Source: Phycisphaerae bacterium (GTDB lineage Bacteria; Planctomycetota; Phycisphaerae; JAAYCJ01). From it: a stretch of 48,377 nucleotides of DNA. Shown in pieces: positions 1 to 48,377 of the stretch. Numbering within the stretch: the stretch's first letter is position 1; each line of letters opens with the position of its first letter. A program made the translations under genes and the position numbers. The stretch lies in the NCBI GenBank assembly GCA_012729815.1, contig JAAYCJ010000073.1, positions 1 through 48,377 of the forward strand, read 5' to 3'. Under the pieces are notes generated by a model. That model ran no database searches. It was not told the DNA's origin and worked only from the letters and a program-made list of their open reading frames with translations.

Positions 1-614
1 GTGAAGAACGGATCGAAGATTCGCGGGAGCTGTTCCGGATCGATGCCGCAGCCGGTGTCGGCCACCTCGATCGACACCTGCCGGTCGGCGGCCTTCGACC
101 GGATGGTCAGCCGGCCGGCCTTGCCGAGCATCGCCTGACGGGCGTTGATGACTAAGTTATAGAGCACCTGGTGGAGCAGGTGCGGAGGGATCGTTGCGAC
201 GGCCGGTTCGACCTCGAGGGTCAGTTGAATGTTGTCCTTGCTCAGATCGCGAACGAGGCTCTTGAGCGTGCTGTCGACGACGTCGGGAATGCTGGCCTCG
301 CTCTGGTCGGTGGCGCCGCGGGCGAAGCCGAGGATCTGCTGGGCGACGTCGGCGGCTTTGGCTCCGCTTTGGGCGGCCATCGTCAGCGCCTTGTGCCATA
401 GGGCGTGATCTTCGGTCTTGAGGGCGAACTGGGCGTAGCTGACCACCGGCGTGAGGAGGTTGTTGAACTCGTGGGCGATCATTCCCGCCATTGTGCCCAA
501 CGCCGCGAGGCGCTGGGCCCGGATCAGTTGATCCTGGAGCTGGTTCAGGCAGCTCTCGAGGGTTTGCAGTTTTTCCTCGAGTGCGTTAGGATTATTCCCG
601 GAGGTCGCTTTCAT
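1..614 (-). CDS. Sensor histidine kinase (C-terminus beyond window)
   Basis: The reading frame enters on the minus strand at ATG 614-612 and runs off the window start, so only about 204 residues are visible. A short coiled coil (about residues 11-38) leads into an H-box, AHEFNNLL, with the phosphoacceptor His at about residue 48. An ATPase part follows with the N-box NLVINARQAM and the G1 box DTGCGI. This order defines a HisKA plus HATPase_c two-component kinase core. No membrane segment, PAS or GAF domain precedes the H-box, so the visible protein looks soluble; it may take its signal through a partner or carry a receiver domain beyond the edge. It is divergent from the small gene to its right, with only about 100 bases between the likely starts. 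Family is certain; target pathway is unknown. Confidence 0.88.
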   Translation of the reverse strand, partial: MKATSGNNPNALEEKLQTLESCLNQLQDQLIRAQRLAALGTMAGMIAHEFNNLLTPVVSYAQFALKTEDHALWHKALTMAAQSGAKAADVAQQILGFARGATDQSEASIPDVVDSTLKSLVRDLSKDNIQLTLEVEPAVATIPPHLLHQVLYNLVINARQAMLGKAGRLTIRSKAADRQVSIEVADTGCGIDPEQLPRIFDPFF

Positions 615-713
615 AGCCGCCGTCCATAAAGTGTCTATAATCTGATTGTGGCAACGCTTATGGAGTGGTTATCGGCACAAGGCCGAAGCCGTCTTGAGCG
701 AGGTCCGGCCCAC

Positions 714-971
714 GTGAACATCGAGGAAAAGCTGCGATATCTGCTGGAAGTCTTCGACAAACTCAACGTCCAGGTGCGACTCGATCGGCTGGGCGGCGAG
801 GGCGGCGGATGCTGCCGGTTGCGCGGTAAGACGCTGGTATTCATGGATATGGACGCCGATCCGGAGACCCGCTACGCCTCCGCCATCGGCGCCCTCTCGA
901 GCTGCGGCGACCTGGAGAGCCTGTACCTCCTGCCGGAAGTTCGGGCGGATCTCGAACGTCTGCTCGCCTAG
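714..971 (+). CDS. Small conserved hypothetical protein
   Basis: About 85 residues with a GGEGGGCCRLRG segment followed by LVFMDMDADPETRY and a C-terminal helix. I have an impression of similar short proteins in planctomycetes but cannot name a function. An upstream in-frame GTG at 648 would give 107 residues. I prefer GTG 714 for two reasons: it is preceded by GAGG at a 9-base spacing, and a TATAAT at 636-641 would place transcription start at about 648, leaving no leader for the longer form. No signal peptide or membrane segment is visible. The gene lies 30 bases before the radical SAM gene on the same strand, so the two are probably cotranscribed. A role linked to that enzyme is possible but unsupported. 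Confidence 0.6.
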   Translation: MNIEEKLRYLLEVFDKLNVQVRLDRLGGEGGGCCRLRGKTLVFMDMDADPETRYASAIGALSSCGDLESLYLLPEVRADLERLLA

Positions 972-1001
972 CCATGTCAAGACAGGGAAACTGGGGGGAA
1001 T

Positions 1002-1889
1002 ATGCAAACTTCCGGCGCGTTCACCGACGATGAGCGTCGTCGGATCGAGCAGGCATGTGAGTTGCTGGCCCCCTGCCGCCTGTGCCCACGTACATGCCAC
1101 GTCAATCGGCTGGGCGGGCAGGTCGGGTTCTGCGGGTTGGGCGGACGGATGACGATCAGTTCGTATGGGCCGCACTTCGGCGAGGAGTCGGTGCTGGTCG
1201 GGGTTGGCGGATCGGGGACGGTTTTTCTGACCGGCTGCAATCTCGGGTGTTTGTTCTGTCAGAATTACGAGATTTCGATTCACCGCGAGGGGCGGGAGGT
1301 TGAAGTCGGGCAGGTGGTGCGGATCATGCTCGAGCTTGAAGAGCGCGGCTGTGCCAATATCAATTTCGTGACGCCCACGCCGCAGGCGCCGCGTGTGCTC
1401 GAGGCGATTATCCGTGCGCGGAAGCGGGGTCTGGGCGCGCCGATCGTCTATAACTGCGGCGGCTACGAGAGCGTTGAGTTGCTGAGGCTGCTTGATGGGT
1501 ACATCGATATCTACATGCCGGACGTCAAGTTTTTCGACCGGCATCTGGCGGCGGAGTTGCTGCGGGCGGAAGACTATCCCGAAGTCGTTAAAGCGGCGGT
1601 TTTGGAGATGCACCGTCAGGTGAGCGATCTGGCGATCGAGGACGGCTTGGCGACGCGCGGCCTGCTGGTGCGGCACCTGGTCATGCCCGGGGCCGTCGAT
1701 GACAGCAAGGCGATCATCGACTTTCTCGCGGACCAGATTTCGCCCAACACATACGTGAACGTCATGGCTCAGTACCGGCCGGAACACCAAGCCCGCCGGT
1801 TCCCCCAGATTGCCCGCCGCACCAGCCGCAGCGAATGGCGGGAAGTGCATGACCACGCCAAGGCCCGCGGGCTGCGTCTGGCGGAGTAG
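1002..1889 (+). CDS. Radical SAM protein, PflA-like (COG1313 type)
   Basis: This 295-residue protein carries the radical SAM cluster motif CNLGCLFC (Cys79, Cys83, Cys86), which binds the [4Fe-4S] cluster that cleaves S-adenosylmethionine. An N-terminal Cys set (CRLCPRTC at 25-32 and Cys44 in GFCGLGG) is typical of the group annotated as putative pyruvate formate-lyase activating enzymes. The NFVTPTPQAP and MPDVKFF segments fit the partial TIM barrel. No pyruvate formate-lyase or other glycyl-radical enzyme lies nearby, so true PflA activity is doubtful and the substrate is unknown. Start ATG 1002 follows a G-rich Shine-Dalgarno-like stretch. Length is normal for the family. Confidence 0.85.
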   Translation: MQTSGAFTDDERRRIEQACELLAPCRLCPRTCHVNRLGGQVGFCGLGGRMTISSYGPHFGEESVLVGVGGSGTVFLTGCNLGCLFCQNYEISIHREGREVEVGQVVRIMLELEERGCANINFVTPTPQAPRVLEAIIRARKRGLGAPIVYNCGGYESVELLRLLDGYIDIYMPDVKFFDRHLAAELLRAEDYPEVVKAAVLEMHRQVSDLAIEDGLATRGLLVRHLVMPGAVDDSKAIIDFLADQISPNTYVNVMAQYRPEHQARRFPQIARRTSRSEWREVHDHAKARGLRLAE

Positions 1890-1978
1890 GCGCCGGAATT
1901 TCGGTTGGAGATGGATACCTGACCAGAGATCCTGTAGAATGCATCATGTGGAGGATGCATCCGAGTAGAGGGATTGGC

Positions 1979-2269
1979 ATGTTGACCAGGCAACAGATCA
2001 GGGACCACCGCGAGGAGCTATTGCGAATTGCCCGATCCCACGGCGCGACGCGCGTTCGCGTTTTCGGATCGGCGGCCAGGGCGGGCGGCTCGGAGCCGCG
2101 TGATCTCGATCTCCTGGTTCAGATGTCGCCGGACAGCAGCCTGCTGGTCATCGTGGCGATCAAACAGGATGCGGAGGAGTTGCTCGGCTGTGGCGTCGAC
2201 GTGGTAACCGAAGGGGGATTGAGTCCATACCTTCGCGACGATGTCCTGGCGGAGGCTCGGGAGTTGTGA
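1979..2269 (+). CDS. Minimal nucleotidyltransferase (MNT family)
   Basis: A 96-residue protein with the polymerase-beta type nucleotidyltransferase signature: GSAARAG, then SEPRDLDLLV, giving the Gly-Ser and the paired metal-binding Asp residues (DLD), and a later DVVTEGG strand. Such small proteins often pair with HEPN proteins in toxin-antitoxin modules, where the MNT member AMPylates the HEPN toxin. No HEPN gene lies on either side, so this copy stands alone. ATG 1979 is chosen over ATG 1946 because GAGGG sits 6 bases upstream, and the protein then begins at the usual MLTRQQIRDH helix. The downstream lipoprotein lies in the same reading frame, separated only by the TGA at 2267 and 17 codons. 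Confidence 0.8.
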   Translation: MLTRQQIRDHREELLRIARSHGATRVRVFGSAARAGGSEPRDLDLLVQMSPDSSLLVIVAIKQDAEELLGCGVDVVTEGGLSPYLRDDVLAEAREL

Positions 2270-2320
2270 CAAGTTAGGAACGGCGAGCTGAAGAGGATTC
2301 GAACATCTCTGATTCCCGCT

Positions 2321-3067
2321 ATGCTAACGCTACTTCTCTTGTTGCCGGGGTGTCTTTATCTTCGGCTTTTGGAGCTTAAGAAGCAGTTGGCGGCGTTTGA
2401 TGATTATGTCGTCGTGCGCGAGGAGGGGGATCTGGTCCTGACGTTTCGCGAGCCGGTGCTGCTGGAGCAGGACCTGCATGCGCTGTTTGAGCCGCCGACG
2501 TCGGTGGCGGACACTCCGGACGGTCGGCGTTTGACGTACCTCTATCAGAAATGCCATCCGGACGGCAAGGTCGAGGAGGGGAATTACGACATACCGCTGA
2601 TCTTTGTCTGCCGCGAAGGCCGGTTCGTCGAGTCGCGCATCCCTCAGCGGTTCCTGGCTGTGTTCGACAGGTCCTTTCTGATTGGCGCGCTTCGTTCGAT
2701 GGGCCGCGCCCAAGTTGACATCGGGAAACGCACTGCCACCGGTCAGATGGAAGACGGGGATGGGATGACCGTCGCGCTGCCGACGCAGGAAACTCTGACC
2801 GGAAAACTCGGGCGGCCGTATGAGCGCTCGGAGACGGAGGAAACAACCACCCTCACGTGGCGTTACGCGTTCAAGCCGGCCTCGGGCGATTTCGATCCGA
2901 CCCGCCCCACTGAGTACGCATCCTTCACCTTCCGCTGCGCCGACGGGAGCTTCCAGGCGAGCGACGTTCAATTCGCCGGGATCAAGGGCCGCTTTCATTC
3001 GCCCGCTGGAGTCACGCAGCCGACGACCTCGCCGACGCTGCAAACCGTCGGCGCCGATCAACGGTGA
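2321..3067 (+). CDS. Putative lipoprotein, function unknown
   Basis: From ATG 2321 the product is 248 residues and opens with a short hydrophobic stretch ending in LPGC, a lipobox-like sequence, so it is probably lipid-anchored and exported. The remainder (YVVVREEGDLVLTF, LTYLYQKCHPDG) has alternating strands and two segments resembling a repeated beta domain. I do not recognise the family. The ATG start lacks a Shine-Dalgarno sequence and gives a signal peptide without basic residues. An in-frame CTG at 2288, with AGGA 8 bases upstream, would add LKRIRTSLIPA and make a normal positively charged lipoprotein signal. The true start is therefore uncertain. Confidence 0.65.
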   Translation: MLTLLLLLPGCLYLRLLELKKQLAAFDDYVVVREEGDLVLTFREPVLLEQDLHALFEPPTSVADTPDGRRLTYLYQKCHPDGKVEEGNYDIPLIFVCREGRFVESRIPQRFLAVFDRSFLIGALRSMGRAQVDIGKRTATGQMEDGDGMTVALPTQETLTGKLGRPYERSETEETTTLTWRYAFKPASGDFDPTRPTEYASFTFRCADGSFQASDVQFAGIKGRFHSPAGVTQPTTSPTLQTVGADQR

Positions 3068-3091
3068 GCCTGTCCGCCGGATCGCTCTCTC

Positions 3092-4408
3092 TTAAGCCTT
3101 GATGACCTTTGATTTACCGTTGCGGATCTTGGCGGTGGCGTTGCGGGTGTCGACGACCAGACGGGCGTTGCGGACGATCCACTCGTAGTCGTACGAGCTG
3201 TGATCGGTGGCGATCAGGACCGCGTCGTAGCCCTTGAGCATCTTCTCGGAGAGGTCTTTGGAGACCATCCGCAGATCGTGCTCGCGTTGCCGGTGCGTCC
3301 GCGGGATGTGCGGGTCGTTGTAGTCCACCTTGGCCCCGTGCTGGCGGAGCAGTTCGATCAGCGTGATCGACGGCGATTCGCGAACGTCGTCGACGTCCTT
3401 CTTGTACGCCAGGCCCAGCACGAGCACCTTCGATCCCTTGACGGCTTTGCCCTGGTCGTTGAGGGCCTCCATGAGCCGCCAGACCACGTACTCGGGCATG
3501 TGCGTGTTAATCTCGCCAGCCAACTCGATGAACCGCGTGGGCTGTTCGAACTGGCGGGCCTTCCAAGTCAGGTAGAACGGGTCGATCGGGATGCAGTGTC
3601 CGCCGAGACCCGGGCCGGGATAGAACGGCTGAAAACCGAAGGGCTTGGTGCTGGCCGCCCGGATGACCTCCCAGACGTCGATGCCCATCCGGTCAAAGAG
3701 CATCTTGAGCTCATTGACCATGGCAATGTTCACGCAGCGGTAGATGTTTTCGAGCAGCTTGGCCGACTCGGCCACCGCCGCCGACGAGACCGGCACCACG
3801 GTCTTGATCGCCTGGCTGTAGAGGGTCTTGGCCAGTTCCAGGCTGGCTTTGTCGTCGGCGCCGACGACCTTGGGAATGGTGGCGGTGGTATAGTCCTTGC
3901 GGCCGGGATCCTCTCGCTCGGGCGAGAACGCCAGGTAGAAGTCCTTACCGGCCTTCAGGCCGCTTTCCTCCAGGATCGGCTTGACCAGTTCGGCGGTCGT
4001 GCCCGGATAGGTCGTGCTTTCCAGCACCACCAGTTGGCCCCGGCGCAACCGCTTGGCGATGGCCTGGGCTGTACCCTCAACGTACTGCATGTCGGGGTCG
4101 CGGGTTTTGCTGAGCGGGGTGGGCACGCAGATGATGATCGCATCGGGTTTGTTGAGCTGCTTCATGTCGTCGGTGGCTTCGAAGCGTCCCGATTTGATCA
4201 GCTCTTTTATTAGCGAAGAAGATATGTGCTCAATATAACTTTTGCCGGCTTTGAGCTTCCTGATCTTTTCGGGGTCCACGTCAAACCCCATTACCTTCAT
4301 CCCGGCGTGGTAGAACTCGCGAACCAGAGGCAGGCCGACGTAGCCCAGTCCGATCACCCCGATCAGAGCCTTCTTGTCTGTCAGTTTTCGATATAGCTGT
4401 TCACGCAT
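3092..4408 (-). CDS. Nucleotide-sugar (UDP-HexNAc) dehydrogenase
   Basis: This 438-residue protein belongs to the UDP-glucose/UDP-GlcNAc/UDP-ManNAc dehydrogenase family. It has an N-terminal Rossmann domain with GLGYVGLPL (about 20-28), a central helical domain with the conserved Lys in ESAKLLENIYR (about 217), and the catalytic Cys272 in GPGLGGHCIPIDP. A C-terminal UDP-binding domain with LGLAYKKDVDDVRESPS follows. It makes a two-step NAD-dependent oxidation of C6 to a uronic acid used in surface polysaccharides. Sequence style (GHCIPIDPFYL) resembles the WbpA/WecC/TviB group more than UDP-glucose dehydrogenase, but substrate cannot be fixed by eye. No glycosyltransferases are adjacent. It is divergent from the ComEC-like gene; AATTATAATA at 4449-4458 in the gap could serve as a -10 element for either strand. 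Confidence 0.9.
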   Translation of the reverse strand: MREQLYRKLTDKKALIGVIGLGYVGLPLVREFYHAGMKVMGFDVDPEKIRKLKAGKSYIEHISSSLIKELIKSGRFEATDDMKQLNKPDAIIICVPTPLSKTRDPDMQYVEGTAQAIAKRLRRGQLVVLESTTYPGTTAELVKPILEESGLKAGKDFYLAFSPEREDPGRKDYTTATIPKVVGADDKASLELAKTLYSQAIKTVVPVSSAAVAESAKLLENIYRCVNIAMVNELKMLFDRMGIDVWEVIRAASTKPFGFQPFYPGPGLGGHCIPIDPFYLTWKARQFEQPTRFIELAGEINTHMPEYVVWRLMEALNDQGKAVKGSKVLVLGLAYKKDVDDVRESPSITLIELLRQHGAKVDYNDPHIPRTHRQREHDLRMVSKDLSEKMLKGYDAVLIATDHSSYDYEWIVRNARLVVDTRNATAKIRNGKSKVIKA

Positions 4409-4531
4409 GGGCCTCTCCGATAATTCCTGGTAATCTCCCGTTGCTGCGAATTATAATACGATCGGAAGGAAATTACAGCCGGACTTTTTTTGATCCAGTT
4501 CAGCTGAGCAGACAAGACCTTCATCGGCAAA

Positions 4532-7084
4532 GTGGCAACGGGAACTGAATCCAACGGGGTACGTCTGATCAATGCCGCGCCAATTGCGGTTCCGGTCCTG
4601 TGCTTCAGCCTGGGCATCGCGGCCGACGCCTGTTACATGCCGCCATGGCCGTGGCTATTCGCGGGAGCGGGTGTTTCAGCGGCGGGGCTGGCGGTTTTCT
4701 TTGGTCGGAGCCGTCCGCGGATGGCGTTCTGGCTGGCGTTGGCGACGGCGGTCGGGGCTTTGCATCACGCCGCAGCGGTCCGCGTGCTGTCGCCCGATCA
4801 TCTGGCGAGGCTGGTGGCCGAGCCGGTCCGTCAGGTCGAGTTAACCGGCGTGGTGGTTCGCGCGCCGGTAACTCGCCGGGACAAAGAGACTTACCCATTT
4901 TTCTCGCGGCAGTACATCTACACGTACTTCACCGTCGAGGCGAGGCGCCTGTCGGTAGCGGGGCAAACCGCGAAGGTCAACGGGCCAGTCCAGGTGAATC
5001 TGGGCGGCATCCACGACCGCTTTCGCCCGGGGATGGAACTGCGTCTGAAGGGTAATCTTGCTCCGGCCAAGCCGTATCTGCGGTGGCCGGGCATCCTGCG
5101 GGCCGAACCGAGGCTGAGCGGCACGGTTCCGGTGCGAATGACGATCGCCTCGACCGCCGATATCACCGTCGTCGATCAGCGGAAGAACCCTCTGGCCCGC
5201 GGGCTGGATGAGTTGCGGCGAGCCGCCGCCGGGTTGATGATCTCGAACCAGACCGATACGGCAGAGGGCCACTCGCTCGTTTCGGCCATGGTCCTGGGAC
5301 AGCGGTATGAGGTGGAGGAGTCGCTGAATCGGGCGTTCCAAGCCGCCGGCGGCGCGCACCTGCTGGCGGTCAGCGGTTTTCATCTCGGCGTGCTGGCTTT
5401 CGCGGCATGGGCGGTGGCGATCGTCCTGAACCTCTCACGGCGAAGCGCCGCGTTGATCGTGCTGATCGTGGTGTGGGCGTTTGTGGGCGTCAATGAACTG
5501 CGGCCGCCGATCCTGAGGGCGGCGATCACCGCGACGTTCGCCGCCGTCGCCGTATTGGCCCGCCGGCCTGTGAGTTCGCTAAACTGGGTGGCGGCGGCGG
5601 CTTTGATCCTGCTGCTGATCAGCCCCGAGCAGCTTTTCGATGTGGGATTTCAGCTCTCGTTCGTCTCGCTGATCGGGCTGATGCTCCTTCAGAAGCCCAT
5701 CTACCTGAAGCTGTTCGGCTCGACCGATCCCGTGTGGGACCGGCGCGACCCGCCCAGCCGGCTCAGCGGGGCGGCGAACTGCCTGCTCGATATGGGCAAA
5801 CGAGCGGCGGCGGTGTCGCTGGCGGCCTGGATGGGGTCGCTGCCGATCGTGATGCACCACTTCGGGACGATCAGCCTGATCTCGCCGCTGACCTCGGTGT
5901 TGCTGGCCATACCCGCCACACTACTGATTGCCTGCGGTTTTGTGCAACTGGTGCTGACCGTCGTCTTCGGCCAGGCCCTGTTGCTGCCGTCGGTAACGGC
6001 GTGGTTGAGTTGGCTGATGGCCAAGGCCGTGTCGGCGCTGGCCGCTGTGCCCGGGGTTTCGCTGGACGTGGCGCCGCCGCCTGTGCTCTGGACCATCGGC
6101 TACTATGGCGTGCTGGCGTGGATCGTGACGGGCGACCGGCCCACCGTCGGCGAAATGCTGATGACCTCCGGTCTGCGCGACCGGCTTGAGGAACTACTCC
6201 GTCCGCGGCCGAAGATGAACGCCGTGCTCGCCCTGGTGGGAATCTACGCCACGTGGTGGCTCGTGTCGGCGGCGGCGGCCCCAAGCGGTCGCGGCGGGTT
6301 TGGGCTGGTCGTCGTGGCCAATCGGGGCGACGGGCAACTGGTGGCCATCGCAGCCGGACGGCAGACGCTGCTGGTTGACGCGGGCGTCGGGCGGCCCGGC
6401 GAGGCGGTGGAACTGGTCCGGGAACTGCGGGCCAGGCACCTGGCGTCACCGCCCGCGGTGTTTTTGACCTTTCCGGAACAGCGGTTCTTCAACGACCTGC
6501 CCGCCCTGCATGCGGAGTATCCCGATCTCCAGACGTTCGCGGGACCGGCGTTCGAGGCGGTGCGCGATCGGTACGAGCCGGTCGAAAGCCTGTTCCAGAC
6601 GGGCGTTCTGTCCGGCGATCGGATGCTGGAGGCGGGATCGGCGGTGGAGTTCGAAGGCGTCAAGGTCACACCGCTGTGGCCTGATCGCGCGGTTGCCGAA
6701 GCCGCCTTGGCCCTGCCGCAGCGGCCGGTGACGATCCGCGGCGTGGAGTCGCTGCGGGCCCTCTGCGAACTGGGCGCGATGTACCTGGTCGAAAGCGAAG
6801 GCCAGCGGCTGATCGTCGCGTCGATGGTCAGCCCCATCGCCTGCGAACGCATCCGTCAGGACCGCCCGGAGCTTACCGTCGACGCCGTGGTCATCAGCGG
6901 CCGGAACGAGGTGGGAGCAGCCCTCGAAGTTTTTCTGCGAAGTCTCGCGGCCAGACGGCTGATCGTTTGCGGACCGGTCAAACCCTCTCTGGAGGGCTGG
7001 TATCAGCGGATTTCGGAGGAATCCGGCCTGACGGTGACCATGGCGAGCCGCGGCTGGCAGACCATTGACACGAACCGGGATTAG
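4532..7084 (+). CDS. comEC: ComEC/Rec2-family membrane protein with degenerate C-terminal domain
   Basis: An 850-residue protein read from a GTG start. The order is two N-terminal membrane helices, a DUF4131-like beta domain (about 80-210), a multi-helix competence domain containing the family signature LLAVSGFHLG (about residue 280), and a C-terminal domain from about residue 590. ComEC forms the channel for single-stranded DNA uptake in transformation. In typical homologues the C-terminal domain is metallo-beta-lactamase-like with an HxHxDH metal motif after DVGQGD. Here the fold seems to persist (VVVANRGDGQ, TLLVDAGVG), but the metal motif position reads TFPEQRFFND (about 646-655), with no histidines. 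It may therefore be catalytically dead. No other competence gene is in the window. Confidence 0.88.
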   Translation: MATGTESNGVRLINAAPIAVPVLCFSLGIAADACYMPPWPWLFAGAGVSAAGLAVFFGRSRPRMAFWLALATAVGALHHAAAVRVLSPDHLARLVAEPVRQVELTGVVVRAPVTRRDKETYPFFSRQYIYTYFTVEARRLSVAGQTAKVNGPVQVNLGGIHDRFRPGMELRLKGNLAPAKPYLRWPGILRAEPRLSGTVPVRMTIASTADITVVDQRKNPLARGLDELRRAAAGLMISNQTDTAEGHSLVSAMVLGQRYEVEESLNRAFQAAGGAHLLAVSGFHLGVLAFAAWAVAIVLNLSRRSAALIVLIVVWAFVGVNELRPPILRAAITATFAAVAVLARRPVSSLNWVAAAALILLLISPEQLFDVGFQLSFVSLIGLMLLQKPIYLKLFGSTDPVWDRRDPPSRLSGAANCLLDMGKRAAAVSLAAWMGSLPIVMHHFGTISLISPLTSVLLAIPATLLIACGFVQLVLTVVFGQALLLPSVTAWLSWLMAKAVSALAAVPGVSLDVAPPPVLWTIGYYGVLAWIVTGDRPTVGEMLMTSGLRDRLEELLRPRPKMNAVLALVGIYATWWLVSAAAAPSGRGGFGLVVVANRGDGQLVAIAAGRQTLLVDAGVGRPGEAVELVRELRARHLASPPAVFLTFPEQRFFNDLPALHAEYPDLQTFAGPAFEAVRDRYEPVESLFQTGVLSGDRMLEAGSAVEFEGVKVTPLWPDRAVAEAALALPQRPVTIRGVESLRALCELGAMYLVESEGQRLIVASMVSPIACERIRQDRPELTVDAVVISGRNEVGAALEVFLRSLAARRLIVCGPVKPSLEGWYQRISEESGLTVTMASRGWQTIDTNRD

Positions 7085-7180
7085 CGTTTAAGGTTTGGCC
7101 GTTCACTGTCCGATAATTAGGCAGGAACGCGCAAAATCTGCGTGGACTTTGCGCCGAGCGAAAGGCTGAGCAACCGGATC

Positions 7181-8182
7181 ATGGCGGACGTACTCGATCA
7201 ATCGGAAGTTGATGCCCTGCTGGCGGCGGTGGGCGGGTCCACCAACCAGGTCGAGGAGATCCTCGGCAGCGACGGCAGCAAGGTGCATCGCGAGGTCACC
7301 TCGTACGATTTCAAGCGTCCGGAGCGGGTCAGCAAGGACCAGATTCGGGCTTTGGAGGGCATGCACGAGGGATTTGCCCGGAACTTCGGGGCGGCGATGT
7401 CCGGTTTTCTGCGGACGATCCTGGAGGTTCGGATCGTCGATACCGAGCAGCTTACCTACAGCGAGTTCACCCACTCGCTGCCGAATCCGACGTGCTTCAA
7501 CCTGATCTCGCTGAAGGCGCTGGAGGCCTCGATCTGCCTGGAGATCAGCCCGCTGATCATCTACCCGATCATCGACCGGCTGCTGGGCGGGACGCACGTG
7601 GACGCCTTCATTCCGCAGCGGGCGCTGACGTCGATCGAGCAGCGGCTGGTCGGCCGGATCATCGACCGTGCGATCAAGATGCTGGGCGACACGTGGTCGA
7701 GCCTGGGAATCGACGAATTCGAACTGACCGAGACGGAATCGAATCCGCACCTGGTCCAGGTGGTCGCTCCGAACGAGGTCGTGATCGTCATCACGTTCGA
7801 GCTGAAGCTCGGCGGCAAGACGGGCACCATGAGCCTCTGCATTCCCTTCGCCACGATCGAGCCGATCCTGGACAAGCTGGCCTCGCAGAACTGGCTCTCG
7901 TACCGCCGCAAAGACAATATGACGAACGTGCGGGAAACTGTCGCGGGCAGCCTCAAGCACGCCAGCGTCAACCTTCGCGCGTTCCTGGCCCGGACCAGGA
8001 TTTCGATGCGGGAACTGATGGAACTGGAGGTCGGCGACGTGATCCAGACGGAAAAGCCGGCCAACTCGGAGGTCATCATCCAGATCGAGGGCAAGAACAA
8101 GTTTGCCGGCCGCCTCGGCCAGTTCCGCGACAATCGCGCCATCCGCGTCACCCGCCTGGCGGCCCCGGACGAGCGGCTGTAA
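7181..8182 (+). CDS. fliM: Flagellar motor switch protein FliM
   Basis: A 333-residue protein starting MADVLDQSEVDALLAAV, the conserved N-terminal segment by which FliM binds phospho-CheY. A middle CheC-like domain follows (about 40-230), with GGTHVD and LTSIEQRLVGRI, then a C-terminal SpoA/FliN-like domain (about 255-330) with LMELEVGDVIQTEKP. FliM forms the C-ring with FliG and FliN and switches rotation direction. ATG 7181 is chosen over the in-frame GTG 7142 because it gives the canonical N-terminus. No other C-ring or export genes adjoin it; motA and motB lie 32 kb away. The gene follows comEC by 97 bases on the same strand. Confidence 0.95.
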   Translation: MADVLDQSEVDALLAAVGGSTNQVEEILGSDGSKVHREVTSYDFKRPERVSKDQIRALEGMHEGFARNFGAAMSGFLRTILEVRIVDTEQLTYSEFTHSLPNPTCFNLISLKALEASICLEISPLIIYPIIDRLLGGTHVDAFIPQRALTSIEQRLVGRIIDRAIKMLGDTWSSLGIDEFELTETESNPHLVQVVAPNEVVIVITFELKLGGKTGTMSLCIPFATIEPILDKLASQNWLSYRRKDNMTNVRETVAGSLKHASVNLRAFLARTRISMRELMELEVGDVIQTEKPANSEVIIQIEGKNKFAGRLGQFRDNRAIRVTRLAAPDERL

Positions 8183-8274
8183 CTCCCCCTCCAGGTATTT
8201 TCCCGGACACAAGACGTTTTGATCTTCCTTCCTGATGCGGCACACTGCGCGACCATCCAAGGAGGTGCAGGGAC

Positions 8275-11172
8275 ATGAAACAGGAAGCGGGCTGCGATGG
8301 GCGCAAGTGGGAGGCAAGCTGGATCTGGCATCCAGGACGGTGCTGGTCCGTTAACGATCACATCCTGGCCCGTCGCCGATTCGAAGTCGAGGGGCGGATC
8401 GAGCGGGCCGTCTGCCGGATCTCCGCCCACACCGATTACCTCTTGCTGATCAACGGGCGGTACGTGGGGCGCGGGCCGACGCCGTGCGATCCTTGGTTTC
8501 AGGAATACGACGGATATGACGTCACTTCGTTGCTCGAAACGGGCGGCAACGCAATCGCGGTGATCGGCCACAACTACGGCATCGGCTTTCACGGGCAGCA
8601 CCGCCACCAGGCGGGACTGATCGTCCAGTTGGACGTACAGACCGACGGCGGACCGCAGACGGTGTGCACCGACGGAAGCTGGCGTACCCGCCGCGCGGAC
8701 GCCTACGGCGACCGGTCGCCTCGCATGTTCTGGTCGTGTGGGTTCATGGAGACCTTCGATTTTCGCCAGGTGGAGGACGGCTGGGAAAAAGCGGAGTTCG
8801 ACGATCTGTCCTGGTCGGCTCCGGAGGTCTTCGGCCCCCATCCGACCCGTCCGTGGCAGCGACTGATCCCGCGCGGGATTCCGCTCCTGCGGGAGCGGTT
8901 CGTCGAGGCGCAGGACGCGGTCAAGGGCGGGTTCACGCTGGACGCCGTCCACGCCGTGCGTTTCGATGGCATCCTGCCGCCCAGCCGCGAAGGCATCGTC
9001 TACGCCGAAACCACCATCCGCAGCGAGCGGGAGCGGGAGGTCGTGTTGCACGTCGAGTGCGACGACGCCTACAGGCTGTTCGTCAACGGCCGGCTCCAGG
9101 ACGAGAAGAGCTACAGCATCCACTTTGCCCGCACGCGGGTCTGGCGCGGCAAGGACGAATACGAGCAGGTGCACTACGGGATGGGAACACCCGGGCGGCG
9201 GGTGAAGGTGAAGCTTGCGGCTGGAGAGAATCGCGTTCTGATGGCGGTCGATCACGGCAAGCAGGGATGGGGGGTCGCGATGGTTCCGCTCGATCCAGCC
9301 AGCGGGTTGCCGGCGGAGTTGGAGTGTTCGCCGGACGGCTGGCGCTTGGCGGGACCAACCGAGAGCACGGGCGCCAACGACAGCCTGGCGGCGGTGAGGG
9401 CCGAGCTGTCGGACGTGCGGGAGGGCGTGCGATCCACGTACGATCCTCACGATTACACCGATGTGACCGATTACGCGACGCTGATGCGATACGAACGGCG
9501 CGGTGAGGCCGTCCGCTGCCCAGGTCCGGACGGCGTTCGTTTGGCTCCGGGCGAGTTCTGCGTCATCGACCTTGGAAAGGTCCGGGTTGGCTATCCGCAG
9601 CTCGATCTTTGCAGCAATGGCGAAGGCATTCTGGACGTTGGATACGCCCAACTCGAGCATCGCGATCACGCGATCCGGTTCTCCAACGCCGGCAATCTGA
9701 AATACGTGGACCGGGTCCATACGCGGAAGGCGACGCAGACGTGGCAGCCGCTGCACCGGCGGACCGGACGGTACATTCACCTGTCGAACCGCGGCGGTGC
9801 ACCGATCGAGATCGTCCGCTCCGGCATGGTGACAGTCGGCTATCCGGTCGAGTACATCGCGGCGTTCGAATGCTCCGACCCTCTGTTGAATCGAATCTGG
9901 GAGGTCAGCCGCTACACGACCGAACTGCTCATGCAGTATGGGTATCAGGACTGCCTGAAGCGCGAGCAGGGAACGTTCAACACCAGTTCGTTCAACTACA
10001 TGTCGCGGGCGGCTGGATGCTGTTTCGGCGACTACGCTCTCGCCCGTCAGGCGTTTCGCCTGGCCGCGCGGACGCAGAACGAGAGCGGCTGGTTCGACAG
10101 CCACGGGCTGTCCTCGCCCAACAACGACGAGTACACCGAATGCCTCTGGTGGATCGTGTGGCTGCGCGACCACTACCTGTTTTCCGGCGACCGTCAACTC
10201 GCCGAGGAGATGTTCGAGGTCGTCGAGGACAACCTGCGGTTCTTCGCCAAGGCGACGAACGAGCGAGGGTTGCTGAACCTGGCGAACATGCCCATTCAGC
10301 GGCCCGGCTGCATCACCTATCTGGATGACTCCCTGAGCCGCGACGAAGGATACGTTGGCATCTTCGACGGCGAGCTTTCGGGCCTGAACATTCTCTACGG
10401 CGCCGCCCTGGAGGCCGCCGCCGGTCTGGCGGAGCATCTGGGGCAGACGGATCGCGCCGCGTTCTACACTCGCAAGGCCCAGCGGGTCAAAACCGCCGTG
10501 TGCGAACGGCTGTGGAGCGAACAATTCGGGCGCTTCGCCAACTTCCGGCGAAACGACGAGTTGGCCTCGATCGGTCATCCGATCATTCAGATCGCGGCCC
10601 TGTACTTCGGGTATCACACAGACGGCCAGCGGGACCGGCTGCTGCGGTACCTCTGCGACGAGTTCGGGCTGCCTGACGAGAACGTACCGAATTACCCGCT
10701 GCACACCTTCGGTTTCTACTTCTACTTCGTCGAGAATCTCTTTCGGCACGATCGGGTGTTGCTGGCCTACGAGTTGATCCGCCGGTACTACGGCCGGTGG
10801 CTGGAACTGGGCGCTACGACGTTCGGCGAGTTCTTCCGCCTCTCGGACTGGAAGGGCAAGGACCGGCTTGGCGAGGAATACGAAGTGCATGGATACGGCA
10901 CGAGCGCCCACCTTCACTTCTACACCAACATCCTGGGCGTTCAGCCGGCACGGTCGGGGTTCGCTGAGATCCTGATCCGGCCCTGCCCGGGCGATCTGGC
11001 CTTCGCGCGGGGCAAAGTCCACACGCCGCGGGGGATTGTCGGCGTCGCCTGGGAATCGCGAGACGGAATTCTTGACCTGGAAGTCGAGGTTCCGGAAGGA
11101 TGCGCCTGGCGGGTGGAGAAGCCATACGGTTTCTCGCAGGTCCACGTCTCGGGCCGCGAAACCGCCGAATGA
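8275..11172 (+). CDS. Alpha-L-rhamnosidase-like glycoside hydrolase (GH78 type)
   Basis: A 965-residue protein with the bacterial rhamnosidase layout. N-terminal beta-sandwich domains carry the repeated FVNGR-like motif (LLINGRYVGRGPTPCDPW at about 60; YRLFVNGRLQDEKSY at about 265). An (alpha/alpha)6 barrel covers about 535-880, and a C-terminal beta domain has the family-like tail ARSGFAEILIRPCPGDLAFARG. In the barrel, GYQDCLKREQGTFN (about 556-569) matches the region of the catalytic acid in GH78 enzymes (usually DCPKRDRLGW). Expected activity is release of alpha-L-rhamnose from plant or algal polysaccharides. No signal peptide is seen, so it may act on imported oligosaccharides. The start has a near-perfect AAGGAGGT ribosome site. 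Substrate assignment is tentative because the family is diverse. Confidence 0.82.
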   Translation: MKQEAGCDGRKWEASWIWHPGRCWSVNDHILARRRFEVEGRIERAVCRISAHTDYLLLINGRYVGRGPTPCDPWFQEYDGYDVTSLLETGGNAIAVIGHNYGIGFHGQHRHQAGLIVQLDVQTDGGPQTVCTDGSWRTRRADAYGDRSPRMFWSCGFMETFDFRQVEDGWEKAEFDDLSWSAPEVFGPHPTRPWQRLIPRGIPLLRERFVEAQDAVKGGFTLDAVHAVRFDGILPPSREGIVYAETTIRSEREREVVLHVECDDAYRLFVNGRLQDEKSYSIHFARTRVWRGKDEYEQVHYGMGTPGRRVKVKLAAGENRVLMAVDHGKQGWGVAMVPLDPASGLPAELECSPDGWRLAGPTESTGANDSLAAVRAELSDVREGVRSTYDPHDYTDVTDYATLMRYERRGEAVRCPGPDGVRLAPGEFCVIDLGKVRVGYPQLDLCSNGEGILDVGYAQLEHRDHAIRFSNAGNLKYVDRVHTRKATQTWQPLHRRTGRYIHLSNRGGAPIEIVRSGMVTVGYPVEYIAAFECSDPLLNRIWEVSRYTTELLMQYGYQDCLKREQGTFNTSSFNYMSRAAGCCFGDYALARQAFRLAARTQNESGWFDSHGLSSPNNDEYTECLWWIVWLRDHYLFSGDRQLAEEMFEVVEDNLRFFAKATNERGLLNLANMPIQRPGCITYLDDSLSRDEGYVGIFDGELSGLNILYGAALEAAAGLAEHLGQTDRAAFYTRKAQRVKTAVCERLWSEQFGRFANFRRNDELASIGHPIIQIAALYFGYHTDGQRDRLLRYLCDEFGLPDENVPNYPLHTFGFYFYFVENLFRHDRVLLAYELIRRYYGRWLELGATTFGEFFRLSDWKGKDRLGEEYEVHGYGTSAHLHFYTNILGVQPARSGFAEILIRPCPGDLAFARGKVHTPRGIVGVAWESRDGILDLEVEVPEGCAWRVEKPYGFSQVHVSGRETAE

Positions 11173-11175
11173 TCG

Positions 11176-12837
11176 CTATCGCGTCGCGTCGCTGGGGCCG
11201 GAGGTGCCTTCCGACGCCTGGTGCTCTTCATGCTCCTGCGGCAGGCGGATGGTGAACAGCGCCCCTTCATCCGGATGCGAGGTGACGGCGATCGTGCCGC
11301 CGTGCTCGTCGACGATCTTCTTGGCCACCGCCAGGCCCAGCCCGGTGCCGCCGTGGCCCTTGGTGGAGTGGAACACGTCGAAGATATATTCGAGATGCTC
11401 ATCCTCGATGCCCGGGCCGTTGTCGCCGATGGTCAGCACCGCGGCCTCCGCGTCCTCGTCGTAGCGGGTGCGGATGGTGACCGCCCCGGTGTTCCGCTCG
11501 ACCGCCTCCAAGCCGTTGTTGACGATGTTCAGGATCACCTGGTGGATGCCGTCAGGATCGGCAAAGATCGGCGGCATGTGCTCTTCGAGATCGGTGACCA
11601 GCATCACGCCGCGGTCGTCGGCCAGCTTGCGGGTCAGGTCGAGCACCTCGTCGACGATCACGTTGATCTGAACCGGCTCGAGCCGCGGCTCGCGCTCCTT
11701 GCTGAAGGCCAGCATGTTGAGCATCAGGTTGTGGATCTTGCCGAGGTTGCGGTCGACGATCTTCCAGCCGGTGCCGATGGTCTTGAGGTTCTCGTTGCGG
11801 AAGCCCAACTCGACCGTGTCGGCCCCGCCCTGGAGGCCCTGGAGGATGTTCTTGACGTAGTGCGAGAGGGCGGCGACGGTCTGGCCGGTGGCGGCGAGCC
11901 GCTCGGCTTCGATGCTCTCCTGGTAGAGCTGGATATTCTGGAGGGCCAGACCCGTCTGGTAGCCGATCGCGGACAGCAGGTGCAGATGGTCGTTGTTGTA
12001 GGTGTAGTCCGAAATGGAACAGTCGATGTGGATCACGCCGTAGATCTTGCTGCGGGCGATCACGGGCACGCAGATCACCGACCGCAGGCCGTAGCCCTGG
12101 ATGCTCTGGCCCTTCTTGAACCGCCGGTCGGTCATCGCGTTGGTGCACAGCACGGCTTCGCGCTTGGTCAGCACGTGATCGACGATGGTGTTCGAGGTCA
12201 TGATCTTCTTGGCGCGTTCGGGCCGGCGGTACTTGACCACGATCGGCTCGAAGCGCTTGGTGTCCTCGTTGAGCAGCAGGATGAACCCGCGGTCGACCGT
12301 GATTTCGCGGAAGATGTGGTTCATCACCCCGTGCAGAAGCTGATCGATGTTGTAGACCTGGCCGGTGGCCGAGACCAGTTCATAGAGCACCCGCAGGTGC
12401 TTGTTGGCCTGGCTGGGCTCGGGCGGGGCAAGCAGGATGTCGCGGTCGGACGGGATGGCGGCCACGATCGCCGAGTCGACCAATTCGCCCTGGACGTCGA
12501 AGTCGATCATGTTGCCGACCTCGGTCTCGTCGGGCGGCAGTTCGATCGGCTGATCCTCGCTGAAAACCAGCACCGATTTGCCCACGCGAATGTGGTCGCC
12601 CTGTTTGAGCTGGAACGGCCGGACGATCCGCACGCCGTTGACGTACGTCCCGTTGGCGCTGCCCAGATCGACGATGTAGTACTGGCCCACCTGGTCGAAC
12701 AGCCGGGCGTGCGTCCGCGAGACGGTCGTGTCCTTGAGACGGACCTGGACGTCGCTGCGGCCGACGACGCACTCCGCGTCATTCAGCTCAAACGTCTGCC
12801 CCTTCTCCGGACCCTGGATCACGTAGACACTGGTCAC
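11176..12837 (-). CDS. FHA-GAF sensor histidine kinase
   Basis: A 553-residue soluble kinase. An FHA domain (about 22-97; VGRSDVQVRL, SRTHARLF, LGSANGTYVNG) would read phosphothreonine. A GAF domain (about 155-300; GLRSVICVPV, YGVIHIDC) comes next, then HisKA with His326 in AALSHYVKN and HATPase_c with NIVNNGLEAV, DNGPGI and GTGLGLAVAKKIV. Together these suggest that Ser/Thr kinase signalling feeds a His-Asp relay. No response regulator is adjacent. Translation starts at GTG 12837 with AAGGA 8 bases upstream. Its stop lies 3 bases from the end of the convergent rhamnosidase gene. The combination of FHA, GAF and kinase is typical of planctomycetes and myxobacteria. Confidence 0.9.
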   Translation of the reverse strand: MTSVYVIQGPEKGQTFELNDAECVVGRSDVQVRLKDTTVSRTHARLFDQVGQYYIVDLGSANGTYVNGVRIVRPFQLKQGDHIRVGKSVLVFSEDQPIELPPDETEVGNMIDFDVQGELVDSAIVAAIPSDRDILLAPPEPSQANKHLRVLYELVSATGQVYNIDQLLHGVMNHIFREITVDRGFILLLNEDTKRFEPIVVKYRRPERAKKIMTSNTIVDHVLTKREAVLCTNAMTDRRFKKGQSIQGYGLRSVICVPVIARSKIYGVIHIDCSISDYTYNNDHLHLLSAIGYQTGLALQNIQLYQESIEAERLAATGQTVAALSHYVKNILQGLQGGADTVELGFRNENLKTIGTGWKIVDRNLGKIHNLMLNMLAFSKEREPRLEPVQINVIVDEVLDLTRKLADDRGVMLVTDLEEHMPPIFADPDGIHQVILNIVNNGLEAVERNTGAVTIRTRYDEDAEAAVLTIGDNGPGIEDEHLEYIFDVFHSTKGHGGTGLGLAVAKKIVDEHGGTIAVTSHPDEGALFTIRLPQEHEEHQASEGTSGPSDATR

Positions 12838-12928
12838 GACGCCAATCCTTGTAGATCAGAAACAGGTTATTACACAGAAAACCGACGCGACTCGCAAGGA
12901 TGAGTGTGAGAGTTTCCCTCTCACGTAA

Positions 12929-12955
12929 ATTATAGAAGTTCGCCGGGAAAGTCAA
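12929..12955 (-). promoter_or_regulatory. Candidate sigma-70 promoter of the FHA-GAF kinase
   Basis: On the minus strand TTGACT (12955-12950) and TATAAT (12934-12929) are separated by 15 bases, or CTTGAC and TATAAT by 16. The element lies about 90 bases upstream of the kinase start. The short spacer lowers certainty. Confidence 0.45.
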
Positions 12956-13027
12956 GCCGCCCCCGCCGCGGCCTCCGGAAGCCCGGGAACGCGGGCTGAA
13001 TGGGCGATTTTTTTGTGGGAGACACCC

Positions 13028-13057
13028 TTGAATTCCCGCCCGTCCCTGGTATAGAAT
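13028..13057 (+). promoter_or_regulatory. Promoter of tRNA-Gly
   Basis: TTGAAT at 13028-13033 and TAGAAT at 13052-13057 are 18 bases apart and end 13 bases before the first base of the tRNA, so the transcript would have a very short 5' leader. Confidence 0.55.
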
Positions 13058-13070
13058 AGGCGTGACCCAA

Positions 13071-13142
13071 GCGGGTGTAGCTCAGTGGTAGAGCGTCACG
13101 TTGCCAACGTGAATGTCGTGGGTTCAAGTCCCATCACCCGCT
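13071..13142 (+). tRNA. tRNA-Gly (anticodon GCC)
   Basis: A complete cloverleaf can be drawn. The acceptor is GCGGGTG with CACCCGC, the D-arm is GCTC/GAGC, and the anticodon arm is TCACG-TTGCCAA-CGTGA with anticodon GCC. The variable loop is ATGTC, and the T-arm GTGGG-TTCAAGT-CCCAT has the TTC motif. The discriminator is T. CCA is not encoded. A run of seven T bases starts at the discriminator and may end transcription. Confidence 0.97.
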
Positions 13143-13286
13143 TTTTTTCATGCGCCGGCCTCGTGAGGCCCGAATCCATCCAACGCTAACCCCTTAGAAT
13201 GCCATGCGTTATGCCTCTCGCCCAGCCCGGGCGAGGCCATGGCCGGTTCCGGGGCCGGGACGCGCCGTCGCTGGTCCGGCTGTCGA

Positions 13287-16200
13287 TCAGACCGCCTCAT
13301 TGCTCTCTTTGTCGGCTGAGGCGTGCGTTGAAGTGGAGCGACCCACTCCAAACACCTTTGAGACGAGGACGAAAAAGAGCGGGATGTAGAAGATGGCGAT
13401 GACCGTCGCGGTGAACATGCCGCCGGTGACCGCGGTGCCGATGGCCTTCATCGCGCCGGCGCCGGCGCCGGAGGCGATGGCCAGCGGCATCACGCCGAAG
13501 AACAGGGCCAACGAGGTCATGACGATCGGCCGCAGCCGCACCCGCGCCGCGCCGACGGTGGCCTCGATCAGCCCTTCGCCCTGCGCCATGCGCTCCTTGG
13601 CGAACTGGGCGATGAGGATGGCGTTCTTGGTCGTCAACCCAAGCGTGGTGAGAAACCCGATCTGGAAGTACACATCGTTGTGGAGATCGCGCAGCCAGGT
13701 GGCGGCGGCGGCGCCGAGAATGCCCAGCGGCAATACCAGCATGATCGAGATCGGAACCGACCAGCTCTCATAGAGGGCGGCGAGAAAGAGGAAGATCACG
13801 ACGGCTGAGAAGGCGTACAGCAGGGACGCCTGGGAGCTGGACATCCGCTCCTGATAGGAAAGCCCGGTCCACTCGAAGCCGACCCCTTTGGGCAGTTTGG
13901 CGACGATCTCCTCCATCGCCTGCATGGCGTCGCCCGAGCTTCCGCCCGGCGCCGGCTCGCCCCAGATGTTCATCGACGGAAAACCGTTGAACCGCTCGAG
14001 CCGCTGAGTGCCGGACGCCCAGCGGCCGGTGGCGAAGGCGGAGAAGGGCACCATCTTGCCTTCGCGGTTGCGGACGTAGAGCTTCTCCAGGTCCTGCGGC
14101 AGCATGCGGTACGGCGCGTCCGCCTGAAGAAAGACTCGCTTGACGCGGCCGCCCTGGATGAAGTCGTTGACGTAGGCGCTGCCGAACGCCTGCGAGACGG
14201 TGTGGTGAATGGAGGTGATCGGCACGCCGAGGGCGCCGGCTTTTTCCCAGTCCACGTCGACGCGGTATTCGGGCACGTCCTCCAAGCCGTTGGGCCGGAC
14301 CTTGGCCAGACGCGAGTCCTTGGACGCCATGCCCAGAAGCTGGTTGCGGGCCTGCATCAGCGCGTCGTGGCCGACCCCGCCCCGATCCAGCAACTGGAAG
14401 TCGAAGCCGGTGGCGTTACCAAGTTCGGTCACCGAAGGCGGCGGAAAAACGAACACCATGGCGTTGCGGAGCCGCGAGAAATGCGCCATCGCCCGTCCCG
14501 CAATGGCTTTGACCTTTCGCTCCGGGCTTTCGCGAAGCTCCCAGTCCTTGAGCTTGATGAACACCAAGCCGTTGTTCTGGGCCCGTCCGGAAAAACCGAT
14601 CCCGCAGACGGTCATGCACGACTCGACCGTCTCCGCTTCGTTCTCCTCGAAATACCGCCGCACCTCGTCCACGATCTTCTGGGTCTGTTCCAGGCTCGCG
14701 CCGGTCGGCAGCATGATCTGGGAGAACATGATGCCTTGATCCTCATCGGGCACGTAGGCAGTGGGCATGCGGCGAAAGAGCACCGTCACAACAACCACGA
14801 TCACGACGTAGATGAAGAGGTAGCGGAATTTCCTGCCGAAGGACCGCTCGACCACCCGGACGTAGGCGTCTCGCGTCCGGAAGAAGACGCGGTCGAACCA
14901 GGAAAAGAAGGGGCGAAGGAAGAAGATCGCGTTCTCGGCCGGTTCGTGTCCCGCCCTGACCGGCTTGAGCAGCGAGGCACAGAGAACCGGCGTCAGGATC
15001 AACGCCACCACCACCGACAGGAGCATCGAGGCGATGATGGTCACGGAGAACTGGCGGTAGATGACGCCGGTCGAGCCGCCGAAAAAGGCCATCGGGCCGA
15101 ACACGGCGGAAAGCACCAGGCCGATGCCGATCAGGGCGCTGGTGATCTGCTCCATCGACTTGGCGGTGGCCTGGCGGGGCGAGAGGCCCTCCTCGCTCAT
15201 GATCCGCTCCACGTTCTCCACCACCACGATGGCGTCGTCGACCAGCAGGCCTATCGACAGGACCATGGCGAACATGGTCAGCATGTTGATCGAATAGCCG
15301 AAAAGCCCGAGCACCCCGAACGTGCCCAGCAGCACCACCGGCACCGCGATGGTCGGAATCAGCGTGGCCCGGAAGTTGCCCATGAACAGCCACATGATCA
15401 GGAACACCAGCACGATCGCCTCGAAGAGAGTCTTGACCACCTCGTGGATCGCCACCTTGACGAAGGGCGTGGTGTCGTACGGATAGACGACTTTCATGCC
15501 CGGCGGAAAATAGCGGCCCATCTCCTCCATCTTCGCCTTGACCGCGTCGGCGGTGTCCAGGGCGTTGGCGCCCGCCGCCTGCCGGATGGCCATGCCGGCG
15601 GAGGGCCGGCCGTTGTGAAACGCCTCGATGTCGTACGACTCGGCGCCCAGTTCGGCACGTCCCACGTCGCGGATCCGCACGACCGAGCCGTCGGAGTTGA
15701 TGCGAAGCGGAATCGCCGCGAACTCGTCGGGGGTCTTGAGCATGCTCTGGACGACGATTGAGGCGTTGAGCCGCTGGCCCTCAACCGCCGGCGCGCCGCC
15801 GAACTGGCCGGCGGAGACTTCCACGTTGTACGACCGCAGGGCAAGGATCACGTCCTCAACCGTCAGGTGATAATCGACCAGCTGATCGGGGTTCAGCCAG
15901 ATGCGCATGGCGTACTGAGTCCCGAAGCTCTCCACCTCGCCCACGCCGGGCACCCGCGCCAGCACCTTTTCGAGATTGGACTGGGCGAAGTCCCGCAGGT
16001 CGTTGCCGTCCATGCTGCCGTCTTCCGAAATCAGACCCACGACGATCAGGTAGTTTCGCGTGGCCTTGCCGACGGTGACCCCCTGCCGCTGGACGACCTC
16101 GGGCAGGCTCGCCAGGGCGAGTTGGAGCTTGTTCTGCACCTTGGCCCAGGCCAGGTCCGGATCGGTGCCCGGGGCGAAGGTCAGCTCGACGCGCGACGAG

Positions 16201-16460
16201 CCCGACGAATCGCTGGTGGCGGAAAGGTAGAGCATCTTGTCCAGACCGGTCATCTTCTGCTCGATGATCTGGGTCACGCTGTTCTCGACGGTCTCGGACG
16301 AGGCGCCGGGATAGAAGGCCTGGATGTAGATCGACGGCGGAGCGATCGGCGGATACTGCGAAATGGGCAGGTTGTAGATGGCCAAGCCGCCCGCCAGCAT
16401 GATGATGATGGCGATGACCCAGGCGAACACCGGTCGATCCAGAAAGTACTTCGATAGCAT
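13287..16460 (-). CDS. RND multidrug efflux pump, HAE1 family (AcrB-like)
   Basis: A 1057-residue inner-membrane pump, the usual length for the hydrophobe/amphiphile efflux family. It opens MLSKYFLDRPVFAWVIAI like AcrB and has two sets of membrane helices separated by large periplasmic loops. The proton-relay residues are present: the Asp pair in LLVDDAIVVVENV (transmembrane helix 4), Lys in TTKNAILIAQFAKE (helix 10), and Arg/Thr in VRLRPIVMTSLALFFGVMPL. It exchanges protons for drugs, detergents or similar amphiphiles in a trimer docked to an adaptor and outer-membrane channel. ATG 16460 has GGAG 6 bases upstream and sits 12 bases after the adaptor stop, so translation is probably coupled. 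It is the last gene of the tetR operon. A GC-rich stem-loop at about 13213-13238 downstream has no T-run. Confidence 0.96.
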   Translation of the reverse strand: MLSKYFLDRPVFAWVIAIIIMLAGGLAIYNLPISQYPPIAPPSIYIQAFYPGASSETVENSVTQIIEQKMTGLDKMLYLSATSDSSGSSRVELTFAPGTDPDLAWAKVQNKLQLALASLPEVVQRQGVTVGKATRNYLIVVGLISEDGSMDGNDLRDFAQSNLEKVLARVPGVGEVESFGTQYAMRIWLNPDQLVDYHLTVEDVILALRSYNVEVSAGQFGGAPAVEGQRLNASIVVQSMLKTPDEFAAIPLRINSDGSVVRIRDVGRAELGAESYDIEAFHNGRPSAGMAIRQAAGANALDTADAVKAKMEEMGRYFPPGMKVVYPYDTTPFVKVAIHEVVKTLFEAIVLVFLIMWLFMGNFRATLIPTIAVPVVLLGTFGVLGLFGYSINMLTMFAMVLSIGLLVDDAIVVVENVERIMSEEGLSPRQATAKSMEQITSALIGIGLVLSAVFGPMAFFGGSTGVIYRQFSVTIIASMLLSVVVALILTPVLCASLLKPVRAGHEPAENAIFFLRPFFSWFDRVFFRTRDAYVRVVERSFGRKFRYLFIYVVIVVVVTVLFRRMPTAYVPDEDQGIMFSQIMLPTGASLEQTQKIVDEVRRYFEENEAETVESCMTVCGIGFSGRAQNNGLVFIKLKDWELRESPERKVKAIAGRAMAHFSRLRNAMVFVFPPPSVTELGNATGFDFQLLDRGGVGHDALMQARNQLLGMASKDSRLAKVRPNGLEDVPEYRVDVDWEKAGALGVPITSIHHTVSQAFGSAYVNDFIQGGRVKRVFLQADAPYRMLPQDLEKLYVRNREGKMVPFSAFATGRWASGTQRLERFNGFPSMNIWGEPAPGGSSGDAMQAMEEIVAKLPKGVGFEWTGLSYQERMSSSQASLLYAFSAVVIFLFLAALYESWSVPISIMLVLPLGILGAAAATWLRDLHNDVYFQIGFLTTLGLTTKNAILIAQFAKERMAQGEGLIEATVGAARVRLRPIVMTSLALFFGVMPLAIASGAGAGAMKAIGTAVTGGMFTATVIAIFYIPLFFVLVSKVFGVGRSTSTHASADKESNEAV

Positions 16461-16472
16461 CGGAAACTCCGT

Positions 16473-17678
16473 CTAGCTCTTGGCGGCGGGTTGGCTGGTC
16501 GATTGAGCCTTGGGGCCTTCGCCCCCCTCAGCGGCCAGAGGGACCGCCTTGACGGCGCTTCCGGGCCGCACCTTCTGAAGGCCTTCGACGATCACCCGAT
16601 CGCCCGGCGCCAGACCCGAGGTGACGAGCCACGTATCGCCGATCGCCCGGTCAACCGTGATCATCTGCTGGCGGGCCTTGCCTTCGGCGTCCACGACCAT
16701 CGCCTGCGGATTGCCCTTGTGATCGCGTGAGACGCCCTGCTGAGGGGCCAGGATCGCCTGCTCGACGACCCCTTCCTCGATGACGACCCGCACGTACATG
16801 CCGGGCAGCAAAACGTGGTCCGGGTTCGGAAAGACCATCCGGAGAATGAACGACCCGGTACTCGGATCGACGGTGGCTTCGGAGAATTTCAACGTTCCTT
16901 CCAACGGATACGGCGTGCCGTCCTCCAACCGCAGCCTCACCCGCGCCTGGTCCGCGCCGCCGCTCTTGATCCGGCCGGCCGCCATGTTCTGTTTCAGGCG
17001 CAGCAGATTGGCGCTGGACTGCGAGGCGTCCACGTAGATCGGATCGAGCTGCTGAATGATCGCCAGAGGCACCGGCTGGTGCGCCGAGACCAGGGCGCCG
17101 ACAGTGACGCTGGAGCGGCCGATTCGCCCGCTGATCGGAGCGGTGACGCGCGTGTAGCCCAGGTTGATTTGGGCGGCCTGAACCGCCGCCTGGCCGTACT
17201 CGATGTCGGCCTTGACCTGGTTGAGCGCCGCGACCGCTTCGTCATAGGCCTGCCGGCTGATCGCCTTGGCGGCCACCGCCTCCTCGAAACGGGTCACCTT
17301 CGACTGGATCGGCGGCAGGTTCGCCTCGGACCGGGACAGGGCCGCGACGGCGTTGTCGTACGCCGCCTGGTAGAGCGCCGGATCGATCCGGTAGAGCATG
17401 TCGCCCTCGTTGACGTCGGCCCCTTCGGTGAACAGGCGCTCCTGAATGATGCCGCCGACCTGCGGGCGCACCTCGGCGATCAGGTGGGCCGCCGTTCTCG
17501 CGGGCAGCTCCGCGCTCAGCACCACGCGCTGCGGCTCCACCGTCACCACCGCCACCTCGGGCAAAGCGGCCTGGGCCGGCGGCGCGTCGCCGCTTGTCCT
17601 GTCGCAGCCGGTCAATGCCAATCCGGCGGCGAACACGCCGACGGCGGCAATCCGTCTGATCCTGTTGTCGATCTGCAT
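16473..17678 (-). CDS. RND periplasmic adaptor (membrane fusion) lipoprotein, AcrA-like
   Basis: About 401 residues from ATG 17678, with a lipoprotein signal ending LALTGC (Cys25). The mature protein has the adaptor order: beta-barrel strand, lipoyl half-motif (EVRPQVGGIIQERLFTEGADVNEGDMLYRIDPA), an alpha-hairpin (about 100-165), second lipoyl half (YTRVTAPISGRIGRSSVTVGALV) and beta-barrel/membrane-proximal domains with LLPGMYVRVVI. It links the inner-membrane pump to the outer-membrane channel. An in-frame ATG at 17702 lacks a ribosome site; 17678 has GAGG 5 bases upstream and is preferred. Its position between channel and pump genes fixes its partners. Confidence 0.94.
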   Translation of the reverse strand: MQIDNRIRRIAAVGVFAAGLALTGCDRTSGDAPPAQAALPEVAVVTVEPQRVVLSAELPARTAAHLIAEVRPQVGGIIQERLFTEGADVNEGDMLYRIDPALYQAAYDNAVAALSRSEANLPPIQSKVTRFEEAVAAKAISRQAYDEAVAALNQVKADIEYGQAAVQAAQINLGYTRVTAPISGRIGRSSVTVGALVSAHQPVPLAIIQQLDPIYVDASQSSANLLRLKQNMAAGRIKSGGADQARVRLRLEDGTPYPLEGTLKFSEATVDPSTGSFILRMVFPNPDHVLLPGMYVRVVIEEGVVEQAILAPQQGVSRDHKGNPQAMVVDAEGKARQQMITVDRAIGDTWLVTSGLAPGDRVIVEGLQKVRPGSAVKAVPLAAEGGEGPKAQSTSQPAAKS

Positions 17679-17735
17679 ACCATCCTCTGCTTGAAATGAC
17701 ATTCGTCGTAGTTTCCGGTCAGGTAACGGCCATCG

Positions 17736-19493
17736 TCACTCGGCTTCGCCAGCGGCCTCCGGCGGATTCTCCCACGGCAGCGCGTTCTTGCCGCCGGTGA
17801 AGAAGAACTCCACCGGGTCGCTGAGCGGAGCGGGAGTCTCCAGATACTCCTGCTGCGGGTTGGCCTGCGGCGACCAGCCGCCGCCCAACGCCTTGTAGAG
17901 AGACACCAGGTTGATCGCCACCTGGCCCGTGCTCCGGGCCAGCGTGTTCTCCAGGTTCACCAGCGATCGCTGGCTGTCCAGGACGTTCTGGAAGTCGGTC
18001 AGGCCGTTGCGATAGAGTGTCTCGGCGAGTTTCACGGATTCCTCAGCCGCCTCCGTCGCCCGCCGCAGCGCGTCGTGCCGGTCCCGCTCTCGCTGATAGG
18101 CCACCATCGAGCTCTCGACCTCCTGGAGGGCCGCCAGCAGCGTACGCTCGTAGAGAACGTACGATTGGTACGTCACCGCCTCCTGGGCGGCGATCCGATT
18201 GAGGTTCCGCAGGCCGTCGAAGATGTTCCACCGAAACGACGGCCCGAACCCGTAGGTGACGCTGCGGGCGTCGAGCGTGTGGGCGAAGTCGGTCGATTCA
18301 TATCCGAGAGTTCCCGAGAGCGTGAACTTCGGATACAGTTCCGCTGTGGCGACGCCAATTCCGGCGACCTGAGCCGCGAGACCGCGTTCCGCAGCCCGCA
18401 GGTCGGGACGTCGCCGCAGGATGTCAGCCGGAACACCCGCCAGCACCTCCGCCGGCGGCTGCGGGATGGGACTCTCGGCGGCGAACTCCTCCCAGAGGGC
18501 CGACGGTTCCTGGCCGATCAGCACGCTGAGGCGATAGATGCTGATGGCCAGGGCGCTCTGAAGTTGCGGGAGCTGCGACTGCGTCGTGGCCAGGTTGGTA
18601 CGGGCCTGTTGGACGTCAAGCTGCGTCGCCAGTTCCAGATCCAGCATCGTTTGGGTCAGTGCGAGCGTCTGTTCCTGAAGGTCGATGTTCCGCGCGGTGG
18701 CCTCGACCTGGCGTTGCAGCGTTCGAACCTCCACATAGGTGGTTGCGACCTCAGCCAGCAGCGTCACCAGGGTGTCGCGATAGTCCTCGACGGAAGCCTC
18801 GAGCGCCGCGTCGGCGGACTGGACGTTCCGCCGAATGCCGCCGAACACGTCGATCTCCCACGAGGCGTCAAAACCGGCCGCGTGAAGGTTGACTTCGTCG
18901 GTTTCCGGCAGCTTCGACGGGCTGGGGATCAGCCCGATCAGGCCGCTGGCGACCGGACCGGTGATGCCCGTGGCGCCCGGCGCGATCGCGCCAAAGCCGG
19001 TTCCGAGGGCGCTGCCGGCAATGCCGCGTCCCACCGTCTCAGCGAAGACCTCGCCCTTTCCAGGCGCTGAAGGAAAAGCCGTGGGCCCGTTGGCGCTGCT
19101 CTTGGACCGCTGGGAAGTCCCCTGCCCGCCCAGAACCGGCAGCAGTTCGCCCGCCGCCACGCCCCGTAAGGCCCGCGCTTCGCGAATTCGCAGCACAGCG
19201 AGTCGCAGATCGAGATTGCCTGTCGCAGCCCGCTCGATCAGCTCCGTGAGCTTCGGATCCTCAAAGACCTCCCACCACCGCTGAACGTTCGCGTCACCCT
19301 CCGCCAACCCCTCCGCCGCCGGCGGATGCCACCGATCGGGAAGTTGCAACTCCGGTGCGCGGTAATCCGGTCCGACCGCACAGCCGGCGACGGCAAGAAA
19401 CAGAACCGACATCGCCGCCCACGGCCGCAACCTGACGAGGCTGACACGCAACGCGTTTGAGGCGGCGGGAAGTTGGATTCGGGGGTCACTCAT
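17736..19493 (-). CDS. Outer-membrane efflux lipoprotein (OprM/NodT family)
   Basis: A 585-residue outer-membrane factor. A long basic n-region leads to a lipobox, AVAGC (Cys38), followed by the family hallmark CAVGPDYRAPEL. Two OEP repeats with long coiled helices follow, including LDLRLAVLRIREARALRG, LATQLDVQQARTNLATTQSQLPQL, and the repeat of this in LYRNGLTDFQNVLDSQRSLVNLENTLA. An insertion of about 60 residues rich in Gly, Ala and Pro between the first helices (about 120-185) makes it longer than the roughly 480 residues usual for OprM. It forms the trimeric exit duct for the RND pump. It starts 51 bases after tetR and ends 57 bases before the adaptor. A strong Shine-Dalgarno site is not visible. 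Confidence 0.92.
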   Translation of the reverse strand: MSDPRIQLPAASNALRVSLVRLRPWAAMSVLFLAVAGCAVGPDYRAPELQLPDRWHPPAAEGLAEGDANVQRWWEVFEDPKLTELIERAATGNLDLRLAVLRIREARALRGVAAGELLPVLGGQGTSQRSKSSANGPTAFPSAPGKGEVFAETVGRGIAGSALGTGFGAIAPGATGITGPVASGLIGLIPSPSKLPETDEVNLHAAGFDASWEIDVFGGIRRNVQSADAALEASVEDYRDTLVTLLAEVATTYVEVRTLQRQVEATARNIDLQEQTLALTQTMLDLELATQLDVQQARTNLATTQSQLPQLQSALAISIYRLSVLIGQEPSALWEEFAAESPIPQPPAEVLAGVPADILRRRPDLRAAERGLAAQVAGIGVATAELYPKFTLSGTLGYESTDFAHTLDARSVTYGFGPSFRWNIFDGLRNLNRIAAQEAVTYQSYVLYERTLLAALQEVESSMVAYQRERDRHDALRRATEAAEESVKLAETLYRNGLTDFQNVLDSQRSLVNLENTLARSTGQVAINLVSLYKALGGGWSPQANPQQEYLETPAPLSDPVEFFFTGGKNALPWENPPEAAGEAE

Positions 19494-19544
19494 TGTCTTT
19501 CAGTACTCGCTGCTCCGTAAGGTGTGATGTCCTGCCGCCCTGGT

Positions 19545-20198
19545 TCAGACGACCTCCGCCGGCAGTCCCAGGGCGCGGATCGCGTCATCGGTAAGCCGCC
19601 GTTCCAGTCTGGCCAGGTAGTCCTGCGGAAAAGTCTGGGTTCCTAACCGGTCGAGAAGTATTTCACAATGATCGGCGTGAAACACCACGGGACCGAACAG
19701 CATGTGCGTCCAGAGGCTGACCTCGTGCATCGTCCACTCGGGCCTTATCCGCAATATAAATCGCGTGATCGCCTCGAAGTGAGGGTCCAGCACCTGCTCG
19801 CGAAGAAAGCTGCGGAGCGGGCCGGCGTGTTGCGCCACCTGATACAGCACACGAGAGCGCCAGCGCGGCCGCTCCGGCGAAAAGATCGCCTGCATCACGT
19901 GCCGAACGATCGTCTGGACCGCCTGAGCCCGCGATGGGGCGTCGTCCAGATGGCGCTCGCACTCCTCGATCACCGCCGGCAGCGAGGCGGCCGCGTTCGT
20001 CTGAAAAGCGAACCGTAGCATCTCTTTGAGCAGACCTTCCTTGCCGCCGAAGTGGTAGTGGATTGTGCCGATGTTCGCTCCGGCCCGCTGGGCGATCGCC
20101 CGTGTGGAGACCTCACCCACACCGCGCTCGGCGATCAACTCACCGGCCGCGTGGATGAGGGCTTGGCGGGTCTCATCGCTTGTCGAATAGGTGCCCAT
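19545..20198 (-). CDS. TetR-family repressor (CecR-like)
   Basis: A 217-residue regulator. The N-terminal helix-turn-helix (about 8-55) includes RQALIHAAGELIAERGVGEVSTRAIA and the recognition part GANIGTIHYHFGGKEGLL. The C-terminal half has the pattern of the CecR/DUF1956 group (ARAQAVQTIVRHVM, LMFGPVVFHADHCEILLDRL), which binds small ligands and releases DNA. It is the first gene of the efflux operon, so it most likely represses itself and the three pump genes and is released by a pump substrate. A perfect palindrome inside its own promoter supports autoregulation. Ligand unknown. Confidence 0.93.
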   Translation of the reverse strand: MGTYSTSDETRQALIHAAGELIAERGVGEVSTRAIAQRAGANIGTIHYHFGGKEGLLKEMLRFAFQTNAAASLPAVIEECERHLDDAPSRAQAVQTIVRHVMQAIFSPERPRWRSRVLYQVAQHAGPLRSFLREQVLDPHFEAITRFILRIRPEWTMHEVSLWTHMLFGPVVFHADHCEILLDRLGTQTFPQDYLARLERRLTDDAIRALGLPAEVV

Positions 20199-20239
20199 CG
20201 GATTCCGGAGCTTTCCTCTCTATCAACCAGAGTCCGCGA

Positions 20240-20268
20240 ATTATAATCAGTCGACCAAAATTGGTCAA
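20240..20268 (-). promoter_or_regulatory. Promoter of the tetR-efflux operon
   Basis: On the minus strand TTGACC (20268-20263), a 17-base spacer, and TATAAT (20245-20240). This is close to the sigma-70 consensus and lies 42 bases upstream of the tetR start codon. Confidence 0.75.
20253..20266. promoter_or_regulatory. Palindromic operator within the tetR promoter
   Basis: GACCAA-AA-TTGGTC is a perfect inverted repeat occupying the -35 end and spacer of the tetR promoter. A TetR dimer bound here would block RNA polymerase. Known TetR operators are palindromes of this size; binding here is inferred. Confidence 0.62.
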
Positions 20269-20386
20269 GTGTACAAATCTCAAACTTCCCGATTTTTTGA
20301 GGAGGGTGTGGGCAGGGGGATTGGGGCAAAGAGATCTCCCTATGTCTGACGATCAGAAGGATGTGTATGCGTTCCTTCAAATCGTT

Positions 20387-20408
20387 ATGACATAAGGAGA
20401 TATGTCAT
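20387..20408 (+). promoter_or_regulatory. Hairpin enclosing the transposase ribosome-binding site
   Basis: ATGACATA and TATGTCAT form an 8-bp perfect stem whose 6-base loop, AGGAGA, is the Shine-Dalgarno sequence of the downstream transposase remnant. Its ATG (20407) begins inside the stem. Such a structure would restrain translation of the transposase. A second TATGACAT occurs at 20953-20960 at the far end of the remnant, so it may instead mark element ends. Confidence 0.45.
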
Positions 20409-20957
20409 GGTCAAGCAGGAGGCTTTGATGGAGTCGTTATCGGCGAATCTGCATGGGTTTCTCGACGAAATCAACGGGAGCCTGTCGGTTCCGGAGAAGA
20501 AGTTTCTCCGGGACGGGTTCGTGGGGCTGGTTCGGGCCGGTCATCCGATCGTCTGTCCGATGGCCAGGGAGGTTCCGAACCAACGGTGCCGGTACGCCAG
20601 TCGGGTCAAGCGGCTGGACCTTCACTTGACCGCCGCGACCGATTTCGACGAGCGGGTCGCCAAGACGCTTCCGAACGTCTGGCGGCCGCTGATGACCGAC
20701 GATACGCCGTTGATCCTGGACCTCTCGGACCTGGCCAAGCCGCTGGCGACGAAGATGGATCATCTGGCCACGGTGCGGGACGGCAGCACCGGGGCGTTGG
20801 TCAACGGGTATGGGAGAAACATCTGCGGTTGGCCGAACGGCTGATCGACTACGCCCAGGTCCTTCCCGACCGGGTCGATTTCATGTTGTACCGCCTGCTC
20901 ACCGGCCTGACGCACATCCTCAACGCCTGTTTCCACTTGCGGAGGGACTTACTATGA
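20407..20957 (+). pseudogene. DDE transposase remnant, internally deleted and frameshifted
   Basis: The first frame (20407-20844) encodes an apparently intact transposase N-terminus ending in LDLSDLAKPLATKMDHLATVRDGSTGALVNGYG, which contains the first catalytic Asp region of IS4-like DDE enzymes (PLILDLSDLAKP). After VNGY the sequence changes phase. The reading frame ending at 20957 continues WEKHLRLAERLIDYAQVLP and ends LTGLTHILNACFHLRRDLL, which looks like the C-terminus of the same kind of protein. The middle, with the remaining catalytic residues, is missing, so the copy cannot move by itself. Assignment of the two pieces to one parent is inference. The element lies between the efflux operon and a glycosidase-like gene, a plausible insertion site. 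Confidence 0.65.
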
Positions 20958-21276
20958 CATCACTTACGAAAAAACCGGGAAGTTTGAGTACAGATCTATC
21001 CAGAGCCTCTCGCGGTAGAAATCACCCCCAATACCACCCTGATTAGAAATCATTATAACATAATTACTTATATCCACAGTCTGGAGCAATGACGGCGGCT
21101 GGGCCGGGCAGGACCAAAAAACAAGCGGCCAAGCCCGACTGCCGAAACTTGCGCTTGCGGCACTGACAGGTTTCGGATAGTAATACCCGTCGCGGCGACG
21201 GCAACAAGCGGCTTCGCCCCCGATATGATCAAAACTACTATGTTAAAATAGATAGTTATAAATGCGGAGGCTGACA
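20958..21276. other. Intergenic region before the GH43-like gene
   Basis: No credible gene. It contains an imperfect 10-bp stem-loop (CCGAAACTTG at 21142-21151 with CAGGTTTCGG at 21167-21176), and just before the gene an AT-rich stretch with TAAAAT at 21244-21249 that could be a -10 element without a clear -35. The first 100 bases are AT-rich relative to surroundings and may belong to the transposon remnant. Confidence 0.5.
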
Positions 21277-22197
21277 GTGAGGCAAGAAGAGACAGGCAAG
21301 TGCAGACAGCCATGGTCGAACCGGCTGAGGCGAACGGCCTCTTTCGGGCCGGTCTCGCACGAGGTGACGCCCGTCGTCTTCAACGACCGTCTCTACCGGG
21401 TGGAAAACCACCCGCGGTTTCTCGACTTCCCGACGGACGATCCGACCTATCGCTTTCACGAGGATGAGATTCGAATCCGCGACGTGGAGACGGATGCCAT
21501 CGTCAGCGTGCCGCTGCGCAACCACTACTTCGGCGAGGGCTTCCTCCACCAGGGACGGCTGTACGTCTACGCCGGCGACTACGGAACGGATCTGCCGTGG
21601 CGTCAACACAAGAAGATCAACATGGTCTGCTCCGATGACCTCGTGCATTGGTCCGACCCGCTGACCGTGCTCGAGTCGGAGCGGGATGAGCTGCTCTTTA
21701 ACGTCGCGATCTGCCGGGCCCCGGATCGCTTCGTCATGCTCTACGAAACCGATGATTCCCGCTGGCCGCCGTTCACCTTCAAGTATTGTGAATCCGAAGA
21801 CCTGATCCACTGGCGGCGGATTCCCAATGCGTTCTACGGGACGGATAAGTACGTGGGCGGTCCGGCCCTGTACTACGCCGACGGCTGGTATTACACGCTC
21901 TACCTCCAAGCCCGTTCCAACGGGCACTACGAGAACTGCATCACCCGATCGCGCGACCTCGTTCGCTGGGAGGACGCGCCGGAAGGACGCGCGGTACTGC
22001 CCGTCGACCCGACGCATGCTCCGGATCCGGGACACCCGGAAGTCCGCGAACTCAGCGCATCCGACGCGGAGCTGTGCTTCTGGCGAGGCAAGACCATCCT
22101 GTACTTCCACAGCGGCAATCAGCAGGGCGTCGCGGGACTCGAGATGGCGGAATTCGACGGACCGCCGAACGAACTGCTGGCGCACTACTTCGAGTGA
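21277..22197 (+). CDS. GH43-like five-bladed beta-propeller protein
   Basis: About 306 residues with the repeated blade motif S-x-D-L-x-x-W seen three times (CSDDLVHWSDP, ESEDLIHWRRI, RSRDLVRWEDA), as in glycosidases of families 43, 32 and 62 and related phosphorylases. No signal peptide is visible, so cytoplasmic action on oligosaccharides is likely. The general catalytic acid and base cannot be assigned with certainty by eye; the family name is structural, not a proven activity. I choose GTG 21277, with GGAGG 7 bases upstream, over the upstream ATG 21262, which has no ribosome site. Its TGA is directly followed by the stop of the convergent CotH gene. Confidence 0.7.
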   Translation: MRQEETGKCRQPWSNRLRRTASFGPVSHEVTPVVFNDRLYRVENHPRFLDFPTDDPTYRFHEDEIRIRDVETDAIVSVPLRNHYFGEGFLHQGRLYVYAGDYGTDLPWRQHKKINMVCSDDLVHWSDPLTVLESERDELLFNVAICRAPDRFVMLYETDDSRWPPFTFKYCESEDLIHWRRIPNAFYGTDKYVGGPALYYADGWYYTLYLQARSNGHYENCITRSRDLVRWEDAPEGRAVLPVDPTHAPDPGHPEVRELSASDAELCFWRGKTILYFHSGNQQGVAGLEMAEFDGPPNELLAHYFE

Positions 22198-25100
22198 TCA
22201 GGCCGCACGCCCCGCCGGTCCCGAACGACGAGTGATTCGTCGGCGACCAATGGCGATGATCAGCCCGATCGCGGGGATCGTCATTGCCGCTGCGGCTTGT
22301 ATCGGATGAACCACCGTCAGCACCACCGGGGTCAGGGCCGCCCGCACCGCGGTCCGCCACTGCGGATCGACGGCGATGACCGTCGCCACAGGCGGCGAGA
22401 GGCGATAGTAGGTTCGCACGAACCATCGACCGGGAGCGTTAGTCACCAAGTGCTTGTCGCGGAAGTCGCGCAGCGTCGCCACGTGGGGCTCCAGTTCGCT
22501 GCCATAGGCGGCGGTGGCGATGAAGCATCCGCCGGAGATCGGCGGCGTGATCGACTCCTCGCCGAACACGGCCTTGACGCTCTTGTCGCCGTCCATGGTG
22601 ATCTGCGCCGCGCAGTCCGTGCCGGCGCAGTCGCCCTCCCACCGCAGGAATATCCATCCGTCAGCGGGCGTCGCCGTCAGGGCCACGACCGTCCCTTTGG
22701 AGTACGTGCCGCTGCTCTTATCGACCTGGCCCTGGCCCTCGATCGTTACGGTCAGCGTGCACAGGCTGGAGGCCTCCATGAAAACCGCCCGAACCGTCTT
22801 GTCGCCGTCCATGGTGATCGCCGCCGGGTTGGTCGATCCCGAAAGATCGCCCTCCCAGTGGTCGAAAACCCATCCCTCCGACGCGACGGCCCGCACCTGC
22901 ACCTCGGTCCCGGCGTCGTAGCTCCGGGATGACGGCGTGACCGAGCCGAGACCCGTGACGCCGACGCTGAGGGTGTAACGCGGCGTCTCCTCCTCGACGA
23001 AAACGGCGGTGATCGTCTTGTTGGCGTTCATGGTCACCGTGGATGGGTTGGCGTCGCTGCTCAGGTCGCCGACCCATCGGCTGAACCGCCAGCCGGCGTC
23101 GGCGGTGGCCGTCAACTCCACCTGCGCGCCCGCCGCGTAGACTCCGCCCGCCGGATCGACCGAACCGTCGCCGTGGGTGCGTACCGTCAGGACGTACTGC
23201 GCGATTGAAACCGGCACAAAGACCGCCTTGACGGTATAGTCGCCGCTCATGGCGATCGTCAGCGGATTGGCCGATCCAGAAAAATCCCCCTCCCAGTGGT
23301 CAAACTGCCAGCCGGAATCCGCAGTGGCGGTCAGCTCGACCTGCGCGCCGACGTCAAAGGTCCCGCCGTTCGGATCGACTGAACCTTCCCCCTCGATCTG
23401 GACCGTCAACCGGTATCCGCTGGGCGGCTCGGGAGCGGTCACAAACACCGCGATCACGCTCTTGTCGTCATCCATCACGATCGTGGCGGGATTGTCCGAG
23501 CCCGATAGGTCGCCGCCCCAGTGGTCGAAGACCCAGCCGTCGGCCGGTTCGGCGTTCAGCTCGACCTCCACGTTCGCATCGTACGTTCCGCCGTTCGGAT
23601 CGACCGAACCCTGACCCTGAACCTGCACGCTGAGGGTGTACTCAGCCTCCTCAAAGACCGCCTGCACGCTCCTGTCGCCCGTCACGTTGAGGCTGACGGG
23701 CGATGAGGCGCCGCTCACGTCGCCCTGCCACTCCACGAACCGGTAGCCGATCCCCGGCACGGCGGTCAGCGTGATGGGAATCCCGCGAAAGTACGTCCCG
23801 CTCCAGGTTCCCTCCGGATTGAGCATCCGGTTGACCTTGACCAGACCGGACCCAGCCGACGTGACGCTGAACGCGACCGTGGCCGTACCCGCCAGACCGA
23901 ATTTGTTGACCACGTGACCGCGCACGTAGTCCGGCCGCACCGAGGCGAAATTGCGCAGGATGTTCACCTTGCTCTGCCAGAAGCCGACCGAGGGAATCCC
24001 CTGCGACCAACTCCCGCTCCACGGATTGGTCACGCCGCCCCACCGCCCGACGTGATCGCCCATCTCGCCGCTGATCAGGTCCGCGCGTTCGTCGATCATA
24101 TCGGTCACGCGGTCCGGGTCGAACGTCACGTTCAGCAGGTCCGCCATCCGCCGGATGAACTCGTTGCGAAATTCACCGTTCTCAAGGAGGGTGGCGAACA
24201 GCTCGATCGACCACTCCGGATTCGACCAGTGAGGCACGTTTCGCGTCGAACAGTGGTCCAGCGTGTCGTGGGCCGGATCGTTGGCGGAAACCGAGTTCGA
24301 AGCGGGAAAGGCGAAGCCGAAGTCGGTGTCGAACAGCAGCCAGCGCCACTTGCCGTCCGTGGTGCGGGGCCGCCAGTACTTGATGTTGTTGCCCGGCCAA
24401 TCCGTATTCGCGCAATAGATCTGCGACGCCTGGTAGTCGATGAAGTTCTCCACGTCCATGAGGGTCTTGACGTAGGTATAGCTCTGCGGCTGCGTCATGT
24501 CGTGGGTCCGGATGTAGGTCAACAGGGACTCGTAGTGGCTGGCGTCGCCTTCGATGACATCGAGATCCTCCTCCAGCATATCGACGTTGTCCGGATCAAC
24601 GTCGTGGTGGTCGGCCAGATAGTGCTCGTTCATCTTCTCGCGGATGTTGTGAATACCCCAGTACACGCCGTTGACGTACACCGCCGCCGGACGAAACGCC
24701 TGGGCATCCACGTCCAGATCGGCGACCAGTCCGACCATGACGCCGTCGCGGATCAGGGTCGAGACCCAGTCGTCGCCGGAGTTCCGGAGCATCAACGCCT
24801 CGAACTCGTCGTGGTCCAGTTCCGGGAAGATCTGATAGTTGAACTCGCCGCGCCCGTAGTCCGATCGGGCAAACAGGGCCAGGCTCTTCTGCGGGCCAAG
24901 CCGCGTGGTCCCGCCGGCGATCTTCATGCCCGCGTCCTGGGCAAGCCCGACCGTCCCGTCCGGTTCGATCAGTTCGACGTGAACCGGCCGCTCCCAGTCC
25001 TGCCAGACGTTGCCGTCCTTGTACAACTGCGGATCGCCGGGATCGGGTCCCATGACGTAGATCCCGGTCTGGTCGTCCCAGAGGTGGTTGGGACTGGTCG

Positions 25101-25962
25101 AGAGCGAGACCACCGGCAGCGTCGAGGCGTCGGCGATCAGGAAGGTGTGCGTGACGGGCCGGCTGGGCAGGAAACCGTCCTGGAACGTCCGCGCCCGGAC
25201 GGTCGTGGTGGAGGCGACGTTGATCGGACCGCTGTAGGCGTACGTCCGGTAGTAGCGGGTGGAGGTCGCGCTGGTGTCTTCGTCGCGATAGGTGTAGGCG
25301 GTCTGCGAGGCCCCGTCGGTCGGCTCGCTGCCGTCGAGCGTGTAGAATACCCTCGCGCCGCTGTCGGCGGTCAGTTGCAGCGAGACCGCGCCCGAATAGA
25401 ACCCGCGGGTGTGCGAGAACTCCGGCGGATTGGCGAAACGAACGATGCCCGAATCATCGTTGGCGGAATTGGGCGAGGGCGTATCGTAGAAGAACCACTC
25501 GTCGCCCCCGTCGGGATACCGGCCGTAGGAGACGTCGACGGTCTGGGCCCCATAGGTGACGCTGTCGATCTCGGTGACTCCATCCGCAGCGAAAAGGCCG
25601 ATGTCCTCGCCGTCTCCGCTAAGCTGCATATCGAGGTGCAGGATCCCGTCCTCGCTGTCATCGTCAAACCAGAAGATCAGGTATTCACCCGCCTGGATCG
25701 TTGTGCGGGCGGCGTCGGCTGCGGAAATCTGGCACTTGGTCGGCTCGGCCAGATCGTCCGTCAGGTACATGCCCGCCAGGTTGACCGCCTCGGAACCGGC
25801 GTTGTAGATCTCCACCCAGTCATCATAGTCGCCGGTGTCGTCGGCCAGGGTCGAACTGTTGACCGCCATGAACTCGTTGATAAAGAGATCCTGGGCCGCC
25901 ACCGATCCGACCAACAGGACCACCGCCAGCAATCCTCGAAGCAGAGTCCCGATCACACACAT
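22198..25962 (-). CDS. Giant surface CotH-kinase protein with InlB-like repeats and CFI-box C-terminus
   Basis: A 1254-residue exported protein with a signal peptide to about residue 24. A lamin-tail domain follows (about 25-155; LFINEFMAVNS, DYDDWVEIYNAGSEAVNLAG), then a chitobiase-like C-terminal domain (about 165-280; VFYTLDGSEPTDG). The CotH kinase domain (about 285-580) has GVYWGIHNIREKMNEHYLA and the Asp pair in LLFDTDFGF (about 545). One divergent and five regular InlB-like repeats come next, ending near 1135. The end, GGCFIATAAYGSELEP, is a CFI-box, followed by LRDFRDKHL, a hydrophobic helix and an Arg-rich tail, a sorting or anchoring signal. CotH proteins phosphorylate Ser of partner proteins in Bacillus spores; the substrate here is unknown. 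AGGAG lies 6 bases before the ATG. It is a paralogue of the neighbouring CotH gene. Confidence 0.9.
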   Translation of the reverse strand: MCVIGTLLRGLLAVVLLVGSVAAQDLFINEFMAVNSSTLADDTGDYDDWVEIYNAGSEAVNLAGMYLTDDLAEPTKCQISAADAARTTIQAGEYLIFWFDDDSEDGILHLDMQLSGDGEDIGLFAADGVTEIDSVTYGAQTVDVSYGRYPDGGDEWFFYDTPSPNSANDDSGIVRFANPPEFSHTRGFYSGAVSLQLTADSGARVFYTLDGSEPTDGASQTAYTYRDEDTSATSTRYYRTYAYSGPINVASTTTVRARTFQDGFLPSRPVTHTFLIADASTLPVVSLSTSPNHLWDDQTGIYVMGPDPGDPQLYKDGNVWQDWERPVHVELIEPDGTVGLAQDAGMKIAGGTTRLGPQKSLALFARSDYGRGEFNYQIFPELDHDEFEALMLRNSGDDWVSTLIRDGVMVGLVADLDVDAQAFRPAAVYVNGVYWGIHNIREKMNEHYLADHHDVDPDNVDMLEEDLDVIEGDASHYESLLTYIRTHDMTQPQSYTYVKTLMDVENFIDYQASQIYCANTDWPGNNIKYWRPRTTDGKWRWLLFDTDFGFAFPASNSVSANDPAHDTLDHCSTRNVPHWSNPEWSIELFATLLENGEFRNEFIRRMADLLNVTFDPDRVTDMIDERADLISGEMGDHVGRWGGVTNPWSGSWSQGIPSVGFWQSKVNILRNFASVRPDYVRGHVVNKFGLAGTATVAFSVTSAGSGLVKVNRMLNPEGTWSGTYFRGIPITLTAVPGIGYRFVEWQGDVSGASSPVSLNVTGDRSVQAVFEEAEYTLSVQVQGQGSVDPNGGTYDANVEVELNAEPADGWVFDHWGGDLSGSDNPATIVMDDDKSVIAVFVTAPEPPSGYRLTVQIEGEGSVDPNGGTFDVGAQVELTATADSGWQFDHWEGDFSGSANPLTIAMSGDYTVKAVFVPVSIAQYVLTVRTHGDGSVDPAGGVYAAGAQVELTATADAGWRFSRWVGDLSSDANPSTVTMNANKTITAVFVEEETPRYTLSVGVTGLGSVTPSSRSYDAGTEVQVRAVASEGWVFDHWEGDLSGSTNPAAITMDGDKTVRAVFMEASSLCTLTVTIEGQGQVDKSSGTYSKGTVVALTATPADGWIFLRWEGDCAGTDCAAQITMDGDKSVKAVFGEESITPPISGGCFIATAAYGSELEPHVATLRDFRDKHLVTNAPGRWFVRTYYRLSPPVATVIAVDPQWRTAVRAALTPVVLTVVHPIQAAAAMTIPAIGLIIAIGRRRITRRSGPAGRAA
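22560..23643 (-). repeat. Five InlB-like tandem repeats inside the CotH protein
   Basis: Five units of about 72 residues (about 216 bases), each of the form hydrophobic strand-GxGSVDPNGG-Y/F-D-A-G-V-L-A-W-F-DHWxGDLSGSxNP-I-MDGDKSV-AVF. Units end in (K/R)(S/T)V(K/R/I)AVF. They resemble the bacterial repeat domain related to the Listeria internalin B-repeat, a beta-rich spacer or adhesive stalk. The last unit carries an extra Cys pair (CAGTDCAA). Confidence 0.85.
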
Positions 25963-26468
25963 GTTGTACTCCTATTCTAAGCAACATGACTTATACAAGC
26001 CGTCGGCGCCAGCGGTTCGAACCGCCGAAGGCAGACCACCTATGAATGTACCGTATCCAGGGTCAGATGCATTCATCACTCACACCGGTGCGTCTGGCGA
26101 TAGCAGGCGTGCACAGTCTGGCAGCGATGCTACATGGCCGGCCGCAGCCTTTTGAAGTTGTCCTTACTCTTATCCAGTATTACTAATCCGCCGAACTCTT
26201 CGCGATACCCCCGTTCGACCGCGTCCAGCGGCCTTGGCGCCGACTGTCCTGACGTGGGCCCATAAGAATATAACGCCACATGGGGGAGCAAAGTTTCAAA
26301 CCAAGCTCAAGCCAATCTCGTCGCGCCCAAGCCCCTCACCGCCGATGCCACTGAGGCGCGGCTCAAAGCCCACGGACCCCGACAGCCCGGGTTTCTGACC
26401 AAGGCGCTCGGGAGTGTCGCCTTGCGCCATTGATCTTTGAATGCCAACAGGACTGCCAGACAGACTTG
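25963..26468. other. 506-base gap between the two CotH genes
   Basis: No supportable gene on either strand. A perfect 14-base palindrome GCGGTTCGAACCGC lies at 26012-26025, about 50 bases upstream of the downstream CotH start, a candidate operator. A small inverted repeat GGACTG...CAGTCC (26450-26475) covers the stop of the upstream CotH gene. No clear sigma-70 promoter was found; TATAAG at about 25991 on the minus strand lacks a -35 partner. Confidence 0.45.
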
Positions 26469-29400
26469 TCAGTCCCGCCTGAAACTCACTCCCCTGGTCG
26501 TCACCTCTCGCCAACCGGGCAGCAAGAGGCACCCAAACACGATCAGCCCGATCAGCGCCATGCCCAGTATGCCACAGGCCGAACCGGGCAGCTCAGCCGG
26601 CTCCGCGTCTTGTGGACAATCATCGAGAACCGCCGGCGCCTCGCCGAATACCTGCTTGTAGGCCTCCTCAAACGACATCACGATCCCAGCCGCCGCACCG
26701 TAGCCCTGACCGTAGTAGGCGGCCAGGATGCTCAAGTCGGCGAGGCTCACCGCCCCGTCGCCGGTGAAATCGCCATCGGCCCATGTCATACCGCTGACGG
26801 TGCCGTAGTGGGCCGCCAGAACGGACAGATCGCCGAGACTCACAGCACCATCAAGGTTCGCATCACCGGGCCAGAGGAACTCGTCGGCTCCGATGTCCAC
26901 TCGACCGCCAACCATGCGGGGAAGGAAATCCATGTCAAGCTGATCGCCCGCGGCAAGGCCGGGATCGCCGGCGTCCCGGCAGGGCGAAGTCGAGGTCAGG
27001 TGGTAATCGTTGTCACCGAAGGTGTTGGGATCGTCGTCCGCGCCGTCGGCGTCGGCAAACAGCGGGTCCTGCCCGATGTTCCCGGTTCCACCCAACCCGC
27101 CCGTCCAGCCCTGAATGCAGCAGTAATCCACGGCAGGCGCACCGGTTCCGGCATAGATTTGAGCCGATTCGCTGGTACCGCCACTGCGGCTGTTGAGCCA
27201 GAGGATGGTACTGTTCAAAGACGGGCTGCTGGTGCCCGCGCAGTAGATACCACCACCGTCGGCACTGGTGAAGTTGCCATTGCCCGAGAGCGTACAACTG
27301 ATCAGGACGGGATTGCTGTCAAAGTTGCAGATTCCGCCGCCGAAGTAAAAGGACATGTTGCCGATCAGGCGGCAGTTCGTCAAAACGGGACTGCCGCCCA
27401 AGTTGCAGACTCCACCGCCGTACATCGCCACGTTGTCGATGAGGATGCAGTGCCGAAGGCTGGGCGATCCAGCCGCGTTGAGGAGGCCGCCGCCCATGTT
27501 CTCGGTTGATCCAGTGGCGTTGCCGCCGGTGATGGTTACTCCGTCCAGGACAGCCGTATTGTCGGTGCCGCTGCCGACAACCACGTGATAGCTGTTGTCG
27601 GAATTGCTGCCGACAGCCCCGATGTCACCGCTCAGAACCGTCACGTTGTGATTCGGGCGGCGCTGAGACCGGTCCGTCTCCTGGCCGGAGAAGCCGCCAT
27701 AGATGCTCAATCCGTTGAGCAACTGGAACGAGAGATCGCGACGGTTCGTTCCCTGGTCCGGCCGATACGTCCCGCCGGCAACCCAGATCTCGGCCACCAC
27801 GCCGCCGGAACCCGCCGCGGCGGTCAGAGCGGCCTGCAGATCGTTGTAGGCGGTGGCCCACGTGTACCCGTCACCGCCGGCCGCGGCGGCCGAGTCGACC
27901 ACAAGGATCGACGGCGGCGTCACTTCAAGTATCGCCGTCCGACTCGCCACCGTGCCGCACGCATTGCTGACGTAGCAGACCACGGCCGCACCCGTATCGG
28001 TGAGTTCCAGCCCGGTCAGGTGCAGCGACGCCGAGTCGCCGCCGACCTCCATGCCGTTCTTCTCCCACCGGTAGTGCAGCGTGCCGCTGCCGGCCGCCGT
28101 CACGCTAAACGTCGCGCCCTGCACCAGCGAGATGCTGGCATCCTGCGGCTGCTGGGTGATCTGCGGGCCGCATGCGGTCACGCTGTTGATCGCGCCGGGC
28201 GTGCCGTGTCCGGTCGAAGCGGCCCAGCTCGAGGCCGCGCCGTTGTCCGTGGCCGGGCAGATCAGTTCCAGCGTGGGCCCGGTTCCATCCGGCGCGGTCG
28301 GCCAGGGCGAGACGTCGCCGTAAGTCACCGTGTCGATCAGGTATCCGTCCGCGTCGTACAGGCTGATCTGTTCGCCGCCGTTACTGGCGTTGAACGTGAA
28401 ATCGCCGATGTAATTCTCGACCTGCGGGAAGAAGCTGTGGAAGTACACCTGGTTGTTGCACAGCACCAGGTAGTCCCGCGGACCGATCGACGTGTGCGGC
28501 GGAAAGACGTAGACGTTATTCGGATCGGAGTCGGTGAACTGCCAGCCGGACAGATCGACCTCCCAGTCATTGGGATTGAACAGCTCGATCCAGTCCTGGG
28601 CGTCGAAATCAGCCGCCGAGTTGTAGTTGATCTCGTTGATGATGATCGGATTGGTGTTGCCGGCGTCGGCCACAAAATTGGCGGTCAGAGTCGCGGTTCC
28701 TGTCGGCGTCATCAGCATCGAAGGCCCGCCGCTGCATTCGGTCCAGTTGGCGAATCGATACCCGCGGTTGGGCATCGCCATGACCTTGATCGGCACGTCG
28801 AGGAAGTAGGTGCCCGCGCACGCCCCACTCGGTTCGGTCGGCAGGACCAGCCGGTTGACCTTGACCCGCCCAGCCTCGGCCGGCGAGACGTTGAAGGTGA
28901 TCTCCGCGCTGCCGCTGAGACCGAAATGGCTGATCACGTGCTGCCGGACGTATGGCGCCCGGCTGGTGGCGAAGTCCATCTGCCGCTGAATCTCGTTTTC
29001 CCACTGGCTCATCGAGGGAATCCCCACCAGCCAGGGGTTGATCGTTCCACTCCAGGGGTTATAGACCCCGCCCCACCGTCCGATGTGGTCAAGCATCTCC
29101 GGCTCAAGCAGCGCCTGCTTCTCCGCGATCTCGGCGAGCACGCGGTCCGGACGGAACGTCACGTTCATGTGGTCGGCCATGTCGCGGATGAACCGCGTCT
29201 GGAAATCGCCGTTCTGCAGCAGCGTGCGGAAGAGCTCCGTGGACCACGGCTTGTTGGACCAGTGTGAGGACGTGGCCGTGGTCGCGTGCTCGATCATGTC
29301 GTACTGCTCGTAAAGGCCGGTCTCGACGACCCGCGAATTGGGCCGAGGCGAACAGAAGGCGTAGTCCGTGTCGATCAGCATCCACCGCCACCGGCCGTTG

Positions 29401-31031
29401 TCCACCCGCGGCCGCCAGTAGCGGGTGTTGCCGCTTGGCCAGTCGGTGTTCGCGATGTAGATCTCCGAAGCCATGTAATCGAGGTAGTTGTCAACCTCCA
29501 TGAAGGTCCGGACATGCGCGAACGGCGCGGGATAGCGCAGGTCGTTGGCCCGGATGTAGTCCAGCAGCCCCTGGTAGTGCGTCGCGTCGCCCGCCGCCAC
29601 GTCCATGTTGTCCACCAGGATGTCAACCTCGGTCGGCTCAATGTTGTAGTGCGACGCCACGTACTGGTCGTTGCGGCGCTCGCGGATGTTGATGATGCCG
29701 TAGTATTCGCCGTTCAGGTAGATGTGGGCCGGGCGATAGGCGTGCGTGTCCAGGTCCAGTTCGTCCACCAGACCCCAGGTCGTTAACGCATCCTGGAACA
29801 ACGTATAGCTCCAGTCGTCGCCCGAACAGCGCAGCGTCAACCCCTCAAAGACGTCGATATCCCGGTCGGGAAACACCCGGTAGTCGATCTCGCCCGCTCC
29901 ATACGCGCTGCGGGCGTAGAGGGCCATCGGTTTCTGCGGCCCAAGCCGGCTGATGTCGCCTCCGGTCTTGACGCCGATGCCCTGGCTGACGCCCAGCGTC
30001 CCATCCGGCTCAAAGAGTTCCAGGTACGCCGCCCGCTCCCAATCCTCCCACACGTTGGCCGAGCCGAACCGCGTCCCGGTGTACGGCGGCGGGCCCATCA
30101 CGAAGATGCCGATCAGATCGTCCCAGAGGTTGGCGGGCGTCGAGGACAGGCTGATCACCGGCAGCGTCGGCGCGGCTTCCAGAATGAAAGTGCGGGTGAC
30201 CGTCTGGCTGGGCATGTACCCCGGTCGGACCGCCTTGGCCCTGACCACCGTGGTGGAGCTGATCGCGATCGGTCCGCTGTATTGATAGGTGTCGTAATAG
30301 CGAGTCTCGGTGGACCCGCCGTAGTATTCTTCGTAGCGGTAGGTGTACGGGTTGTGCGAGGCCCCTTCCGTGGGCTCGCTGCCGTCGAGCGTGTAGTAGA
30401 TGGTCGCGTTCGGGTCCGGCGAACTGAGTGTCAGCGAGAACGAACCGGCGCAGAATCCCGCCGCGTGCGAGAACACGGGCGACGAGGCATATCCCGGCGA
30501 GCCCGCCGTGGTGTTCGAGGCGCCGGGAGTGGCGTCGGCGAAGTAATACCAGGTGGCGCTGCCGTCGGGCTGGCGGCCCATCGACACGTCGGTGGACTGG
30601 ACGTCGAAATTCAGGCTGTCGATCACGCTCGTCCCGTCCGCGGCCACCAGGCCGATGTCCTCGCCGTCGGCGCTGAGCTTCATGGCCACGTGCAGCGGGC
30701 CTTGGGTCGCCACGTCGTCAAACCAGATGATCAGAAAGCCGCCCGCTGGTATGGTGGTCGTCGCCGAGTACCCGGTTGGAATCTGGGCCTTGGTCAGGTC
30801 GGACAGGTCGTCGGTCACGTACATCCCGCCGATGTCCACGGCCGTGCCGCCCCCGTTGTAGATCTCGACCCAATCGTCGTACTCACCGTACTCGTCGTCG
30901 ATCGTCGTGTCGTTGGTCGCCATGAACTCGTTGATGAACAGGAGTTGCCCTCGCGCGGGAACGGCGCTTGCCGCCCACACGCCCGCAGCCAACAGACCAA
31001 TCAGTACCGCATTCCGCTTCACCGCACGCAT
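26469..31031 (-). CDS. Giant CotH-kinase protein with lamin-tail, Ig, beta-helix and dockerin modules
   Basis: A 1520-residue exported protein with a signal peptide ending near residue 28. Order: lamin-tail domain 1 (about 30-175), chitobiase-like domain (about 185-285; IYYTLDGSEPTEG), and CotH kinase (about 290-640; GEYYGIINIRERRNDQYVA and the Asp pair in MLIDTDYAF near 550). Next come one InlB-like unit, lamin-tail domain 2 (about 808-960; INEINYNSAADFDAQDWIEL) and an Ig-like domain (about 965-1060; ITQQPQDASISLVQGATF). A right-handed beta-helix of the choice-of-anchor type covers about 1065-1380 (YTWATAYNDLQAAL). Two dockerin-type calcium loops (GDANLDGAVSLGDLS, GDFTGDGAVSLADLS, about 1400-1455) precede a C-terminal hydrophobic helix ending GWRE. 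The first half is paralogous to the next gene; the second half is unique. No cohesin is seen. Confidence 0.9.
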   Translation of the reverse strand: MRAVKRNAVLIGLLAAGVWAASAVPARGQLLFINEFMATNDTTIDDEYGEYDDWVEIYNGGGTAVDIGGMYVTDDLSDLTKAQIPTGYSATTTIPAGGFLIIWFDDVATQGPLHVAMKLSADGEDIGLVAADGTSVIDSLNFDVQSTDVSMGRQPDGSATWYYFADATPGASNTTAGSPGYASSPVFSHAAGFCAGSFSLTLSSPDPNATIYYTLDGSEPTEGASHNPYTYRYEEYYGGSTETRYYDTYQYSGPIAISSTTVVRAKAVRPGYMPSQTVTRTFILEAAPTLPVISLSSTPANLWDDLIGIFVMGPPPYTGTRFGSANVWEDWERAAYLELFEPDGTLGVSQGIGVKTGGDISRLGPQKPMALYARSAYGAGEIDYRVFPDRDIDVFEGLTLRCSGDDWSYTLFQDALTTWGLVDELDLDTHAYRPAHIYLNGEYYGIINIRERRNDQYVASHYNIEPTEVDILVDNMDVAAGDATHYQGLLDYIRANDLRYPAPFAHVRTFMEVDNYLDYMASEIYIANTDWPSGNTRYWRPRVDNGRWRWMLIDTDYAFCSPRPNSRVVETGLYEQYDMIEHATTATSSHWSNKPWSTELFRTLLQNGDFQTRFIRDMADHMNVTFRPDRVLAEIAEKQALLEPEMLDHIGRWGGVYNPWSGTINPWLVGIPSMSQWENEIQRQMDFATSRAPYVRQHVISHFGLSGSAEITFNVSPAEAGRVKVNRLVLPTEPSGACAGTYFLDVPIKVMAMPNRGYRFANWTECSGGPSMLMTPTGTATLTANFVADAGNTNPIIINEINYNSAADFDAQDWIELFNPNDWEVDLSGWQFTDSDPNNVYVFPPHTSIGPRDYLVLCNNQVYFHSFFPQVENYIGDFTFNASNGGEQISLYDADGYLIDTVTYGDVSPWPTAPDGTGPTLELICPATDNGAASSWAASTGHGTPGAINSVTACGPQITQQPQDASISLVQGATFSVTAAGSGTLHYRWEKNGMEVGGDSASLHLTGLELTDTGAAVVCYVSNACGTVASRTAILEVTPPSILVVDSAAAAGGDGYTWATAYNDLQAALTAAAGSGGVVAEIWVAGGTYRPDQGTNRRDLSFQLLNGLSIYGGFSGQETDRSQRRPNHNVTVLSGDIGAVGSNSDNSYHVVVGSGTDNTAVLDGVTITGGNATGSTENMGGGLLNAAGSPSLRHCILIDNVAMYGGGVCNLGGSPVLTNCRLIGNMSFYFGGGICNFDSNPVLISCTLSGNGNFTSADGGGIYCAGTSSPSLNSTILWLNSRSGGTSESAQIYAGTGAPAVDYCCIQGWTGGLGGTGNIGQDPLFADADGADDDPNTFGDNDYHLTSTSPCRDAGDPGLAAGDQLDMDFLPRMVGGRVDIGADEFLWPGDANLDGAVSLGDLSVLAAHYGTVSGMTWADGDFTGDGAVSLADLSILAAYYGQGYGAAAGIVMSFEEAYKQVFGEAPAVLDDCPQDAEPAELPGSACGILGMALIGLIVFGCLLLPGWREVTTRGVSFRRD

Positions 31032-31083
31032 GTCGTCTTCCCTTCCTTCACCTGTCCGCGTCCGCGTTCCCAGAACTCACCGT

Positions 31084-32216
31084 TCAGCGGGACCGGACCA
31101 CCACCACTTCACCGGGAAACAATCGCATCTCATGAGGCACGGTCACGAGCACCGCCCGTCCCCATTCCGCCACCGCTGGGTTCCGCCACAGTTGCATCGG
31201 CTTGGTCTCAACCGCCGGCGCCAGCATCTGCACGGTCGAAAGCCCCATCCGCGTCGGATCCGCCCGCGTCACCAGTTCCACCCGCATCCCCTTCTCAGCC
31301 TCGTTGAACTCCCGATCGCTCAGGTAGGCCAGCACGGACGTCGGCTCCTTCGCCACCACCGACACCAGCGGATCGCCCGGCCGCACCGCCTCGCCGGCGC
31401 CGCGAAACACCGCGATGACCGTGCCGTCCATCGGCGAAGTCAGCACCAGCATCGCCCGTTCGACCGACAACTCAGCGACTCGCCGGTCCTGGACGGTGAT
31501 CGCCTCGCGAAGCGGGGCCAGCGTCGTCTCAAGGCTCGGAACGGCCGGATGTTGCGCCTCGAAATCCGCCAGACGGCGCTGGGCGTCGGCCAGATCGTTC
31601 CTGGCCTGGACCAGGGCCGCTTCATCCTCCTCGATCCTCTTCCGCAACGAGGCATAAGGCGAGCGGACATCTTCCGGTTGGCCGGAAGCGGCGGCGTCGC
31701 TCGGCTGCGCGCTCTGCAAGACCTCCGCCTGCAGTTTCAGGTCCGCCAGCGCGATCCGGTCCGTCTCAATCTCGGTGGTCAGATCGAGCACCCGAAGACG
31801 GACGGTCTCGACGTCCGTGGCGAACCGGCGGCCCTCAGCCGTCCGGGCCAACTGCTGATTCTGAGCGTCGGCCTCGAGCCGGGCCTCCGTCGCCGCCAGT
31901 TCCGCCCGGAGCCGGGCGACCTCAGCCGAGGCGGTCGCCAAGGCGCTGCGAACCTGGTCGTCCTCCAGAACCGCCAATGTCTGGCCCTGACGAACCTCGT
32001 CGAACAGCCGAATCGGCATCAAACGCCCCCCCCCGTGCATACCGACGCGATCTGCCGGGTCTCGCTCTGGGCGATCCCGAGCGCCTGGAAGCGAACCCTC
32101 CGGCCAGAGCTCAGCCACACCACCATCGCCACCGCCGCCAACCAGACGATGATCGACACGCCGTGGCGGCGTCCCATCCGCTTGGCGTGATCCAGCCAGT
32201 AATTCACCGTTGCCAT
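31084..32216 (-). pseudogene. HlyD-like membrane adaptor, split by a frameshift in a G9 tract
   Basis: The N-terminus from ATG 32216 (MATVNYWLDHAKRMGRRHG, then a membrane helix) runs into TGA just after a nine-G tract (C's at 32026-32034 on the plus strand). The rest continues in another frame: a lipoyl-like half-site (LFDEVRQGQTLAVLEDDQV), a long coiled coil, a second half-site (LTSPMDGTVIAVFRGAGEAVRPGDPLVSVV) and a beta-barrel ending LFPGEVVVVRSR. Joined, this is a normal HlyD-type adaptor of about 377 residues, anchored in the inner membrane with a periplasmic body. One extra G (or two fewer) restores the frame. It may be a sequencing error, a real mutation or a phase-variable switch. GAGG lies 8 bases before the ATG, and the gene starts 3 bases after the DUF4956 stop, so they are coupled. 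Confidence 0.8.
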
Positions 32217-32219
32217 GAC

Positions 32220-32915
32220 TTAAACCTCAAGGAGTTCTTCTTGCACGGTCAGGGCGATCTCCGAGATTCCCTCGACGGACTCCAGGGCCGAGACCAGGTC
32301 CTCGTTCCGCGAACGGTCGCGCACCATCAATTGATAGGCGTACTCCGCCGCCTGCGAACCCAGCACGTCCTGGACTGAAATCAGCGTGAAGTGGTTGCAG
32401 TATCGCTTCAGGACGTCCAGCAGCGGATGTCCCGGAGCCAACCCGCCTCGCAGGCGGAACCGCAGGTACGCGTTCAGCGGCTGGTGCGAGCCAAACGACG
32501 TCCAGTGCAGATAAATCGCGATCAAACACAACACGATCGTGCCCAAAACCGCCACCTCGTGCCGCTGGGCTCCCGCCGCCATCCCCACCACCAGCGCGCA
32601 GAACACGAACGCCATGTCGCGCGTGTCCTTCAGAATGTTCCGGAACCGGATGATCGCCAGCGCCCCCATCAACCCGAAGGCGGTGATGATGCTGTTGCCG
32701 ATCACCGCCATCACCATCGCCACCACCACCGTGATCAGAATCAGCGACTGCACGAACGATCGCGAGTACGACAGACCGCTGTGAGTCATGTAGTAGACCC
32801 ACGCGAAGACCTGACCGAGGACGAAGGCGAGGAGGAGTGATACCAGGACGTCCAGGGGAGAAACCCTCTCTCCGCCGACGCCGAAGTTCTCGAAGAATTG
32901 CAGTAGTCCGTCCAT
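32220..32915 (-). CDS. DUF4956 family membrane protein
   Basis: 231 residues from ATG 32915 (MDGLLQFFENFGVGG). Four or so membrane helices occupy the first 150 residues, with the conserved core SFVQSLILITVVVAMVMAVI, GLMGALAIIRFRNILKDTRD and AFVFCALVVGMAAG. A cytoplasmic alpha-beta domain follows (about 160-231) resembling an ACT-like or MgtC-like C-terminus. The family has no proven function; I recall it as a frequent neighbour of VTC-domain proteins, which is also the case here. The longer open frame to 33101 is rejected because it would lie wholly inside the VTC gene and has no membrane-protein N-terminus. The true start lies inside the VTC frame, giving a 130-base overlap. Confidence 0.85.
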   Translation of the reverse strand: MDGLLQFFENFGVGGERVSPLDVLVSLLLAFVLGQVFAWVYYMTHSGLSYSRSFVQSLILITVVVAMVMAVIGNSIITAFGLMGALAIIRFRNILKDTRDMAFVFCALVVGMAAGAQRHEVAVLGTIVLCLIAIYLHWTSFGSHQPLNAYLRFRLRGGLAPGHPLLDVLKRYCNHFTLISVQDVLGSQAAEYAYQLMVRDRSRNEDLVSALESVEGISEIALTVQEELLEV

Positions 32916-33676
32916 TTCGCCACTCCCGCGCGCACCGGGGCGCAAAAGCCCAGCAGCCGCGCCTGTTGTACACTGCTGACGTATTTGGCCACCGACCGCT
33001 GCATCAGGTCGAAGCGCCTGACCATGCCGTTGAGCCAAGCCGGATAGCGCCCGGTGAACTTGATCTCCAGAATCACCCCAGGCATCGTCACCCGCCGCCA
33101 ACCCTCACCCGCCATCTGCAGCTCGGCCCGCTGGGTCACCTGCATCGACAGATCCCGGTCGAACGTGATCCGCACCGGATCGCCCGCGAGGCTCTCGAAG
33201 GCCTGCCGCATGTAGCGAACCCGAATCACCGGCTTGGCCTTGATCCGCTCCATGTAGAACAGGAACTGCTCCAGCTTTCGATCGGCCGGGGCATCGCCCG
33301 GCGACGCCTGAAGGTACTTCTCCAGGGCCCACGCCGGCACCCGGACCCGCGACTTGATCACCGCCCGATTCACCCGGCGCTTGATCTCGAAAAACCGCGG
33401 GTAGTCCAGATCGTCGGTGTAGCTGCGGACCCGCAGCTTCACCCGGTTCTTCTCCCCCGTCATCGTCTGGCGGCACAGCAGCAGATTGTCGGAATCCAGG
33501 TAGAGGCTGACGATCGGATAGGCCCCTCGCTCGTGTGACCGGGCGTGACGATCAAGCCGCATGAACGGACGCAGATATACCACCATGGCCGCGGCCTGCG
33601 CTTCGCTGATCAGGTACTTGATCTCGAAGCGAGACTCGATACTCCGAGGTCTCTGATTTTCCACAACTCCCAGCAT
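32786..33676 (-). CDS. VTC-domain protein (polyphosphate polymerase-like)
   Basis: A 296-residue protein of the VTC/CYTH-like tunnel fold. Basic and acidic strands that line the tunnel are visible: SRFEIKYLIS (about 14-24), VSLYLDSDN (about 56), RVKLRVRSY (about 78-86), FFEIKRRVNRAVIKSRV (about 95-111), PVIRVRYMRQAF, VRITFDRDLS and VILEIKFTGRYPAWL. In yeast Vtc4 this fold polymerises ATP gamma-phosphate into polyphosphate. The EIK, KLRVR, EIKRR and LEIKF motifs needed for nucleotide and metal binding all appear intact. The last 45 residues overlap DUF4956 in another frame and look low-complexity. First gene of the CotH cassette; no strong promoter was recognised upstream on the minus strand. 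Confidence 0.87.
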   Translation of the reverse strand: MLGVVENQRPRSIESRFEIKYLISEAQAAAMVVYLRPFMRLDRHARSHERGAYPIVSLYLDSDNLLLCRQTMTGEKNRVKLRVRSYTDDLDYPRFFEIKRRVNRAVIKSRVRVPAWALEKYLQASPGDAPADRKLEQFLFYMERIKAKPVIRVRYMRQAFESLAGDPVRITFDRDLSMQVTQRAELQMAGEGWRRVTMPGVILEIKFTGRYPAWLNGMVRRFDLMQRSVAKYVSSVQQARLLGFCAPVRAGVAKWTDYCNSSRTSASAERGFLPWTSWYHSSSPSSSVRSSRGSTT

Positions 33677-33709
33677 CGACCCAATCTACAATTATGCAGA
33701 AAAATCAAC

Positions 33710-33726
33710 TGGCACTTATCTTGCAT
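33710..33726 (+). promoter_or_regulatory. Orphan sigma-54 promoter-like sequence
   Basis: TGGCAC-TTATC-TTGCAT matches the -24/-12 sigma-54 consensus (TGGCAC-N5-TTGCW) completely. It reads to the right into about 237 bases with no gene and then antisense to the VKOR-DsbA gene. It may drive an unrecognised small RNA or be fortuitous. Confidence 0.4.
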
Positions 33727-33930
33727 CGCCTGCGTCCAAGAGCCACATCTGAATATCCAGACGAGTTGCCAATGGACCAGCCTACTAGGAATCCGGACCC
33801 GACCTCTGGCTTATACGGATGAAATGAATCCCTAAATCCCTTTTAACACCCGACGCAAGCCCTGTCAAGTCAACAAGGTTAATCCCGCTTCAAGGAATGA
33901 CTTAGAATCGATCAGCCCTGCCAGGAACGC

Positions 33931-33955
33931 CGGGCGCGAAGGCCTGTGGCGCCCG
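33931..33955 (-). terminator. GC-rich stem-loop after the VKOR-DsbA gene
   Basis: CGGGCGC and GCGCCCG form a 7-bp stem with an 11-base loop, starting 8 bases beyond the stop codon of the minus-strand gene. No T-run follows, so intrinsic termination is uncertain. Confidence 0.3.
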
Positions 33956-33963
33956 CGACGTCG

Positions 33964-35241
33964 CTAGTGCTGGCTCGGGGCGGGCAAGGATGTCGGGTCC
34001 GAGGCGGCAGTCGAAGCACCGGAGAGCTGATCGGCCGCCATCCGTTTGAGGACCTCAGGATTGCGCCAGGCGTCGCCGATGAACCGGCCGTTCAGGAAGA
34101 TCGCCGGAACCCCCTTGAAATCAAGAGATTTGGCGGTCTCAAGGTCGCCCGCCACCTTCTCCCGCACCTCTTGCGAGGTCCAGACTTCCACGAAGCGGTC
34201 TCGATCGAGCCCGATCTCCTCGGCGATCTGGAGATACGGACTCCGGTCCAGCTGCTTGTGCTGCTCGACCAGCGCCTGGTGATATTGCCAGAAAGCCTCG
34301 TCGCCCCCCAGGACGGCGGCGGCTTCCGCGGCGTAGGCGGCCCGGCATGCATACGGATGCAGGTTGCTCGATACCTGATCGTTGCACTCGCGGGCCAGGG
34401 GCCAATGCCGCACGATCACGACGATGTCCGCCGGCTGGGGATGCTCCTGGCGAAACCCGTCGATCGCCCGCCATGCATCAGTGCAGCTATCGCACTGGAA
34501 GTCTTTGTAAATAATAAACTTAATAGGCGCCTCGGGGTCGCCCAGGATGTGGTCGGCCGGCCTGATCGCCAGTTCCCGGGGCGCCTGCGAGGCAAACCGC
34601 CAGAGCTGGTACTCAGCGTCTTCGGCGATCTGCATGTAGCTCTGCTTGTACTGGACCATCATGGTGCCGGTCATGCCGGCAAACGCCCATCCCACCATGG
34701 CGACAAAGATCAGCCCCACCACCGCGGCCTTGGGGATGCACGTGCGGACCGACAGGCGGTAGCCCGACCGGTAACACCGCCATCCCGCTATCAGGCCCGC
34801 ACCGATCAGCAGAAAATTGCACACGTGGACCAACAGGCACCACCCGCAGTTGCCGGGAAGCACCAGATACAAAATCCCGAGCAGAGCCACCGAAACAGTA
34901 AGCCCTACAGATAAAAATGCAACGAGAAGAATATTGAAGGCATCGTGGCCGAACACGATCAGCCAAATCGCCACAGATAAGAAGTAGAGCAGCCCGTAGA
35001 GCGACAAAGGCAATCCAAGAAACTTGCCGTACCGGCTGGCGAAAACGCCGCTGCAGCCGTAGCTCGAAAGGCCGTCGTCCCCGCAGAGCCACTGCCATTC
35101 CAGGGCGGGAATCTGCCCGGCGGTGGCGGCCATCATGGTCCAGCAGACGCCCACGCCCAGCAGCGCCAGCACGGCCATGACACACCAGTAACAGGTCAGC
35201 TTCGGACGATCCGGCACCGCAGCCTTTTCCAGCTCAGCCAT
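33964..35241 (-). CDS. VKOR-DsbA fusion, disulfide-bond forming protein
   Basis: A 425-residue membrane protein. The first half is a vitamin K epoxide reductase-like domain with five membrane helices, loop cysteines Cys53 and Cys63, the conserved Ser in GLPLSLYG and the quinone-side active site CGWC at 132-135. The second half, after a further helix (about 170-192), is a periplasmic thioredoxin-fold DsbA-like domain with CDSC at 250-253 and the cis-Pro in KGVPAIFLNGRFIG. The protein would oxidise exported proteins and pass electrons to quinone in one chain, replacing DsbA/DsbB. This fits a cell exporting large proteins. TATAAT (35284-35279) lies upstream but without a good -35. It is separated from the CotH cassette by a 287-base gap and points the same way. 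Confidence 0.92.
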   Translation of the reverse strand: MAELEKAAVPDRPKLTCYWCVMAVLALLGVGVCWTMMAATAGQIPALEWQWLCGDDGLSSYGCSGVFASRYGKFLGLPLSLYGLLYFLSVAIWLIVFGHDAFNILLVAFLSVGLTVSVALLGILYLVLPGNCGWCLLVHVCNFLLIGAGLIAGWRCYRSGYRLSVRTCIPKAAVVGLIFVAMVGWAFAGMTGTMMVQYKQSYMQIAEDAEYQLWRFASQAPRELAIRPADHILGDPEAPIKFIIYKDFQCDSCTDAWRAIDGFRQEHPQPADIVVIVRHWPLARECNDQVSSNLHPYACRAAYAAEAAAVLGGDEAFWQYHQALVEQHKQLDRSPYLQIAEEIGLDRDRFVEVWTSQEVREKVAGDLETAKSLDFKGVPAIFLNGRFIGDAWRNPEVLKRMAADQLSGASTAASDPTSLPAPSQH

Positions 35242-35581
35242 TGCGCCTCCTTCTACTCACCGGAACAGCAAGCCCAGTATTATAGCGGCTGCGCGTCCGA
35301 AGGGAACGTCGGACCGGGAAATGATCCTGGTCAAGCCGGACGGAGATTCGAAGTCCATTGTCATCCGCGGCAAGGGAAGGTATAACACCAACCCGGATGC
35401 GGCCTCGATCGGCTGCAGAAGGAGTTCCGATAATGGACTCCCGATCGCCGCCCTTCAGGGCGCGCGAGGCGAGCTTCAGGGTCCGCACAGCAAGGATGGG
35501 AACGTCGAGTGGACGGTGAACCGGATCCGGCCAGAACGCCAGGACCGGGCACGGAAATGATGAATCCGATGGGGAGGCACG
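35242..35581. other. Intergenic region between the VKOR-DsbA and maf genes
   Basis: It holds the probable -10 of the leftward gene (35279-35284) and the GGGAGG ribosome site of maf. An open frame at 35321-35560 is weak: no ribosome site, no recognisable domain. I see nothing else. Confidence 0.5.
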
Positions 35582-36175
35582 GTGGCGCATACGCGACTGA
35601 TACTGGCTTCGGGATCGCCGAGGCGGCGGGAACTGCTGGCCGAGGCGGGCTACCGGTTCGAGGTGGTCCGCCCGGAGCTCGAGGAACCGGAACTGGACGA
35701 GGACCTGGGTCCGGAAGGGACGGCGGAGGCCCTGGCCTACTTCAAGGCCCGCGCGGCGGCCGACGCCGCCGATCCCAGCCAGGTCATCCTCGGCGCCGAC
35801 ACCGTGGTGGCCCTGGGCCGCCAGATCTTCGGCAAACCGCGCGACGCCGACCACGCCCGGACGATGCTGCGGCTGCTGTCGCACAATCGCCACCGGGTGA
35901 TTACCGGAGTGGCCCTGCTGAAGGTGGATGACCGGCTGTTCCGGCGGATCGACCGCGAGATCACGCACATCACGATGAAGCCGATGAGCGAGGATCAGAT
36001 CGAAGAGCACCTGCGAACGACCGACTGGCGCGACAAGGCCGGAGCGTACGCCGTCCAGGAGCAGGCCGACCGCTACGTCATGCGCTACGAGGGGAGTTTC
36101 ACCAACATCGTGGGCCTGCCGATGGAACTGGTCAACCGAATACTGGCGGCGGAAGGAATCGTTCCGGAGCGATAG
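35582..36175 (+). CDS. maf: Maf-family nucleoside triphosphate pyrophosphatase
   Basis: A 197-residue cytoplasmic enzyme with the family marks: LILASGSPRRRELLAEAGY at the N-terminus (nucleotide site), ILGADTVVALG (about 62-72) with the catalytic Asp, FGKPRDADHARTML, and GAYAVQEQADRYV near 155. Maf proteins hydrolyse non-canonical or UTP/dTTP-like nucleotides to the monophosphate and are linked to septum control. Start is GTG 35582 with GGGAGG 5 bases upstream. It is a single gene, convergent with the LysR gene to its right. Subfamily (dTTP/UTP versus m7GTP) is not certain. Confidence 0.94.
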   Translation: MAHTRLILASGSPRRRELLAEAGYRFEVVRPELEEPELDEDLGPEGTAEALAYFKARAAADAADPSQVILGADTVVALGRQIFGKPRDADHARTMLRLLSHNRHRVITGVALLKVDDRLFRRIDREITHITMKPMSEDQIEEHLRTTDWRDKAGAYAVQEQADRYVMRYEGSFTNIVGLPMELVNRILAAEGIVPER

Positions 36176-36214
36176 CATTCGAACGTTTCGGCGACGGCGG
36201 GAACGCTCCGGCGG

Positions 36215-37141
36215 CTACTGGGCCGGGACGGCGGCAGGCGCCAGGGATTCCTCAATCTTGGGGGCCGGCTCCTTGAGGATTTCCAGGAGGCGTTTGACCG
36301 GTTCGCTGAACGCCCGGCCCTTGCGGTAGATGATCCCGACCGGACGATGGAGTTCCTTTTCGGCGAACGGCTTGCCGACGATCGTGCCGATCTGCAGTTC
36401 TCTCACGATGGCCGGCTCGGGCAGGATGCTGATCCCAATGCCCGCTTCGACCCCGCGTTTCATGGTCTCGATGTTGTCCTGCTCCATGACGATCTTGACG
36501 GACACCTCATTGCGGCGGAGGATGCTCTCGATGAGCTTGCGGGTGGACTGGTCGCGCTCGAAGTGGATCATCGGCTGATCGTGCAGATCCTTGATGGCGA
36601 CCTTCTTCTTCTGGGCCAGCGGGTTAGAGGGATGCATGGTCAGAACCAGGCGTTCGCGGCAAAGGTCGATCACGCCCATCCGGCGGTCTTCCTTCGGGCA
36701 GGCGACCATGCCGATGTCGGCCCGGTCTTCGAGCACGGCGTCGACGGCCTGGTTGGCCCGCATCGGCTCGATCCTCAGCCGGACGTTGGGATACCGCTGC
36801 AGGAAGTACCGCACGTACGGCTGAAGCAGGTAGAGCACGATGGAGGCGATGCCCGCGATGGTGACCGCTCCGGTGATCTCGTGGGCGAAGGCGGCAAGCT
36901 GGTTGTGGAGTTCCTCGTACTTCTCGTAAATCTGTTTGCAGCCCTGGTAACAGATATTGCCGGCATGGGTAAGGGCCAACGGCCGGCACGAACGGTCCAC
37001 CAATTGCAGGCGGAGCTGGCTCTCGAGGGCCTTGACCTGCTGCGAGACGGCCGACTGGCTGATGTAGTTCATGGCCGCCGCCTTCGAGAAGCTCTTGGTC
37101 TCAACCAGGTCGCAGAAGATCTTGATCTGCTTCATGTCCAT
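36215..37141 (-). CDS. LysR-family transcriptional regulator
   Basis: 308 residues with an N-terminal winged helix-turn-helix (about 3-62; IKIFCDLVETKSFSKAAAM, SQSAVSQQVKALESQL) and a periplasmic-binding-like effector domain in two lobes (about 90-295). Sequence style (TVIAGIASIVLYL-type strand, GVEAGIGISILPEPAI) resembles the CysB/CbbR/CysL group that responds to sulfur or carbon metabolites, but the effector is not deducible. GGGAG lies 8 bases upstream of ATG 37141. LysR regulators usually control a divergent neighbour; here that is the FHA-GAF-PP2C-like gene, with about 310 bases between, so it is a candidate target. A strong promoter is present for the regulator itself. Confidence 0.93.
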   Translation of the reverse strand: MDMKQIKIFCDLVETKSFSKAAAMNYISQSAVSQQVKALESQLRLQLVDRSCRPLALTHAGNICYQGCKQIYEKYEELHNQLAAFAHEITGAVTIAGIASIVLYLLQPYVRYFLQRYPNVRLRIEPMRANQAVDAVLEDRADIGMVACPKEDRRMGVIDLCRERLVLTMHPSNPLAQKKKVAIKDLHDQPMIHFERDQSTRKLIESILRRNEVSVKIVMEQDNIETMKRGVEAGIGISILPEPAIVRELQIGTIVGKPFAEKELHRPVGIIYRKGRAFSEPVKRLLEILKEPAPKIEESLAPAAVPAQ

Positions 37142-37233
37142 GTCAGATACTCCCGGTGTCCGGCAACTCCAACCATATATAATTACTAAAAGTTACAGAG
37201 ACTTCCCAGGCACCACCAGAACGGATGATGTAT

Positions 37234-37263
37234 ATTATAAGAAGCTATTATATCACTTGTCAA
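37234..37263 (-). promoter_or_regulatory. Promoter of the LysR gene
   Basis: Minus strand TTGACA (37263-37258), 18-base spacer, TATAAT (37239-37234): both boxes perfect. It sits in an AT-rich stretch about 95 bases before the start codon, leaving a leader of about 85 bases. Confidence 0.68.
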
Positions 37264-37322
37264 CACAGAAATAATCACTAATAGAGCCGCCAGGCGTGCC
37301 GCCGCCCCGCGAACTATTGACT

Positions 37323-37350
37323 TTGGCATCCTTGCCGGGTCCGATAAAAT
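37323..37350 (+). promoter_or_regulatory. Candidate promoter of the FHA-GAF-PP2C-like gene
   Basis: TTGGCA (37323-37328), 16-base spacer, TAAAAT (37345-37350), about 100 bases upstream of ATG 37452. An overlapping TTGACT at 37317 has too long a spacer. Confidence 0.42.
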
Positions 37351-37451
37351 AGAACACTGGAGAAAGCTGGGCGGTATCCGACTGGTGAAAGTTGGTCCTT
37401 TCGGGCTTTCTATCCCTTCACAAAGACGTTCAGGTTGACGATAGGGACGGT

Positions 37452-39092
37452 ATGCGGATTGTAGTGGAGCGAGGCGAAACATCGATTCTCGACAAGCGGT
37501 TTGCCGACCGGACGCTGTACGTGGGCCGCCAGGAGGCCTGCCAGATCCGGCTCGCTGCGGACGAGACCGTCAGCGGACGACACCTGATGATCCTTGAAGA
37601 GGAGGGCCGGTGGTACGTCGAACCGCTCCATGATCAGCTCCACCGGAGTTTTCTCAACGACAAACCCTTGCGCGGGCGGGAGACGCTGCGCGACCGCGAC
37701 GTCCTGACGGTTGGCGAATACAAGATCAAAGTGTATCCCTCAAAGAAGGACAATGAACGGTTCATTCCGGTGGAGGTGGTCTACCGGAGCAAGTCGGAGA
37801 TCGCGGAGACAGCTGAGCTGGACTACGAGGATCTGGACCTGGATCAGACGGCGGTGGTCAAGCAGCGGCACGACACGTTCAGCCTCTCAAAGGGCAGCTT
37901 TGACTACATCTCCTCATTCTCGTCGAAGGTGGCGTCCATCGCTGATCCACACGCGATCCTGGCGATGGCGGTCGACTCGCTGATCGAGGATTTCCAGGCC
38001 TCGTGCGTGTGGATCGGCCTGCGCACCGACGATGAAGGCAATCTGAACCTCTCGACGGGGCGGGACATGGCTGGGCGGGTGATCGATGCGCCGGCCCTGG
38101 CCCGACGCGCCCAGAAGGCGGTGGTCGAGTGCGGGCGGGCGGTGCTGTTCCCGGAGGCGAACCACAACGGGGAAAAGTCGGCCATCGCGGCCCCGCTGAT
38201 GAACTCCAGCGGGGGCATGGGAATGGTCTACCTGGAAAACCAGGCGAACCGGGGCAAGTTCAATCCGAGCGACCTGGACTTCACGGTCTTCGTGGCTTCG
38301 GAGATGGCCACGGCGCTGGGAAGGGTGCTGTACGCCCAGTGGGTCCACTCGGAGGAGGTGCGATCGGCCGGCCAGGAGATGACCCGCAGGGTGCAGGCGC
38401 GGATTGTGCCGTGGCAACTGCCGCAGTGGTCCGGACTTCGGATGGCGGCACTGATGGAGAACGGCTCCGGGGTCTGCACGGACTTCTACGACGTGGTGCC
38501 CTGGAGCGACAAGCTGGCGATGGTGCTGATCGGACAGATCAGCGGCGACGAACCGGACTCAGCGGTGCTGATGGGAGAGCTGTCAGCCGGCTTTCGGATC
38601 GGAGCGGTCCATCAGGACGCGCCGGCGGTGCTGACGCGGCAGTTGAGCTGGATGCTGTTCTCGACCCGCAACGATCCCCGGCGGGTGAACCTGGGAGTCT
38701 TGAGCCTCGTTCCGCAGACCGGCGAATTCCACCTCGTCCACGTGGGCCAGGTGCGGGCGTACGTGATCGACGGTGAGGGCGACGGCAAGCGGCTGGAGTC
38801 GCCGAACGAACAACTGGTGGGCGAGGCGCGAAAATCAAAGTACGAATCGGTTTCGGGAAAGCTGGAGGAGGGGCAGGCCCTGGCCCTGTGCACGGGCGGA
38901 TTATTCTCCCTGGCGTCCTCGGACGGACGGCTGTTCCAGGAGAGCCAGTTGCTGGACCTGCTGAGCGACTCGCAGCGGGAGTCGCCCAGCACGGTGCTGG
39001 GTGAACTGGCGAGCGAGCTGTCGGCGTTTTTATCGGGCGAGCGTCCGAGTCAGGACGTGACGGTGCTGCTGTTTCGACGTTCGGCGGACTAG
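37452..39092 (+). CDS. FHA-GAF protein with PP2C (SpoIIE)-like domain, catalytic residues eroded
   Basis: About 546 residues from ATG 37452. An FHA domain (about 18-90; YVGRQEACQIRLAADETVSGRH) is followed by an acidic linker, a GAF domain (about 145-295; SAIAAPLMNSSGGMGMVYLEN) and a SpoIIE/RsbU-like PP2C domain (about 320-546). The metal-binding motifs differ from active enzymes: GGDYYD-type becomes CTDFYDVV (about 340), the usual GDVSGKG becomes GQISGDE with the Asp lost (about 360), and NAGH becomes HVGQ (about 430). The final SQDVTVLLFRR keeps an Asp. It may be a pseudo-phosphatase that binds partners rather than cutting phosphoester. A TTG at 37392 in frame would add 20 residues before the FHA domain. 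It lies upstream of motA on the same strand, 154 bases away. Confidence 0.82.
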   Translation: MRIVVERGETSILDKRFADRTLYVGRQEACQIRLAADETVSGRHLMILEEEGRWYVEPLHDQLHRSFLNDKPLRGRETLRDRDVLTVGEYKIKVYPSKKDNERFIPVEVVYRSKSEIAETAELDYEDLDLDQTAVVKQRHDTFSLSKGSFDYISSFSSKVASIADPHAILAMAVDSLIEDFQASCVWIGLRTDDEGNLNLSTGRDMAGRVIDAPALARRAQKAVVECGRAVLFPEANHNGEKSAIAAPLMNSSGGMGMVYLENQANRGKFNPSDLDFTVFVASEMATALGRVLYAQWVHSEEVRSAGQEMTRRVQARIVPWQLPQWSGLRMAALMENGSGVCTDFYDVVPWSDKLAMVLIGQISGDEPDSAVLMGELSAGFRIGAVHQDAPAVLTRQLSWMLFSTRNDPRRVNLGVLSLVPQTGEFHLVHVGQVRAYVIDGEGDGKRLESPNEQLVGEARKSKYESVSGKLEEGQALALCTGGLFSLASSDGRLFQESQLLDLLSDSQRESPSTVLGELASELSAFLSGERPSQDVTVLLFRRSAD

Positions 39093-39246
39093 CGGCTTAT
39101 TACCGGACGCGGCAACCGTCGAAGCACCCTCGCAAGCCAAGTCGGGGGGCAAATCGGTCGATACTCCCTTATGAGAAGCGGAACGGTCTGCCGGTACGTT
39201 GGGAAACGGCGTGCGGGCAGGCGGACTGAATGAGGGACGCATCGAG

Positions 39247-40026
39247 ATGGATATCGCGACACTGATCGGCGTGATCGTCGCCGCAGGCGGCATCCTGTGG
39301 GCAATGTACGAGTCGACCCACGGGGACATTGGAGCGTTCTTCTCGACCGAGGGCGTGGTGGTCGTGCTGTGCGGGTCGTTCGCAGCCGGCTGCATGGCCA
39401 TGCCGCTGCGGACGGTCCTGGACACGTTCGGCATTCTCAAGAAATGGCTGCTGGTCAAAGAACTGCCCATGGACAAGCTGGTCAAGCAGTTGGTCAGCTA
39501 CGCGGAGGTGGCGAGGCGCGACGGCATGCTGGCCCTGGAGGATGCGATCAAGCAGCAGCAGGACCCGTTCCTCAAGAAGGGCCTCCAGTTGGCGATCGAC
39601 GGAACCGACCCGGAGATCATCCAGCAGACCCTGGAGATCGAGGTCCAGACACTCGCCGAACGACACAAACAGGGCAAGCGGTTCTTCGAGGTGGTCGGCG
39701 CGTTCGGCCCGGGATTCGGACTGTGCGCAACGTTGATCGGACAGATCGCGATGTTCCGCAATCTGGGCGGCGACATCGGGGCGATCGGCGGGGGACTGGC
39801 GATGGCCATGTGCGCCACGCTGTACGGCACGATCATCTGTAACGCAATCTGCGGACCGATCGCCAACAAGTTGGGCATTCGTTCATCCGAGGAGCAACTC
39901 CTCAAGGAGATGACGCTGGTGGGCATCATGAGCATCCAGGCGGGTGACAACCCGAACGTGGTGGAGATGAAGCTCCACTCGTTCCTGTCCGACCGGCAGC
40001 GCAAGTCGCTGGAAAAGCGACGCTAG
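39247..40026 (+). CDS. motA: Flagellar motor stator protein MotA
   Basis: 259 residues from ATG 39247 (MDIATLIGVIVAAGGIL), with four membrane helices. Two are N-terminal (about 3-25, 34-52) and two are later (about 155-175, 187-212), with the conserved segments GAFGPGFGLCATLIGQIAMFRNL and MAMCATLYGTIICNAICGPIANKL. The large cytoplasmic loop between helices 2 and 3, with its charged residues, contacts FliG. MotA and MotB form the proton or sodium channel that drives rotation. A longer frame from 39199 is rejected: its extra residues are not membrane-like, and GAGGG lies 10 bases before 39247. It forms an operon with motB (20-base gap). Confidence 0.95.
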   Translation: MDIATLIGVIVAAGGILWAMYESTHGDIGAFFSTEGVVVVLCGSFAAGCMAMPLRTVLDTFGILKKWLLVKELPMDKLVKQLVSYAEVARRDGMLALEDAIKQQQDPFLKKGLQLAIDGTDPEIIQQTLEIEVQTLAERHKQGKRFFEVVGAFGPGFGLCATLIGQIAMFRNLGGDIGAIGGGLAMAMCATLYGTIICNAICGPIANKLGIRSSEEQLLKEMTLVGIMSIQAGDNPNVVEMKLHSFLSDRQRKSLEKRR

Positions 40027-40046
40027 ACTAGAAGGAGCGGCTCGGA

Positions 40047-40946
40047 ATGTCCGGACACAACAGCAAGAAAAAAGGCGGAGGCGAGCACGAAGAGGCCGGC
40101 GAAAGCGCACCGTTGTGGATGATCAGTTTCGCCGACCTGGTCGTGCTGCTGATGAGCTTCTTCGTGATCATCTCGGTGGGCAATACCCGCAGCGTGGAGT
40201 ACGATCCGGAGTTCGCCCAGATCATCGCCGCCATCAAGAAGGCCTTCGGATATATTCCTCCCGCCGACTCGACCGATCCGGTGGACCTGGCGATCCTGCA
40301 CGGCTTCATCAAGATGCAGAAGCAGAGAAAAGGGCCCGGAGGCGGCACGAACGACGGCAACGCCGGCGAGTCGCGGACCCGGGTGGAAGGCGTCGAGGGA
40401 CGCTTCTCGGAAGTGACCACGGTCCGCGAGGGCAAACTCCTGACGGTCGGCGGTGCCATCCCCTTCGACAAGGAGTCCTCCGATCTGACGCCGGACTCGG
40501 TGCCGATCTTGGTGGACATCGCCCGCAAGATCGGCGGCCATACCAATGTGTTCATGGTCAAAGGCCACACCTCGCGGGACGAGGAGTACCACCTGCGCGG
40601 CAGCGGGCAGAACCTCTCGTTCGAGCGGGCCAAGGCGGTGTTCGACCGGCTCATCGCCCTGGGCGTGGAACGCGAATCGCTGCGGGTGGAAATCTGCTGG
40701 GACACCGAACCGCTGAAGGAAGGCACGTACAGCGAAATGGCCCTGGCGGCGAACCGGCGGGTCGAGGTGGTCGCCACCGAATCGCTGGTCTCCGACTTCG
40801 CGGGCCAGCGGACCGACGCCGCGCCGCGAGGCGAACAGATGCTCACGGGACGGGAAGCGGAAACCACGGCGGAGGCACACCAGGAAGCACAGCCGCCGGC
40901 CGAGACGGAGCACCCGGCCGCAACGCCGGCCGCCGGCGGCCACTAG
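40047..40946 (+). CDS. motB: Flagellar motor stator protein MotB
   Basis: 299 residues with a charged cytoplasmic N-terminus, one membrane helix containing the ion-carrying Asp30 (SFADLVVLLMSFFVIIS), a plug/linker region, and a C-terminal OmpA-like peptidoglycan-binding domain (about 130-250; VFMVKGHTSRDE, SFERAKAVFDRLIALGV, ANRRVEVVATE). A low-complexity Ala/Glu/Pro-rich tail of about 40 residues follows, longer than in most MotB proteins. AAGGAGC precedes the ATG. It anchors the stator to the cell wall. The stop is 5 bases from the end of the convergent yicC gene. Confidence 0.94.
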   Translation: MSGHNSKKKGGGEHEEAGESAPLWMISFADLVVLLMSFFVIISVGNTRSVEYDPEFAQIIAAIKKAFGYIPPADSTDPVDLAILHGFIKMQKQRKGPGGGTNDGNAGESRTRVEGVEGRFSEVTTVREGKLLTVGGAIPFDKESSDLTPDSVPILVDIARKIGGHTNVFMVKGHTSRDEEYHLRGSGQNLSFERAKAVFDRLIALGVERESLRVEICWDTEPLKEGTYSEMALAANRRVEVVATESLVSDFAGQRTDAAPRGEQMLTGREAETTAEAHQEAQPPAETEHPAATPAAGGH

Positions 40947-40951
40947 CCGGA

Positions 40952-41842
40952 TCAGACCACGTTCATCACCTGCTCTTTGATCCGGTCGATGTGGCCCTTG
41001 ATGGCCACCACGTGCTGGGCGATTTCCGCATCGTTGGCCTTCGACCCGATCGTGTTGGTCTCTCGCAGCATTTCCTGCGCGAGGAACTCGAGCTTGCGGC
41101 CCGCGTTGGCCTCCTTGTCCATGACGTTCTGGAACTGGAGAAGGTGCGAGTCCAGCCGTGACGTCTCCTCGTTGATGTCCGCCCGTTCGGCGAAAATGGC
41201 CACCTCGCGGGCCAGATCCTCCTCGCGGAGTTGGATCTCGACCTCGGAGAGCAGGTTCCGAACGCGGTTGCGGAGCCGCTCGGCATAGTCGCGAACAACC
41301 ACCGGAGCCCGCGAACGGATAACCTGAAGGTTCTCGCGAATCCGGGCGCAGTGGCTCAGCAGATCCGCCTGAATGGACCGCCCTTCCTCCAGGCGCATCG
41401 CCTGAAGCTGGTCAAGGGCCTGATCGGTAAGGCCCTTCAGGAGTTCCCAAGTCTTCTCCATCTCTTCAGGATCGAGTTCGGGCATCTGGCAGACGCCCGG
41501 CAGCGCGAGCAGACCGGCCAGGTCGATGCGGACCGAGCTCTGGGCGCCGGCGAGTTTCATGGCCCCCTGCAGGGCCTGGATGTATCCCTGAATGGCCCCG
41601 GTGTTGACGTCCCAGGCGGCGTTCTCGGAAACGTCGCGAAGACGCAGCACGTAGACAACCGAACCGCGGATGAGCCGCTCGCGGAGGAGCTGCTCGAGCC
41701 TGGGCTCATGGCTGCCCAGGGCTTCGGGAAGCTTGATGACGGACTTGAAGAACTTGCCGTTGAGCGACTTGACCTCCAGCGAGTAGGTGGCGCTGTCGCG
41801 GGTGGCGGAGGCCTGTCCAAATCCTGTCATCGATGCCAGCAT
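40952..41842 (-). CDS. yicC: YicC-family endoribonuclease
   Basis: A 296-residue protein with the YicC_N domain (about 1-160; SMTGFGQASA at the start, EVKSLNGKFF, RGSVVYVLRLRD) and the C-terminal DUF1732 domain (about 210-296). The latter has GRKLEFLAQEMLRETNTIGSKA and the typical end IKGHIDRIKEQVMNV. YicC proteins are metal-dependent RNases acting on small RNAs such as RyhB in E. coli. It is the third gene of a leftward group after tpiA and secG, starting 27 bases after the secG stop. Confidence 0.93.
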   Translation of the reverse strand: MLASMTGFGQASATRDSATYSLEVKSLNGKFFKSVIKLPEALGSHEPRLEQLLRERLIRGSVVYVLRLRDVSENAAWDVNTGAIQGYIQALQGAMKLAGAQSSVRIDLAGLLALPGVCQMPELDPEEMEKTWELLKGLTDQALDQLQAMRLEEGRSIQADLLSHCARIRENLQVIRSRAPVVVRDYAERLRNRVRNLLSEVEIQLREEDLAREVAIFAERADINEETSRLDSHLLQFQNVMDKEANAGRKLEFLAQEMLRETNTIGSKANDAEIAQHVVAIKGHIDRIKEQVMNVV

Positions 41843-41869
41843 GGGTGTGGTCCGTGGATAGCAAAGCCG

Positions 41870-42184
41870 CTATTCGAGCGGCAGGTCGGAGGGCGCCTCC
41901 TGGGTGGCCGGGACGGCGATCTCGGGTTGGCCCGAGGTCGGCGATTCGTATTTCTGAGGCACGTAGACGCGAACCAGGAAGACGGCCATCAGCAGATAAA
42001 CCGCGGTGCCGATGATGGTGGCGACAGTGAAAACGTCGCCGGTCTTCCCGCCGAAGGCGGACTGACCGCCCGCTCCGCCGAACGCTCCGGAGAGGCCGCC
42101 GCCCCTGCCCCGCTGAAGCAGGATGATAATCATCAGCAGAAGACAGACGATACAGAATAGAATGGCCAGAAGTGTCGCCCACAT
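41870..42184 (-). CDS. secG: Preprotein translocase subunit SecG
   Basis: 104 residues with two membrane helices (about 4-22 and 50-72) separated by the Gly-rich loop LLQRGRGGGLSGAFGG and SAFGGKTGDVF, the defining SecG pattern. The C-terminal 30 residues are polar and Pro/Glu-rich. SecG joins SecYE in the inner membrane and aids SecA-driven export. It follows tpiA by 89 bases and has its own promoter in that gap, an arrangement (tpiA-secG) seen in many bacteria. Confidence 0.95.
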   Translation of the reverse strand: MWATLLAILFCIVCLLLMIIILLQRGRGGGLSGAFGGAGGQSAFGGKTGDVFTVATIIGTAVYLLMAVFLVRVYVPQKYESPTSGQPEIAVPATQEAPSDLPLE

Positions 42185-42231
42185 GGATTACTCTTCCTTA
42201 CTTATTAACGCGACTACCGTCGAAACGGGTT

Positions 42232-42261
42232 ATTATAGCCGACGGCTAAGGGAAATGGCAA
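42232..42261 (-). promoter_or_regulatory. Candidate promoter of secG-yicC
   Basis: Minus strand TTGCCA (42261-42256), 18-base spacer, TATAAT (42237-42232), about 50 bases before the secG start codon and just after the tpiA stop. Confidence 0.52.
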
Positions 42262-42273
42262 CCGAATTGACGG

Positions 42274-43041
42274 TCAAAGTCCCTTGGCCTGCGCCGTGGC
42301 CCGGATGATGCCCAGGAAGTCGGCGGCCTTGAGGCTGGCCCCGCCCACCAGGGCCCCGTCGATGTCCGTTTGGGCCATCAGCTCACCGGCGTTGGAGGGT
42401 TTGACGCTGCCGCCGTACTGGATGCGGACGCTCTGGGCAAACTGGGGGCCGAACTTCTGGGTGAGCCAGCCGCGAATGAAGCGGTGAACGTCCTGGGCCT
42501 GATCCGGCGTGGCGTTGCGGCCGGTGCCGATGGCCCAGACCGGCTCGTAGGCGATCACCAGGTTGCCCAGTTGGGCGGCGGAAAGGTCGCCGAGCCCACC
42601 GGCAAGCTGCTCCTGGACGACCTTCTCGGTCCGGCCCGCGTCGCGCTGCTCGATCGTCTCGCCGACGCATAGAATAGGCTTAAGTCCCGAATTAATAACG
42701 GCTTGCAGCTTTCTGTGGATCAACTGGTCGGTCTCGCCGATCACGTGGCGGCGCTCCGAGTGGCCGAGGATGACGTATTCGCAGCAGACGTCCTGAAGCA
42801 TCTGGCACGAGATCTCGCCGGTGAAGGCCCCATTGGACTCGAAGTAGACATCCTGGGCCCCGAGGCGGATCTCCGCGTCGCCGATGGCCACCGCCACCGA
42901 GGTCAGATAGACGAAAGGCGGACAGACGCCGACCTCGACCGCGTTGGATTTCAGCTCTTCGGCCAGTTCGCGAACGAGCTTGACGGCCTCAGCCTGGTTC
43001 AGGTTCATCTTCCAGTTGCCGGCGACAAAGGGTCTGCGCAT
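42274..43041 (-). CDS. tpiA: Triosephosphate isomerase
   Basis: 255 residues from ATG 43041. Catalytic residues are present: Asn and Lys in FVAGNWKMNLN (about 5-15), His in VILGHSERRHVIGE, and Glu in AYEPVWAIGTGRNA. The phosphate-gripping end GGSVKPSNA and GALVGGASL complete the TIM barrel. It interconverts dihydroxyacetone phosphate and glyceraldehyde 3-phosphate in glycolysis. The long open frame upstream to 43236 is rejected because the canonical N-terminus starts at 43041 with GGAG 7 bases upstream. Confidence 0.97.
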   Translation of the reverse strand: MRRPFVAGNWKMNLNQAEAVKLVRELAEELKSNAVEVGVCPPFVYLTSVAVAIGDAEIRLGAQDVYFESNGAFTGEISCQMLQDVCCEYVILGHSERRHVIGETDQLIHRKLQAVINSGLKPILCVGETIEQRDAGRTEKVVQEQLAGGLGDLSAAQLGNLVIAYEPVWAIGTGRNATPDQAQDVHRFIRGWLTQKFGPQFAQSVRIQYGGSVKPSNAGELMAQTDIDGALVGGASLKAADFLGIIRATAQAKGL

Positions 43042-43245
43042 CGGATTTCTCCTCAAAAGCTCTTGCAATAGGCCGCTTTCCGGGCGACTGCACACGAAAA
43101 CGGCTATGATACGCCGTGACCCAGCCAAAGCCAAGCGATTTCGGGATGCGCCTCTGGCCTGCTGAGCAACGGCCCCAGCACGCTGAGGATGGCTCGCAGC
43201 GGATGTTCCGGGGCCGGGGGGAGGACAGGTCGCCACAGCGATTTA

Positions 43246-43287
43246 ACAAAAACGTACATCCGGCCCATCGGCGGACAAAAACGTAGC
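43246..43287 (+). repeat. Two direct copies of ACAAAAACGTA upstream of amt
   Basis: Copies at 43246-43256 and 43275-43285 (the second extends to ACAAAAACGTAGC, ending 43287) are 29 bases apart, near three helical turns. They lie about 115-155 bases upstream of the sigma-54 promoter, where activator sites are expected. The same 13 bases recur upstream of the second amt. Confidence 0.5.
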
Positions 43288-43399
43288 TTTCCACCGCCGG
43301 AAACCCGAGGCGTTGCGGCGCCGCACCAGACCTTTCATTTACCATAACAGCTTTTTTACCAACATGTTAGCTGATCACAAGCCGCGCGGATGCCGCGTT

Positions 43400-43415
43400 T
43401 GGCACCAAAATTGCG
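43400..43415 (+). promoter_or_regulatory. Sigma-54 promoter of amt-PII (first pair)
   Basis: TGGCAC-CAAAA-TTGCG has the invariant GG and GC of -24/-12 promoters at the correct 10-base separation. Transcription would start near 43427, leaving a 60-base leader before amt. Nitrogen-controlled amt genes commonly use sigma-54, which supports the call. Confidence 0.7.
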
Positions 43416-43486
43416 TAAGGACCACCGAAAGGCCTTGTGGCGACGTACAGCCAAAATTGTAAGACAGCGAGAAAAGGAGAACGAAC

Positions 43487-44803
43487 GTGGGCGTGAGAAC
43501 GATGGGTCTGTTGGCGGCGATTCTATGCGCGGCGCCGGGACTGGCCGGCACGGTACAGGCGGCGGAGCCCAACCACATCGACACCGGCACCACGGCGTGG
43601 ATGCTGATCTCGACGGCCCTGGTGCTGTTGATGGTGCCGGGGCTGGCGATGTTCTACGGCGGTCTGGTGCGGACCAAGAACGTCCTGGGCACGATGATGC
43701 ACAGCTTCGCTGCGATGGCCCTGATCGGGGTGCTCTGGGCGGTGTGCGGATACGCCCTGAGCTTCGGACCGAACGTGCTGGGCGGATGGTTCGGCTGGAA
43801 CGGCGAGCTGTTCCTGCTGAATGGGATCGATGAGACGATCATGGCCTCGGGCATCCCGGAATACGTATTCGCGATGTTCCAGGGCAAGTTCGCGATCATC
43901 ACGCCGGCCCTGATCGCCGGAGCGTTCGCCGAACGGGTGCGATTCCGCGGGTACTGCTTCTTCATCGTGCTCTGGAGCCTGCTGGTATACTGCCCGCTGT
44001 GCCACTGGGTCTGGTCGGAAGAGGGATTCCTGTTCAAGCTGGGGGCAATCGACTTCGCGGGCGGCACGGTGGTCCACATCTCCGCCGGCATCAGCGGCCT
44101 GGTCGCGGTGCTGTATCTGGGGGCGAGGCGAGGCTACCCGCGGACCGCGATGCACCCGAGCAACCTGGTCATTACGCTGATCGGTGCGGGCCTGCTGTGG
44201 GTGGGCTGGTTTGGATTCAACGCAGGCAGCGCGGTCGAAAGCGGCCTGACCACGGCGAGGGCGCTGACGGTGACGCAGGTGGCGGCGGCGGCTGGGGCGC
44301 TCACGTGGATCATCATCGAAGCCTTCCACCACGGCAAGGCGACGAGCCTGGGCATCGCCAGCGGCATCCTGGCCGGTTTGGTGGCTATCACTCCGGCCGC
44401 CGGCGTGGTCCAGCCGTCCGGTGCGATCGCCCTGGGCGTCGCGGCCTCGGGCGTGTGCTACGTGGCCATCCTCATCAAGAACCGGATCGGATACGACGAC
44501 AGCCTGGACGCCTTCGGCATCCACGGCGTGGCCGGAATGCTCGGAGCGGTGCTGCTGACATTCTTCATCCGCCAAAGCTGGGTCGCCAACAACGGCGGCG
44601 AGAGTTGGACAACGATGGGACAGCTTGGCGTCCAGGTCCTGGGCGTGGCGACGACCATCGCCTACGCCGGCCTGCTGACGATCATCCTGGTCGTGCTGGT
44701 GGACAAGACGCTGGGATTGCGGATGCAGCCGCAGAACGAAATGGCCGGGATGGACCACAGCCTCCACGGCGAGCACGGCTATGGAATGTTGAACCCGAAC
44801 TGA
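43487..44803 (+). CDS. amt: Ammonium transporter Amt (first copy)
   Basis: 438 residues with a signal peptide ending near VQAAEP and eleven membrane helices. Family marks include VPGLAMFYGGLVRTKNVL, GAFAERVRFRGY, CHWVW, the first pore His in VVHISAGISGLVA and the second in FGIHGVAGMLGAVLL. It conducts ammonium across the inner membrane as a trimer. GTG 43487 is the start, with AAGGAG 7 bases upstream. The cytoplasmic tail DKTLGLRMQPQNEMAGMD is where PII proteins dock. It is followed by a PII gene after 42 bases, the classic amtB-glnK pairing, and has a sigma-54 promoter. Confidence 0.96.
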   Translation: MGVRTMGLLAAILCAAPGLAGTVQAAEPNHIDTGTTAWMLISTALVLLMVPGLAMFYGGLVRTKNVLGTMMHSFAAMALIGVLWAVCGYALSFGPNVLGGWFGWNGELFLLNGIDETIMASGIPEYVFAMFQGKFAIITPALIAGAFAERVRFRGYCFFIVLWSLLVYCPLCHWVWSEEGFLFKLGAIDFAGGTVVHISAGISGLVAVLYLGARRGYPRTAMHPSNLVITLIGAGLLWVGWFGFNAGSAVESGLTTARALTVTQVAAAAGALTWIIIEAFHHGKATSLGIASGILAGLVAITPAAGVVQPSGAIALGVAASGVCYVAILIKNRIGYDDSLDAFGIHGVAGMLGAVLLTFFIRQSWVANNGGESWTTMGQLGVQVLGVATTIAYAGLLTIILVVLVDKTLGLRMQPQNEMAGMDHSLHGEHGYGMLNPN

Positions 44804-44845
44804 GAGGCGCATAAAGAGCAGCCCGATCAAAGGAGACAACCGATC

Positions 44846-45187
44846 ATGAAGATGGTGACTGCGATCATACAGCCGGACAAGTTGGACGCGGTTCGCGAGG
44901 CCCTGATCGACGCGGAGATCACGCGGATCACGGTGAGCCGGTGCACCGGGCATGGCCAGCAGCAGACCGAGGACCTCTACCGCGGCCAACGGGTGGTGCC
45001 CAACCTGATCCCGAAGGTGCGGCTGGACATCGCCTGCAACGATGAATTCGTCAAAACCACCGTCGATGCGATCCTGGCCGCGGCACGCCACGGCGAAGGA
45101 CAGGTCGGCGACGGCAAGATCTTCGTCGCGCCGCTGGAAGAGTGCATCCGGATCCGCACGGAAGAGCGGGGAGGAAAGGCGATCTAA
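44846..45187 (+). CDS. glnK: PII signalling protein, GlnK-like (first copy)
   Basis: 113 residues with the PII fold. MKMVTAIIQPDKLDAVREAL opens the protein, and the T-loop is GHGQQQTEDLYRGQRVV (about 35-51). The B-loop is GDGKIFVAPLEECIRIRT, and the C-terminus RGGKAI. PII senses ATP/ADP and 2-oxoglutarate and blocks Amt pores. The T-loop is one residue short and Tyr51, the uridylylation site, is replaced by Val (residue 50); Tyr45, matching Tyr46, is kept. Modification by GlnD at the usual site is therefore impossible. AAAGGAG lies 10 bases upstream. Partner is the adjacent Amt. Confidence 0.94.
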   Translation: MKMVTAIIQPDKLDAVREALIDAEITRITVSRCTGHGQQQTEDLYRGQRVVPNLIPKVRLDIACNDEFVKTTVDAILAAARHGEGQVGDGKIFVAPLEECIRIRTEERGGKAI

Positions 45188-45219
45188 AGCGGTCAGGCGA
45201 ATCAGGAAAAGGCGGAACC

Positions 45220-45663
45220 TTACGGGCCGGATGGCGACGGCGATTCCGTCGCCTCCGGCGGCGACGGCGTTGATTCAGCAAGATAGATGGGGCTATCAAA
45301 CTCGACGCCGATTTCGTAGAGGCTCGCGCTGCCGGCCAGATACCGGCATCGGATGACCTTTCCGGTCAGGGGGCGGCAGTCGCCGTCGGGCAGTTCGAAG
45401 TTGAGGCAGCAGGCGGTGCCGGCGTAGATGAACTGGCCGATCAGGAGGGCGACGCCAAACCGGCTGAGATTGCGGGTCAGCGACGTGTAGACGAGCGGCT
45501 GAGCGCGGTCCTGGTGGAATGCCGCCTTCACGACGGTTCGATAGGGAATCCGTTCGGCCCGTCTTTGTTGACGAGCCGCGGCCCTGGAGGCCTGGGAATC
45601 AAGATCGTCAAGCCGCTGCCGGCATTCCCGTAAAGAATGCTTGAGTCTCTTCTCACGCTGCAT
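45220..45663 (-). CDS. PilZ-domain protein, probable c-di-GMP receptor
   Basis: 147 residues from ATG 45663. A helical, Arg-rich N-terminus (about 1-35) leads into a PilZ domain (about 35-130). Both nucleotide-binding motifs are intact: RxxxR at 38-42 (RIPYR) and N-x-S-x-x-G at 65-70 (NLSRFG). Later strands include GKVIRC and YEIGVEFD. The C-terminal 18 residues are Ser/Pro-rich. A single-domain PilZ protein usually relays c-di-GMP to motility or surface machinery. The longer frame to 45924 is rejected because its extra N-terminus is unlike any domain and covers the amt control region. It is antisense-oriented between the two amt-PII pairs. Confidence 0.8.
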   Translation of the reverse strand: MQREKRLKHSLRECRQRLDDLDSQASRAAARQQRRAERIPYRTVVKAAFHQDRAQPLVYTSLTRNLSRFGVALLIGQFIYAGTACCLNFELPDGDCRPLTGKVIRCRYLAGSASLYEIGVEFDSPIYLAESTPSPPEATESPSPSGP

Positions 45664-45989
45664 GGTGTTGCCCACTGGGTGTTGGTGCGCGTCCGACCGC
45701 AACGCGTACTTCCCAACTATCGTCACGGACAGCCGGACAGCTTTAACGTTCTGACAAGCCACAATAAACAAATCCCGGCAAATGGAACACAAAAACGTAG
45801 CCGCTTCAAAGCATATTACACTTTTGTCGCCGCCCATCCAACGCAATGCCGCCGCCAACATCTCATAAACCCATTCTCCGCAATCCTTTCCGATCGCCCG
45901 TCCGCGATGGCGCGCGGATTGCATCCTTGAGTGGCAATCCGCACGTCGTGTGCGGCAAGACTTTTTTGCATGTTGGAGACAGTGCAGCC
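45664..45989. other. Divergent control region of pilZ and second amt
   Basis: No gene accepted. It carries one copy of ACAAAAACGTAGC (45789-45801) and a weaker look-alike ACAATAAAC 28 bases before it. A GCAAGACTTTTTTGC stretch near 45951-45965 resembles a -24/-12 element, but its GG-GC spacing is 12, not 10, so I do not call sigma-54 there. Confidence 0.5.
45789..45801 (+). repeat. Third copy of the ACAAAAACGTAGC element, upstream of second amt
   Basis: Identical over 13 bases to 43275-43287 and at nearly the same distance from the amt start codon (201 versus 212 bases). Confidence 0.5.
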
Positions 45990-47333
45990 ATGAGACGCAG
46001 AAGCTTCTGGACGTGGGTGGCGGTGGCCTTGGGACTCCTGGCCTGTCCGGGGGTCTGCTTTGGCCAGTCGGACGAGCCAGTGGACGTTTCGGCCCTTCTG
46101 ACGGATCACGGAATTGCGATCAACACAGCCTGGGTACTGGTGACCGCGTTCCTGGTCTTCTTCATGCAGGCGGGATTCGGAATCCTCGAGGCCGGGCTGG
46201 TGCGGGCCAAGAACACCTGCAACATCCTGATGAAGAACTTCCTGGACTTCGCGTTCGCCGCCATCGCGTTCTTCGCCATTGGATACGCATTGATGTACGG
46301 CGACGGCAACGACTTCTTCGGCGCCAGCGGGTGGTTTCTGATCGGGCTCGAGGAAAACGCGGGCCTGCCGATCTGGGTGTTCTGGCTGTTCCAGGTGGTC
46401 TTCTGCGGAACCGCGGCGACCATCGTCTCCGGCTGCGTGGCCGAACGCATGAGGTTCCAGGCGTACCTGATCTACTCGGTGCTGATCAGCATGTTCGTCT
46501 ACCCGATCGTCGGCCACTGGGTCTGGGGCGGCGGATGGCTCTCGCAGCTGGGATTCACCGACTTCGCCGGCAGCGGCGTGGTTCACGCGGTGGGCGGATT
46601 CGCGGGGCTGGTCGGGGCGATGATGCTGGGCCCGCGGATCGGCAAGTACAGCCGCGACGGACGGCCTCGCGTGCTCGCCGGCCACACCATCCCGCTGGCC
46701 GCCCTGGACGTATTCATCCTGTGGTTCGGATGGTACGGCTTTAACCCCGGCAGCACCCTGGGACTGACCGGCGGCAACGCCGCCCTGGCGGGCATGGTGG
46801 CGATGAACACGACGCTGGCCGCCGCCGCCGGAGCCATCAGCGCGATGTTCGTGGTCTGGTCCCTCTACGGCAAGCCGGATCTCACGATGACCATGAACGG
46901 CCTGCTGGCCGGGCTGGTGGCCATCACCGCCCCATGTGCAGCGGTTAGCCCGGTCTCGTCGATCGTGATCGGCCTCGTGGCCGGCATTCTGGTGGTCGCG
47001 GGCGTCCGGCTGCTGGACAACCTGAAGATCGACGACCCGGTCGGCGCCTGGTCGGTGCATGGGCTCAACGGAATCTGGGGCGTCCTGGCGGTGGGATTGT
47101 TCGCCACCGAGGGCGGCGTCCTGACCGGCGGCGGTGTTCACCTGATCGCCATTCAGGCCCTCGGCGCAGCCGCGATCGTGGCCTGGACGGTGGTGACGAT
47201 GGTGGTGGTCTTCGGCGCGATCAAGGCCACGGTCGGCCTGCGGGTCAGCGGCGACGAGGAGCTGCGCGGCCTGGACATCGGCGAACACGGCCAGGAGGCC
47301 TACGCCGGCTTCGAAATCTTCGTGACCACTTAG
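45990..47333 (+). CDS. amt: Ammonium transporter Amt (second copy)
   Basis: 447 residues from ATG 45990, with a signal peptide ending near VCFGQ and eleven membrane helices. Marks: MQAGFGILEAGLVRAKNTCNIL, ERMRFQAYL, VGHWVW, the first pore His in VVHAVGGFAGLVG and the second in WSVHGLNGIWGVLAVG. Sequence style (AGFGILEAGLVRAKN) places it in a different Amt subfamily from the first copy (MFYGGLVRTKN), nearer to the cyanobacterial and eukaryotic-type group, so the pair is not a recent duplication. The long upstream frame from 45846 is rejected because it lacks a signal peptide and ribosome site. It is followed by its own PII gene after 43 bases. Confidence 0.95.
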   Translation: MRRRSFWTWVAVALGLLACPGVCFGQSDEPVDVSALLTDHGIAINTAWVLVTAFLVFFMQAGFGILEAGLVRAKNTCNILMKNFLDFAFAAIAFFAIGYALMYGDGNDFFGASGWFLIGLEENAGLPIWVFWLFQVVFCGTAATIVSGCVAERMRFQAYLIYSVLISMFVYPIVGHWVWGGGWLSQLGFTDFAGSGVVHAVGGFAGLVGAMMLGPRIGKYSRDGRPRVLAGHTIPLAALDVFILWFGWYGFNPGSTLGLTGGNAALAGMVAMNTTLAAAAGAISAMFVVWSLYGKPDLTMTMNGLLAGLVAITAPCAAVSPVSSIVIGLVAGILVVAGVRLLDNLKIDDPVGAWSVHGLNGIWGVLAVGLFATEGGVLTGGGVHLIAIQALGAAAIVAWTVVTMVVVFGAIKATVGLRVSGDEELRGLDIGEHGQEAYAGFEIFVTT

Positions 47334-47376
47334 CGGGAGCCAACCCAACAAGGCGACTATTCAGGAGTGACAAGCA

Positions 47377-47718
47377 ATGAAGCTGATTATAGCGATGATC
47401 CAACCGCACAAGCTCAACGACGTCAAGCAGGCCCTCTTCCGGGCGGAAGTGCACAAGATGACGGTGAGCAACGTCCTGGGCGCGGGCCAGCAGAAGGGAT
47501 TCACCGAGATGTACCGCGGCGTGATCGAGGAGGTCAACCTGCTCAAGAAGGTCCGCCTCGAAATCGCGGTCAACGAGGACTTCGTCGAGCCGACCGTCAA
47601 CGCCATCATCGAAGGGGCCCGCACGGGCGATATCGGCGACGGCAAGATCTTCGTACTCGACCTGCCGGACTGCATTCGCATCCGCACCGGCGAACGCGGA
47701 AGCGAGGCGATCGGATGA
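47377..47718 (+). CDS. glnK: PII signalling protein, GlnK-like (second copy)
   Basis: 113 residues: [21 protein letters not shown]-loop [17 protein letters not shown] (about 35-51), B-loop [18 protein letters not shown] and end RGSEAIG. The T-loop has canonical length but Tyr51 is Glu; Tyr46 is kept. A fixed negative charge at 51 might imitate the modified state. It shares roughly half its residues with the first PII, so the two are old paralogues, each tied to its own Amt. AGGAG lies 9 bases upstream of the ATG. Confidence 0.94.
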
Positions 47719-47754
47719 GCCGGATGGAAGCCCAGGTCATTCGGAGGACGAGCC

Positions 47755-47952
47755 ATGAACACGTTGCGGGCGAACGAGTATCTGGACTGCGGGTGCCTCA
47801 GCCGCGGGCAGATGGCCAGGTTCCTGAGGTACGTGCACGATCAGGAGCAGGATTTCCTGCGGAAAATCTACCGGGAGAACCGCTGCGGCGAATCGGCCGC
47901 GTACCGGCCCGCTGAAACGCCGGCGACGCCGCGACTGATCCCGGTTCGGTAG
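47755..47952 (+). CDS. Small protein of the amt-PII operon, function unknown
   Basis: 65 residues starting MNTLRANEYLDCGCLSRGQ, with a strong ribosome site (GGAGG, 7 bases before ATG). It has a CGC pair near residue 12, an amphipathic central helix (MARFLRYVHDQEQDFLRKIY) and a Pro-rich tail. The gene lies 36 bases after the PII stop and before a strong terminator, so it belongs to this transcript. I do not recognise a family. It could be a small regulator or adaptor for the Amt/PII pair. Confidence 0.6.
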   Translation: MNTLRANEYLDCGCLSRGQMARFLRYVHDQEQDFLRKIYRENRCGESAAYRPAETPATPRLIPVR

Positions 47953-48024
47953 CAAGCCTCAATCACGGGCAAACTTCTCGCTGCCTTTGTTTGCCCGAAA
48001 GGGCGGACCCACGCCCCACGTTCA

Positions 48025-48060
48025 CCCCGGTCGGCGACCCACCGACCGGGGGCTTTTTTT
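48025..48060 (+). terminator. Rho-independent terminator of the second amt operon
   Basis: CCCCGGTCGG (48025-48034) and CCGACCGGGG (48042-48051) form a perfect 10-bp stem with a 7-base loop, followed by GC and seven T bases. It is the only textbook terminator I found in the window. Confidence 0.93.
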
Positions 48061-48377
48061 CACCGCGGCGGCCCGCCCGCCGGCAAGCTCAAAGCCGGTT
48101 CCGGCTGAGGACCAACCGCAAACGTAACATCGCTGCCGGGAGGGTATGGCCTGACAAGGGCAGGTGATCCGCCAAAGACGCGCGATGCGCCGGCAACGTC
48201 CCTCTCCCGACCGCCATTGTCGGCGAGATCATGACCGACGCTGTAGACGACAAAGCCGTTGGCGCGGGCCTGGTATCGCAGCGGCTTGCCGTCGAATGGA
48301 TCCTCCGGCACGGCATCGAGGAACTCGGGAACCAAGGCATCAAGCGTCTCGGGATACCGGCCGTGGGCAAGACGATA
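48060..48377 (-). CDS. C-terminal part of a planctomycete-type protein (cut by window end)
   Basis: The last 105 residues of a minus-strand gene are visible; the start lies beyond the window. The segment GRYPETLDALVPEFLDAVPED, then PFDGKPLRYQARANGFVVYS and VGHDLADNGG, is a pattern I associate with the C-termini of many planctomycete membrane-anchored hypothetical proteins and pseudopilin-like proteins, where it sits after an N-terminal helix. A Pro/Gly-rich tail follows. Its TGA overlaps the T-run of the terminator. Confidence 0.65.
   Translation of the reverse strand, partial: YRLAHGRYPETLDALVPEFLDAVPEDPFDGKPLRYQARANGFVVYSVGHDLADNGGRERDVAGASRVFGGSPALVRPYPPGSDVTFAVGPQPEPALSLPAGGPPR

Follow-up and report, generated by a model that had tools for sequence, protein, structure and literature searches.

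In the window, by which we mean the whole stretch of 48,377 nt from a Phycisphaerae bacterium that was analyzed, a gene for an HlyD-like adaptor on the minus strand is broken by a single-base change of frame at a run of nine G residues (32026..32034). It is established that the gene is broken, that the shift amounts to one base, that relatives lack the break, and that the coding signal is intact on both flanks. The deficit is probably an ordinary one, which would have arisen at an apparently lineage-specific and slippage-prone tract either as a real and recent indel or as a miscount in the reads or the assembly.

The plus strand carries exactly nine C residues at 32026-32034, and this is the sole G9/C9 run of the window. 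Across the tract, the minus-strand frame that begins with the ATG at 32216 reads ACG GGG GGG GGC GTT TGA, and it closes after 65 codons at the TGA at 32021-32019. The initial annotation had put this stop four codons after the run, which holds when the count starts inside the tract; counted from its end, the TGA is the second codon past the codon that holds the last G. The second frame (ORF 31084-32118) is open from 5′ of the tract down to 31084, and since the two frames are offset by exactly one base, a run of ten G would indeed restore one frame, as had been proposed. The break is real, as observed by two independent tests, namely codon-usage segmentation and the separate homology of the two halves. 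The segmentation, which was blind to the tract and for which the HlyD-like gene was excluded from the training genes, placed the frame switch at 32022/32023; the codon-usage signal was strong in each frame right up to the tract, and then switched. Besides the frame break, no stop was present in 313 codons. The strong coding signal on both sides and the lack of any further stop therefore indicate that the break is recent or artefactual. Hence, sequence, segmentation and homology agree with the first description of a nine-G run that splits an HlyD-like gene. The length of the tract is by itself unremarkable, because about one G9/C9 run is expected in the window by chance (mean of 1.22 per dinucleotide shuffle; at least one in 61 of 100 shuffles), and it is the coincidence of the tract with the frame break, rather than the length of the run, that carries weight. 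The idea that the window is generally indel-ridden was rejected: few direct same-strand frame switches were given by the segmentation, i.e., those at the HlyD tract, at the VTC/DUF4956 gene boundary and at 20811/20812. The stretch at 20401-20957 (plus strand), with its frame change near 20811, has by eye the appearance of a transposase remnant that has decayed and suffered an internal deletion, and no Pfam match was obtained for either of its pieces.

The N-terminal part of the gene (32019..32216, minus strand) was delimited by translation and by tblastn (best E 3e-13), and it contains a hydrophobic stretch that was judged by eye to be a membrane anchor. The remainder (31084..32025, minus strand), which lies in the other frame, was recognized both by Pfam and by tblastn (38 of 47 loci), and comprises barrel-sandwich, coiled-coil and HlyD_3 parts. 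Its Pfam matches were HlyD_3 (1.4e-7; 32.7 bits for a cut-off of 22.2) and Biotin_lipoyl (2.3e-6; 27.8 bits for a cut-off of 22.1), with HlyD_D23 slightly under its cut-off (29.7 against 30). The window gene thus has the barrel-sandwich match over a curated cut-off that marks the HlyD family, and these matches, together with the homology of both halves, bore out the family assignment made at the outset. With the HlyD family (PF13437, PF16576, PF00364) it shares the N-terminal hydrophobic anchor and the HlyD_3 and Biotin_lipoyl matches, but its relatives are mostly open frames of ~380-440 residues, whereas the window gene is broken in the assembly after about residue 60. The continuity between N-terminal anchor and periplasmic part, which was found in all 30 comparable relatives, is missing in the window; since the frame is broken at the tract, we classify the gene as a broken member of the HlyD family. 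HlyD-like proteins sit in the periplasm as adaptors, with an anchor in the inner membrane, so that the earlier description of the gene as surface-related fits only in a loose sense. No partner transporter or outer-membrane channel adjoins the gene among the neighbours that were scanned. The window does contain an AcrB-HlyD-OEP set (13287-19493), but this set is separate from the broken gene and has an adaptor of its own.

The comparison with relatives was based on 47 loci, drawn from samples of 61 genomes and of 397 genomes of the class (both counts include the window's own genome). The two parts were searched separately by tblastn, and matches of the N-part were accepted up to an E of 1, some of them being weak. 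The C-part was matched in 38 of the 47 loci, and in 30 of these 38 the N-part was located directly 5′ of it; in the other eight, which include the two broken copies described below (G013 and G256), the N-part was not matched. In all 30 relatives with both parts, the halves shared a single open frame. They were separated by 12 nt in 29 relatives and by 6 nt in the remaining one (L064), compared with 11 nt in the window, where the tract thus lacks one base. The initial annotation had suggested that the tract be compared in related genomes, and the outcome was negative for the tract: the G run was absent from all 30, with no homopolymer longer than 5 at the site, and the gene was intact in every one of them. 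The four residues that relatives carry at this site are a variable one, G (27/30), R or Y (24/30), and L, I or V (30/30). The G run puts glycine codons in place of these four residues, and a glycine where every relative has L, I or V implies that more than a single slip separates the window from its relatives. Judged from these alignments, the tract appears to be lineage-specific. As for the depth of kinship, three genomes represent the order, the genus having no second genome among them, and 13 genomes represent the family to which G013 belongs. No match above ~45% identity over the gene was found in the genomes searched, the closest short match being the N-part of G013 (62% identical across 55 residues). 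A contig search for closer relatives gave 13 distant HlyD proteins (best E 1e-6), and a search of a plasmid collection gave no match.

The same comparison bears on whether the nine-G gene could still yield its product. A full-length adaptor could be made by recoding, i.e., by a −1 slip of the ribosome on G-GGG-GGG or by slippage of RNA polymerase, and the geometry is suitable, in that a −1 slip on the run enters the downstream frame exactly. However, the slippery site was conserved in none of the 30 relatives, and the downstream RNA structure was not unusual (z 0.26; a fold of equal or greater stability in 126 of 200 shuffles), so that neither the conserved slippery site nor the stimulatory structure expected of a programmed −1 frameshift was found at the tract. 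Purifying selection acts on programmed slippery sites, and the sites of transcript slippage are usually runs of A or T (PMC3711429). Recoding is therefore considered highly improbable. Alternatively, the gene could be a split one, in which coupled reinitiation at a TGATG (32017..32021, minus strand), where the stop of the first frame overlaps the ATG of the second frame 6 nt past the G tract, would use the run as a Shine-Dalgarno sequence and give a separate soluble piece of 311 aa. The pairing of the tract with the anti-Shine-Dalgarno (−8.0 kcal/mol, compared with −2.4 to −8.3 for 10 other starts of the window) is in keeping with this, but G-rich runs pair with the anti-Shine-Dalgarno through composition alone. 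Furthermore, a split gene of this kind was found in none of the relatives, and the reinitiated piece would lack the N-terminal anchor with which the adaptors of relatives begin, and therefore should not reach the periplasm. We regard this arrangement as scarcely probable at all.

Poly-G and poly-C tracts are known to undergo slipped-strand mispairing in phase-variable genes, e.g., the type III methyltransferase mod genes and Helicobacter modH. A phase-variable switch, in which such mispairing at the G tract would toggle the adaptor, and hence the export function of the locus, between on and off in part of the cells, has several features on its side. As in those genes, a homopolymer of the nine-G type lies early in the ORF and shifts its frame, and both its length and its early position suit known poly-G switches; the coding signal on its two sides has been kept, and only five other G runs in the 5.47 Mb assembly (367 contigs) reach its length. 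Poly-C/poly-G tracts and transporters or surface proteins are mentioned in PMC3711429. The gene thus contains a frame-shifting homopolymer of at least about 8 bases, as contingency genes do. Neither a tract kept in homologues (0/30 relatives) nor a genome-wide repertoire was found. The assembly contains 161 G7, 26 G8 and 6 G9 runs, and none longer; a geometric fit expects ~5 runs of at least 9 G and 0.9 of at least 10, so that the tail of the distribution is geometric, with no genome-wide excess of long runs. When the 32 G8/G9 tracts were scored by codon usage, with thresholds of the analyst's own choice, 23 had the same coding frame before and after the run, 7 were one-sided or without signal, and 2 were flagged as shifted, namely the tract of the HlyD-like gene and L040. 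The G9 of L040 was rejected as a second frame-breaker, because the frame of an Mpo1-like gene on the opposite strand runs through it, and no second convincing gene-breaking tract was present among the 32. Full mismatch repair is missing in the poly-G switchers that are known best; here, unlike in the poly-G/poly-C phase-variable genes, mismatch-repair homologues are present: there were three MutS-family matches, the best in an uninterrupted frame of 1138 residues, and a MutL frame of 628 residues, also uninterrupted. A phase-variable switch is accordingly unlikely. Still less probable, and rather far-fetched, is a variant in which a true poly-G switch operates despite the mismatch-repair genes, with a tract that displaces conserved residues in the first strand of the adaptor and acts in the off state as a Shine-Dalgarno sequence for reinitiation. 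Of the three possibilities that the initial annotation had left side by side (switch, mutation or error), mutation or error gained support from a singleton that is one base under the 12-nt spacing, and the switch gained nothing beyond the length and place of the tract.

We therefore favour the ordinary one-base deficit. A conserved HlyD-like adaptor gene would have gained a G run where its relatives have varied x-G-R/Y-L/I/V codons, and one base would then have been dropped at this run by ordinary slippage, in the cell or in the data. That slippage was the cause, that the event is recent and that the function is lost are inferences. Because the assembled sequence is one base short, translation should end after 65 residues, so that the nine-G allele would give a 65-residue anchor peptide and no full-length adaptor. 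That the deficit arose in the cell, as a recent indel which is segregating or newly fixed, has a little under an even chance; an origin in library preparation, sequencing or assembly is a serious possibility, although one that falls clearly short of even. The other coding G8/G9 runs are in frame (23 of the 32, in addition to the Mpo1-like case), which indicates that the assembly usually counts such runs correctly, and argues against a miscount. On the other side, BLAST-supported singleton frameshifts were expected to be mostly sequencing errors in the GeneTack survey (PMC3711429). The singleton frameshift genes classed there as 'H-pseudo / Error' resemble the window gene in being supported by homology and in not being common to homologues, but that survey dealt with complete genomes, and the window belongs to a fragmented assembly of 367 contigs (PMC3711429).

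Broken copies of the gene also occur elsewhere. The G013 copy of the HlyD-like gene breaks off at about residue 50 and is divided between two contigs (the end of L076 and the start of L075). Both contig ends carry sequence delimited by the same inverted word of 15 bases, which lies beside what by eye look like both termini of a transposase gene, and the interrupting sequence resembles an insertion element. In G256 (L074, 5545-6900), a VTC fragment is fused in frame to a truncated HlyD-like copy with an internal TGA, which is a degenerate locus from an apparent deletion. Loss of the HlyD-like gene thus seems to be tolerated in some lineages, and these two broken copies lend plausibility to the view that the window gene was truly inactivated by mutation.

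The gene directly upstream of the HlyD-like gene encodes a DUF4956 membrane protein (32220..32915, minus strand; Pfam PF16316, 6.2e-15), which is 58-66% identical in the loci of six relatives and probably belongs to the same operon. It is preceded by a VTC-domain (polyphosphate-polymerase-like) gene (32786..33676, minus strand; Pfam PF09359, 8.1e-33), a conserved neighbour in relatives. At 32786-32915 (minus strand) the open frame of VTC extends about 130 bases into the beginning of the DUF4956 gene, and the Pfam VTC match stops before this overlap. The order VTC-DUF4956-HlyD was kept in 6 of 8 regions from relatives, the two exceptions being G256, which is rearranged, and the second G013 contig. 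The HlyD-like gene is followed downstream by a large CotH-kinase/lamin-tail/dockerin-type protein of 1520 residues (26469..31031, minus strand; Pfam CotH 1.5e-34, LTD 6.2e-34). It is the longer of two adjoining CotH-kinase proteins at 22198-31031 (minus strand), each with a lamin-tail domain; the first of the pair, of 1254 aa, carries six Flg_new_2 (InlB-B-like) repeats. Elsewhere in the window, an ammonium transporter, a P-II protein and a second ammonium transporter lie close together (43487-47333, plus strand). The VTC-DUF4956-HlyD locus may export an extracellular product. CotH, a polyphosphate polymerase and DUF4956 have been described as accessory genes beside the Gram-positive pelDEADAFG cluster (PMC7112168), which was the only relevant title on combinations of VTC, HlyD, DUF4956 and CotH in the literature searched. 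That Pel-side cluster shares three protein families with the window neighbours CotH, VTC and DUF4956, but the neighbour in the window locus is an HlyD-like adaptor, in the VTC-DUF4956-HlyD order that relatives conserve; no mention of HlyD was met in the description of the Pel-side cluster.

These results call for caution, in that phase variation cannot be read from a homopolymer frameshift in a single assembled genome. The spacing in relatives, the run-length distribution of the genome and the mismatch-repair genes together provide a cheap test, which here favours a singleton produced by a slip or a miscount. Were the switch nevertheless genuine, poly-G phase variation would extend to a little-studied CotH/VTC/DUF4956 export locus.
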